Under the pieces are notes generated by a model. The model saw only the letters and a program-made list of their open reading frames with translations, was not told the origin of the DNA and did not search any database. Shown piece after piece: positions 1-64,000 of a DNA stretch of 64,000 nt. The DNA lies in NCBI GenBank assembly GCA_003024785.1, contig PUQB01000094.1:161249-225248 (forward strand). Reading direction: 5' to 3'. The stretch comes from Selaginella tamariscina. Its lineage: Eukaryota; Streptophyta; Lycopodiopsida; Selaginellales; Selaginellaceae. The position numbers and the translations under genes are program-made. Positions within the stretch are counted from its first letter, which is position 1, and each line of letters starts with the position of its first letter.

Positions 1-19
1 GGTATGTTGAATCAATCCC

Positions 20-870
20 GACTAACTCTGTCTGAGACGGAGAAGGTTTACAAAATACCAATGGAGGGAACCGAGAAGGTGGTGGGATTAATTTCACCAT
101 CCCTTACATGGTGGGCGGGATTAATCCCGCCGCGTACGCATTCCCTGCGCGGAATCGGGCGGGATTTATCCCGCCGCCATTGGCCTGCCTGAAGGGCCTA
201 GGCGGCGGGATTAATCCCGCAAGATTTCGCACAGGGCATTGGCGTTCGGCGGGATTAATCCCGCCGACTAAGGCCCGAGTGAAGGGCCTGGGAGGCGGGA
301 TTAATCCCGCCGAACGCCAATGCCCTGTGCGAAATCGGGCGGGATTTATCCCGCCGCCATTGGCCTGCCTGAAGTGCCTAGGCGTCGGAATTAATCCCGC
401 CCGATTCCGCGCAGGGAATTGGCGTCCGGCGGGATTAATCCCGCCGCATAGGGATCGAGTGAAGGCCCTGGGCGGCGGGATTAATCCCGCCGAGTCTTCA
501 ATGCCTGTTGGAGAATGAATCTCGCCACCCTTCCCTTTTTCCTCCATTGGTGAGTTGGACCAATCCCAAACGTTTCTGTCTAAGACGTAGAAGGTTTACA
601 ACATACCAATGGAGGGGACTGGGAAGGGTGGCGAGATTCATTTAACCATCCCTTACATGGTGGGCGAGATTAATCCCGCCTCCTTTCTGGAGTCACTGAA
701 GGGGTGTGAGAAATAAATCCTGCCCAGTTCTCTCTGAGACCGAGAAGGGTGGCAAGATTAATTCCGCACTCCCGTTCAAGGCCTCCAGAAAGGTGGCGAG
801 ATTAATCCCGCCCACTCTTTCAGGAGGCATTGAAGGGGTGGCGAGATTAATCCCGCCGCACCTTCCATGT
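20..870. repeat. Array of 18-bp palindromes with ~45-bp spacing
   Basis: The core GGCGGGATTAATCCCGCC, a perfect 18-bp palindrome, recurs with small variations about every 45 bases from about 113 to 490 and more loosely to 870. The spacers also pair: the spacer near 221-244 is the reverse complement of the one near 311-334, and the one near 133-155 resembles the reverse complement of the one near 402-425, so the array can fold into nested hairpins. A block around 20-130 recurs around 570-690. Long reading frames on both strands here come from the GC-rich repeats and are not taken as genes. The same core occurs in an intron of the next gene and around 18.8-22 kb. Confidence 0.9.
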
Positions 871-930
871 GAATATATATGTGTATTAGTATATATAAGT
901 TGCATATCTCATTTTATTTACTTTTATCAT

Positions 931-1042
931 CTCTTCATATTATTTCGAGTAAAAGCTAGGAATCTATGTAAAACTGTCCAGAGCTCTCTTTCATATTATT
1001 TCGAGTAAAAGCTAGGAATCTATGTAAAACTGTCCAGAGCTC
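931..1042. repeat. 56-bp tandem duplication
   Basis: Two almost identical adjacent units start at about 931 and 987, each running through a CGAGTAAAAGCTAGG stretch to GAGCTC. The second unit runs into the left arm of the hairpin at 1032. No coding potential is seen. Confidence 0.85.
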
Positions 1043-1110
1043 ACATTTGTGGTGGTTCTAAAACGAAATGTTATCTTTCTTTTGCACTAACACAAATGTG
1101 AGCTTCGGAC
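1032..1110. repeat. Hairpin upstream of the ParB/MTase-like gene
   Basis: Imperfect inverted repeat: the arm at 1032-1051 (containing GCTCACATTTGTG) pairs with the arm at 1091-1110 (containing CACAAATGTGAGC) across a loop of about 39 bases. The same hairpin lies upstream of the second gene copy, at about 19020-19105 in inverted orientation, so it belongs to the duplicated unit. It could be a terminal structure, a promoter element or a binding site. Confidence 0.8.
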
Positions 1111-1256
1111 AGTTAATTACGTCTACTTCTCTCTGTGTATTATTTTTGTATATTCGGGTTTATACAAGTGTGTGTGCGTTTTTATATAATTTATATTTAT
1201 AGTGTATTATTTTGCAGAAGGACGATTTGATCAAACAAGGAGATCGAGTCATTAGT

Positions 1257-4200
1257 ATGGAGTCGTCGTCAAATTCTGGGTAAGAATTAAAATAAAATCT
1301 GTTATACTCGGATACTTGAACTAATCATTTTTGTATTCAGATGTGGAATTGAGGTGACATTAAAGACAAGAGCAGGAGAAGAGATGGGCAGGGGGATTCT
1401 GGAATCAACTTGGCCATATTTTAAGATAAATGGGAAGCGCATTGGAGCAACCATGGCTGCTGTCAAATTAACCTCTGTCACATCTCATGGACAAGCAAAA
1501 CAATGGAAAGTAGATTCGCTAGTCAAGCACCCGAAAGCAGGCTGCGAACCCAGATTGGACGATGCTCGACAGATATGCCTTGTTCCATCCAATGTCACGT
1601 TCTCGGATCCAGAGGTCGTCAGTTACAACATTAATCTCGGGTGGTTTTGTCGACTTGTGGATAATGACGTTCACGTGTTCACTAATGATGTTGACCTTGG
1701 AGTTCTTCTTCAACTCAACGAAAGCCCATCTATGGAGGGGATCCATCTGGATGTCTACTTCGAAGATCTTCAGACTCATCGAGTAGGTGTATTGTCAGGA
1801 GATATTGTTTCACAATACAGAAAATCAGCAAGTGGAGCAATCTTCCCTCTTGACATTGAAGAAGAACACAGCGACATCATAAGGGAGATTGAGAGGTGGC
1901 TCGGTCTCAGGTTCTCTACAGATCACGTTCAATTTGCTTAGGAAGCTTCGGGAGCTGGAGAGTGTGCCGAGAACACTAGAACAGCTGCAGTCGGGGATCA
2001 CACATGTTGATTCGGATCGCAAAAGAAAATCATCAATCGTTTTGTCAGCTGCACCTGTGGCATCTCATGCTGCAATAAGTCACAAGGAAATGATGTTGGA
2101 TGATAAGATTTATCCTTGTAGGGTTAAATATTGCAGCGTCAACCCAAACTTCAATTACAGGCCACTCAACCAGGAACGTGTAGCTGAGCTCATGGAGAAG
2201 ATGAAGGACGACAATTCTTATACCGTTCCACATAATGCTGTTTTGTGTCCATACTATGAAAGAAGGAAGGGTGCTGACAAAGTCTGGATCACAACACCAG
2301 AACAACTCATGAAGATTCAGACGGAGAATAAAAGATCTATCAAGTACTACATCATTAGTGGCCAGCACACAATAACGGCAGCCCAACGACTTCTCGAGAA
2401 CACAACAAAGGAACGATGGCAACAAAACTTTCCGAGCATACCCGTGAGAAGCTGACAAAAAGATCGGCGTTTTTAGCTAAGCCGAATCTCACAATCGAGC
2501 AGTACCATAAGTTATCGGCGGAATGGGACGCTGCCGACACCAACCACTACAACAGCAAAATATGGGAGAAGTTTAAACACACGCGAGCCGTGTGGGAATC
2601 TCTTCAGCGACCACAAAGAGCTACCGCAGGGAATACACAATCTGCGGAATACCGGGTAAGCAAATTGTTTGGGCGGGATTTATCTCGCCGGTATATTAAT
2701 CTGTCTTTTTCCTCAGAGAGTTGAAGAAATTGCAGCAGTTGATTTTGCCCAGGTGGGCGGGAAGGAAACATCATTTCTGATGATGTTGATTTCTTGCCCC
2801 GAAGATAGGATCTTTGCCAAATGGTTGGGGATTATGGAATCCTTTTCAAAAGGAACACTGAAGAAGAAGCAGACAAGTGAAGGGGAGCCCTCAGAAAAGT
2901 CTGCAAAGAAACCCAGTAAGACGCCGAAGGCTAAGTCTGTTCAATCTACAAAGGATGTAGACAACGATTTCAAGCTCACATGGTTGAAGCCTTTAAATGG
3001 AACAACGATGGAGGAGATGGAAGTCTTGGCTGATTTGGTGATCGATGGCAAACTACAAATTAATAACAGCAGCCCAACCTCTCCTTTTCATCTCAAGGCA
3101 ATGGAGTTGAAGACGGTCAGGCATTTCAAGGAGTGGTTGGGAATACACTGCCACAAACTGGGTTGGACCTCGACTTCAACATATGAAGAGGTTAGCAAAT
3201 ATTTGCATGTGACGAACGATGATATGCTTGTCGAATGGGTGAACCAATCGGAAGATCTAGGCAAGAATCTATTGCACGCCAACGCCAAAAAGGAGAACAT
3301 TGGGATGACGCCTTCTCTTATGGCAGTCCTTCAGCAGCGGAGAACCGAATTGAACCTTATAAAGGAGGATGCTACGAATCACGACAAGCCCTACAGATGT
3401 TTGTTGTTAGATTCGGAGACTTTATGGGGTAACATCACTGCTTGTAGGAAACCGTTTCAATTGTTCGTGATGGATCGGCGGGTGTCAAAAAATCTTTCGA
3501 CAGATAGGGCACTAGAGGATCTGGTGGAGAAACTTAGCCGTGCAAGCATATACATAGAAGGTATTTATTATTGAATTCATGCTTGCGCTCTTCACTGATA
3601 CCTACTTTTTCAGGTATTTATTTCTTGATTCTTGCTCATGTCACCGATACTTTTGCCTTCGCCTTCGCCAAGAAGAATAGACATCGTTGGACAGGATTTT
3701 ATATGAACGATGCTAATCCCAAGTGCATTGATACTGTTGTTCACTTGGTTGTTAGGAATGCGCCAAACAATTTCAAGCTTCCAAATGACTGGCCAGGCAT
3801 CTGTTTGCACTCCAACGGCCCTGAACCTCCATCCGATACACCGATAGGTATGAGTGACGTATTCGGCAATGTACGTTATCCAAACATTACAAGTCAAGCG
3901 GCACGGAGCATCGTCAACTTGATCAGGGGTCCTCACAGTGATGCGTGGGTTTTTGACTACTGCACTAGGGGGTCCGTCTTGAAGGAGTGTTACCTTCGGC
4001 ATACATGTGTGTTTGCCGTTGAGAAGGATAAGACCATGGTTGAGGACCTGAACAAGTGGATAGATTGGGTCTCAACTGAGTACCCCAACGATCCATAAAG
4101 GCGTATTTGAGAAAGTTCCCTCCAGATAAGTGCGATAGCTCTGAAGGTGAATCTGGTTCAATCTCGGAGTCTGAGAACGAACATCAATCAGATATTAGAC

Positions 4201-4358
4201 CGGAAGTTATCTCGAGGAGTACAGAACATTCGCACACTCCAGGACCCATGGAAACATCAATAGAAGATGCAGAAGATCTTGAACCATCTCACAAGCGGCT
4301 TAGACCTTCTTCGCCTCATTCAGAAGGTAATAGCGAAGAAGAATTGATAATGAATTGA
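1257..4358 (+). CDS. ParB-like / beta-class methyltransferase-like protein, five exons
   Basis: Proposed exons are 1257-1279, 1341-1895, 1942-2655, 2717-3560 and 3614-4358, with GT-AG introns of 46-61 bases. The frame closes at about 960 residues if one base is missing near 2400-2450 and one near 4090. Residues about 250-345 resemble a ParB/sulfiredoxin domain: an NPNFNYRPL segment, a helix, then YYIISGQHTITAAQRL and IPV, in the place of the usual GERRxxAA box. A Lys/Ser-rich linker follows at about 473-513. The C-terminal third reads like a beta-class N4/N6 amino-methyltransferase: HVTDTFAFAFA as motif V-like, then SQAARSIVNLIR and VFDYCTRGSV...AVEKD as motif I. No clear DPPY-type motif IV is seen, so catalysis is doubtful. 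The tail is acidic, with a basic HKRLRP patch. The N-terminal ~200 residues are unrecognised. Family assignment is by motif only; a host hypothetical gene is an alternative. Confidence 0.6.
2656..2716 (+). other. 61-nt intron carrying one palindrome unit
   Basis: GTAAG donor and CTCAG acceptor, phase 0, joining two conserved stretches of the ParB/MTase-like frame. Its centre holds GGCGGGATTTATCTCGCC, a variant of the flanking palindromes. The second gene copy has an intron at the same place (about 17583-17648 on the minus strand), also with a palindrome. Confidence 0.8.
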
Positions 4359-4562
4359 TAGAGTGATGAATAGTTGTAAATGAGTGTAACATAAGGCATT
4401 TTTGTATATTTCTTTTATATTTGTACAGAAAATAAATTCTCAAGGATTAATGAAGCTTTTAGTTCAAACATGGGTCACACATTAACAAGGTAAATAATAT
4501 ACCTTGATAATTTTAAGGTCAGCTAATTATCATTTTGCAGATGTAATGAAATAATTGAGAAC
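4359..4562. other. Spacer after the ParB/MTase-like gene
   Basis: About 200 bases holding the likely 3' untranslated region, with an AATAAA-like signal near 4429. A short inverted repeat, CAAGGTA...TATACCTTG, lies at 4486-4506. The whole stretch is conserved in the second copy (about 16570-16745, minus strand), so it is part of the duplicated unit. Confidence 0.55.
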
Positions 4563-5803
4563 ATGGATTTTCAGCATTGCCATGAGGTAAGAGAGGGGTT
4601 TGGCGACAATTTTTGTGCCACATGTCAGAATGACAGAGTTCATGCAGGAAATGGATAATAATGCAGCTCAAAACATCGTTACCATGGGGGCCACTTCAGT
4701 TTTTGCATCATCATTTTTATTGGCTTCAGTTCCGAAATCATTTCTTCAGCGCATGCAATATCTGAATCTTGTAAGGATGATGTACAATTAAATGATGAAG
4801 GGATAGGCAACGAAATAGTGGCAACGGATAAATGTGAAAGGGAGCAAACAAGTGATTTGCAAAGTATTCAAGAGGCAACGCTATCTCATGTTACTCATGG
4901 CCATATTGTGTTGTTGGATGTCAATGGTGTTCTGCTTCATCGACAAAGGCCCGAGGATAGAAAAACAGAAATCAAACAAGGAGATTTCATTCCTTGTCAT
5001 GGTAAATTTCGATATGATATTATTTTTCGTCCAGGGTTGGATCGTCTCTTTCAAAAGCTTAAGGAGATGGGTGCGCTTGTGGGGATTTGGTCATGCATGC
5101 AGATTCATAACTTAACACCGCTGTTGAGTTTACTTAAGAAACATTGTAGTGTTGCAGAAGAGGTGATTCGTAAAGATTGGATTTTTGACCAGCGAATGTG
5201 TTATAAACCTCTCGAATTTCACAATATAAGAAAGGAAAGCAAGCCATACTTCTTCAAGAATGAAAGAATAATTGGGACTCATGGGGAGATCAGTCGCTTA
5301 AGGATAACGAAGAATGCACATATCTTAGTAGTAGACGACTCTCCTCAGAAGGCTATGCTCAACCAAAACATTGCTTGTATTCATCCAATCACTTTCGATC
5401 CATATTCTGATACGATATCATGGATGAGCTAGTGAACTACTTGGATACGTGCCTCAGAAAGAAGAATCTCGAAAATTTTTGTGAGCAGTATCCACCGTAT
5501 CATACATTTCCTGAAGCTTTTCTTTCTCGTGATATTGAATTTTATAAAATGAAGGATAGCAACCGGGCGCTTTATAATATTATTCTTAAGGAACGTCAGT
5601 TTTTAGATGAGCCTTTATGCAGACCTTCTCTTATCACATCTTATGTATTAACAAGGATGGCAACTCCCAATTGCATTCGTGAGAGTGTTAAGTGGTGGCA
5701 ACAACATCAAGATATTGACCAAAATGATTTGATTAATCCGGAGAGTGATGATTTAGACAAAATGAAAAGATTTCTTTGTATGATAGAAAGAAAGTATTTA
5801 TAA
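4563..5803 (+). CDS. FCP1-like HAD phosphatase, frameshifted
   Basis: HAD-superfamily protein of the plant FCP1-like type, which acts as a phosphatase on protein substrates in characterised relatives. Motif I is LLDVNGVLL at about 4908-4934, with Asn in the second acidic position (DxN rather than DxD), as I recall for a plant subgroup. Motif IV is ILVVDDSPQKA near 5328-5360. The frame breaks near 5405-5418 by one missing base and continues as DELVNYLDTCL, the usual end of the domain, followed by a helical tail to 5803. The likely first exon is 4563-4586, with an 80-nt intron to 4666; the 5' part is uncertain and may itself lack a base. The region to about 4700 is also present in the inverted second copy, so this gene travelled with, or lay beside, the ParB/MTase-like gene. 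Confidence 0.6.
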
Positions 5804-6239
5804 AAAATTAACATGTTGATAAGAAAATGATTTCATTTGTAATTATGTTTGATAGTATTTCTTCATTATTGTAAACTATTTTTAGAATAATATGAATATT
5901 CTAAGATATTTTAGGAATATTCCTTACTAAGTAAGGTTATTGAAGGATTAATTAATTAATTAATTAATATTTAAGGCTTAATTACATATTAATTAAATGA
6001 TTAATTAATAATTAAAACTTAAGTATTAATTAGTAATTTATTTTATATTCCCATTTTCACGTATGCCCACTTTAGTTACAACGTGCATTTTTTTTGACTA
6101 GAAAAGATTAACCATCATATGGAACAAAGTCATTGCATTTGCCCATTTAATTGAGTTGAATAACTTATTGAATATCCTTGTTATTGTTGCTAACCATTAC
6201 AAAATTTACAGTGATTGTCTCAAATATACAAAATTTACA
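5804..6239. other. AT-rich spacer, no gene seen
   Basis: Contains a TTAATTAATTAA run near 5945-5965 and simple AT-rich DNA leading into the minisatellite. No open frame or structured element recognised. Confidence 0.6.
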
Positions 6240-8115
6240 GTGATTGTCTCAAATATGCCAAGTCTTAGAAGATATTGCAGACTTGTTTTAGGGTTCAATA
6301 ATTGAGTTGGATAACTTATTGATATCCTCGCGATTGTTGCCAACCGTTACAAAATTTAGAGTGATTGTCTCAAATATACTAAGTCTTAAAAGCATATTAA
6401 AGACTTGTTTTAAGGTTCAATATATCTCATGTCAAGTCTTAAAAGTATATTGCAGACTTGTTTTAGGATTCAATATATTTCATGTCAAGAGTCAAGTCTT
6501 AAAATCATGTCAAGTCTTAGAAGTATATTGCAGACTTGTTTTAGGGTTCAATATATTTCATGTCAAGTCAAGTCTTAGAAGCATATTGCAGACTTGTTGA
6601 ATAGTCTTAGAAGCATATTGCAGACTTGTTTTAGGGTTCAATATATCTCATGTCAAGTCTTAGAAATATATTAGAGACTTGTTTTAGGGTTCAATATATC
6701 TCATGTCAAGTCAAGTCTTAGAAGTATATTGCAGACTTATTTTAGGGTTCAATATATCTCATGTCAAGTCAAGTCTTATAAGCATATTGCAGACTTGTTG
6801 AATAGTCTTAGAAGCATATAGCAGACTTGTTGAATAGTCTTAGAAGCTTATTGCAGACTTGTTTTAGGGTTCAATATAGCTCATGTCAAGTCTTAGAAGT
6901 ATATTGCAGACTTGTTTTAGGGTTCCATATATTTCACGTCAAGTCAAGTCTTGTTTTAGGGTTCAATATATCTCATGTCAAAGTCAAGTCTTCTAAGCAT
7001 ATTGCAGACTTGTTGAATAGTCTTAGAAGCATATTGCAGACTTGTTTTAGGGTTCAATATATCTCATGTTAAGTCTTAGAAGTATATTGCAGACTTGTTT
7101 TAGGGTTCAATATATCTCATGTCAAGTTAAGTCTTGTTTTAGGGTTCAATATATCTCATGTCAAAGTCAAGTCTTAGAAGTATATTGCAGACTTTCTTAG
7201 AATCATGTCAAGTCTTAGAAGTATATTGCAGACTTGTTTTAGGGTTCAATATATCTCATGTCAAGTCAAGTCTTGTTTTAGGGTTCAATATATCTCATGT
7301 CAAGTCAAGTCTTAGAAGCATATTGCAGACTTGTTGAATAGATGTGCATATTGCAGACTTGTTTTAGGGTTCAATATATCTCATGTCAAGTCAAGTCTTG
7401 TTTTAGGGTTCAATATATCTCATGTCAAGTCAAGTCTTAGAAGCATATTGCAGACTTGTTGAATAGATGTGCATATTGCAGACTTGTTTTAGGGTTCAAT
7501 ATATCTCATGTCAAGTTCAAGTCTTAGAAGCATATTGCAGACTTTCTTAGAATCATGTCAAGTCTTAGAAGTATATTGCAGACTTGTTTTAGGGTTCAAT
7601 ATATCTCATGTCAAGTCAAGTCTTAGAAGCATATTGCAGACTTGTTTTAGGGTTCAATATATCTCATGTCAAAGTCAAGTCTTAGAAGCATATTGCAAAC
7701 TTTCTTAGAATCATTTGTTTTAGGGTTCAATATATCTCATGTCAAAGTCGTCTTAGAAGCATATTGCAGACTTTCTTAGAATCATGTCAAGTCTTAGAAG
7801 TATATTGCAGACTTGTTTTAGGGTTCAATATATCTCATGTCAAGTCAAGTCTTATTTTAGGGTTCAATATATCTCATGTAAAGTCGAGTCTTAGAAGCAT
7901 ATTGCAGACTTGTTGAATAGATGTGCATATTGCAGACTTGTTTTAGGGTTCAATATCTCATGTCAAGTCAAGTCTTATTTTAGGGTTCAATATATCTCAT
8001 GTAAAGTCGAGTCTTAGAAGCATATTGCAGACTTGTTGAATAGATGTGCATATTGCAGACTTGTTTTAGGGTTCAATATATCTCATGTCAAAGTCAAGTC
8101 TTAGAAGCTTGTTGA
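6240..8115. repeat. Composite minisatellite of hairpin and spacer modules
   Basis: About 1.9 kb of irregular tandem repeats built from two modules. One is CAAGTCTTAGAAG...TTGCAGACTTG, with 7-bp inverted ends (CAAGTCT/AGACTTG). The other is TTTTAGGGTTCAATATATCTCATGT. Modules are shuffled, truncated and duplicated, with a higher-order unit of about 130 bases repeated around 7260-7500. Short open frames inside are repeat translations. The left flank near 6180-6300 has two further copies of an AAATTTACAGTGATTGTCTC unit. Confidence 0.9.
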
Positions 8116-8125
8116 ATAGTGCATT

Positions 8126-8481
8126 TGTCATAATGCATGTATCATTTTTTACCTTTCATAGGACTTGAATCCAAGACCTTTTCGTTAACACACATGTGTT
8201 AGCCAACTTGTCCGTATGATCTTAGATGTTGAATTACACCATCAACAGTAACACGTATATTCATACGCATGTTCCAAACCAGTTGTGGACCACACAATCT
8301 TCAGGACCTTAGATATATAAACAGGGTTCTAGTTTCATGTTTCTCAGAATCATTCAACACCAGTCTTTGGCCATGTGTTTCATTCTGTATTCATTTCTCT
8401 CTTGAATACAATCTCCTCCTTTCAGCTCAAAGATTCCGCCCTTTTTTTTAAAGGTTTTGCCCTTTGCACAAGGTCATGACA
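8126..8481 (+). repeat. 5' LTR of the 8-14 kb gypsy element
   Basis: Begins TGTCATAATG and ends GGTCATGACA; about 356 bases. A TATA-like TATATAA lies at 8314-8320. Clearly homologous to 13625-13973 over its whole length with scattered substitutions. Confidence 0.85.
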
Positions 8482-8598
8482 GTTTAAATGATTTTGAGGT
8501 AGTGACAAGCTTCTGCTCCCGCTTGTCATCGATCCCATTTTCTTTTTTTCTTTCTTTTTTATTTTTATTTTGTTTCCGATTTTCTTCTTCAACGCATC

Positions 8599-9423
8599 AT
8601 GTTCAAGCATGCTCTTCGTGAGCAAGTTGTTGCCCTCCAGCAACAGATCGAACAACTACACCTGAAAAATGATCAGCTCCGACAATGTGCAAATTCTCCA
8701 AAGCCGAAGATCAGCATGCCCGATAAGTTCGATGGTACCCGATCGAAGTTCCAAGGTTTTCTTAATCATCGGTTCTGCTCTTTCGTGGTTCTCAGCCTTG
8801 CTGGAGAACAATGATCTGATCCTTTATAATTTTGAGGAGTTTGTGGAATGGTTCACGGCGATGTTCAGTGACGTGGATCGTGAGAGTGCTACCATCACCA
8901 AACTTTGCCAACTTCACCAAGGGGGTATGTTGGTAGCAGAGTATGCGTCAAAGTTCCAACTCCTTACTTGTGATGTCCCTAGGGAGATTGTGCTCTCAAG
9001 GAGGTTTTTTGGTCGGGGTTGCAGGACGAGATCAAAGACATGTTACTGAATTTTACTATTCCGGAAACCCTCACCAGCATGATAGAGTTGGCAATCCGTT
9101 GTGACAACTGGTTGATCGAGCAGAAATAAGAATGTCAGCATCCTTCTTTCTTCCCGGTGCCGTCTTCTTCCATTTCTCCAATCTCTGTTTCTTCATTTGC
9201 TGATCCATCATCTTCCTCATTAGAACCATCCCCGATGGAATTAGGGCGATCATGTCGAGGCAAGCTTTTGCCAACCGAATGGCAAAAGCGGATTCAGTAC
9301 AAGCTTTGTCTGTACTGTGGGGACTTGTACCACAAGCTGGAGAATTGTCATCGATGTCTAAAGCAAGCTCGTGAAGTGGCCCTTGCTGTGCTGATGGAAA
9401 ATGAGAAGATCCAGCCCGAATAG
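8599..9423 (+). pseudogene. Gypsy gag remnant
   Basis: Begins MFKHALREQVVALQQQIEQL, a coiled-coil-like start, then PKISMPDKFDGTRSKFQGFL typical of plant gypsy gag. The frame shifts near 8790 and again near 9050, and a TAA lies at 9127. A zinc knuckle of CX2CX4HX4C form, CLYCGDLYHKLENC, lies at about 9307-9348. It would have been the structural protein binding element RNA. Confidence 0.8.
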
Positions 9424-9524
9424 GAGCCGTCCGGCTGGATTGTCGTGGAACAACTCATGTTTCTCAAGGCTCTTCACTCAAAACATTTTCCCTTCCTCAT
9501 CTTGAATCCATTCCATCCACGAAG

Positions 9525-9806
9525 GTGTGCAAGTCATTCCATGTTTCGGTGCAGTTGAAGACGCCAGAGGTAGAGTTCTCTGGTAAAGCTTTGGTGGATA
9601 ACGGAGCGAACGCAAATTTCATCGACAAGAATTTTGCTGTCAAGCATGGGATTCGTCTACATCCTTTGAAGACTCCTGGTTCTGTACGGGTAGGACGAGA
9701 TATCAAATCTGGAGCGGTAATAAATGACACAGAGTTCGTCGAGGTCGTTGCTTGCGGTGCTATGTGCAACATCTCCTTCAATGTTGTTCTATTCCAGACT
9801 CTATGA
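9525..9806 (+). pseudogene. Gypsy aspartic protease remnant
   Basis: The frame contains ALVDNGANANFID, the retropepsin active-site region, with DNG where DSG or DTG is normal, so activity is doubtful. It lies between gag and reverse transcriptase as expected. Frame is lost shortly after 9800. Confidence 0.75.
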
Positions 9807-9983
9807 TTATCTTTGGTTTGCAGAGGATCGAGTTGGTGGATCCTGGTTGGAGAGAACGTTTCATGAACAGTTTCCCAGATGTTTCAACTCCGGCCACACT
9901 CTTTTATTCCGATCATGTTCTAGTTCCTCCTCCGCTTCAAGTCTGGCATATCACCTTGAAGTAGTTCAAGAAAGATAGCTGAC

Positions 9984-11325
9984 ATGACCCAGTGTCCATG
10001 TTTGCGATCACAATCTATCCCTGCTCTGCTAAGGATGTTTTTGTTCGTGTCTCCTGCCTTACCAAAGCAGTATGCTGATTTCGCAGACGTCTTTGACAAA
10101 AAGAAAGCTTCTGCTTTGCCACCGCACTGTGAGTACAACTGTCTTATCAATCTCGTTGAGGGTAAGCAGCCATCCTCCGGTCCCATCTACGGTCTCTCAC
10201 CAATAGAGTTGGAGACATTGAGGAAATACATTGAGGAGAATCTTGTCACTGAATTTATCTGTAATTCGCGATCACCGGCTGGTGCCCTAGTATTCTTTGT
10301 TTTCAAGAAGGATGGAAGTTTCCGGCTTGTGGACTACCGAGATCTGAATAAGGTCACCATTCCAAACAACCATCCTCTCCCGCTCATCTCCGACATGCTC
10401 GAGTGTCTTTCTAGTGCCCAGTATTTCACAAAGATCAATTTAAGAGGAGCGTACAATCTCATTCGAATCCGAGAAGGGACGAGTGAAAAACACATTCCGT
10501 ACATGCTAGGAACATTTCGAGTACGTAGTAATGCCGTTTGGCCTGACAAATGCACCTGCTGTTTTCCAACACATGGCTAATGATATTTTCTGGGATTTCT
10601 TCGATTTGTTTGTCATCATGTACCTAGATGACATCCTGATATTTTCCAAGACTCGAGAAGAACACGAACGGCATGTACGGTTAGTCTTAGAGAAGCTTCA
10701 GAAGCACCACCTATCTACCAAGTTGGAGAAGTGCTCTTTCAGTCAGCAGTCTGTCGAGTTCTTAGGGTACATCGTTTCAGCTGAAGATGTTCACATGGAT
10801 CCTACAAAAGTTCAGACTGTATTGGAGTGGGAGAGACCATCAAATGTTCGTGACGTTCGATGTTTTTCTCGGGTTTGCAAACTTCTATTGACATTTCGTT
10901 CAGGATTTCTCCAAGATTGCATTACCATTGACGAAGTTGACTAGCAAGGATGTTCCATTTGTCTGGTCCTTTGAGGCTGAGGAGGCGTTCGAGTTCCTAC
11001 AAAAGGCATTCACCTTGGCACATGTTCTTATCCATCCTAACCCTGTGAAGCCATATTTCGTGGAAGGGATGCCTCTGACTTCGCTATTGGTGGAGTGTTG
11101 TCCCAGGAAGGTCCAGATCATCTTTTCCATCTCATTATTTTCCATTCCTACAAGTTCACTGCACCTGAGATCAACTACGATGTCTATAATGAGCTATTGG
11201 CGATTGTGGATGCCTTTGAAGAGTGGCACAGATTCCTTAAAGGTTCCTCGCATGTGGTTAAGGTGTATTGTGATCACAAGAACCTCCAGTATTGGGCAAT
11301 AGCACGAGTTCTCAATCGGTGTTAG
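9984..11325 (+). pseudogene. Gypsy reverse transcriptase and RNase H remnant
   Basis: The frame from 10050 to 10520 carries the RT fingers (SPAGALVFFVFKKDGSFRLVDYRDLN). It then shifts one base so that MPFGLTNAPAVFQ continues at 10531. The catalytic YLDD is at about 10621-10632. A further shift near 10900 leads into the RNase H region (VPFVWSFEAEEAF at about 10951-10990 and later VVKVYCDHKNLQYW). Domain order is canonical, but the reading frame is broken at least three times. Confidence 0.9.
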
Positions 11326-11689
11326 GTGCGATGGGCACAATTTTTGTCCCAGTTCTGATACATGATTATTCATCGTCCCGGTCGTTTAAATGGCAAAGCA
11401 AATGCTTTATCTTGTCACAGTTACCTAGCTCCAGTAACAAATGAAATCCCATTCGATCAACAAGAACAAGTCATCCTGAGCTCCGACCAGTTGTTGGTGA
11501 ACGCTTTTCCGTTCTTCTGCTCCAGTTGACACTTCGTTTTTGGATCTAATCTGAGAAAGTCTTCCTCAAGACGAGTTTGCTCGTGATGTCCTTGCACATT
11601 TTCAATGAGTTCAACCATTGTCTTCAGGGTCACAACTACGAGATTATGCTGCTTTCCATCTTCATAAGGGTGGCTGTACCACCACATCC

Positions 11690-13110
11690 AAATCTATGTT
11701 CCGGATGGAGAACTGAGGTTGTGAGCTATCCAACATTGCCATGACAACATAGCTGCGGAACATTTTGGCATCAAAAGATGATCGAGCTGGTACAATGTGT
11801 GTTCTAGTGGCCTCGGCTTTGCATGCAGTTGAGAAATTTGTGCGATTTTTGTGACACATGCCAGCATACAAAACTTCCTTGTCATCGACCGTTGGACTAC
11901 TACAACCTTCCATTGCTCAGCAGCCATGGTCCTCCATCGCCATGGATTTCCTAACTGATTTACCACCTTCTAGAGGGTTTGATGATGTCCTAGTCATTGT
12001 TGATCTTTGTTCCTTGCAACAAAACATGTTTGGGTCATGATGCTGCAGATCTGGTGTACCGGGAGGTGTTCCGTCTTCATGGTCTTCCTAATGAACTTGT
12101 CACTGATCGAGGTCCCCAGTTCACTCCAGCATTCTGGCAAAGATTCTTAGATCGGCTACGTATCACCGGGATGCACATCATCCTGAAACAGATGGCCAAA
12201 CAAAGTGCATGATTCAAACTCTAGAACAATATCTCCGATGTTTCATTTCTCATTTGCAAAATGATTGGGTCGATCTCCTTCCTGTTGCCGAGTTTGCGTA
12301 CAACAACATGGCACACTCACGGCACACTCATCCATAGGTGTGTTGCCATTTTTCGCGTTCTCTGGTGTTCATCCTCGCTGGTCCTACAGCTTGCCCATGG
12401 TTCCTGGCCTTACCATTGCTGCCGATGAATCATGTTGAGCATCTCCAATAGGTCTAATTCGTGTACAACAACATGGCACACTCACGACACACTCATCCAT
12501 AGGTGTGTCCCGCATTTTTCGCGTTCTTTGGTTGCTGGTCCTACAACTTGCCCATGGTTCCTAGCCTTACCACTATTGCCGATGATCGTGTTGAGCATCT
12601 CCAACAGGTCCATGAAGAAAGTGCAGCATCATCTTGAACGCGCTCGGGATTTGCAATAACAAACTGCTGATCGTTCCCAGGATTTGCAACAACAAGCTGA
12701 TGATGTTCCCGTTCCTCTCCTCCAACATTCACAATTGGTGACCAAGTGTGGCTCCTCCGGCATCATTGCCAACCACACGTCCCTATGACAAGCTCAACCG
12801 GCGTCATTGGCCAACCACACGTCCCTATGACAAGCTAGACTGGTGTCATTGGCCAACCACACGTCCCTATGACAAGCTGGACTATCAACACTTGGGCCCA
12901 TTTTGCATCATCGAGAGACTCATCGTTCCCGTTCCTCTCCTCTAGCATTCACAGTTGTGATCAAGTGTGGCTCCTCCGGCGTCATTGACCACCACACGTC
13001 CCATTTCGCATCATCGAGAGACTCTCTAATGTGATGTTTCGTCTCGAGCTTCCACCAACCATCCGGATCCATCTCATGTTCATGTTTCTTATTGGAGCCT
13101 TATCATGCTC
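11690..13110 (+). pseudogene. Gypsy integrase remnant with internal duplications
   Basis: Integrase core fragments include [22 protein letters not shown] near 11940-12000 and [18 protein letters not shown] near 12090-12140, the latter with the second catalytic Asp. The C-terminal LGPFCIIERL and FRLELPPTIRIH stretches near 12895 and 13050 match the usual gypsy integrase tail. Segments around 12300-12640 and 12770-12950 are locally duplicated and the frame is broken throughout. Confidence 0.8.
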
Positions 13111-13580
13111 CTTCTGAACCCGGCCGACTTCTTCCACCCCTCCTCCAGTTACAGTTGCTGGTGAACCTGAGTTCAAGGTTGCTGCAATTTTGACTCCAAG
13201 CTTGTTCATGGTCAGCTTTATTTTGAGCATGCTTCTGATCTTGTTGCTGCAATTTTGACCCAGCTTGTTCATGGTCAGCTTCATTTTGGCATGCTTCTGA
13301 TCTTGTTGCTGCAATTTTTGACTCCAAGCTTGTTCATGGTCAGCTTCATTTTGAGCATGCTTCTAATCTTGTTGCTGCAATTTTACTCCAAGCTTGTTCA
13401 TGGTCAGCTTCATTTTGAGCATGCTTCTAATCTTGTTGCTGCAATTTTTGACTCCAAGCTTGTTCATGGTCAGCTTCATTTTAAGCATGCTTCTGATCTT
13501 GTTGCTGAGTTCCATCATCGATATCCAACCTGGACCAGTGATGCGAGGTACTTGTTGCTGAGTTCCATCATCGATATCCA
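12767..13580. repeat. Tandem duplications in the gypsy 3' region
   Basis: Three sets of short tandem repeats. A unit with CCACACGTCCCTATGACAAG occurs three times from about 12772 to 12880. A ~62-base unit with TTGTTCATGGTCAGCTTCAT occurs five times from about 13200 to 13505. A unit with GTTCCATCATCGATATCCAA occurs twice from about 13503 to 13590. They extend the end of the integrase frame, just upstream of the 3' LTR. Confidence 0.85.
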
Positions 13581-13624
13581 ACCTGGACTAGTGATGCAAG
13601 GTACTCATCATCGAAGGGGGGTAG

Positions 13625-13973
13625 TGTAAGGATCATGAATTATTTTTGCCTTTCACATGATTTGAACCCGAGACCTTTCCGCTAACACACATATATGCCA
13701 ACTTGTCTGTATGATCATGAATGCTAAATTACAACCATCAATAGCAAGCGTATATTCATACGCATGTTCCAGACCAGTTGTGGACCACACAATCTTCAGG
13801 ACCTCAAATATATAAACAGGGTTCCAGTTCCAGGTTTCTCAGAATCATTCAACATCAGTCTTTGGCCTTGTGTTTCATTTTATTCATTTCTTTCTTGAAT
13901 ACAATTTCCTCCTTTCAGCTTAAAGGTTCTGCCCTTGTTTTAAAGGTTTCGCCCTTTGCACAAGGTCGTGACA
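13625..13973 (+). repeat. 3' LTR of the 8-14 kb gypsy element
   Basis: Begins TGTAAGGATC and ends GTCGTGACA, about 349 bases, preceded by a GAAGGGGGGTAG purine tract that fits a polypurine tract. Homologous to 8126-8481. Confidence 0.85.
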
Positions 13974-14520
13974 ATTGGGTGACACAATTTATCTAGTGGG
14001 ATTTATTCCACTATCTATAAGTCTCTACATTACAAGCACCTCACCAAGGGTATTGGATTGGCACAATTACAATCGGCGGGATTTTTCTTGCTAACTATAA
14101 GATTATATTTGAAATAAGTACCTCGTGAGTTGATAGAATTTTATTTGTGGGATTAATCATGACAAAGTTACCTGCTAAATATCATGGACGATAATTTCAA
14201 AACATTTTAGCAAGATAAATCACACAAGGTAAAACAATCTCACAAATGATGGTGGACAATTATCACTAACATTCTCAAAACATTTTAGTGAGATAAATCT
14301 TATGGGTTAAGCATTCTCACAAATCATGGTTGGAGGAATAAATCTTGTCGATTAAAACAAGTAGACAAATAATAAATCCCACTAACTAAAACAAGCTTAC
14401 AAATAATAAATCCCTCCATAACACTCCAAAACAATTTAGTGAAATAAATTCTGTAGGCTAAGCACTTTCACAAATGATCATTGGAAGGATAAATCTAACC
14501 AACATGCAGTGTAGGGTTGC
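13974..14520. other. AT-rich spacer with decayed GGATTAATC-like motifs
   Basis: No gene. Several weak relatives of the palindrome family (for example GGCGGGATTTTTCTTGC near 14075 and GGGATTAATC near 14150) and a repeated AACATTTTAG(T/C)(G/A)AGATAAAT phrase suggest a degraded repeat. Confidence 0.4.
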
Positions 14521-15140
14521 AACGTCAAGCCACGATCCAGGAACCAGGAAAAGAACAGGATTCCAAGGACAGGAAGGCTTGACTCAGGAACAGGACTGAG
14601 AGCAAGACATGAACCAGGGAATAGGAACGGACGGATCTAGGAGCAAGACAGGAAAGCGCAGGACAAGATCCAGGAACAAGACAGAAGCAGGATAGGATCC
14701 AGGAGCAGGACAGGATCCAGGAGCAGGACAGGAAACAGGAGCGAGACAGGAACAGGACAGGAAACAAGACAAGAACAAACGAGACGAGATTGATCGTAGT
14801 AAGACTGGTGTTGATAGTAACTAATTGTACAACAATTAGGTCGGAGCTTTTATGCTCACAACTCCAAGAGCTAATCTAGGCATGAGTGCTAAAAGTGATT
14901 GCATGCATGCAAAAGTGATTGCATGCATGCAGAGGCTAAGATGAGTCCACATGTCCCTTATCCTCTAGGCATATCCTGTGGCATATCCTGTAGGAATATC
15001 CTGTAGGAATATCCTGCAACCGAATCCTGTGTCCGGAATCCTGGTAGGAATATCCTATAGGAAAGTCCTGCAACCCATATCCTATATCCGGAATCCTGTA
15101 GGAAAGTCCTGCAACCCATGTCCTGTATCTGGAAACCTGT
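14520..15140. repeat. Low-complexity CAGGA and TATCCTG tandem repeats
   Basis: From 14530 to 14790 the plus strand is purine-rich, with short units of the CAGGAACAGGAC type. From 14975 to 15140 another short-period repeat uses TATCCTGTAGGAA and AATCCTG units. A doubled AAAAGTGATTGCATGCATGC lies at about 14890-14930. No gene. Confidence 0.8.
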
Positions 15141-15334
15141 ATTCTGTATCGGGTCGTGACAGCAATGGCTATAGGGTTAGACGTTTTAGAGAGAGGAGAA
15201 GCCTCCTAGAGAAAGAAATGTCATTTTAAAACCTTGACTTTTAGAACTTAGAAGTTGAATTAATTTTTTTTATAATTTTACTTTATGACTTTAATTTTTA
15301 CTTTGAAAGTTGACTACTATTATTTATTGTACTT

Positions 15335-15800
15335 TGTGTCGAGCTTAGATGTACTAAGAAACAGTCCCACTTAGGTCTTTATGAATGGTTCGACATGGGG
15401 TTGGGTTTAGGGTTAGGTTAAGTTAGGTTAATAATCACAAATAGGAAAGAAGGGCGACCGTCATGGAAATAAAGTAGAATATACATAGCGAGAGTTCTAG
15501 GGTTCAAAATAGAGCTTATTAATATTCTCGTATTGGTGCAAGGTTAAACTCGTGTCGTCAAGGCACAACCCATATTATGCCACCTCAACTTCCAGTTTGT
15601 AGGGGTACATCACATCTTAAGGGCTCCCAACCCTTTTGTTGGCGAATCCGCACCCTCGTGACTGGGTACGTTGCACCCAATGAGTTAGGTCAGGGTTACA
15701 TGTGCACGCTTTTTCCTCTTCTCACTAATTGCTTTCATGTAGCCACATGGGGCGGTTATATGTATCCCCCCTCTTTACATGCCACATCATTGCCATGTAA
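15335..15800 (+). repeat. LTR-like fragment, third copy of a shared family
   Basis: Resembles, in opposite orientation, the LTR-like segments at about 27850-28740 and 45930-46720. Shared stretches include GTGTCGTCAAGG and the flanking CAACTTCCA...GGGGTACA phrases. A TTGGGTTTAGGGTTAGG tract lies near 15400. No coding sequence seen. Probably a truncated solo LTR. Confidence 0.6.
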
Positions 15801-16424
15801 TTAACTTAGGGCATTAATTAGATTAACATAATTGGTATGAAGTTGTGCTAGTGTGGGAAGTGCTTTGGAAATGCTGCCGTGAAAAATCTTTTTCCATTAA
15901 TTTTCACCTTTTCCTCAAAGCTCCCCTTATTGTTGTTGTTTTAGGAACACTAAATTAGGGATTAGGGTTTAATTAATGATGTGGCATAATTTAAGATGAC
16001 ATGGCACATAAGCCAAGTGGCAATATATTATTGATTAGTTTCACTGGGGTCTTGATCCATGCACGATTTCACTGGGACGAGGATCCCCCATTTCCCCACT
16101 TTCTTTGCCATGTCAATAGAGGGTAGCATGTAACCATGGATTTTAATCCCTCCCCTAAAAACGTCCCAACAAGGGGCTCATGTAACCTCGACATTAGCCA
16201 ACTTCTTCTGTCTGATATCTCGTTTGCAAGTTTGAAAGGTGTTGCCTAAGTTCATGTCCAACTTTAATGGTTGAGGCATTGCTTTGATTGCTTCATCCAC
16301 GTCAAGCTAAGAGCTCAGCTAATCATGCATCCTAACTCACAAAGGTGAACAATGTCTGTAAATTGAAGGAGTTAAAAGATGGTAGTTTAATAACCTCAGC
16401 AATAAATTCTTTTGTAACTTGCCA
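15801..16424. other. No gene seen
   Basis: Non-coding sequence between the LTR-like fragment and the second ParB/MTase-like copy. Several CATGTAAC and GTGGCA phrases but nothing assignable. Confidence 0.5.
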
Positions 16425-18765
16425 AACAAGTGGTCCTCATAGTGACGATGTTTTGAGTTGCATTGTTGTACTTTGTCATTCTAACATGTGGCACAAGTAA
16501 CTTTCTTACCTCATGCCACTGTTAAGGATCCTTGTTCTCAACTATTTTATTACATCTGTAAAATGATTGTTAGTTGGCCTTACAAGGTATATTATATACC
16601 TTGTTAATGTGTGACCCATGTCTGAACTAAAAGCTTCATTAGTCCTTGAGAATTTATTTTATGTACAAATATACACAATATACAAAAATGCCTTATGTTA
16701 TACTCATTTATAACTATATGTCACTCTAACAACTCATTAACAATTCATCTTCGTTGTTACCTTCTAAGCCAGGCAAAGAAGGTTTTAACTGCTTAGGAGA
16801 TCGTTGATATTTGCTTGGAAGGATTTTTTGACACTTGCCAATTTATCACGAATATTTCAAACGGTTTCCTGCATGTAGTAATGTTACCCATAAAGTCTCT
16901 AAATCCGGCAGCAAACATCTGTAAGGCTTGTCATGATTCGTAGTGTCCTCTTTTATCAGGTTCAACTCCGTTCTCCTTTATTAAAGGATTACCATAAGAG
17001 AAGGTGTTATGGTGATGTTCTTCTTTTTTGCATTGGCATGCAATAGATTCTTATTCAAATCTTCCAATGGGTAAATGGACAAACATATCATTGTTTATCA
17101 CATACAAATATTTGTTGACCTCCTCGTATGTTAGAGCTGAGGTCCAGCCCAATTTGGCAGTATATTCCCAACCACTCCTTGAAGTGTTTGGTCATCTTCA
17201 ACTCCATTACCTTGAGATGAAAAGGAAAGGTGAGGCTGCTGTTGTTAATCTATAATTTGTCATCAATCATCAAATCAGCTAACACATGATGCAATTTAAT
17301 CTATTTATGGGTGCACTTGTGGGATTGGTCATAATTCCCAAAGTGCACCCATAAACAGATTTAGCCTTGGGTGTCTTACTGGGTTTCTTTTGTAGACTTC
17401 TCTGAAGGGATCCTCTTCACTTATCTACTTCTTTCTTTAGTGTTCCTTTTGTAAAAGATTTCATGATTCCCACCTATTTGGTGAAGACCTTTGTCCTCGA
17501 GACAAAAAATTAACATCATCAGGAAGGATGTTTCTTTTCCACCCACCTGGGCAAAATCAAATGTTGCAATTTTTTTGGCTCTCTACACATGGATTAATTA
17601 GAAAATTATTATTCTAGCGGGATAAATCCCGCCAAGAATTTTTCTTACCCGATATTGATGTAGTACTTTATTGGTTTTTTACACTCCATCTGAATCTTCA
17701 CGATTTGTTCTAGTGTTGTCACTCACATTATCTCAATCCCTTTCTTTCTTTCATAGTATGGACACAAAACAACATTATGTGGAACGGTGTATGAATATAT
17801 CATTCATTTTTCCATGAACTCAGCTACACGTTCTTGGTTGAGTGGCCTATAATTGAAGCTGGGGTTAATGTTGCAATACTTAACCCTACATTTGTAAATC
17901 CTGTCATTCAACATCATTTCCTTGTGGCTTATCGCAACATGGGATGGCAATGGTGTAGTTGATAGAACGACATAAGACTTTCTTTTACAGTCAAAATCAA
18001 GATATGTGAATCCCGACTGCAGCTATTCTAGTGTTCTTGACACATTCTTCTTCCGATTGGTTTACCCATTAGACAAACATATCATTACGATAACGTTTAA
18101 TTTGGTTGGGAATCTTCAGAGGCTGCCTCTAAAAGATTCCCAAGCAAATTAAATGTGAACTTGGGACCGAGTTATCCTCTCAATCTTCTTAAAATGTTGT
18201 TATGTTCTTCTTCAATAAGAGTTAGGACGATTGCTTCATTCGTAAATCTTCTGTAATGTGAAGAAATATCTACTATGAATACACTTACTCAATGGGTATT
18301 CAAATCCTCAAAGAAGACATCTAGCCGAATCCCGTTCAAAGATGGGCTTTCATTTAATTGAAGAAAATTCCACGGTTAACATCATTAGTGAAAACGTAAA
18401 TGTCGTAATTAACAAGCCGACACAACCACCCAAGGTTCAAGTCGTGTTTGGGCCTCCTCCAAATCTGAGAATGTTTACATTAGATGAAACAAGATATATA
18501 TTTTGAGCATCGTTCAAATCTCGGTTTACAGCCTACCCTCAAGTGCTTGACTATTGAATCTACTTTCATTGTTTTGTTTGTCCATGTGATGTGATAAAGT
18601 TAATTTGACAGCAATTACGGTTGATCCAATGCACTTCCTATTTATTTTAAAATATGGCCAAGTCGATTTCAGAATTCCCCTGTCCATCTCATCTCCTCCT
18701 CTTGTCTTTAATGTCACCTCAATGCCACATAAATCATAAGTTCTCATAAACATTACAGGGTCTAT
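16425..18765 (-). pseudogene. Second, internally deleted copy of the ParB/MTase-like unit
   Basis: Reading the minus strand from 18765 downward, CGIEVTLKTRGGDEMDRGIL matches the first copy from 1342, and homology continues with many substitutions and stops. Two internal deletions are clear. About 295 bases are missing at the junction near 17655, removing the ISGQHTITAAQ motif up to the palindrome-bearing intron. A second deletion near 16790 removes the equivalent of about 3500-4310, including the methyltransferase motif I. A ~20-bp-arm hairpin (17298-17362, arms with ATGGGTGCAC) replaces part of the middle. Homology runs on through the 3' spacer and the first part of the neighbouring phosphatase gene to about 16425. 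Confidence 0.85.
17616..17633. repeat. Palindrome inside the conserved intron of the second copy
   Basis: GCGGGATAAATCCCGC sits in the 66-nt intron (about 17583-17648) at the same place as the palindrome at 2676-2693 in the first copy. Retention in a decayed copy shows it was present before duplication or was gained in parallel. Confidence 0.8.
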
Positions 18766-18794
18766 AAATATTTCTTTGAAGTGGTCAGACTAAT

Positions 18795-18870
18795 TAGATG
18801 ACGGGATTAATCTCGCCAGGTTTGATTAAAAGAATAATCGTCTTGGCGGAATTAATCTTGCCAGGCCCGA
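18795..18870. repeat. Two palindrome-family units upstream of the second copy
   Basis: GACGGGATTAATCTCGCC near 18800 and GGCGGAATTAATCTTGCC near 18845 flank the start of the inverted gene copy. They sit between the gene start and its conserved hairpin, whereas in the first copy the array lies outside the hairpin. Confidence 0.75.
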
Positions 18871-19019
18871 AAAGTGAAGAAATTATAATATACAAATAAA
18901 CATGTACATATAAGTGAAGGTGTGTGTGAGATAGAGATAAAAAACTTATATATACGAATACACTATTACATTTACATACACCCTTCATCGTCTTGGAGAG
19001 AAGTGAATGGGATTAAGTG

Positions 19020-19112
19020 TCTAAAGCTCACATTTATGATAGTACAAAAAAAACGCACATCATTTGGTTCTAGCACTACCACAAATGTGAACTTTGAACA
19101 ATTTTATAGGGT
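19020..19112. repeat. Conserved hairpin upstream of the second copy
   Basis: Inverted repeat with arms AGCTCACATTTATGATAG and CTACCACAAATGTGAACTTT, the counterpart of 1032-1110. Its orientation relative to the gene is the same, so the duplicated unit extends at least to here. Confidence 0.75.
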
Positions 19113-19144
19113 TTATTAGTTTTCACTTAAAAATATTTTAATAA

Positions 19145-20104
19145 GGGCTGTTTCACACCAACCTTTACTTAGCCCAAACTTTTAAGTTAAATCTGTGTAA
19201 TGGAAAATTTTAAATGTAAAATAATCACACTAGTAAAGTTAAGGTCACCTTTAGTCACAATTACCATATTAATACGTAAATGTTAGTTTTTAAAATAATT
19301 TTCTTCACACCAAAGATTTTAATAAAATGTAGTTCTAAATAAAAAGTAATCTTCACATAACCATTATTTAAAACATGTAAAAGTAAACGCTTCACACCAA
19401 CAACTACTTATAAATTTTATTTAAAGCAAATCTTTTTCATTCAAACATTTGCAATATATTGAGCTAAACTATGTCTAATGTTTTCTCCATCCACGATCAC
19501 GACTCTTCTTTTCTTTGGCCGTGACCTTCTCCTCAGTAGCACCATCTAAAATGCAAACTATCATGCATGCGTGTAATCTAATCTAGAAATTACCTCGGAA
19601 ACTCTTTTTTTGTGTGGAATTGTTGTCTTCTCCTTTAGGCACCTCAACTACAAAACCTTAAGAAGAAAAGGGCCAAAAATGTGAGAAGAAAGCATGGAGT
19701 CTCAAGTTACAAACCTGATTTGTGTTCATCTTCTTCATAGCAGCTACCAAATCCTATTTGCAACTCACACCCTAAACCTGGTCACCACGTTTGTGTATTC
19801 AGTCACACCCTAAATCAAGTCACCACACCTCTACTCAGCTTGCCGCACCTCTGCCATGCCCTTAATTAAAGGTGTAAACGTTAGAAATTATACATTTAGC
19901 TAAATGTTAAAAGCACTATAGAAATTAAAAACATTTACACGACCTTTAACTTTAAAGTAATTGTACTTTTGGTGTGAAGAAATTTTGATTAAATATAACT
20001 TTTACTTTAGCACTTTTAATTTATAAGTAAAGGTAATGTGGTGTGAAGAAAAGACGATTAAAATTCACATTTAACCCTAAGTAAAGGTTGGTGTGAAATG
20101 ACCC
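19145..20104. mobile_element. Harbinger/Tourist-type MITE, 960 bp
   Basis: Terminal inverted repeats: the left end GGGCTGTTTCACACCAACC pairs with the right end, whose reverse complement reads GGGTCATTTCACACCAACC. Both ends are flanked by TAA (19142-19144 and 20105-20107), matching the three-base TAA/TTA target duplication of PIF/Harbinger elements. Sub-terminal copies of TTCACACCAA occur inside near 19305 and 19390, and inverted near 19966 and 20037. No transposase frame is present, so it is non-autonomous. Confidence 0.85.
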
Positions 20105-20169
20105 TAAGATTAAGAGTAATAAGAGGAGATAAAAAAAACTTTTATATATTAATATACATGTACATTCAC

Positions 20170-20684
20170 ATATAGGTGGCGGGATTAATCTCACCCACCA
20201 TTTCTAAAAGGCAGGGAAGGGTGGCAAATTAATCCCGCCACCGCTTCCCTGCCTCCTTGAATTTATGTGTGTGAGAATATACAAATACATACAATATAAA
20301 AATACATGTGTGTGTAAGAGAGATAGATAAATGAATTATAATATAAGATACACATGTACATATAAATACAGGTGTGTTGTGTGTGAAATAAAGATAAAGA
20401 AACTTCTATATACTTATACATAGGTCATACAGGGTGGTGGGATTAATCTTGCCACCCTTTTCTGTCTTAAAGAGAAGTTGACAGGATTAATCTTGCCCAC
20501 CATTTTAGGAGGCAGGGAAGGTGTGGCGGGATTAATCTCGCCACCACAACCATGCCTCCTAGAATGTGTGTTGAAAGAGAGAGATAAAGGAATTATATGT
20601 ACAAATACACATGCACATATAAATACATGTGTGAGTAAGAAAGAGATAAAGAACTTATATATATTAATATGCAAGTACATTCAC
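20170..20684. repeat. Palindrome-family units with CA/GA microsatellite spacers
   Basis: Units of the GGCGGGATTAATC(T/C)CGCC type near 20178, 20225, 20435, 20480 and 20525 alternate with GTGTGAGAGAGATAAAG and ATACAAATACA(C/T) simple sequence. Related to the array at 1-870. Confidence 0.8.
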
Positions 20685-22050
20685 ATATAGTGTGGCGGAT
20701 AAATCTCGCCACCCTTTCTCCCAGAGAGTGGTGACGGATTAATCTGGCCACCCCTTTTAGGAGGCAAGGAAGGGTGGCGAGATTAATCCTACCACCCTTC
20801 TAGGAAGCAGGGAAGGGGTGGCGAGATTAATCCCACCACCACTTCCTTGCCTCATGCATGTGTGTGTGTGAGACAAAAGAAATATAAAGAACTTATAAAA
20901 TACAAATAAACATGTATATATACATACAATTGTGTGTGTGTGAGAGAGAGAAAGAAATTACATATATACAAATACATACACATATACATTCAGAGTGTGT
21001 GTTTGAGAGAGAGATAAAGTAATTATATATATACAAATACACAGGTACATACACATATATTTGTATGTGTGTAATAAATAAATAAATAAATTATATTATA
21101 TAAATACAAACATATATATGTATATGTATATACAAGTGTGTGTGTGTTTGTGTCATAGATAAATTAAATTATACGATAGTATACAGATACACACATACAT
21201 ATATTATACTATATTTTATTTATCTATCTCTTGCACACACACACACACTCCTATACATATATATGTGTGTGTATTTATAGAATTTAATTTATTTATTTAT
21301 CTCTTGTACACACACGCACACTCCTATATATATATACATATATATATGTGTGTGTTTATCTATATAATATAATATATTTATTTATCTTTCGCACACACAC
21401 GCACACTCCTGTATATACATATACATATAGATGTGTGTGTGTGTATCTATATACTATTTGTATAATTTAATTTATTTATTTATCTCTTTCACATATACAC
21501 ACACACACCTGTATATACATATACATATATATGTTTGTATTTGTATAATATAATTTATTTATTTATTTCTTACACAAACACAAACTGTATGTGTATGTAC
21601 TTGTGTATTGTATATAATTACTTTATCTCTCTCTTAAACACACACTCTTGAATGTATATGTATGTGTATATTGTATATATGTAATTTTTTATCTCTCTTT
21701 CACACACACACAACTGTATGTATATATACATCATTTATTTGTATTTTTAAGTTCTTTATATTTCTTTTTTTGTTACACACACTGCTTGAGGCAAGGAAGT
21801 GGTGGCAGGATTAATCCTGCACCCCTTCCTTGCCTAGTGGGCAGAATTAATCCGCCACCACTCTATAAGATAGAGAAGGGTGGCCGGATTAATCTCGCCA
21901 CCCATTCCCTGCCTCCTAGAAGGGTGACCGGATTAATCTCGCCACCCCTTCCTTGCCTCTTAGAAGGGTGGCCGAATTAATTCCGTCACCCTTTCCCACC
22001 ACTCTCTGAGATGGAGAAGGGTGGGAGATTAATCCCACCACTATATGTGA
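20685..22050. repeat. Long inverted repeat with palindrome units at both ends
   Basis: The sequence is self-complementary about a centre near 21195. The 20700-20945 block (palindromes, then GTGTGTGTGTGAGACAAAAG and ACTTATAAAATACAAATAAAC) reappears as its reverse complement at about 21690-22050. The flanking ACATTCACATATAG at 20685 pairs with CTATATGTGAATC at 22042. Right-arm material at 21225-21600 contains about four tandem units of roughly 85-90 bases (TTTATTTATCTCTTxCACACACAC...). A foldback-type element or an inverted duplication would fit. No gene. Confidence 0.8.
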
Positions 22051-22139
22051 ATCTTTATTAAACTAATTACATTTAAACTAAGCTTAATTATACCCATACT
22101 TACCATTTATTCTTTTAATGTCTTTATAAACTTGGGCAA

Positions 22140-22640
22140 ATGTCTAAGGCTCTTTCTAGTTGGCAGTGGTACGGCCACCATCAAAATAGATAACTGGTGC
22201 GATGAGCCACTGGCCCAAATGGAGGGCGAGTTCCTAGGTGGGTGCCGACCTTGGCAACCCGAAACAGCGAAACAAGTGGATAACAAAAGCTATTAGGTGG
22301 CACTAACAGATTGAGGCAAGTGTCATGCGACATTGATAGCAGATTAGATCTGAACCACCACCCAAGGTGTAGAGAACAACACACATGAGAAAGACATGTT
22401 AAAATAGCTGACTAATACCTAGTCCTATTGAAGTCACCCAATGGGAGGATGCCATCGGGACTATGGACAAGTATCACCCGACCACTATATAAACAGACAA
22501 GCAAGTAGTGGAGGGATTCTTATAGTTCGTCTTCTCCTTGTGTTCTTGTCTTGAGTACTTAGATAGATTTACTTGGGTGTTAGCCACCAAGGAGGGTCAC
22601 AAGTTGTAATAGATATATATTCTATTTTAACAACCCAAAA
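22140..22640 (+). repeat. Solo-LTR-like fragment
   Basis: Has promoter-like features of an LTR: CTATATAAACAG at about 22484-22495, then a stretch ending in AGTTGTAATAGATATATAT. The 22320-22450 part resembles 54740-54870, where gypsy fragments lie, so both may derive from one family. No coding sequence is supported. Confidence 0.5.
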
Positions 22641-22918
22641 GGTAGTTCTCTCTCTAGCACAGCTCACAAGTTTCAAATAATAAACACCTTGAAGGAGATA
22701 GAGCTTAATTTCCAAGAAGTCATGCATACCATCTCTACTTTGGGAATTGGTATTGAGCCATTTGAAAGTGACACACATGTTGATGGGCAGCACATGGCTA
22801 TTTCACATGTTGATCTTGTTGACATAAGTGAAACACAATTATGTACTTGAGTTTTTGGGACACATTGTAGGAAGCACACATGCACACACACACACACACA
22901 CAATATGCACAATATGCT
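22641..22918. other. No gene seen
   Basis: Short frames only, with a (CA)n tract at about 22885-22902. The stretch just after the LTR-like fragment may be internal element sequence, but no domain is recognisable. Confidence 0.4.
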
Positions 22919-23152
22919 TAGTACCATACTTGTACTTGAACGCATTCGGGTCTTTGTTAACATTCTTTCACAAGGCCCAAAGGTATATCCATGCAATTAT
23001 ATGCTATGATTCCAAATGGATTGATTACAAAAGTGTAATAAATAATATATAATATATAATATTTATACAATAGTAATACAAAAAGGTGAAATGTCCTTGT
23101 GGAAGAATGTTAACAAAGACCCAAAACGCGTTCAGGTACAAGTATGCTTAAT
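22919..23152. repeat. Inverted repeat with ~55-bp arms
   Basis: The arm at about 22922-22976 (CATACTTGTACTTGAACGC...GTCTTTGTTAACATTCTT) is the near reverse complement of the arm at about 23092-23150. The loop is about 115 bases. It could be a small foldback MITE or a hairpin RNA source. Confidence 0.75.
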
Positions 23153-26100
23153 ACACTTTTCTTGTAAAATGTATGCTACTACCTTGATGCATCATTGAAA
23201 CAAGAAATGTAGTTGTAATGTGTGTTGTGAAGAAGATTGAGATTCAAAAATGCACCATGGTGTTTTAAGATATGCTATTCAAGTTAGTAATAAACTCAAT
23301 TGCGTTTTAGAAAACGTTATTTAAAATCTATATTAGGTACTTGCTATTTCTCTTGATTATGTGAATATAGTCTTTGTTAATAATTTATCTAAAATATGTT
23401 CTATAAATTTCAATATTGATTAAGGTGATCCAAATTCAAATTATGCCAATTCGAAATATAGGTATATTCTTATCATAATTATTAAACTTAAAGTGCAAAA
23501 TACTAATTTTGTTATTTTTCAAGATTCAATTACATGATATAATCTGGTTTCAATCCTAAAATTACATAAATCTAAAGTAATCTTATAAGTGTTTAGGAAA
23601 TATTGTTAATTTTCATTATGCATTTTGTATTGCCATTAAATCCTACATTAACTCATTATAATGACAAGGAATTGCTTTCCTAATTTGAGAATTAAGGAGA
23701 TTAATGCTTGTGTATTGAGGGCAAAGTTACATTTAATCAAAGAGCAAAATCAAATTAATGTTATATTTTTAAACTGTAACAATTAGTCATAGGTTCTTTA
23801 TAAACATATTGCAAATTAATAAAGAAGAACAATTATTTTGGAGCTCATTATGACATGTCATGTGAGGAAATGGCTTTAAAAATGATGCAACTTGTAGATA
23901 TTTAAACATGGAAGCACAATGATATTATAGTCTTATATGAATTGTTAAATTGATGGGTTTAACAACAATAAACATATAGAATGCTTGTACTTTTAATATT
24001 ATATAAATTAAAAAATATTATGTGCATAAATATAATAAATATTATTTATGTCTTGTATTTTTTTAAATTAATTAATTTTTAACTTAAATTTATATTAAAA
24101 CAAGTTCAAGTAAAATCATTGTACATATGACTTAAAATGAAGTATTATTGCAGTAAATAAAAATAATTATATATAGAAGTAGCCCAAAACTTTAAAGACC
24201 CTAACTCTAATGAAATACTATTTAAAAAACTTTACAACAATTATAAACTTCATTAAGTTTATATATAAATAAAGTTTTTAAGTGTTATATCAATCACAAG
24301 TTGTCTTGCTTAACGAAATAAATATTATAAGAAAACTGTTACTATGTTAAATTATTTTTATATAGCTTTATAATATGTCCATCTACTTGGAAGGTGATTT
24401 CTTATAAGATAAGATATATTTTTCAACAAGTTAACATACACATCTTATGCCTTGATGAAATTTAAAAGTTGGTTCATGCCCTCTTAGTGAAGTAATTTTT
24501 CTTAAATGTGATAATTAAGTTTTCTTATTTAAAAATTGTGCCCTTGAAAGTAAGTTGAGTTTTCTTATTCAGAATGGTGTTATAAAACCAATTATCTCCA
24601 TTAGACATGATGGGGTTTCTCTTACCAAGTTAGAAAATAAATTTATTTAACTTATTAAAAATGGATATCTATGTTGTATAAAGTCTTATGGCATAATTAA
24701 AATTTACATGATAATTTTGTACAAACATAAATTGTAATGCAAAGTATAAATTTACATAATAATGTACATTGTGAAATAACATTTTTTCAACGCAAAGCTA
24801 TTCAAGTTTTTTAAAATTTGGGGGGTAAACCCCAAAAAATTTAAAATCCACATGACCATTTTATTTCAATGTAAACATTCCATTTCCAATAAAAAGACAA
24901 CTAATTAATATTGATAAGTGATTTATATATATATATTTTATAACTAGGATTACTAAAACTATAAATATGATTTTAATACAGTATTAAATTTACATTATAA
25001 ATCAAATGTAAATTTACATGTTTAATCTAAATGATTAAGTTTAAATATTTTAAATACAATTAATATTGACAAAATTTATCAAAATGTAAAATTTATTTTC
25101 TTAATATCTTATACTAACTAAATATTAATTAAATACTAAATTTATAGTATAAAATCAAAATTAAAATTTCTTTCTAAATCTAACGTTTAATATAAAATAA
25201 TTATTAATTTTAATTTTTTAACACAATACTTAATTATATGTTTTTAACATGTGAAAATATTGATACATGGGCTAAGTATAATCAATTAAGTTATTAAATT
25301 ATATTGTAAAATCAAAATCAGTTTTCAAATTGATATTTAATAATTAAATTTTAAATATTTAATAAATAACTAAATTTAATGTATTTTTCCATGCAAATGT
25401 GAGGTTTTTACATCATAATCTCAATACACTTTTGTTAAAATCACTTAAAAATTTTAATACGTTATTTTTAATAAAATTTATTAACAATTTTCATGTCAAA
25501 TTATAATCATGTCATAAATTGTAAGTTTAAATGTATATTAAAAACCACTTACAAATTTGTCTCTACACTCTCCTTGTACGTTCTTTTAATGTTCTTCTTC
25601 TAGTAAGCAAATGTGCGCTCAAATCAAAAACCTAAACCATAATAGTTACTAGTGTTTGCTAAAATAAATTATATTAATTACCAATTTGAATATGCCTTTG
25701 ACGAGCTATTGTAACTATCAACAGTGGTACAATTATTATTTCATACAAGTTCTCGCAATCTGCCCACTCCTCCGTTCCCACTAACACTTTTAAAATCAAA
25801 ATAATAAAGACAATGCATATGGATTTCGATTGAGATTTGTACACATATTAATTTATAAATCCTATATAATCAAGTCAATAGTCATATAATTTTAACCCAA
25901 AAAACATATCCAGAATAGTTATTATCATTGACACAGTATTATAATTACTAACACAAAGGAATCTAAAGAACATGGGAAGTAAGAAAGTTCCAATCTTATG
26001 AGATTTAAATTTACATGAACATCCCTTGACCCTTTGTATTAACGATGTAAGTGTACACAATTATGTGAGTTTTACAATATAAAATTTATCTTATTTGATA

Positions 26101-26500
26101 CTAAAGGACTCAGCGTTGAGTATGTAACACTAAATAACTCCTAAGATGTATGCATGCAACTTGCAAGACGTATGCAGGTGGTATACGTGACATACCTTGA
26201 AATATGAACCATGCATGCACGATGTATGATGCATGCATCACGATGTATGGAATGTAACATTTGCACTATGAATTTATAATTGACACTGAGAGGGTTTTCT
26301 ATTTTATAATACATTTTACACATGTAAGCATATACCAATAGGAGGATAAGTATATAATTTTATATGCGTATACAACACCTACGTGCATGTGCCTCTGTAT
26401 AACACATACTATATAAGGGATGCATGATGCACTGATACTTCAAAACGATAGAATAAATATATTGTGGATCCCACTTTAAACAGAGAATATTACTATATAT
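23153..26500. other. Extremely AT-rich intergenic DNA, no gene seen
   Basis: About 3.3 kb of AT-rich sequence without convincing frames. A hairpin lies at about 24807-24848 (AAATTTGGGG...CCCCAAAAAATTT). Around 26130-26260 there are clustered TGCATGCA motifs with an imperfect inverted arrangement. Confidence 0.6.
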
Positions 26501-26510
26501 TTTAATTTCT

Positions 26511-26545
26511 GGTTTAGGTTTAGGGTTTAGCCTAAACCCTAAACC
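26511..26545. repeat. Head-to-head telomere-like motifs
   Basis: GGTTTAGGTTTAGGGTTTAG is followed at once by CCTAAACCCTAAACC, so plant-type TTTAGGG repeats face each other with no spacer. Only two to three units per side. Confidence 0.75.
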
Positions 26546-27006
26546 AATATTAACTTTAGATTTTTTGATATGTTTGATTTTGCTATAGCATATATATTTG
26601 ATAATATAATAGGCTTTTGCTACTGGGTTTACCTCGACAGTTTATTTGAAGATTTTCGGAATAAAAATGCAATTTAACATTATGTAAATACACTTTTATC
26701 ATTAACCTTGAAATTTTAAAAAGAAAAGTATTAGAAAACCTTTTCAATTGAATTCCTGTTGAGTAAAATCTTCTATTAAAACCTTTAAAGGATTATTATA
26801 TTATTATTAATGTTTTACTTTCTTCATCTTCTTTCCATATTAACTTAATTTGTGATTTATATTACTAGTTTTTTTTTTTTTTTTTTTTCTCCCTAAAACC
26901 TGGATCATATGTCTCATCTGAATGTTTTATCTTTGAGAGAGGTGTGAATACTAAATATGATTCGATTAGGTCTCACTCATACAAAGTATTTATATTAAGT
27001 GTCTGT
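26546..27006. other. No gene seen
   Basis: AT-rich, with a T-run at 26870-26889. Nothing assignable. Confidence 0.5.
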
Positions 27007-27169
27007 GTTAGGATTAGCACTCTTGGTGCCAAGTAAATCATGATGCCCAAATTAGCCAGCACCCAAATTAGCTAGCTCAGATTAGTGTGCCTAAATCCTA
27101 ATGCCACATGCCACCTCCATGGCAGAGTATATGTATGTATATACGTAGTATATACCATGGAACCTTACA
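27007..27169 (-). repeat. 3' LTR of the minus-strand gypsy element
   Basis: Runs TGTAAGGTTCC...CTAACA on the minus strand. Shares GAGTATATG and GGAACCTTACA stretches with 30892-31000. Confidence 0.65.
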
Positions 27170-27849
27170 TCATCCCCCTCTCAAGATGTGGCTTCTTGCC
27201 TATCAAGGTTGTCCTCCTCCCTGGATGAGTGTCTTTTGGTGGAATGTAGTAGTTGATACACAAGAGCGACATGTTGTGACTCTCGAACACCATCACGCCG
27301 TTGTAAGTGATACACTTGCGTTCCCAACTGTTCTTCAACACTCCAAGGCCTGACCCATCGAGGTTGAAGCCTTGCTGCATGTGTTTGATCCCCTAGCCTT
27401 GGAAATTTAATGAGAACCAAATCTCCCACTTGGTATTGAGGTGGCGTTCGATGTCGTTGATTGTAAGTCCGACGCTGATACTCTTGTGCCCGAGCTCACT
27501 GTTCTCCACCTTGAACATACAATAGCAGAAGGACTTGGTTCAAATGCTCCAACCACATACGCCCATCCATATACCGTGCCTCATGAGGAGTGATGCCAAC
27601 TGCTGGTGGCAATACAAGTTCACGACCATACAAAGTTTTTAATGGGAAATTCTTGTTAACTTGTGAGGGGCTGAAACATAAGCGAATTGGAGATATGGAA
27701 GCCACATATCCAATCCTTATGGTCAGGGCTCACATACTTGGCAAGCATGACTTTGAAAGTTTTGTTCAACCTGTCAGAGTTTTTACCTGGTGCCACAAAG
27801 GTGGCTTGCCAGGTGCCAACCCTGGAATCCCCTCTCTTGGAAACCCACG

Positions 27850-28740
27850 GAACCTGGTAAAGTAACCCGTATTAGGAGCCCAAGCCTTAGGAAGTCAAAC
27901 CCCTAGTTGACTAAGTCCACAAACGAGACTCACCTTGTGAATCAGGATACACGGACTAGCCGAGCTTTAGGTGTCGTTCCTAGCTTGGCGTGGTTGAGGC
28001 GACCGGAGCAAGGCCTCAACCACTAGTTTTGCAGAACGTGAACTCGGGCAATGTCTTTGAGCTTGCGGGCAGGTTTTCGGACCAAGGAATCTGACTAACT
28101 CCTTGGAAGTGACGTGCCCCTATCTCAAAGGCAAGATCCTGCCAACGATAAGGATAGTCTAACCCTAGGTGGGTTGTACCCCTGTCGTGTGGAAGTTTGG
28201 GCGGCACAACGTAGGGTTGCACCTTGACGACACAAGCTTAGCTTGCACCGATAGGAGGTTAACGAGCTCTCTTTGAACCCAGGAAGCCTCACTACATATA
28301 CTCTACCTTATTTATGTGACGGACCCCCCCCCCCCCCCCCCTGTTTACCTAAATGAGTAAGTGGGCTGGCACGGAAATGCTAGCCCTTAGAGAAAATGGT
28401 TGTCCTAACCTAACCCTAAACCTAACCCCTAGGGGGGTATTAGGGCAACCCTAGGGTTAGGTCAACCCTAGGGGTGTCCCTACCCTTTTTGACAAGCTAT
28501 ATTAATGAAAACCTATCTTTTGTAACGTCAAACTGGGGGAGAGTTTTCTAGAGGGTAAGTACTACCTTCGCCTAGAGTTTCTCGAGGTACCTAGTGACAG
28601 CTGGCCGGACTACCCCTAAACACCTAAGTGCACTAAGCGGGGTTGTTTCTCACTACAACTAAGGTTCGCCACACAACTCGGTAGGTAACAACAGTCAAAC
28701 TCCAAAGTAAAGGGTCGAGTCATAGTAAAAACTATGACAC
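27850..28740 (-). repeat. Nested LTR-like insertion
   Basis: Homologous, in the same orientation, to 45930-46720 (shared ACACAAGCTTA and GACTCACCTT phrases, then a TTTATGTGA(C/T)GGA stretch) and inverted relative to 15335-15800. Includes a run of 18 C residues at 28324-28341 and TAACCCTA-like tracts near 28400-28470. No coding sequence. Confidence 0.65.
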
Positions 28741-28819
28741 AACCGCACCACCAAACCATTAGTCTCATGATGATAACTGAGGCAAAAGTTTGTCGGATCT
28801 ACAATCGTCGCATCAACAA

Positions 28820-29440
28820 AGCTACTGCTTCCGCTGCTGGGCCTGGTCCTTGATCCGATAAAATTCGTTCGGGGCAACCATGCCTAGCACCACTTGAGCT
28901 AGTAGGAACTTGATGATGGAAGTTGCTGTAGCATCTGGCAAAGCACACACTTCTACCCACCGAGTCAAGTAATCAGAGCACACAATGATGTATCGATTAC
29001 CGAACTGACACAGGGAATGGTCCCATGATGTCATACGCTACCAGCTCAAAGGGGCGAGAAACTCGAATTGGCTCCAGGGTTGCCACAGAGGAAAGTGTGG
29101 ACACGTTATGCCGTTGACACTCCGGACACGTATGAATGTACTCATGCAGGTCTTGCCGCAATCGGGGCCAATACAAGTGCTGTCGAATCCTCTCAAGGCA
29201 TCGTTGGAATCATGTGTCCGGACATCGGGTTGTCATGAAAGAACTGCAACCAGGAGTTAATGTAAACTGGTGGTGCCACCACACGACACTCGGAACCGTC
29301 TCCAACAAAGACAAGCAAGTCATCCATCAGTCTGAAAGATCGTGCATATGTGCGAAAGTTAAGATCCTCGCAGGGTACCTCACTACTCAAGACCTCACGC
29401 AACCTCCTGATCCATGGCTCCATCTTTTGAGCCTCCACAA
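28820..29440 (-). pseudogene. Gypsy integrase remnant
   Basis: Minus-strand frames contain LCQFGNRYIIVCSDYLTRWV near 28950, the first part of the integrase core, and further upstream a DNPMSGHM stretch near 29220 typical of the H2C2 zinc-binding region. Disrupted by frameshifts. Confidence 0.75.
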
Positions 29441-29627
29441 TGTCTTCCCACCTCGGAAGACGTGATCAGGAGGCGTCCAGCAACAATGCACATGGCTGCC
29501 ACTGCCATAGGAGCTCAAGATAACGCATCCACATCCGCCATGCTAGATTCTGGGCGATGAACAACCGAAAACGATACCCTTGCAAAATTAATGCCCAACG
29601 CAAGTCGTCCCGTCACATTCCTCCTCT

Positions 29628-30766
29628 TCATATTGAGTTGACGGCAGCATGATAGTTTCCAACAATGTGTTGGAGCCATGTAGATATGCATGGAACTTTT
29701 GAAAGGCCCATACGGCTGCCAGACATTCCTTGTCCGTGGTGGAATAATTTTTCTTGCTCACTAAGGCTCCGACTTACATAAGCGATAGGTATCGCTGACC
29801 ATCGGGAGTCTCCTGCAACAGATTGGCCCCCAACCCAACATCTAAGCATCGGTTTGAAGAATAAAGGATTTGCAAAGTCCGGATCGCAACAAAGGTGGAG
29901 ATCTAACATGCCTTAACATCCTCGAACGCCTTCTGACACTTCTTGGACCATCGAACTGAGCTCCTTGTTTTAACAATCCTCGCAATGGGATGTCAATCTA
30001 AGAACCGCGGAACAAACCTCGCTAGGTATGTCGCTTTTCCCAAGAAACGCTGCAACTCCCCACTGACTCAGGAGCAGGAAATTCTCGTATAGGGTCTTCT
30101 CGGGATCCGGTTTCACACCCTCTGCCGTGATGATGAATCCTAAGTATTTCAAGGAGGTACATCCGAACTTGCACTTCTGCTCTTTCAACTTAGCCCGTAT
30201 TGCACCAATCGCTGCAGGACCCGCTCTAACTGCTGAAGGTGCTCCTCCCACGTAGTAGAGTGAATAAGAAGTCATCGATGTACGCACGTGCAAATTCTTC
30301 AAAGCCCTCCAATAGCTCGTCCATCATCCGCTGGAAGGTTGCTGGGGCCCCGACCAACCCAAATGGCATGACCGTAAACTCGTACAAGCCGGATGGTGTT
30401 TGAAATGCTGTCTTTGCTGCATCTTCAAGAGCCATAGGAATCTGCCAATAGCCGGAAGCCATGTCAAGAATAGTGAAGTACTGGCTATTCCAATGCATCG
30501 ACCAAATCATCCACCCTTAGTAGTGGATATGAATTGGAACAGAAACATCGTTCAATGGCTGAAATCATAGTGAAACGTGTAGTCCCATCCGGCTTCGGAA
30601 CTAGGTGTGGTTCTGCTGCCCAACTTCGAGACTTACGTATCACCTTCAACTTTAGCATCTCCCTCACACACAATTCAGGATATCCTTCTTCTTTGGGAAC
30701 GTTGCTGAGCCCCATCCTGATTGGGCGAGTTGTACCAGTCAGGATATGATGTCGAGTAGTCAACAT
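29628..30766 (-). pseudogene. Gypsy reverse transcriptase and RNase H remnant
   Basis: From the 30766 end: EMLKLKVIRKSRSWAAEPHL, then DMASGYWQIPMALEDAAKTA and MPFGLVGAPATFQ. The catalytic AYIDD lies at about 30268-30282. Downstream, KYLGFIITAEGVKPDPEK lies near 30140, and an RNase H fragment with PIAYVSRSLSEQEK near 29780. At least three frame breaks. Confidence 0.85.
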
Positions 30767-31200
30767 GGATTCGCATCCTTTACAATGGGTTTAATAGACT
30801 CGAATACCTTGCCAACAAGTCCTTGATGTCCTTAGCTCATTGCTCTGGAGAAGGCTCTACCTTAGGCGCCATCATGCCCTACAACGTCGCACTGGCTAAT
30901 CATGGTGCCATATTAGTGTGCCTGAATCCTAATGTCACATGGCACCTCTATGGCAGAGTATATGTAGCTTATATACATAGTATATATCATGGAACCTTAC
31001 AATATAATTTCAAACAATTTTGATATAACTTCTACATAACACTTCGTATCAAAAATTATTTTCTATATTAATACAGCATATATCAATACTCTTATAATAG
31101 AGTTCATTATTAAAGTAAAAACCAATCCATTCTTAGTATAAATTACAGTTAAAGAGTTCATATTAATCAACCTTAAAACCTTAAGCAAAATTTAATTAAT

Positions 31201-32454
31201 TTTTAATTAAAACCTCACTCTGTTTACAACTGTGGTAATTAGTAGATCTTAAAAACTCTTTAAGTAGCTTCTTATCTTCATCAACCCGTGCTTTCTCAGT
31301 GGGTCTTTGGGTTTTACTTTCCTCTTTTCTTCAAGCATCCATGCGAACAGCTGCCGTTGCTCATTCCCAGTTACTTTAATGCGTGGGATTCGAACCGGTG
31401 CCGGTGCGGTGCCGGTGCTACATCGGATGCTCCAAATATACCTCCTTTCTCTGTCCACGTTTCTTCTCGCCTAGCTTGGATTTTGGGGTCGTTTTAACAA
31501 TCAGATATCCTACACAACATAACAAATGTATACATACACATGCATGTACCGTAGACATGTACATACATTATATATGCACAATATACATATATATAACGAT
31601 ATACATACACACACTATATATACATATTTGTGTGTGTATGAGAGAGAGAGAGAGAGAGTGTCAAATATGTGCGCGTAGACATATTGTGCATATACTCCCG
31701 GCTCTCCATCAATATAATGTATGCACACACACACACATACATACATACATATTTGTGTGTGTCGGTGTGTGTGTGTGTGTGGTGTGGGGGGGGGGGGGGT
31801 AATACGTAATATATGTGTGTATGTGCAGTTCAAAACTAAAATACATATGTGAGGCATAAGAAGCGTATACTAAGTACTATATCCAGCATTACATGATAAA
31901 GTATTTCAAACTTCTATATACGCATATATTATATGTTTGTGTGTGTGTGTAGACACACACACACAAATACATATTCGTGGGGAGTACGTATACGTAATAT
32001 ATGTGTGTGTAGTTCAAAACTAAAATCTATATGTGAGAGCATAAGAAGCGTACAATATCCAGCTTTACAAGCACTAAATTTGATATAGTAATTCAAACTA
32101 CGCATATTATGTGTATATCTATCACACATACACACACGCACATGCACACGCGCACGCGTGCACAATTACCTCCAATGCAGACATTGATAACAAGAAGCAA
32201 TCCAACAACACTTCGCAATTTGAGAAGAAAAGACTGTTTGGGTACAATCGGCTCTTTCTCTCGTTTTGTGGGCTGTGCCCATTTACCTGAAAAACCATGA
32301 AATATATATAGAAATGAAGAAAAATGCATTTTAAAAAATAGTATTTTGAAGAAAATGTTTTAAAAATTGTAGTATAATGAAAATAAATAAAGAAATGCTT
32401 ACTTTTAGGTGATGGAGCTGAAGAACCATACATAATCTTGCGCAATCTTCCCAT
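31201..32454 (-). CDS. Conserved single-TM plant protein, frameshifted last exon
   Basis: Proposed exons on the minus strand are 32403-32454, 32170-32286 and about 31201-31508. The first two join cleanly to give MGRLRKIMYGSSAPSPKSKW, then a basic stretch and a hydrophobic segment SVVGLLLVINVCIGG at residues about 43-57, one probable membrane helix. The last exon continues with KTTPKSKLGEKKRG, then breaks in a CACCGG-rich stretch near 31400-31425. It resumes as PVRIPRIKVTGNEQRQLFAW and MLEEKRKVKPKD, and breaks again near 31300 before EKARVDEDKKLLKEFL. The acidic-basic C-terminal helix looks conserved in plants, but I cannot name the family. Introns carry long CA/TA microsatellites (31510-31800, 31930-32160). 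Either a pseudogene or affected by sequence errors. Confidence 0.55.
31510..32160. repeat. CA/GT/TA microsatellites in an intron
   Basis: Several dinucleotide tracts: (GA) at 31640-31658, (CA) at 31727-31740, (GT)n and an 11-base G run at 31757-31799, (GT/CA) at 31936-31966 and 32126-32160. They fill the long second intron of the single-TM gene. A phrase around 31801-31870 recurs at about 31985-32055 (ATATGTGTGT, then AGTTCAAAACTAAAAT), showing a local duplication. Confidence 0.8.
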
Positions 32455-33066
32455 GGTATCATCTCCCACAAAACTGAAAATTAGGGCTTAATTAGAGAGT
32501 ATATTCTTCTGTTTAGCTAGATTATAAAATTTTAAACATATCTAAAACTAAATAAGATTAAGATTAATAAAGTTGATTGAATATGTATATTAGTAGCATA
32601 TACATGTCTATATATATACATCTGTAAAATAGTATGTTATTTATTTAAAATATACATATACACACAAGATGAAATAAGATACTTCTAACCTTGAGTAAAA
32701 TAAAAACCTCATATACCTGAAACCTAAAAAGAAAACCGTAAACCTTATTTTTAAAATAATAATAATTATATAATGTTTTAAACCTTTCCTTTAAAAATAA
32801 ATAAAAATAATTATTATATAATGTTTAATAAGCCTTTCCTTTTGCCACACCTTATATTTAATTGTTCAAGAGTAATGTTTAACATATACAATTTTTAAAG
32901 GAATTAATAAATTAACTACAAACTTCTAATTATACATAATTAATCAAGTAAAATATTACACAAATATACACCGTAGTGTAATGTTTAACCATACACAGTT
33001 CTAATGTCACTTAAAAATTAAAAATCAGTTTGCATTTTTCTGAATTAAACCTCACATCAAAGACAT

Positions 33067-33310
33067 TCAGCTTTCATACTTTCGATCGGCCACTACATAG
33101 TGATAAGCTACAACGAGCATGAAGATACATATGCCCAAGAAATTCGCAAAAAACCCAGATCCTGATCGTCAATCATCTGCATAAGCACACAAGAATTACA
33201 CACGTATGCACATATTTACACAGACCGATCGGATCTGCCGCGTACCTTGGCGCAGCCTCCACAAATCCCAGAAATTAGGGTTCTTTTGGATTTAGGGCTG
33301 TATTGTTCTA
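33067..33310 (-). CDS. OST4: OST4-like oligosaccharyltransferase mini-subunit, one-base break
   Basis: Minus-strand ATG at 33176 gives [10 protein letters not shown] then [20 protein letters not shown] and DRKYES before TGA at 33067-33069. This is the length (36 residues) and pattern of the plant OST4 subunit, a single-helix protein of the ER oligosaccharyltransferase complex that supports N-glycosylation. The run that should be seven T (minus strand) has six (33146-33151), which breaks the frame after GFF. Upstream, a 5' untranslated exon (33246 upward) ends at a GTACG donor and a 69-nt intron ends directly before the ATG. A degraded copy lies at 35600-35725. The identification is strong; whether the gene works depends on that one base. 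Confidence 0.75.
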
Positions 33311-33777
33311 AGCTGCCCTTTTTAATTTGTGTTAATTTTTATTAAAATTATTAAGTTAATAAATAAATTAATTAAATTAAATTGATCATATGATTATCTA
33401 TTATTTCTTCTACAAAGAAAAAAAAATTGGACTGGTTTATTAAGTTTGCCTAAGGCGGATAAAAATATTGTGTTAATTACTAGTGAATATGCAGACTTTT
33501 GATTAGCAAGATAATAAATATTATATGTTTAACTTTTTAATGCACTTAGATTATATTAAATTTTTTATCATATGTACTATTATATAATTTGTTTTATAGC
33601 TTTTGAATTTCAATATGTAATTATTTAAATATAAACTCCTGATGGTTAAGGATGTTTTTAAAATATAAACTTGAAATTGAAGTGTTAATATATATATTAT
33701 TATATATACATATTGTGTACACTAAGTTTATATTGTCGTTATATATTATTAAATTCGCAATTAGTTTAATGTTTTGG

Positions 33778-34250
33778 ACATTCAAATCAATCTTCGTCGT
33801 ACACTACATTGTCATCAAGGGTCTGTAAACAGCTCGAAGTAAAACGTAGTAAATTCATTGCAGATACTGTTCCAATTACTGATGGAAAAAAGCGCCCTTG
33901 TATTTCTCTCAGACGTATTAATTAGTATTAATTAATAATAATAATAATAGTTAGTAGTGTATGTGTGTATGTGTATGTATATAGCTATAATTATATAACT
34001 ATAACAGTATTTATTCACAAAACTTGCCCAGGAATTGTGAGTTGCTCGGACACCTGTGACAGTCATAGTTTTCTTATTAAATTATAAAAACAAAAACATA
34101 CATAGTAAATATACTATGATATATAATAATTACGTTTTTTTTATATATTTTTAATAGATAAGAGAGAAGTATCGTTTCAGCAGGAAGGCCAATATACATT
34201 GAGAACTCGGGTTTCGATGGAGTTATGTTTGTTGTTATATATAGAGAGAG
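33778..34250 (+). pseudogene. IMPACT-family pseudogene with inverted exon 2
   Basis: 33778-33932 matches exon 1 of the gene at 40584 ([18 protein letters not shown]...), with a frame-breaking A-run near 33885. 34013-34065 matches exon 2 plus its intron edges, but in reverse complement. 34150-34245 matches exon 3 with an internal loss of the FSDDGEPGG codons. No counterparts of exons 4-6 are seen. It is head-to-head with the OST4-like gene, mirroring the arrangement around 35.6-41.9 kb. Confidence 0.85.
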
Positions 34251-34271
34251 AGCAAATTTAAACATCAATGT

Positions 34272-34274
<3 letters not shown>

Positions 34275-34317
<43 letters not shown>

Positions 34318-35600
34318 TTTATACGTTTACGTAGTACCATTCAATCTAGTATATAGTCTCTCTAGTCCAATCAATATATACATGGATGGCATTCTCTATC
34401 TACATATTACATGTATACTAGAATATACATACAATCAATCTATTAAACATTCATAATATTAAACCAAAAGGAATGATCAACTGGTACTTGGTCCTATCCA
34501 AAAAAATTTAAAAAATTAAATTAACTTTCTTCTAGAGACTAAAATACCATTAATTAACTCTTTTGAAATTTAAAACACAATTAATCATCAGCTAATTAAA
34601 TTTCTACTTTTGAAGTAGTTTTACTCACGAATTTCATACATGTCTGATCTGCGTATCTGGACATGCATACACACACACGTACAGAGTACAGACACACACC
34701 TAATTAATGCGACTGAGCATATGCTCTATTTCTTCAAAAGCAAACTCTTTTTAACAACTGGCTTAAGGATTTAAATTTAAAAAATATAAAACTTAAAAAA
34801 TAAAGTCTATGCTATAAATTTTTTCACTAAATTAAAAATATGTAATTAATTTTTTGTTTAAATCTCAAAGGGAATGTAGGCATATTACGAACACGAACAC
34901 GAACACGAGTCTTATTTCAGGACCCGACCACAGAACACGATCACGGCTCACAATGCTCATGAATGTTCTAGTGAATATTCTAAGAATGCTACTTTTATTA
35001 TATATAAACTACTTGTATATATAACGGTTTAATTTAGTTTATATTTATTAAAACTACTTTTTATTATATTAAACTACTTGTGTTCGTAACTATGAATGTA
35101 GGTAGCATTTCAATGCAACACCGGGCGGTTTAACGAAAGTGTATATATGTGTTTTCAAGTTAAATTTTCCATTCAGCATGAAATAAACAGTCTCTCATTC
35201 ACGACTGAGTACCCTTGCACAACTAACACACACACTCTCTCTCTCTCTACACACACCACACATACACACAAGCACGCACAGTGTGTCTATGTAGGATATA
35301 TATGCGCTGCATATACACCTAGTTTAGCCTGTAATAAAATTAAAAACTATTTAGATTAAGAAGTTTGAAGTGTATATGCCTTGCAATGAGAATATCAGTT
35401 AGAATATTCGAAGAATGTTCGAGTACCAGTTCGGTATGTTTATGTATAGAGTTTAATCAGTGGATTAATAATTGTTTTATTCCTTTTAAAAAAGAGCTTC
35501 CTTTACATAATAGCTAATTATAATAAATAAGGGTGTTAAAAAAAATGAAAATAAAAGGTGGATTTACCACTGCAGGTAATTACATAAAGAAATTAAAAAT
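34275..35600. other. Intergenic, simple repeats, no gene seen
   Basis: Includes (TA)n at about 34279-34307, a short GAACAC tandem at 34889-34908, and (CT)n/(CA)n at 35230-35280. A phrase near 34966-34990 about GAATGTTCTAGTGAATATTC is weakly palindromic. Confidence 0.5.
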
Positions 35601-35725
35601 CAGTAGTTGACCTCACATGAAACAAATTCAGCTATTTGGGATCGGCACTACATAGTGATAAGCTACAATGAGCGTGAAGATACATACGCCCAAAGCCCAG
35701 ATCCTTATGTGCACATGCAAATATA
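35600..35725 (-). pseudogene. OST4-like remnant
   Basis: Matches 33050-33170. Minus-strand AGGATCTGGGCTTTGGGCGT shows loss of about ten bases at the site encoding FFANF, then the helix-coding part (CIFTLIVAYHYVV) is preserved. The start codon region is diverged. Confidence 0.8.
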
Positions 35726-37249
35726 AGATCTATGAGAATATATCTGGTGAAGAATATTCGCTTTATATGAAATGAGATTAAGTCACCGTGGTGTCTTCTA
35801 CAGATTTATTTATGTATATATAATCAAAGTTGTACACGATGGTTTTTATATATAAGAAGAGAAATAAGGAACGTGAATGAACAATTTTGGGACCATGGCA
35901 ACCTCATCACTAGGAGACATGGTTGAGGTCTATGATGGAAAGGGTTTCCACATATGGTCAATGTCTCTCTAGTTTTATCTAATGGGAGAAGGGCATATGG
36001 GAGGTTACTAATAGCTCAGAGACATGCCCTGTTACAGGCGTTGTAGAGATTGTTACTTAGAAGGTCAAGGACTCCAAAGTTCTTGGTTTGGAAAACTTTA
36101 TTGCAATCATTTGGACACTAGTCAAACATGAGCAGAGAACTAGAAGGGTCTCAAGAATGCTCTTGGGAAGGAGAGCATGGCAACTTTAGGGTCCTTGAAG
36201 ACTGATGGCTCAAGGTCTAGGCGAGTCAGCCTTGTCAAGGTGGAGATACTATTCAGCAAATTGATAATGTTCAGGGCACCCAATTCTTCATATGGACATT
36301 TGAGGATGTGCTAGAAAAGGATTACATAGTGGCTTGGTGTCAGTGCTTAAGACGTGCAATATTGCACAAGGAGGATTCAACTTCTAGAGAATTTGGCCAG
36401 ACCTGGTCAATATAGATGCTAGAGAGCAAATTGACAACAAGACTGGGAGCAGATCCTATACTCAACTTCCAGTAGTTACGTTTGAAGGAACCTCCAGCAA
36501 AGGTGGAAAGTGGAAGAAGAAGTTTAAGATGCCATCTAATGGCAAGAAAACTATATGGGACCAGCTTAGTCAAAGAACTATTGGACCACCTCCAGGAGCT
36601 GCTCTAGTTTCAACATGTAACAAATGTAAAAGCCCAGTCATTATGGACATGAGTGTACCAAGTCACACAAGGCTTTAGCTAATATTATCTCGATGATACA
36701 CAACCCAGATGATGGGGTAACTAGACAAGATGTCATTTGGTGGACTTACAGCAAGTCAACATGTAACCTCTTTAAGGCAGATTTTTTTGATTCCAACCAT
36801 GGAGAGGCAAAGTAGTCATTAGAAATGGTGTAGAGCTAGATGTAATAGCTCAAGGTATCATAAAGATCAAGCTTCCCTCCAAGTCTAGAGCAGTTGTACA
36901 CATATGTGAGGTCAAGCTAGTTCCTGTTGCTACTCAAACACTACTTTATGTGGGGATCATTTGTGAACATGGTTTTGAAACTGTCATCTCTCTTTGAAGA
37001 GGTTTTTCTTGCACACCAGGTGCATGGTAAGATTGTAGATATCATTTGAGTTGGCAACTTGTTCTGTGTGCCTTGCATTGTTCTGGAGAACTCCACAAGT
37101 GCAAAATCATTGGCCCCATTAATGAATAAACAACTAGTTGCAGCCATTACACCACGTCAGAGAGGGACAATTGCTGATATCAACACTTTGGCTAGGACAT
37201 ATTGATGAATAGCCATACACAAGCTCAAGGATCAAGACATGGTGATAGG

Positions 37250-37900
37250 TTTAAATCCAACCATCGTCTTGACAAATTTTTGAACCTTGTGTTCACGAGA
37301 AACAACATAAGTAGCCTTTCAATAATGGAGTGAGCTCTCGAGGCTCTCGTCCTCTTGAAATAATTTACATTGATATTTGCAGACCTATGCAGGTGAACTC
37401 ACCAAGTGGGAAGCATTACTTTATTTCCTTCGTTGGATGATTACTCTCGTAGAGTGGTGGTGAAGTTCCTTGCACACAAAGAGATGGTGCTACAAAGTTC
37501 CAAGCATTCCATGCAGCAACAATAGTTGAAACTAGCTAGCAGTTCTGTATCCTTCATATGAATGGGGTGAATATTGTCACGTGCTTTTGAGATTATTACA
37601 AAGCACAAGGAAATAACAAGAAAGTTTTTGTGCCTCATACTCCTGAGCACATTGTAGATGCATGAATAGTACTTTGGGGAAAGTGCTCGTAGCATGCTAT
37701 ATGACTCAGGTTTTCCAAGACATATTGGGTAGAGGTAGTCGGTACAAACAGCTTACTTGCATAACCGAGCCCCTACTTCATATTTGCAACAAGGCAAGAC
37801 ACCAAAAGAGTTGTGACAAGACGCAAGCCAGATGTGTCCAATTTAAGATTTTTGGTTGCTTGGCGTTTGCACATGTTATAAGGAGTTACGATAGAAGCTA
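37250..37900 (+). pseudogene. Copia integrase remnant
   Basis: The GPMQVNSPSGKHYFISFV stretch at about 37382-37435 is the start of the integrase core. A later frame, CVQFKIFGCLAFAHVI near 37830-37880, matches the usual core end. Interrupted by stops. Confidence 0.75.
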
Positions 37901-38399
37901 GACTCTAAGACAAGGATGGCAGCTCTGCTTGGATACAACAATGAAAGAAAAAGCATATAAGCTACTGGCCCTGGATAACTTGGAGTTAATAATATCTTGA
38001 GATTGTAATTTTTGATGAAACCCGTACTTACGGTAATAGGCTATTAGGGGCAACATGAAATCTTGTTGTCTTAGATGTTGAAAGTGATGGCAACGAGGAG
38101 AAAGTGATACATTCTATGAATTAGGAGCAAGGAGGAGCCTTATCTTCAAGCTTAGTAGAGCAAGGATCTAGCAAGACAACAGACGTCCTCAAATTGTGCT
38201 CCCCTACATCGCTCCACTAAATTCCAATTCTCACATAGCAAGGCAGCAATATCGTGAGAAATAGCTCTGCAAGCAACTGTGTAGCATCTAGACAAAGGCT
38301 CGTGAGCATCTTAAGTTAGAACCAGAGCCTCAACCACAACCCGAGCTATTCTTGCAGTAAATGCCCGAGACGGGCATTTTGTGCCAAATTACCACAAGC

Positions 38400-39100
38400 C
38401 ATGCAGTGTGTAGATGCCAAGTACTGGAAGGAGGCAATCAATAATGAAGTTGACTCTATTGTCAAGAATCAAAGTGCTAGTTCCGGTAGCACAGTTACTC
38501 CTGGAAAAAGGCAGTGGACACAAAGTGGCTGTTTAAGATCAAATCGAGCATAGATGGTCAAGCAAGCAGATTCAAGGCCCGCTTAGTAGCTCATGGCTTC
38601 TCACAGGTGGGAGGGATTGATTTTAAAGAGACATTCTCACCAGTTGTGAAACTTAACTTAGTTCATTTGTTGATGGCACTAGCAGCAGAGTTTGACTTAA
38701 AGGTGGGACATATGGATGCCATAACAGCCTTCCTTATGGCTACCTTAAAGAGGAGGTTTACGTGACTATGCCAGAGAGTTTGAGTTTGAGGGGGAGAGAT
38801 TGAGCAGGTATTATCGACTCATAAAATTCCTCTACGACTTAAGCAAAGTCCACGTACATGGTACAAGATAGTAGATGGATATTTTATCTCAGTTGGTTTC
38901 CATAGGAACAATAGATACAATGTTTACATCAAGTTGCTGAGAGATAGGCTGATCATCGTAGATGTGTATGTTGATGACTACATTATCCTACAAGTGTTTC
39001 AGAATTTATGATCATGATCAAGAAAGAGTTGATGGACACGTTTGATATGATTGACCTTAGTAAGATTAACTATTGCCTAGTATAAAGGTACAATGAAGCA
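38400..39100 (+). pseudogene. Copia reverse transcriptase remnant
   Basis: The frame at 38514-38765 reads TKWLFKIKSSIDGQASRFKA then RLVAHGFSQVGGIDFKETFS and PVVKL, characteristic of copia RT. The catalytic YVDD lies near 38968-38979 within DVYVDDYIIL. The frame between them is broken. Confidence 0.9.
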
Positions 39101-40583
39101 GTGGAATGGTATGACTGTCACAACAACGGTATGGCATAATATCTAAAGGTTTAACCTCAGCTAGATAAATCCAATTGTTACTCCAATGCAACCAAACTTA
39201 CATTTGTCGAGAGAAATGAGTCCAATGACCAAACAAGAAAGCAACAATGGCAGCAGTTCCTTATTGCCTAGTGGTAGGCAGTCTCATCTATTTGATGGTT
39301 TGTACAAGGCAGTTATTACTTTTGCGTAAGACAAGTTTCTCAGTTCATAGAGAATTCTGGTTGAGAACATTAGTTATCAGTGAACAGATCCTAAGATATC
39401 TCAAGGGAATAGAGAACTTTGAGTTAGTGTATGATAGGAGTGCAGCCCTCAAATTAACTAGATACTCAAATGCAAATTTTTAAGAATGTTGACATGAGAA
39501 AATCCACGTCTGGTTATTGTTTCAAGTTTGGGAGTGGAGCGATATTCGGGCCAGTAAGTGCAATAGATTAATGCACTCTCGTGTACTGAAGCAGAGTATA
39601 TAACCATGACAACAGTTGCTCAAGAAGTTGTTTAGTTGAGGGAGGACCTCTTAGGTTTAACGCTTCACCAAAGGACCTACTCTCCTTAAGTGTGACAATC
39701 AAAACTAACTAGGAACCCACGGTACCGAAACATGTTTAGGTATGCTTCCACTGTGTTCATGAGCAAGTGAAGGATGAAGCTCTAGAGCTGCAATATGTTT
39801 CAACTGCAGATGGTGGCTGATATTTTCACAAAGGCTTTATCGCCGGCCACCTTTAACCAACATAGAACTTTGTTGGGAGTTTTGTTCTTACAATGGAAGT
39901 CACATAGGTTGTGTGGACCCCACAGGAAAGGCGGGGCAGAGCAATGCAAACAGACATAAGCAGAGGCCACATGGCAACCATGTAAAACCAGATGGTAACC
40001 ATGTCATATCAGTTTGAGGGGGAGTGTTAAAAATATTTGCCTCATATGACATTAAGTGACCGGTGGTATATATAATCAAAGTTGTACATGATGGTTTTTA
40101 TATATAATAAGAAGAGAAATAGTTAAGTAATATATATATTACACATATTAGGGGAATATTCTAAGAATGTGCTTCTTTATGCCTTCGTTTGTTTAATGTA
40201 TTAATTCTAATTATTGAGAACTGTTTCTCTAAAATAAATAAATATATAAAATGGAAATAAATAACAGTAGAACTTATTTAATTTAATCATCCCAATTAAA
40301 ATGAAATTAAGTCATTTCAGAAAGGGACTCAACCACATGTCTCTGCCGACGTAAATGTTATATAACCGTAACTTTTTGTAATGCACTTAAATAATATAAT
40401 TATTTTTATTATATGTTCTTTTAGATATTATTTATTTTTGATAATCTTGGAATTTTAAGTATGTAATTATAAACCTCCTATGCGACCTAACCAGTTTAAA
40501 ATATAAACTTGTTATTGTATATATATATATATATATATACTTTATTTTAGAGTTAGATTAATGTTTGGTTTAGGTCTTACTTA

Positions 40584-41936
40584 ATGATGTGTAGAAGCAT
40601 AGTGCCCAGTGTTCCATATGTTAGACATTCAAATCAATCTTCGTCGTACACTACATTGTCATCAAGGGTCTGTAAACAGCTCGAAGTGAAACGTAGTAAA
40701 TTCATTGCAAATGCTGCTGCAATTACTGATGAAAAAGCGCCCTTGTATTTCTCTCAGAGGTATTAATTAGTATTAATTATGTATTGATAAATATTAACTT
40801 CACTAATTAATCTAGTTGTTATATTATATTAGTTAGTATATTGTTTATATATCACAGGTTTCTGATCCTCGAGCAACTCACAATTGCTGGGCGATACAAA
40901 GTAAGTTTTGTAAATAGATAAAGCTTCTTATAAAATTATAAAACCAAGAAATTTATATTGTAAACAAATTTTCATAATAAATAGATTTATTTATATATTT
41001 TAATAGATAAGAGAGAAGTACCGTTTCAGTGACGATGGTGAACCAGGGGGTACTGCAGGAAGGCCAATATACACAGCCATTGAGAACTCGGGTTTAGATG
41101 GAGTTATGCTTGTTGTTACAAGGTGTGTGCGTCTGTTGTGTAGTGAGAGATCAAATTTTAGACATCAATGCATATATATACACACATTTATACACTTAGA
41201 TATGTATGTGCTGCTTTGTATTGAGTATTATATAGTATATTCTCTCGGTGTATTCTAAGGATGAACTTATGGTATATTACTGAGATGAAGTAAATGTAGA
41301 GGGTACCGCTTGTTGAAGGAATAGCTTATATAGATTGAGATTTATAGACACACACACAAATAAAAACAGGTATTACGGAGGAACGAAGCTTGGAACAGGA
41401 GGTTTAGTGAGAGCATACGGAGGAATAGCAGCAGATTGCCTTAAAGATGCAGATACAGAAGTTGTGAAAGCCAAGGTATATGTATATATGTGTATATGTA
41501 TGAATATATGCTTGTATACGTAGTATATAAATGTGTATATATAGATATAACACACGTTTACACATATATGTTGTATACGTAGTATATAAATGTGTATATA
41601 TAGTATAACACACGTTACACATATACGCAGGTGCAGCTTGTCATCAAGCTCCGTTTCGATCTGCTTGGAGTTGTATATCCTCTTGTAAGATTTGTATTCA
41701 TATAGAAATCTCTCTCTATGTATGTATCTCTGTATGTATGTATCACTTCATGTGTATTTATATGTATATGTGTGTAACAGTTCCAGGTGTACGATGTGGA
41801 AAAAGGGGAGGAGTATTATGAGGAGGCTACGAGTGTGAAAATGTATTTACTAGTAGATGAAGATAGAACACAAGAGCTCGAGAGTTCACTTAACAATGCA
41901 TGTAGAGGTGATATTGTAATTGAAAGAGTTCAGTAA
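40584..41936 (+). CDS. IMPACT/YigZ family (UPF0029) protein, six exons
   Basis: Exons: 40584-40759, 40858-40900, about 41014-41122 (or from 41007), 41370-41475, 41631-41684, 41781-41936. Exon 1 encodes an N-terminal stretch of about 45 residues, possibly a targeting sequence, then [13 protein letters not shown]. Exon 2 in one frame gives the family motif [10 protein letters not shown]. Exon 3 gives [16 protein letters not shown], and exon 4 [18 protein letters not shown]. The C-terminal half is a ferredoxin-like domain ending [14 protein letters not shown]. The IMPACT/YIH1 relatives modulate GCN2 signalling; the short bacterial-type relatives have unclear roles. With exon 3 starting at 41007 the splice product is open for about 216 residues, but exon 2 is then read in the wrong frame. 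With 41014, one base is missing at the exon 1-2 junction. Start codon choice is tentative. Confidence 0.8.
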
Positions 41937-43251
41937 CACACACACACACACACATTCATATATTATATACACACATATATAAGTTTAAGAGAATCAGTTT
42001 TATGTTATATTTGGAGCAGCTAGTGAGATTAGTAAATCATGTTATTATACATAAATGTTTGAATTTATTTGAAACTATTTGGTGTGCATATAAAAAGAAC
42101 CTATATAAATCAATACTATTGCGACCAGACAGTCTTAATTAGTTTTGAAGGTTATGAATTTTACTGTAATATAGATTATTTAATCATTTGTAACTAGTAA
42201 AAGATATTATATAGAAGAGAAAACTGTAAGAGACCTATAAATGAAGTTACCAATTTTTTTTGCAATGTTTCGTCAATCATTGCATTCATAATAAAAATAT
42301 TAATTAGATTAAATGAAGATAACAGGTTTTTAACTTAGCTGTATTTAATAATATAAAACGCGTATAGAAATATAATATATATGTTTAGATACATTTGATT
42401 AGTAAGAACGCCTATTTAGAAAGATAGTAAGTATATTTTGTTTCTATTATAACTATTTCTATAAAAAGATTAATGAATTAAAAAAAATTTATTTTATTTA
42501 TATTACTCTTTTGAGAATCTTTCCTGGAAACTAGTTTATCTACTTATATTATAATTTGCCTCTATAATTTCTTACAAGTAATATATTATATCTATTTTAC
42601 TGATTCACATAAACATAACCTGGTATATACCTATACAGATATTTTATAAAGCTTCAATCATACATACATACATACATACATACATAGACATATATATATA
42701 TATATATAGATATATATATATATATATAGATATAAAGAATCGCGTAAACCTGGATATGAAAGTGATAGTGTGTCTTGTACAATATAACAAATATAAATAT
42801 AATACATAATAAATGGACACTTTGATTCTCTTTGACAAATTTAATACTGTACTTTTGCAATTGGCTACTTAAATTTCAAACTTGTACATATATAATTTGT
42901 AAACTGAAAATATAACTTATAAGTGTACTTACAATAAGTAACATGTTAAATATGTATATGTTCTTACTGTGTGTTTAGATAACGACCAAAGTATATATGG
43001 ACGTACACATACACACATCAATGTCATTGTCTCAACTCTCGCTATTGCGCGTGCTCTATATTAAACATGACATGTTCACACAGGTCAAAGCTAAATAAGA
43101 GCTCTATTCACACTTGCATTTTAACTACAGTCAGTTATTTTATTTTTCGTATAAAATTTTCTTCAGAATGTGTAAATATTACACAAAATATATGGCTTGT
43201 TAGACTTGTTAATGTATCAATACATTATAAACTTATGATGATCAAAGATCA
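41937..43251. other. Intergenic, no gene seen
   Basis: AT-rich, with (CATA)n and (TA)n tracts at 42658-42735 and (CA)n at 41938-41954. Confidence 0.55.
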
Positions 43252-43516
43252 ATGTCTATTTTAATCAATATTGTAGCGGTACTGCTCTTATGTTGTGCTA
43301 TGTCTCTATATGCTCGAGGTTTTCCTTTTATAATAACATATTTATAATTTACATATATTTTATTATACAGGTGTAAATGCTTCTTCTAATGTAGATATAT
43401 CAAGAGAAAATTATGAGTTGAATTTTGTTGAACTTAGTCCTCCAAGCTTCGCTACTACTAATAACAAAGGTTCAATAACTTCAATTCCATCAGGTCCAAA
43501 TCCTATACATAATTGA
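43252..43516 (+). CDS. CLE-type peptide hormone precursor, two exons
   Basis: Exons 43252-43318 and 43371-43516, separated by a 52-nt GT-AG intron in phase 1, encode a 70-residue protein. It starts MSILINIVAVLLLCCAMSLY, a classic secretion signal, followed by a hydrophilic variable region of about 37 residues. It ends directly before TGA with TSIPSGPNPIHN. This dodecapeptide matches the CLE motif (x-x-V/I-P-S-G-P-N-P-I/L-x-N): invariant Pro4, Gly6, Pro7, Pro9, and Asn at 8 and 12. TDIF-type peptides share 8 of 12 positions; position 1 is Thr rather than His or Arg, which is unusual. CLE peptides are secreted, processed and bound by leucine-rich-repeat receptor kinases to control meristem or vascular cell fate. 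Neither exon shows stops or shifts. A chance match is possible but unlikely, given signal, motif and stop together. Confidence 0.8.
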
Positions 43517-45179
43517 TGAGTTATGGGTTTTCTATATGTATATATTTTTTAAACCTGTGGCATTGTTTCGATCAAACTAAATCTTTTATGTAAATGAATA
43601 TATCGAGTATATAATGTTATATGATACTAATGTATGTTTTAATGTTATTCTTAATAAGTTTTTTGTTAAGTAATTATGAAGCTTTAAATAGATTTGATAA
43701 TCTCTGCATAGATAAATTCTGATATAAAATTTCACAAAGTATTTATAAGAATTTAATTATGCTAAACTTATTTATGTTTGATTTTAAACATATACATGTA
43801 TAGGGTGTTATTTCTTAGCATACAAAGAATTAACATAAATCATAATTAAATAATATACTAAAATAAATATAAAATACAATGTTACATAAATGGTTCAATA
43901 CTAATAATTTTTAATCAATCTAAATTAGTTAAAGTATAGTTGTATTTCATCATCTTATACACTATTATTTTAGATAAGATGTAAAGACTATTACACCCAC
44001 CACTTATTTTTCAACATACATACTGTATCTTGTTTCACATAAGAATTTGAATTCTATGGAATGTGAAACCTTAAGTTCATAATAACTAGAATGTGACTTT
44101 ATTAAATATGTTAAATTTATTTAAAATCAATTGTCAGGATTTCATCTTAAATTATTAGATTAGAAAAAAGAATAACAATAATATGTTGTGTACTTAAAAG
44201 AGTATAAATCACTAATTATGATTGAATTTGTTAATTAAAATAAATCAACATGGATATTAAAAATTAAAAATAGTTAATACATCCAGGATATACAAATATA
44301 TGCATGCATCACCTAACCAAAAGCGTATATACGTGTATAAAATATATAAACATTATTAATTAGTTATAGTATGTTTGTTATAAGTAATTGATATGTTAAA
44401 TACTATAACATATAAAGAGAAATTACATTAAAATTGGTTATATTAAAAGATATGAAAACTACATATATAAATACATCTATATTTACATGCATTAAAATAA
44501 ATCATAATTAGGAATATATATAATTATATTTCATTTATAATAGTAATACCTTATTGTTCTAATATGATTAAATAAAACAAAATCTTCAGGGTTAACGCAT
44601 TTTTTTATACACATGATTTATTATATATCTGTAGGTTTTTAATGTTTATAATTAATTAAGTATGTAAGGTAACTATACGTAGGTTACCTTACAAGTAATA
44701 TTAATTAAATTAAAGCAAAGAGAAGTGTCTAAGTAGCACAGAGGGTGGTGTCCGCCTGGCAGGCAAATCTATATTTATAAAAACATTCAAACTTATAATT
44801 ATTATGTAGTAAGCTTATGTATTACTATAGGTAATATAAACAAATATAATTATGGCCAAAGTCTCTCATAATAATATTTATAGTAAAGAAGATCATCTAT
44901 TTAAATTTTCATAGGATATATACTACTAAATGAATGTACATGTTTAGAGTGAAATATAAATCTCATACAAACTTAAAGGTTGCAAATTCAATAATTATAC
45001 AATATTACTAAACCTATACAACATAATGCTTATTTATATAGCTAATAAACTTATTTTAAAATAATAGTACAATAGAACATATAACAGATTTTAAGTACGT
45101 GACATTAATATTAAAAATAGGTTAAGTTAACATTATAGTATTTTACACATATTAATATTTATGAAAGCTTAAATATGTA

Positions 45180-45222
<43 letters not shown>

Positions 45223-45929
45223 ATACTTTGGAACAATATAAAATATACCATGGGACAAAGCAATATTTTATAATGAACAAAGTATATATAAAGAATATCC
45301 CTTAATATGAATTTATGTATAAGAATAATATTTATTGATAAAGAAGAACAAGTGTGAAATGCTTTCATATGTAGTTTACAATTCACAAAATTAATTACAT
45401 ATAAGTAAATGATCAATAGGAAAGTCTTCATGCATTATACATTATTGAATGTGCGTCCAAACATTTTAGAGAAAAGCAAAACAATTTTGAAAATTAAGCG
45501 TGTGTACATTGTTTTGAAATGACTATTGAAAACCAGCGAGACTGTTAATAAATCATTATTTAAATCAAACAAAAAACGGTGGACTATATTATCTAATCAC
45601 ATTAAATTACTAAGTTACTATCCATAAAATATGTTATTAAAACACATTAAATAGTTATAAGTAAACATGTTATTTAGATCATATTAATTGATTATCAATA
45701 TAATTGAAAAAATTAAACATATAATTGAAAATACTATTTTAAATTATTAGTTGTAGAACAAGATTTAAATTTGAGACTTGACAATATTAGAAGTCGTTAT
45801 TCACATATGGCTAACCAAATTAATGAAAATGTAAATGGCACATTAAATAAACTACAAAATAAAAAAAAGAATGAAATAAAACATAAGGGTGGGAATTTGT
45901 ATAGCATTTAATTCATTTCAATGTAGAGT
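43517..45929. other. AT-rich intergenic, no gene seen
   Basis: Contains a perfect hairpin at 44663-44693 (TGTAAGGTAAC/GTTACCTTACA), a small GC-rich island at 44727-44768, and (TA)n at 45184-45219. No reading frame with protein-like composition. Confidence 0.55.
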
Positions 45930-46720
45930 GTAATCGAACATTAAAAACCCAATATCCAAGAACTCACCCTTCAATTGGCTAAGTACATAGATAAGGTTCA
46001 CCTTCGTGAATTAGGACGTGTGACCAACTATGTTGTGAGTGTTGTTCTTAGTTTAGCGGCCAAAGTAAGGCCTAACCATTAGATTTACAGAACATGAACT
46101 AAGGCAACGCCTTCCATGCTTGCAAATGGGCTATGGGATAGGAATCCTTAGACGCAATGTACCCGGTCATGGTGGTGTGATTCACCAACAATAAGGGTTG
46201 GACAATCTTAGGCTGTGACTTACCCATGTAGTCTAAAATTAAGGTGGCACAATATAGGTTATGCCTTGATGACACAAGCTTAAACTTGCACCAGTAAAAG
46301 AATAACAAACTTCTTTAAATCTAGGAACTCACACTATATATACTTACCTTTTTATGTGATGGAGTCTCCCCGTTCCTTCTATTTATAAGTGAGTTGGCAT
46401 GGAATGCTATCCCCTTTATTAATGAGATGGATTTAACCTAACCTAATAATGCCAAACCCTACCTAGGTCAACCTTAAGGTGTTTTAACCTCATTTAAACC
46501 AAATAGAAAATCTAATTGAAACATCAAAATAAAAGAGTTTTTTATCTAACTTTATCTAGAGTTTTTAATAAATATTTAATAACACCTACCTAGACCATCA
46601 CTAGATACCCAAGTACACTAGATGGGCCTATTTTTCTAGTACATTTGAAGCATGTCGACATAGTATAATAGGTGATAACAATTAACCTCCAAAATAAAGA
46701 ATTGAATTATAATTAAAAAG
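45930..46720 (-). repeat. LTR-like segment, second copy of the nested family
   Basis: Aligned by eye with 27850-28740 in the same orientation (ACACAAGCTTA, GGAACTCACACTA, TTTATGTGATGGA, GTACACTAGATGGGCC). Much more AT-rich than the 28-kb copy, consistent with age and cytosine loss. Confidence 0.6.
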
Positions 46721-46729
46721 ATGATGCAC

Positions 46730-48460
46730 CTTTTGCCTTTGAAAATGTTAACATCCTTGTTGATGTCTATCTCCAAGACTAGATAGGTTAGAAAACATTA
46801 ACAAAGAATTAATGCTAATCACCATATGTGAAGTTAATAAAAAATTCACATAAGTTTTATTACCTCCCTTTATGCAAAGCCAAATACTTCAAAACTAACA
46901 TTCACTTAATTGCTAATTCAACTACTAGAGGCACCACCTATGACATGAAGTCATATAGAAACCTTTGTATGTCTGCAAAGTCTGTCACCCAAACACATAC
47001 AATAAGTTAGTTAATTTATTTACTTTAATTGTAATTTATATTGGAGGCTTTTAGTTAATATTATTTGCTAGTCCCTAGGTTAACAAGAAATAAAGATTTA
47101 CTTTATTCCTTAACCTTTATTACAATTAACTTAGGACCTCACCTCAAACTCATTCATTAACTCCATTACCTTTTATAAAATTCTCCAATAGTTCCCTCCT
47201 TGATTCGCATGTTAGATAACCTTCTACTTAACAAGATATTCAAGCTTACATTTTTGTCACTTATTAATGTTCCTTCATTTCAATATGGCTTTAACCTTAA
47301 TATTTTTTCTCCTTGTTGACTAGTTCAGGAGGCAAACATAAATTATTATATCTTCTTTTGAATATTTCTCATTTTTGTGAAATGGCTTGAGCAAATTGAC
47401 GTGAAACACATTATGTAATGCAAAAAGAACTTTTTCGAAAGAGTTGTTGAAACTTTCAGGTTTCTAATATTTAGCAATACCATATCTCCAACCTAATATT
47501 CTATGTCATGTTAATGCTTATCATATTACTGACAATACCTTTTTTGTGTTGCAGTCATTGCTTGACAAGCAACATCTCATGCACGATGCAATTTTTAACA
47601 AACTCTACTACAAAGGGGACTCAAATAGCATCGTCTTTTGGCAACACATATCCTAAGGAATACCATCCTTATTCCCAGTCAACACTCCATCGAGCTACAC
47701 TCAATCATGTGTTGAGTTATATATAACATATCTTAACCATATTTAAGTGCTCAACCCAATTAAGTTAATTATTATTTCTGTTTGCAAATGGTAAGTCATA
47801 CTAAACTTTGGCATTGTATTGTACTAAACATGCCTATAAATCGATTTGAGATCATCATTTTTAGTAAATCATGCACTTTTATGATCCTGTAGAAGAAAAA
47901 CTCTATTGCTTGTTTTGCATTTACTACCTATACTATTGGAATAAAATAAGCAACTTATAAAAATTGATCAACTATCACCATGAGGGAATCAAAATCACGA
48001 GATTTTAACAATGTCCAAAGTAACACTTTGGAATGGTCATTGTGGAATTGGTATAGGTTATAACTTCCTAACTTATTTTTGTGATTGACTTTCCACTTGT
48101 TGACATGTAGAACATGTCTTAACATATTTAATAATATTGCTTATCATTCCTAACCATTTCAATAAAGTCAATGTTTTGTGCCTTTTACCATGTTTTGCCA
48201 AAGGAACATTTCAATGTTCCATGTCCTTTCTAAAATATAGAACCTCTTCTCTTTGTAGTAAAGAACTCCATCTTGTATTGCAAAATACACTTGTTTGAGT
48301 GTATCCATTCGGCTTTCCACCTTTGCTAAAATATCACTATTTGTTTTCTTTCTACTATCAAGTCTAAGGCCCTCTTAACATACTCATCTTGAGGATTGCC
48401 CTTATAAACTCATCTACCAAGTAGGGTGTAAAATTGACTTGCAATTACAGGTTTTTAGGC
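46730..48460 (-). mobile_element. Degraded gypsy fragment
   Basis: The minus strand around 48110-48290 reads YYKEKRFYILERTWNIEMFL and LWQNMVKGTKH, then VKTCSTCQQVESQ-like phrases in broken frames. This resembles the zinc-binding N-terminus of gypsy integrase. The rest is too decayed to assign. It lies next to the LTR-like block at 45930-46720 and may belong to it. Confidence 0.5.
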
Positions 48461-48869
48461 ATTAGGTTTGTTAAATATAATAAAGAAAAAAAAATATATT
48501 ATCAAATGACTTGTTATGTACTCTAAAAATTATCATTATAATCACTAAATAAAAATTACATAAGTAGTCATACATATTTTATTAATATAGACTTTATACA
48601 TTATATAAATAAAATACGGATTAGTAAGGCAAAAGATAACTAGGGCAAAAGAAGCATTGACATGGATGGGCCCCAACAGCGACAACAAGGAAGAGGAAGG
48701 GGTTGCTATTAGACTTAGCAGCAACCAAGCAAGGCACAACTCACATATACAGTGATATACTCTTTATTTTAGGAGGAATGAGCCACACTAGAAAAAGCAA
48801 AACTTAGTAGAAAGAGTCTCATTGACTTTTATTTTTCTCTATCCACTCTAAGATCTAACAATGGTGCTA

Positions 48870-51240
48870 TTACAAGTCAAGTCTTAGACTTTAGCAATAC
48901 CTAGCCTCAAGACCAAAATGAGAGTGGAGGAAAGGTGGAAACAAAAGAATTGATTAGAAAGTGGTGTAGTTAATCGTTCTTAAAACATCCTTGGAGTAAG
49001 CTTGTAAGAGATCCATCAAATAAAAGTAAAAATGTTATTCTTTCTTTTTATTTTAATTAATTAAATTTTTACTTCAGGTTCTCATGCAATTATATAATGT
49101 TCTTACTGTGAAGCTACTAAAAAACAAAATAAATACACAAGACAAGGCATCACAAATTTTCAACTTTCTACTTTGAAATTACAGTATGAAACTACAATTC
49201 ACAAAGATGCTAAGGCTATTTACAAAGCTCATATGAAAAGAATGGAGCAGTAGCAACAGAAGGGCCCAATGGATTAGCATGTGAATGATTAACATGAAAG
49301 AATTATTTAGGCTAAAGCTTAATTTATATTGTAGTTTCTAAACTTAATCTATAAGTGATTATTTAAATTTCATGTGATGAAGCTAATTCACCATCTAGTG
49401 GTATCCAATCTTCCACTTGATATTCTAGCTTTTGAAGTCCAAAATATATCTACCAAGGAGCTCCAAACTTTCCAGCCAGTAGTGACTACTCATCTTACAT
49501 AAATCTTGTGGTAGCTCATGACTTCTTGGATGTGATCAATATTTTATCGAATGCAAGGTCTTTGACAATATTAAGGAAAGTCCATTTTTTTTCAATTTTA
49601 ATTGATGAGAGTATTGATCGTAGTTGTGAGCAGCATCTTATTATCTACATGATTTACTTGCATCAAGCAAAGGAGCTATGGTGCAACTTTGTGAAACTGT
49701 TGCCGATTCAAGATGGAAAAGCATAATCCATATTTGAAACACTTCAAGGTTTGCTACTAGAAATGAATTTGAGCATAGAGAGGTTGGTGGCTTTTACATC
49801 GAATGGAGCATCAAGCATGGCTGGCTGCAATGGTGGAGTAGTTTAGAAGCTTAGAGGGATTTGTCCGAAGCTCACTGGGGTTCATTGCATAGCTCACTGA
49901 GAAGCTCTTGCAACTAAGGATGATTTTGTGACAAATCGACAGATCTTTGATGCACTTGACAAGCTAGCTCGTAAAATCAAGACATGGTTGGAGAAAAGCT
50001 CTTTATAGCATAAGGAGCTTAAGGAACTTTTAAGTTCTTACAGGTTCAAAGAGTTAAAAATGCTAGTAATGCATGATGTTCGCTAGTTGCAAAGGGTGAA
50101 GTCATGCAACGACTTTTGTGTGGCTATGCCAACTTTGTTGGAGCAATGAAAAAGTGTTGACAAAGCTTAGTACTCTAGCTTGACTACTTTTGGGTATCAC
50201 ATTCTTTAAAAGAATTCCTTATATGTTTTTTAAAATTTTCCAGGTATAGTTCTTTATTCATCTTTCAGTGGATGTTCTAGCATAGTTAAACAATCTCAAT
50301 ATTCTTTTGCAATCAAAGCTGACATATTGCTCAAACATTACATCCTTCCTTGACATGACTCTTGAAGTTTTGAAGAGCGTTATCTACTTCTTACAAAGGG
50401 ATTTGGTAATGGATTGCCTTTCCTTTCAAAGTTCTTAAGAGATAGTGCAAGTGGATAGCTTTCTTACCAAAAAGATGGGGTTCTCGTTCTGCACAAGTTA
50501 CAATATAAGGTAGTGGAAAGTATGAAACATGCTAGAGTTGGAGCTAATCATGAGACCTCAAAATGCTAGCACTCCAGCTAGGCAACATATTAATCTAAAC
50601 ATTAATGAGTTAACTCCAAGTTCTTTATAGGATTTTGTGAAGAAGGGTCAGGCGTATGTCCAAGCTAGTATAGTGGATGCATTAAATGCTTGCTTTCCAA
50701 ATAGTGCCTTCTTTAACAATTTCAAGCTATTTTTCGTATCTAGGGGATTTCAAGAGTGCTCAGCGACTAAAAGAACATGGCTTAACAAGTTGTTGCAAGT
50801 AATTAATATGGATTAAGAGTGGTGGATATTGTGGCTTGCAACAATGAGTTTGGATGATTTTACATGATTTTTACAAAGGAGCATTGGAAACAAAAGCATG
50901 CATGATGCATGGAGCTTTTGCAACTCTAATGATCGTTAGTGGGAATATGTTTCCAAGTAAGAATAATTTTTATATTTTAAAAATGATAACAACGTTTTTT
51001 AGGTTTGATGAAGTATTTCAACTCTACATGGTTGTTCCTACGAACATGGCCTTATGTGAGAGAGAATTTTCCTTGCAAAATAGCACCAAGTAAGAGAAAA
51101 GAGCTGCTTTGAAACTTCATACATTAATACATTATGATGGTGCAATTAAATAGTTTAGATCCATCTACTATCAATTAGTATGATGTTTTTCACGTGTGGA
51201 GGAATAAAAAATAGAGACGGTTTCATCATGTAGCTACCAA
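48870..51240 (+). mobile_element. hAT transposase remnant
   Basis: The frame at 49508-49726 contains FFSILIDESIDRSCEQHLII, the first catalytic Asp region of ZNF862/KIAA-type hAT transposases. It is followed in broken frames by VAFTSNGASSMAGCNGGVV and CPKLTGVHCIAH near 49790-49900. The C-terminal dimerisation region is at 50854-51200: LYMVVPTNMALCEREFSLQN, then KRAALKLHT. Numerous stops. Terminal inverted repeats were not located, so both ends are approximate. Confidence 0.75.
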
Positions 51241-51299
51241 TTGAAAAAAAATAAAAAATTGTTCAATTGTTTACCTAAAATTTAGAAATAAATTTTCAT

Positions 51300-54200
51300 G
51301 TGACCTAAAAAAATAATTAAAGAGCTTGTCAAATTAGGCCCTGACCATGACAACTAAGAGATGATAGAATATTGTCTCAAGGCAAGGAGAATACACCCAT
51401 GTAAACAAGACCATTTTGATAATGCAAGGGATTCCGCAAGGTTGTATGATCTTGCCAAAAACCATTGGATGAGGGGATACCATCCAAGGATCTGCCACAT
51501 CGCCAATAGGGAAGCTGGCAACATGAAGGGGATTCTTGAGGGACAGTCAGAAGAAGCCCATCATCATCACTAGCCCCAATAGGAAGGGTCGGAGCATGGA
51601 GAAAGAATAGGGTGCTAACATGGCACCAAGACATTGACCTCCACACTTGAGGTAGAAGAATCAGCTTTGAAGACATAGGGGGACCAAAACAAGCACCCGA
51701 TAGCCTTATTACCCTTACACTTAGTAAGATGTAGGGAGCATGGTGGTAGTGCATATAGGGAGCAAATAGAGAGAATGAGACCAACACCATACACAAGTTT
51801 GAACATGTGTGCAAGTTGCAAGAGATATTCGACAATTCTAAGAAGTTAAGTGCTTTCACTTGCACCTTAAAGAAGAAGGCACATGCATGGTGGATGTAAA
51901 TCCAAGAAGGGAGTCTATTGGAATATTGTGTGCAAGGTGTTCCTAGACTCCTTCATTGAGGAAAAGAGTGAATAAGAGGTAATATTAACTAACATAAAAT
52001 AGAAGATAGGGGAGTCCATTGATGACTACACAATCCAAATGCTCAGATATGGCTTGATAAAGATATGCCTATCAACTTCACTAAAAAGATGTGGTATTAA
52101 AAGGGCTACAACCAAAGATTTGCAAGTGAATAGGGATGACCTTTGATAAGCTACTCAAAATATGCTAAAGGCGCAGAAGCAGGTGGTCGAGAGCGCCAAG
52201 AGTGAAGGAAATGGGAGAAGTTCCAGGAGGAGGCGAATGCAATGACCATGGATGATGAGGACCTCTCCAATGCACCAAGACTAACTCAAAAGGACTAGCA
52301 TCATGGTGTCAAGGATTAGGGGTGAAACCCAAAGGAAGAGGATAACAAATCGAAGATCAGGAAGACTAACTTGATGGCAACTCCTGCCAAACTAGGATAT
52401 GTGACGTGAGGAGATAAATATTGCAAAGTGTGCAATGTTGAGGATCCCACACCATGAATAAGTGCTATAAGCTGGCGGAACTCGTCAACAAGGCCCCACC
52501 AACAAGTGGTCACAATGGCAATTGAACGGAAGCCCAAGATGGAAGCAACTAATCACTAAGACAGGGATGGTAGTAGGGAGAAAGGCAAGACCACCCCTGC
52601 AAGCGATCGCACTCGGGAGAGCATTGGCACGATCGCATCTTGGGAGTCGCAAGGCTAGCAGCCATATATAGACAGAGGGGCAATGTGATTGTCGAGGACT
52701 CGCATGTCAAATGTGGTGGTTCTATGAAGTCTCAATAGTTGCCAAGATGTATGGTAGCGTCCAATCCGAGGTCTACCTCGCAAGCTGGACTTACCTGGGG
52801 AGCACTGGAAGGTGCTGAGATGGCCTTTACTAGAAACTGTGAGGTCCATGTATAGGTGAGGAGGAGTTCTCCTAGGTGTAGTGGTTCCACTTCTTAATTG
52901 TATATCGTCAGACTAGGAGGGCAAGAGGAGAGTAACCGGAGAAGGTGGTGACATAAGAAGTAAATATACATATATTGCATGTTTGAGTATAAAGCTACCC
53001 CAGAGAAGGTGGAGCAAGATACAAAGAAAAAGACGGACTAGAAGGACCCTGACCACTACAAGCTTCTGCTTATATAGTGGGTTGTAGCATTTATGCGCCT
53101 CCCTCATGCATGATGTCTCGAGTATCTTGGTAGTTGATCTGGACGATCAAATCTATGCTTGGGTTAAGCGTTGTCTGACAGTTGTTGTCGTAGTCTGTAC
53201 TTGCAATACTTTCACCACTTGGCTACTTATCTGGTCGCTTGTTCGCGCCGGCTGGTGGTTTGATGGTGGTCAAACCACCATCAACCACAATGACTTGGAC
53301 ATACGGCCAAAACACAGGAGATGATTTGTGCACTTTGTAATGGGCACCATCCGCTGTACTATTACTCCTAGATTTCCATGATCAAGCCGATGGTTGAAGC
53401 TCACTCATCATAATTGAAGAACATGTCCAATGGTGCGAGCACCTTTGCTAGTGCAACCACCCCCACAACCAGCCATCTCTTGGCTATTGTGCCATTAGAC
53501 CCACAGTGCAGAGTCACAAGGTCATAAGTTTGCACACCCAATGCCACACCCAACAATTAACTTGGATGAGGAAGAGAGAAGGAGTTCAACGAGGAAGAAG
53601 TCATGGACCTCCTCCACAAGTCTGAGAAATGGGCTTAAAACAAACATAAGTGGAGGTAGCCGTGGAGCAAGTGCAACTTGCCCAAGGAAAGACACCAGAA
53701 GTAGCCATGGCACTTACAGAAAACATTAGACCAAGGGTATGGGAAACCCAGTGTCCCTCACTATAGGGAACTATTACGATTATCACTTGCATGTACAATA
53801 TATTTGCTTGTGAGTTACACCGTCGATCGAAAAACTCCTAGTGGCCGCAACCATAGCGATAGACTTCATGAACACGTATTGGCATCCTAGTCAAGATCAC
53901 AAGATACACCATCCACAATGTCATTGTAAATGGTAGATCAAGCATAAACATCATGTCAACAGAACTCCATCGAGGATTGGGTATGCAAATCAGAAGCCAT
54001 CGTTGTTCCTAGTACACATGGTAGACTAGACCAAGGTGGACAAAGGGCATCATAAGGGGAATGAAAATTAAGATCCATAGTGTGAAATTTCGGATCAAAA
54101 TTGTTATCTTCGACATGCATTTGAACGGGGGATTCAACTTGTTACTCATGCACTTGCTTGGGGAGCAAAGGTGCAACATGATTGGGAGAGCATGTACATT

Positions 54201-54640
54201 TCCACACAAAGGACGGATTAATCTCTATGGGCACAATTCAAGTTTGGGTGCCATCACCAGAAATCACAACCCAAGGAATACCACATACCGAGCTGGAGCA
54301 AAGGCATGAATGAGCAGCGATCTTGGCTTGCTTACAAGATTTGTTTGTAAAAGGGATGTAGACCTCCTTCGTGAGGTAAAGGAGACTGCAATAGCATACC
54401 AAGTAACCACCGGAGAAGGAAGGGACAAAGAGTTGGAGGCCCAAGTCCCACAGTGGTTGATATTATGGAAAGAGTTGCGACACAATGCCCCACTAGCCCA
54501 CGAGGAATATTGTAGAACCCACCTACAATTGGAATGTAGCTCCCGATGCAGTGGTGACTTAGGTCAATATAAGTATGGATGCAAAACCCTGATTGCTACA
54601 TGTCAACACTAGTTAACGGTCATGCGACCCAAAGCGATGA
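51300..54640 (+). pseudogene. Gypsy gag and 5' pol remnant
   Basis: Plus-strand fragments include CTLKKKAHAWW-like gag sequence near 51850-51890 and a zinc-knuckle-like CKVCNVEDP...NKCYK near 52415-52470. Further stretches with many stops run on to 54610 (for example KETAIAYQVTTGEGRDKELE near 54380). No intact protease motif found. Likely the same family as the integrase at 56.8 kb. Confidence 0.55.
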
Positions 54641-54880
54641 GCAACGGCCGAGTGGAGGCCAAGACTTGGGCGGTCCATCAATGGAGGACGTCCAAAAGGA
54701 TGTTGGCCCTATCAGGCGGTGCCAATAGATGGAGATGGGAGACATGCAACACTATTAGTAAGCTAGATCCAATCGTTTGAATCAACCACCAAGGTACTAA
54801 GGACGGCACACGTGGGGGAGGCATGTTAAGACAATAGGCCAATACCCAATCCTAGGAAGGATGTCCATTGGGAGTGTGAC
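54640..54880. repeat. LTR-like stretch similar to 22320-22450
   Basis: GGCATGTTAAGACAATAGGCCAATACC-like sequence here parallels GACATGTTAAAATAGCTGACTAATACC near 22390, each followed by CCTA, an ATTGGGAG/AATGGGAG phrase and a GATG(T/C)C motif. Confidence 0.5.
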
Positions 54881-54889
54881 ACCTAGTCC

Positions 54890-55440
54890 TATGGCTCCTT
54901 GGCTAAGCTTAATCTGTGTACTAAGTGATAAATTTTTGTTAGAATCCCATCTTCCCCAAGAACCGCTTGAGTTCAATGACGTTTCATGGGTGTGGCATTT
55001 CAGTCATCACTCGTATTATCCTTGGATCCATGATGATGCCCTCATTGGATATGATGTGTCCCAAAAACTTCCCTATAGTCATGGCAAATACACATTTTGA
55101 GGGTTTAAGGGAGACTCGATAGTGTTTGAACACTTATTTGAGGTGTTTTGCATGATCCTCCACTACTCCATAGGTCGTAAAGTCATTTAGGAAGGCATGG
55201 ATGAACCATTGAAAGGTCATTGATGTGTTGTCCAAACGGCATCACCATAAATGCGAAAGTCTCCAAATCAATGATAATTGCCAATTTCATGTTTGGCGGT
55301 TGATGTAATATCAATGTTGTTAGCTGGGTTTTGTTTTGGGCTTCAATTTGATCTTGTGCTGGCACAATTTTGATGGTACTCCTCTCATCTTGTGGTATGT
55401 CCAAGTGAATACATCCTTGTTTTAGCCCAAAGGCATGTGG
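54890..55440 (-). pseudogene. Gypsy reverse transcriptase remnant, inverted
   Basis: Minus-strand reading gives DLETFAFMVMPFGQ near 55230-55270, then QTLSSLPKPSKCVFAM and GKFLGHIISNEGIIMDPRII near 55000-55080, the thumb region of gypsy RT. The neighbouring RNase H and integrase are on the plus strand, so this piece is inverted or comes from another insertion. Confidence 0.7.
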
Positions 55441-55879
55441 TGATTCACTTTGTGAGCCCTAGGTCTCCATGAGCGTTTGGTCGTCAGGGACTCCACATGG
55501 CAGATGTGGAGTGGATTTAGTGGCCTTGGTGGTCGCCAAAACGCTATTGCAAACATCCAATCCTGGGCTCCAAGTTAGCAGTTTGGTAGTGTTTTAGTAT
55601 GTACGTGAGTGTGTGCTGGTGGCCTCTACTTGGACATCGCGATCCTTTGGGGAGAGTGTGCTCCCTTTAAGGAGAGTAGGAGTGAGAAAGGGAGAGAGTG
55701 AAAGGGGGCTTGTAGTCAGCCTAGACAAAAAGATATATATATTACAGCTTAGAAGTACAAGGCAGCCCTTCGTCAGAGACCAATGGTTAGGACTTCTATC
55801 TATTAGCAAGAACAAGACATATGAAGAAGATGAGCTAGAAGGACCCATTACTCATTTGCCTGCTTATATAAAGGATTGG

Positions 55880-57430
55880 GTGGTACTTGAATGGATGAAA
55901 GCTCAATAGAGGGCGTTTAATGATATCAAACATCAATTGGTGGAAGCACCCATCTTTATCCAATTGGAATAAGTAGTTCCACCTCCAAACATATGGCTCA
56001 AGCATAATAGTAGGCATGGTTCTATCATAGGAGGATGACACATGAATGTTACATTCCATCGTATATGGTAGCCGGCTCATGACACCAGTTGAACAAAATT
56101 ACTTAGAAATCGACAAGGAGTGTCTCACAATGTTTTACAGGGTCTCCAAGCTTTGCCACTACCTCCTAGGAACCACTTTGTGCTCATCATCGACCACCAT
56201 GCACTACTCTATTTGTAAAAAACCACAACTAACCAAATGACTGGCCATCTTGTAAGAGTTTGACTTCATAATGGTTCATAAGGCAAATAAGCTGCATGTT
56301 TCCCTTGACCTCTTGTCTAGGATTATAAGTAGTGAGCAACCTACAATGGCCCCACTGCTCGACATAATGTCGAACTCTTTGAGACTAAAGTGAGAAACCT
56401 TTGTGCATGTTAAAGGCCATTCTGCCGATCTATAGCATGGACATCTCAAAGTGGTTGTAGCCCATTTGCCACTACCTCCCCAAAGGATTCAATAAATTCC
56501 CACGTATGTCCCCTAGCCACAGGAGAAGCCTTGTCCAAATGACCCTTGCATTCCAGATGGTTAGTGACTAGCTATATAAGCAAGGGAGGGATGACATTTT
56601 CTGAAGATGTCCCATCACTAGGAGATCCCCAAATTCTAGAGACAACATACATGGGACCCGGTGCTAGTCACTTATGAGAAGAGAAGATGATTTTACATAC
56701 GGGACTGTGGTGGTTGATGATCATTTGAGATGCCATGGACTATCAACAGATTGGACTACTAATGGATAGCTAGGGTAAGAACTACCACCCAACAATAAGT
56801 ATGTTGGCATTTGAGAAGTGGGAATTGGACTTCATAGGACCAATTAACCTAAGGAGCCACTCATCACTAGCTAGGTACATCATAGTCACAATGGACCATG
56901 TAACAAAATGGGTGGAAGTGAAGGCACTCTAAGAAGCAATGGCCAAGCAGACAACAAACTTTATTTACATAAACATTTTGGCAAGGTTGGATTGCCCGTT
57001 GGAATTGGTATTAGATTAAGGAAGCCACTTCATCAACAAGATAATCTGAGAGCTAGTCAACACATTCATCATCAGACATTGCATGTCAACAGCATATTAC
57101 CCACAAGGAAATGGTTAGGAGGAATCCACCAACAAAACACTGGTGACCATCCTCAAGAAGATATGTCATGAGGAACCCCAAAGATAGGAAGACATTATGG
57201 GCATACTGAACAACATTCAAGACAACAATCAGAGCCATACCATTTTGACTAGCATATGGACTGGAAGCCATCAAGCCTTGAGAATTCATTATTCTCAATT
57301 TGCAAATGAGTTTCACCAACAAAATCACTGATGAACCAATAGTCATTATGCAGAGGTTACAACAATTGGAGCAGCTCAATGAGACACGATTTGTGGCACA
57401 ATTGACTTGGGAGACCCATCAATAGTAAGT
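55880..57430 (+). pseudogene. Gypsy RNase H and integrase remnant
   Basis: RNase H-like phrases occur at 55915-56340 (EAPIFIQLE; LIIDHHALLYL). Integrase core phrases occur at 56810-57300: WELDFIGPI, YIIVTMDHVTKWVEVKAL, then HCMSTAYYPQGNG and ESTNKTLVTILKK, all in correct order with TAG/TAA interruptions. Confidence 0.8.
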
Positions 57431-57449
57431 AATAATCTTCTTAGGCTAG

Positions 57450-58330
57450 TTGTCAGTGCAATAAGAACTAGAGGCTACTAATTTAGACTTCGACTTAGCA
57501 CGATTGCTATTCTCTTAGTACTCTTGGTGCTCACGAGGACTTGAAGAGGTGCTCCTACCATACTTCTTGCCATGTTGTTTATTTTCCTTAAACACCTTAT
57601 CTTCGTCATTTAGCAATTGAGCATACTCGAATAACTCCTTCAAATTCTTAGATTGGATTACTGAAGATGTTTATGCAAGTGGTATAAAATAATCCTTCTA
57701 TTGGTTGGTAAACACGTCAAGTACACAACAAAGTAGCTGACTTAACTTCTTAATGTAGTCGTTCAAGTCATCTTCCTTTGCTCTAAGTGTCACAGTTCAC
57801 ATCTTGCATGAGACACATCAAATTGAGGAGCATACTAAACTCCTCTCAAGTTGCAATCATCTCTTTGTAACCTAACTGGCGTTGATTATAAATGCTTGTC
57901 CACCACCTCACTGCTTTATCTTTCAAGGCCACTGATATGATTATCATAACTTACTCAGTAGTCACTCCTTGTACAATAAACAAGTTTGTTGCTATCTCCA
58001 GCCAACTCATAGCCTCATATGCGGATTCTTTACTAGAAAAAGGTAGAACACGGAGATGATCCAATACTCGACTCTACCACCCAAGTTTTCTTAAGCAAGC
58101 TAATCTTCGATAGCATTCAATCGCTCACAAATTACTTCCAAAGAGTCATTCATATACTCCTGAAATTGTTTTGCGTCTTTCACTATGGCATACAGTTCAA
58201 GCACAATTCCTAGTTAGTCCACTCCTCACCGGCATTATTCTTTCCTTCCTACCAGTCACTCATCTCGAACCCTCCTCTGATACCAAATTGTTAGGTACCA
58301 CTATGTACAAACTAGAAACCCTTACAAAAC
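57450..58330 (-). pseudogene. Gypsy gag remnant on the opposite strand
   Basis: The minus strand around 57830-57960 reads DKAVRWWTSIYNQRQLGYKE, a typical gag core with WW. Further phrases up to 58260 are too broken to place. Opposite orientation to the integrase just upstream marks a separate element. Confidence 0.65.
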
Positions 58331-58539
58331 CACCTGACCTCTCCTAAGCTGTATATAGTTTCCACACATTGCTCTCCAAAAGGCTTTCAATATCTATATT
58401 CTTTTGGATTCTTCTAAATCTCCTTATAACCTTTAAGGAATATTCTAGTTTGTACTTTTTAAGAAATATTCTTTAATGTGTTATATGGGTCATAACAATA
58501 TACAAGCTCATCCATACTACATGACACAATATAATATTA

Positions 58540-58762
58540 TATACGGTAGAGTGTGTGTGTTGTAATTAATATTAAAACATATGTTTTATTAAAGTAAGCA
58601 TTGAAAAACGTATGGTTCAACAAACACACATGGACACGTACCAGGAGTGTGTGTGCGTGCGCGTGTGTGTTGTATTGATATTTAAAACCGTATGTTTTTA
58701 TTAAACTAAGTATTGGCAAAACATATGATTTTAAATATCAATAAAACACACACACACATGAC
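58540..58762. repeat. Foldback sequence with GTGTGTG-tipped arms
   Basis: The arm starting at about 58662 (GTGTGTTGTATTGATATTTAAAACCGTATG) pairs with 58724-58757 (CATATGATTTTAAATATCAATAAAACACAC). A related arm at 58548-58612 precedes it, so three related arms are present. It could be a short MITE with a partial duplication. Confidence 0.75.
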
Positions 58763-59840
58763 AAATACTCCAAGACTTTTTTTATAATTAAAGAAATGAC
58801 GGTTTTACCACTAAATATATCCATGAATGATAAAGTATATAGATATGCCAACTCATGTTATTATGCACGTGTATGTGTACATATAATATATGTGTGTCTA
58901 TATACATGTGTATTGAAATAAATACACATGTACATGTAAGACCACAAGATACTGGACACCCACCTGCATATCTACACACATGCTGTATATAGTGTCAAAT
59001 AATTTAATGTGTTTGTCAAGTATTTATTGTCTTGTTATAATGAGAATATTTCTAATTTAAAATAATTCGATGCTCTTTAATGTTTTAATTTCTTTTATTG
59101 TTTTTGTCATTATAGAATCAAAAGATATTGTCTATTATAATGAGAATATCCACATATTTAAACATGCATGGAACTCCATATTCATATCTTTATGACGTTT
59201 GTCCAATGTTCACGCAACGCAAGACAAGACAAGTCATATTTAAACACATATTCAGTTTCCAAGGGACAGTATCACAAGGGGACTCATACATGTCAGAACA
59301 AATAATACAAAATATATATTTTATACAGTTTCTTGTATGTGAATCTATAAACATTATGTACATTATTTATTTAAATATTGATACTACATTATGTATAGAA
59401 TCTACAAAGATGTACTATACATTATGTACAAATTTACACACACACATTAGGTATAAAGGTGTACTATACATATGTGTATAGAATATGCAGAGGTGTACTA
59501 TGTATAGTACACACCCTTGACCCAACTAAGAAGGTAATACAAGCTAAGAATATGCCACCCTTTTTTAGGGTGCCAGAAAAAGAAGATTCTTATTCCAATT
59601 ACGTGTTTTCCCACGTAAGTTCCAGTCAAACATACCGGCATATAGTGGAGAACAGGTAGTCTTTTATATAGATATATAGTACTCGTATGTATTATACGGT
59701 GTATATACGTTAAGTTAACTATACAGAGGTGGTTGTAAGATCGTTGTGTATGGTCCCAGTATTTCATACTCTGAGTAATGAGACGTAGGGTTCATACACG
59801 TGACGGGCATGTGAATGCATACGGCCAGTGGTCCCTCTAA
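58763..59840. other. Intergenic, no gene seen
   Basis: Duplicated phrases around ACTATACATTATGTA and GTGTACTATACATATGTGTA occur at 59370-59520, including a near-perfect palindrome at about 59491-59514 (GGTGTACTATGTATAGTACACACC with one mismatch region). Confidence 0.5.
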
Positions 59841-59968
59841 ATTCACCAATATATAATTCCCCCTCATCTCTCAAGTACATATATATAAGTTTCTGAGGAT
59901 TTTGTCTATATACTCCTCTCTGTTGCATCAAAGTCTCAAGTCTCTTGTTCGTTTCCGGAGTCGGTGAG

Positions 59969-59999
<31 letters not shown>

Positions 60000-60126
60000 G
60001 TATCTGTATCTGTATATGTGTATGTGTATGTCCACACACACCGAATTGTACATATTTGTCTCTCCTGAGCACCACGCACGCCTATATAAATACATACATA
60101 CACAGAGGATATATACTCCAGCGAAA
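59841..60126 (+). promoter_or_regulatory. Likely 5' leader of the O-methyltransferase gene
   Basis: TATATATAAG at about 59879-59889 could serve as a TATA region. A GTGAGT donor after GGAGTC at 59963 and a CACAG before GATATATA near 60106 suggest a leader intron filled with (TA)n and (TGTA)n repeats. Confidence 0.4.
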
Positions 60127-61392
<1,266 letters not shown>

Positions 61393-62333
61393 TATATATA
61401 TATTCCTTTGGTATATCCCTTGATGTTGTATTCCCAACTACAAAATCTCCCCCCCACAACTGTATAAATGCTTCACTTGACTTCCAACTGCATCAATATA
61501 CTTCACATATTTGTTAGTTAGCTTGCTTCTCTCTCACACACACACACGCACACGCACACACGTACGTACAACACACCGAAAGAAGAGTCGTTTTCAAGTA
61601 CCATGTGAGAGAGTGGCCCCCGTAGTCAACCGAACTCAACATCCTACTTAAATGAGTAATATCCATGCAGAGAAAAACACCTTGATCTGCCGTTTGACTT
61701 ATAGTTGCAACTTCCGTAGTTGATGCTTGTCTTCTTATACATTGTCAATTATAGCTGTACGCGTGCGGCGTGCGTGCGTGTGCGTGTAATGACTAATTGC
61801 TCACCTGAAGTCGTATACATAGCTGTGTGTCATTCTGTATATAGTTGACAACATGCGAGCGAAGGTGCAGTTACATTTTCTCAAGGACAGGATCAAATCT
61901 CACTCTCTTTTATAATAAAATGTATACTGTTTCACATCGTTATCACCGACATATACACCTCTCTCACATTCACATATGCATTCTATACCATCACATCTAA
62001 TAATATGTTATAAATCTATAGAATTACTCTTAATTAGAGAATATATTAAAATCTTTAATAAAATATATATGTAGGCGAAGAACTTACAGTCAATTGAAGA
62101 GTTCCAAATGAACATAGAGATCCCATGACGAATATTTTCTTTATAAGAGTAGACATATACACATGTACAAACACGTATATATCTGTGTGTGAATATATTA
62201 CATACCAGACAATGTGGGCTGTCGTGTCCTCGCTATACACCACAAAACTATCTGTTGGAACTTTTCACTTTATTACGAAATGTCTATAATACAGCCACTT
62301 ATTAAGTTAAACTCGTATTAACTTAATCAAACC
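61393..62333. other. Intergenic between convergent genes, no gene seen
   Basis: 3' flank of the O-methyltransferase gene and, on the opposite strand, of the UBX gene. (CA)n near 61536-61560, otherwise unremarkable. Confidence 0.55.
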
Positions 62334-62537
62334 TCATTTTCCAAGTTTTAACCACTTGGGCTTTCCGGTACTCCTTGTCTTAGCAGCAGAAACAGGAGCA
62401 GGTCTCGGGTTCGATACCTGGGTTGCCTCTGGAGCAGCTGGAGCCTGTACTGTTGTGTCTCTTACAGGCTCCCAAGGGACATATTGTAAAGCTAAAACGT
62501 CATCTTTTAGGAAAGGTCCTTGTACGTCCCCTGTAAA

Positions 62538-62572
<35 letters not shown>

Positions 62573-62768
62573 GTGTGTGTGTGTGTGATGTAATACAATG
62601 ATATGCAATATAAAATGTACCATCATCGTATGAGAAATAGACGATGCCGCCTGGTGCAAATCCAGCATCATACATAGCAATGTTGTAATCTTTAATCACC
62701 TGTTTTGGAGGTGTCGTATCTGAATTAAACAATAAATATATAAATAAAAGAATCAATAATCAGAATAT

Positions 62769-62810
<42 letters not shown>

Positions 62811-62825
62811 ATATATATTATATAA

Positions 62826-62866
<41 letters not shown>

Positions 62867-63087
62867 GAGAGAGAGTATATGTATATATACTTACATAGGT
62901 GGAAAGGGAGCTCTGGCTTCAGTAATACCTTCTTGAGAATCTCAAGAATCTCAACTACAGAGTCTGTAGATTTGAAGTCCGCCTCAAGAACAATGTTATC
63001 AGGGAATTGTATACGCACTGTTGCCTGGACGCATGACACAACGTGTGTGTGAGAGAGTGTGTCGTGTGTGTGTGTGTGTTTGTGTGC

Positions 63088-63120
<33 letters not shown>

Positions 63121-63140
63121 GAGAGAGAGAGAGAAGAGAG

Positions 63141-63180
<40 letters not shown>

Positions 63181-63579
63181 TGTATAGGTTATCACACACA
63201 CACACACCTTTGAGATCCGTGCTCTTCGGGCTGCCATTTCTGCTTCACGCAACTTCTTCGGCTTGAGAAACCTCTCTAAAATATATAAACATGTAAGTAA
63301 AAGCTTTTATGGTTTAGAATGTATGAAAATTATACATGACCCACATATGTGCATATATATGCATGTATATGTTTTATACATTTAACAACTGACCTTCTTT
63401 TTTGTTAGCAGCTAGCCTCGCATAATCATCCGGGGTTAACTCGTAGAAGTCATCTGATTCATTTTCTTCTGTGCCTGATCAACATTAAATTCATTCAAAT
63501 GACATGTACGTCCATATGAGTATATATGAGTGTATAAACGTGGGTGTGATATATGTACTTATGTGTATACATACGTGTA

Positions 63580-63661
<82 letters not shown>

Positions 63662-63936
63662 GAGAGCTAACTATCAGGTATTGAGATCGTATGATAAGGT
63701 ATATATACACAATATATAGTTAATTTGATGATATACCTACCTTTTGCGGGTGAAGAAGGCCTCTCCAATGATGCAGGATTAACAAAAACACGCACTTCTC
63801 GACCAACATAGCTGTATATTTCCTGTTTAGAGAATTAAAATTAATCCATATTTTGAAAATACATTTTTGTAAGTAATTTGATTAATCTGTTTAATCTATG
63901 CATCCAATATATACATACCTTAGCTTTCTCCGCCAT
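62334..63936 (-). CDS. PUX1: PUX1-like UBX-domain protein, seven exons, intact
   Basis: Minus-strand exons 63919-63936, 63741-63822, 63394-63474, 63208-63275, 62895-63024, 62621-62719 and 62334-62530 splice in frame to 224 residues. N-terminus MAEKAKEIYSYVGREVRVFV, then DDFYELTPDDYARLAANKKE and RFLKPKKLREAEMAARRARI. The UBX domain covers residues about 84-170: ATVRIQFPDNIVLEADF, then TTPPKQVIKDYNIAMYDAGF and GGIVYFSYDD. The C-terminus ends KPKWLKLGK. Order and motifs match plant PUX1/ASPSCR1-type proteins, which bind the AAA ATPase CDC48 and regulate its hexamer. Introns are rich in (TA)n, (CA)n and (GA)n. No frame damage, unlike the neighbouring gene. Confidence 0.9.
62538..63180. repeat. 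Microsatellites in introns of the UBX gene
   Basis: (TA)n then (GT)n at 62538-62587, (CA)n at 62771-62806, (GA)n at 62829-62876, (GT)n at 63064-63120 and (GA)n at 63121-63178. All lie in the minus-strand introns between exons, leaving splice sites free. Confidence 0.85.
63579..63662. repeat. (CT)n-(TA)n microsatellite in UBX gene intron 2
   Basis: CT repeats from 63580 to 63639 run directly into TA repeats to 63661, inside the intron between exons 2 and 3. Confidence 0.85.
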
Positions 63937-64000
63937 GATCACGCTCTGCCTCCAATTCTTGTTTAGGGCTTTCTAATTTAGGGTTTTTAAACTATTAATT

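Follow-up and report, generated by a model that had tools for sequence, protein, structure and literature searches.

The window, a 64-kb stretch of Selaginella tamariscina DNA, opens with a gene for a ParB-like, methyltransferase-like protein, a phosphatase gene, and an array of 18-bp palindromes (Table 1). The gene and the palindromes are parts of one large, multiply copied plant DNA transposon with terminal inverted repeats (TIRs). The element is about 14.7 to 14.8 kb long and has 26-bp TIRs of sequence TGCA(A/C)GTTGTAACTAAA(A/G)TGGGCATG. Both ends were located at two copies, the window element (copy A) and a sibling, E87; the left end of copy A lies beyond the window (L095 1360, equivalent to G000:C1326:152659). 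No exact target-site duplication was found by eye at these two copies. Left-type terminal repeats occur at six further places (L085, L086, L089, L093, L094, and, with six mismatches, L091). Copy A and E87 are 99.3% identical over window positions 987 to 5900, 96.8% over 1 to 986, and 99.0% in the left part, and homology runs past the phosphatase gene as far as the right TIR. In E87, DUF7869 frames occupy the minus strand of the left arm (E values of 1e-26 and 1.2e-13), which we take to be the transposase candidate, and the right arm carries the ParB-like gene and then the phosphatase gene, both on the plus strand. The TIRs, the transposase-like frame, and the several young copies bear out the suggestion of an earlier note on this DNA that a mobile or selfish element is present.

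Table 1. Features of the window, with positions numbered from its first base
Feature	Position	Strand	Remarks
Right-hand part of transposon copy A	1..6087	+	Homology to E87; TIR at both ends
Proximal palindrome array A	114..857	.	12 sites, up to 2 mismatches
ParB-like / methyltransferase-like accessory gene	1257..4358	+	Several exons, short introns; codon-position bias versus copy B and siblings
ParB-like segment, SGQHTITAAQRLL box	2096..2480	+	Weak profile match centered on box
Single palindrome	2672..2689	.	Within predicted intron 2656-2716 of ParB-like gene
Methyltransferase-like segment	3383..4095	+	Motifs only; without statistical homology
NIF / FCP1-type phosphatase gene (PF03031)	4662..5803	+	E 2.3e-10 for 4662-5429; inside element
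Right terminal inverted repeat	6062..6087	-	Differs from left one at 3/26 bases
Third site cluster, strongly decayed	13995..14500	.	5 sites, 5 or 6 mismatches; without adjoining gene copy
Copy B of gene, decayed	16428..18730	-	Stops, frameshifts
Array B, degraded palindromes	18800..22039	.	Upstream of copy B

The ParB-like gene reads as exon frames at 1341-1895, 1943-~2440, ~2401-2655, 2717-3560, and 3614-~4095, followed by a tail extending to 4358. Substitutions relative to copy B are biased by codon position (chi-square p = 1.2e-7 over three exons; permutation p = 2e-4 when stratified by base context), as are those relative to three siblings (p = 2.7e-5, 1.1e-6, and 3.6e-7). Exon by exon, comparison with the siblings gives the clearest selection signal for the ParB-like segment (e3, p = 0.0034, 0.0015, and 0.0005). 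These biases show that the protein is under purifying selection. Single-base indels vary among copies, which leaves the splice model uncertain at 1896-1941 and the reading frame uncertain near 2400-2480 and 4096. We considered 1896-1941 and 2444-2481 as very short introns; for the second, this model is weakened by the E87 reading frame. E87 keeps one open frame through the GQH box and beyond, meaning that copy A has one or more frame breaks that are not shared; such a break may be a mutation or an assembly error, the two being indistinguishable.

The second gene copy in the window, copy B, is absent from the earlier note. It lacks the parts matching copy A at 2358-2647 (GQH box) and 3499-4281 (methyltransferase-like part). 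With copy A as reference, C-to-T changes occur in copy B at rates of 0.34 at CG and 0.31 at CHG versus 0.16 at CHH, an excess that fits a methylated, silenced copy.

The SGQHTITAAQRLL box is present in all five sibling gene copies, one of them with an S-to-N change. The ParB-like segment has no ParB match in Pfam, NCBIfam, or PHROGs. Our own profile of 10 phage proteins gave shuffle rank p values of 0.03 for the segment and 0.09 for the whole protein, Smith-Waterman comparison with nine of these proteins gave p values of 0.013 for the mean score and 0.15 for the best score, and hhalign at the GQH box returned an E value of 0.007 yet a probability of 5%, all with a query that included some out-of-frame residues past the box. 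A single-sequence structure model reached a pLDDT of 35.6, and predicted structures were too poor for the fold to be read. Of the ParB call made previously, the GQH box and weak statistics (the p values of 0.03 and 0.013) stand, and the profile databases offer no match; the GQH box by itself hints weakly at a ParB/sulfiredoxin-like fold.

The methyltransferase call fared worse, failing every sequence test. Beta-class methyltransferases carry a catalytic DPPY motif and a SAM-binding FxGxG or DPFxGSG motif. Copy A has DSETLW in place of DPPY and DYCTRGS in place of DPFxGSG, and both replacements are unchanged in all five siblings, bar one T-to-S change. The methyltransferase-like part has no match in Pfam, and scores against 22 phage sequences did not exceed those of shuffles (Z = -0.06 and 0.2), nor did those of the profile. 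If a methyltransferase fold is present, its catalytic motifs are degenerate in the five siblings read. Given the degenerate motifs and the lack of a sequence match, we rejected methyltransferase activity as the default assumption.

Wider searches added little. The gene had no match in the protein database, and neither did the phosphatase frame used as a control, so this database appears blind to the plant and its silence is uninformative about plant relatives. PDB sequences yielded two designed proteins only (E values of 1.2 and 1.4), phage tblastn gave chance-level matches only, viral contigs gave no informative match to the gene, and Rfam and tRNA scans of the DNA returned nothing informative.

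The palindrome GGCGGGATTAATCCCGCC has 24 matches in the 64-kb window at up to three mismatches, against 0.00 expected (100 shuffles). Array A has a consensus near GGCG[GA]GATT[AT]ATCCCGCC; the previous count of at least nine upstream palindromes holds for near-matches and not for exact sites, which number five (starts 114, 248, 294, 428, and 474). Between 114 and 491, sites are spaced by 44/46 bp with 26-nt linkers in alternating orientation. Two 180-bp copies within the array differ at 3/72 palindrome positions versus 22/108 linker positions (Fisher p = 0.0018), in a comparison biased toward palindrome conservation by the picking of sites for their match. Array A also folds far better than shuffled sequence (109-495, z = -22.4, -317 kcal/mol over 387 nt; 500-870, z = -14.6), as does a piece of array B (20400-20860, z = -13.4).

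The additional palindrome reported inside the gene is indeed there, within a predicted intron. It has a counterpart in copy B at 17616-17633 and is found in 5/5 sibling gene copies (L083 2599, L084 7348, L088 2334, L090 2415, and L092 2275). The remaining 11 window sites, at 17616-21943, adjoin copy B. The third cluster contributes five sites in 13501-15000, where 300 shuffles gave a mean of 0.14 and a maximum of 2; at the same looseness (5 or 6 mismatches), the whole window minus the arrays holds seven sites, not above the top of 20 shuffles (7). The palindrome is also found in bacterial genomes (49 stretches) and viral contigs (1 stretch).

At up to one mismatch, the palindrome occurs at 46,888 sites in the 300.7-Mb genome. 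Twelve of 15 sampled arrays could be assigned to element copies: five adjoin a gene copy, with the array 0.36 to 0.45 kb from the gene start, and seven are the distal array, 3.7 to 3.8 kb inside a left-type terminal repeat. The other three were tied to neither element end nor gene. Four of the five sibling gene copies have a second, distal array; the exception, L084, has none though its stretch extends that far, and no distal array was seen for the window element. In five 8-kb control stretches we found no sites, no gene matches, and no element homology. The earlier note had named genome-wide spread of the 18-mer as a possible refutation of its pairing of gene and sites; the spread is real, yet most sampled arrays lie in element copies, and gene and sites do belong together in that they co-occur within one element. 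Such co-occurrence would also be expected if the palindromes serve the transposase or nothing.

Several known systems offer comparisons. In bacterial ParB-parS, the gene for a protein of the ParB fold has several palindromic sites nearby. It differs in acting in chromosome partition, where we find a transposon, and no helix-turn-helix was identified in the ParB-like protein (the Pfam scan was empty); the parS palindrome differs from ours as well. Phage ParB-methyltransferase fusions such as QGJ85250.1 share the proposed order, with an N-terminal ParB-like and a C-terminal beta-class methyltransferase part, but the catalytic motifs of QGJ85250.1 are intact, unlike the degenerate ones here; the similarity of these fusions to the ParB-like protein is marginal at the GQH/GHQR box and not significant elsewhere. 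We know of no domain common to the ParB-like protein and VANC, the anti-silencing proteins of VANDAL transposons in Arabidopsis. According to the available parts of the VANC reports, a short motif is densely repeated in tandem both upstream of the genes of the element itself and within their introns (PMC5735166, PMC10398659). In a VANC-like anti-silencing system, the protein would bind the arrayed motif and strip methylation from the element that encodes it. VANC is likewise transposon encoded, and the placement of the array and the intragenic site fits; as described there, the VANC motif is 9 bp and arrayed in a single orientation, whereas ours is an 18-bp palindrome whose binding we infer.

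Sola1 superfamily transposons have a Sola1 transposase and a TTAA target duplication. In the available literature, the one direct and closest precedent is the ParB-plus-methyltransferase gene of Sola1-1_Ec32, a 21.5-kb Ectocarpus transposon whose 1104-aa ParB-like and DNA methyltransferase protein is encoded opposite the transposase (PMC12477816). Judged by its description, it resembles our element as a large DNA transposon with the same proposed domain pair in an accessory protein (about 870 to 960 aa in our splice model), and there as here the accessory gene lies on the strand opposite the transposase or, in our case, the DUF7869 frame. It differs in that ours has a plant host, a left-arm DUF7869 frame, palindrome arrays with an intragenic palindrome, and degenerate catalytic motifs; the portion of the description available to us makes no mention of palindrome arrays. 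The same source calls green and red algal transposon proteins similar (citing Iyer 2011; Petroll 2025, Bostrychia) and names no target DNA in the part available (PMC12477816). Algal ParB-plus-methyltransferase proteins of transposons have been proposed to bind and modify their own element.

The product of the ParB-like gene is probably a DNA-binding helper of the transposon, of a kind already reported in algal transposons. We give an even chance to a more specific reading, drawn by analogy, in which the accessory protein binds its own element's palindromes and works like Arabidopsis VANC. It would recognize the 18-bp palindrome, and dense sites next to the promoter of its gene, in the distal array, and in the intron would then let it mark copies of its own element. 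Marking could prevent silencing of those copies, a step modeled on VANC proteins in VANDAL elements, or could assemble a transposition complex. The methyltransferase-like part is probably catalytically dead; since the catalytic motifs are absent, we propose that the protein acts as a reader or clamp and not as a methylating enzyme. In a quite unlikely extension, this plant transposon family would have evolved a self-recognition system: a clamp derived from ParB, its methyltransferase domain dead, would load at palindromes, spread along its own element, and shield it from silencing, with tens of thousands of cognate sites in one genome.

The arrays might instead be transposase binding sites unrelated to the ParB-like protein, just as subterminal repeats are bound by transposase in Spm/CACTA elements. 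Large DNA transposons usually have dense internal repeats, 4/5 siblings have two arrays, and the element itself carries a transposase candidate; but the E87 arrays are set back from the termini, by ~3.8 kb on the left and ~5.2 kb on the right, and one site falls within the accessory gene in all five siblings, leaving us doubtful of this reading. We also think it unlikely that the arrays are foldback DNA with no cognate protein, which if transcribed would form hairpins that feed small RNAs, and which would either trigger silencing or simply result from the expansion of repeats. The strong folding of arrays A and B and the CG/CHG-type decay of copy B speak for it, although any palindrome-built sequence folds well, whatever its function; against it, the palindromes are conserved above the linkers, which form the long hairpin, and a lone palindrome is retained inside the gene.

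It is very improbable that the protein is an active N6-adenine or N4-cytosine methyltransferase, guided by ParB to methylate the element: its reported domain pair in Ectocarpus, with the green and red algal relatives cited in the available text, lends it some backing (PMC12477816), but the methyltransferase part lacks sequence support, and DSETLW and DYCTRGS sit at the DPPY and FxGSG positions in copy A and, bar one T-to-S change, every sibling. The abundance of the palindrome across the genome would suit a host gene lying beside an unrelated satellite. To this we attach almost no probability, as it is refuted by the terminal repeats, the recurrent order of gene and array, and the empty control stretches.

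For the proposed transposon-encoded binding protein, the element described here adds a plant host, a protein under selection, and a visible candidate target, the 18-bp palindrome that is both arrayed and inside the gene. With such a candidate in view, the bind-and-modify proposal becomes directly testable by one binding assay. With catalytic motifs this degenerate, a role in reading or clamping would be favored over methylation.

The ParB-like/methyltransferase-like gene at the left of the window (copy A) lies in the right-hand part of an element that is almost certainly a transposon. A sibling elsewhere in the same genome (E87, made up of the fetched stretches L087 and L088) is 99.0% identical to the window element in its left part and 97.9% in its right part. 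On the left, homology ends at an identical edge in three loci, where TGCAAGTTGTAACTAAAATGGGCATG lies; in E87 this sequence is shorter by one base. The right edge reads, inverted, TGCACGTTGTAACTAAAGTGGGCATG. No target-site duplication was recognized at either E87 or the window element. E87 runs from a terminal repeat through DUF7869 frames on the minus strand (E 1e-26 and 1.2e-13), a distal palindrome array, about 3.6 kb of further sequence, a proximal array, the ParB-like gene, and a NIF-type phosphatase (PF03031, identified in the window copy) to a terminal repeat. The distal array of the window element is not visible because some of its sequence outside the window reads N. Nested tandem repeats (AGTCTTAGAAGCATATTGCAGACTTG...) lie directly to the right of the transposon's right end.

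The palindrome GGCGGGATTAATCCCGCC, allowing up to 3 mismatches, has 24 matches in the 64-kb window and none in shuffles. The earlier note had placed palindromes beside and within the gene, as is indeed the case; absent from that account was the position of the second palindrome group next to a decayed gene copy on the opposite strand (copy B). Copy B retains the lone intragenic palindrome at 17616-17633, and its array (array B) occupies the same upstream position as array A does relative to copy A. Site density in a third cluster is locally far above that of shuffles, but at 5 or 6 mismatches the whole window outside the arrays has seven sites, a number also reached among 20 shuffles (mean, 3.65; maximum, 7). 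The related palindromes of the third cluster are not spaced at 44/46 bp. O-methyltransferases of the PF00891/PF08100 kind, one of which lies in the window, are common in plants.

Features of the window and of the sibling element E87 (window positions unless a contig is named)
Feature	Position	Strand	Remarks
Palindrome group upstream of copy A (array A)	114-857		12 sites, 5 exact
Copy A of gene	1257-4358	+	
Lone palindrome within copy A	2672-2689		in predicted intron
Right terminal repeat of window element	6062-6087		
Window element	C1326:152659 to window 6087		14,677 bp
E87	C1:796443 to C1:811238		14,796 bp
Nested tandem repeats	6198-8103		
Retrotransposon remains	8500-12600 and 27184-30800		RVT_1 reverse transcriptase
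Weak aspartic protease matches	9405-9803		below cut-off
Third palindrome cluster	13995-14500		strongly decayed; 5 sites with 5 or 6 mismatches; without gene copy
Copy B of gene	18730 to 16428	-	decayed
Second palindrome group	17616-21943		11 sites, adjoining copy B
Copia-type reverse transcriptase	38490-38762		RVT_2, E 1.9e-23
O-methyltransferase with dimerisation domain	60309-61389		PF00891, PF08100

Across the genome (300,702,823 bases in 1391 contigs), 46,888 places match the palindrome with at most one mismatch, and a reversed control pattern matches none. We fetched the stretches surrounding the first 100 of these places listed, all exact and on two contigs, and found 15 arrays in them. 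A gene copy begins 0.36 to 0.45 kb from the array in five (L083, L084, L088, L090, and L092). Each of these five copies holds exactly one further site (≤3 mismatches), 1.32 to 1.33 kb downstream of the start of exon 2, the same position as in the window copy. Four of the five also have a second, distal array; L084 has none, and its matching sequence starts at the proximal array. Seven arrays are situated 3.7 to 3.8 kb inward from a left-type terminal repeat (L083 with L094, L085, L086, L087, L089 second, L091 second, and L092 with L093), the repeat being weak, with 6 mismatches, at L091 second. The remaining three are tied to neither gene nor element end (L089 first, L090 second, and L091 first), and alignment to L083 puts L090 second in the distal position. 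The edge of L086 carries a gene fragment (residues 596 to 628) about 4.4 kb from its array. Five 8-kb control stretches, chosen on these two contigs at round coordinates, contained no sites, gene matches, or element sequence. Because these few stretches were picked away from listed places, their being free of sites partly reflects the selection; the absence of gene copies and element sequence does not.

Substitutions between three siblings and copy A favor third codon positions. At positions 1, 2, and 3, respectively, E83 differs at 26/857, 23/855, and 57/854 (p 2.7e-5), E84 at 22/849, 25/858, and 61/852 (p 1.1e-6), and E90 at 23/853, 24/857, and 63/855 (p 3.6e-7), these tests being non-independent because ancestry may be common to all three. 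Against the same siblings, the signal is strongest in the ParB-like exon (p 0.0034, 0.0015, and 0.0005), followed by exon 5 (p 0.031, 0.016, and 0.009); it is suggestive in the methyltransferase-like exon (p 0.11, 0.052, and 0.075) and absent from exon 2 (p 0.68, 0.72, and 0.52). E92 and E87 are nearly identical to A, with too few substitutions for the codon-position test (15 and 10; p 0.82 and 0.90). Six single-base indels separate A and E87 within exons, implying copy-specific frame breaks or assembly errors of that kind. On the phosphatase side (window 4360-5800), A differs from E83, E84, and E90 at 11/936, 10/980, and 13/753 positions, compared with about 4% in the ParB-like exons; this lower divergence possibly reflects recombination or other constraint.

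The comparison of copies A and B gives the same bias (110/568, 74/569, and 149/567 at positions 1, 2, and 3; chi-square p 1.2e-7), significant singly in all three exons tested (p 0.022, 0.024, and 0.00015), with a dN/dS of 0.34 over 546 codons, 8 codons with a stop in B being skipped. The bias persists when stratified by CG, CHG, CHH, and A/T context (permutation p 2e-4), although the CHG stratum by itself has none. Copy B has lost both the stretch with the GQH box and that with the methyltransferase-like part. With A as reference, C-to-T changes affect 41/119 CG, 49/157 CHG, and 105/641 CHH sites, a rate at CG and CHG about twice that at CHH. In plants, such an excess is characteristic of methylated repeats.

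Searches of Pfam, NCBIfam, and PHROGs with the encoded protein returned no ParB and no methyltransferase match. We compared it with profiles made from proteins of phages and plasmids, of which ten have the ParB part and 22 are methyltransferase sequences. The ParB profile meets A solely at YYIISGQHTITAAQRL (by hmmsearch, its rank among shuffles gives p 0.03 when the segment is used and 0.09 when the whole protein is), Smith-Waterman comparison with nine of the ten ParB-part proteins gives p 0.013 for the mean score and 0.15 for the best, and hhalign gives E 0.007 and probability 5%; these statistics are weak because they come out best among ten segment-family comparisons. The ParB fold proposed from motifs is thus plausible but weakly supported. 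The proposed methyltransferase comes down to resemblance: the C-terminal part scores like shuffles against the methyltransferase set (Z -0.06 and 0.2), and its motif order, read by eye, is like that of a beta-class enzyme, with DSETLW in place of DPPY and DYCTRGS in place of the SAM loop. Both replacements are kept in all five siblings read, save one T to S. Should the part be a methyltransferase after all, it would probably be a dead one.

Comparing the two 180-bp halves of array A with each other shows mismatches at 3/72 palindrome positions and 22/108 linker positions (p 0.0018); for the inverted arms the values are 5/72 and 20/80 (p 0.0038). Choosing sites by palindrome match biases the comparison in favor of this outcome. 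Conservation above the linkers argues that individual sites matter. As RNA, array A folds with a z of -22.4 and other array pieces with -14.6 and -13.4, as expected from nested palindromes anyway. The exact 18-bp palindrome also occurs in 49 bacterial-genome stretches, several of which belong to a single Prevotellaceae assembly and a single Anaerolineaceae assembly; one viral contig has it too. These occurrences are probably independent.

The multicopy element, its arrays, the intragenic site, and selection are established. That the encoded protein binds the palindrome we infer with about even confidence. A gene with the same pair of proposed domains is reported from the Sola1-1_Ec32 transposon of Ectocarpus, and similar proteins in green and red algal transposons are cited there (PMC12477816). 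VANDAL transposons encode VANC proteins, which bind a short arrayed motif in noncoding regions, introns included, and demethylate their own copies (PMC5735166, PMC10398659), and fungal transposons bear TET/JBP genes (PMC12730594). No land-plant report of such a gene was among the literature matches listed, which cover open-licence papers. The accessory gene is of an already-known kind but differs in its plant host, its visible candidate target, and its degenerate motifs. The encoded protein would recognize the palindrome, and this recognition may serve anti-silencing or transposition.
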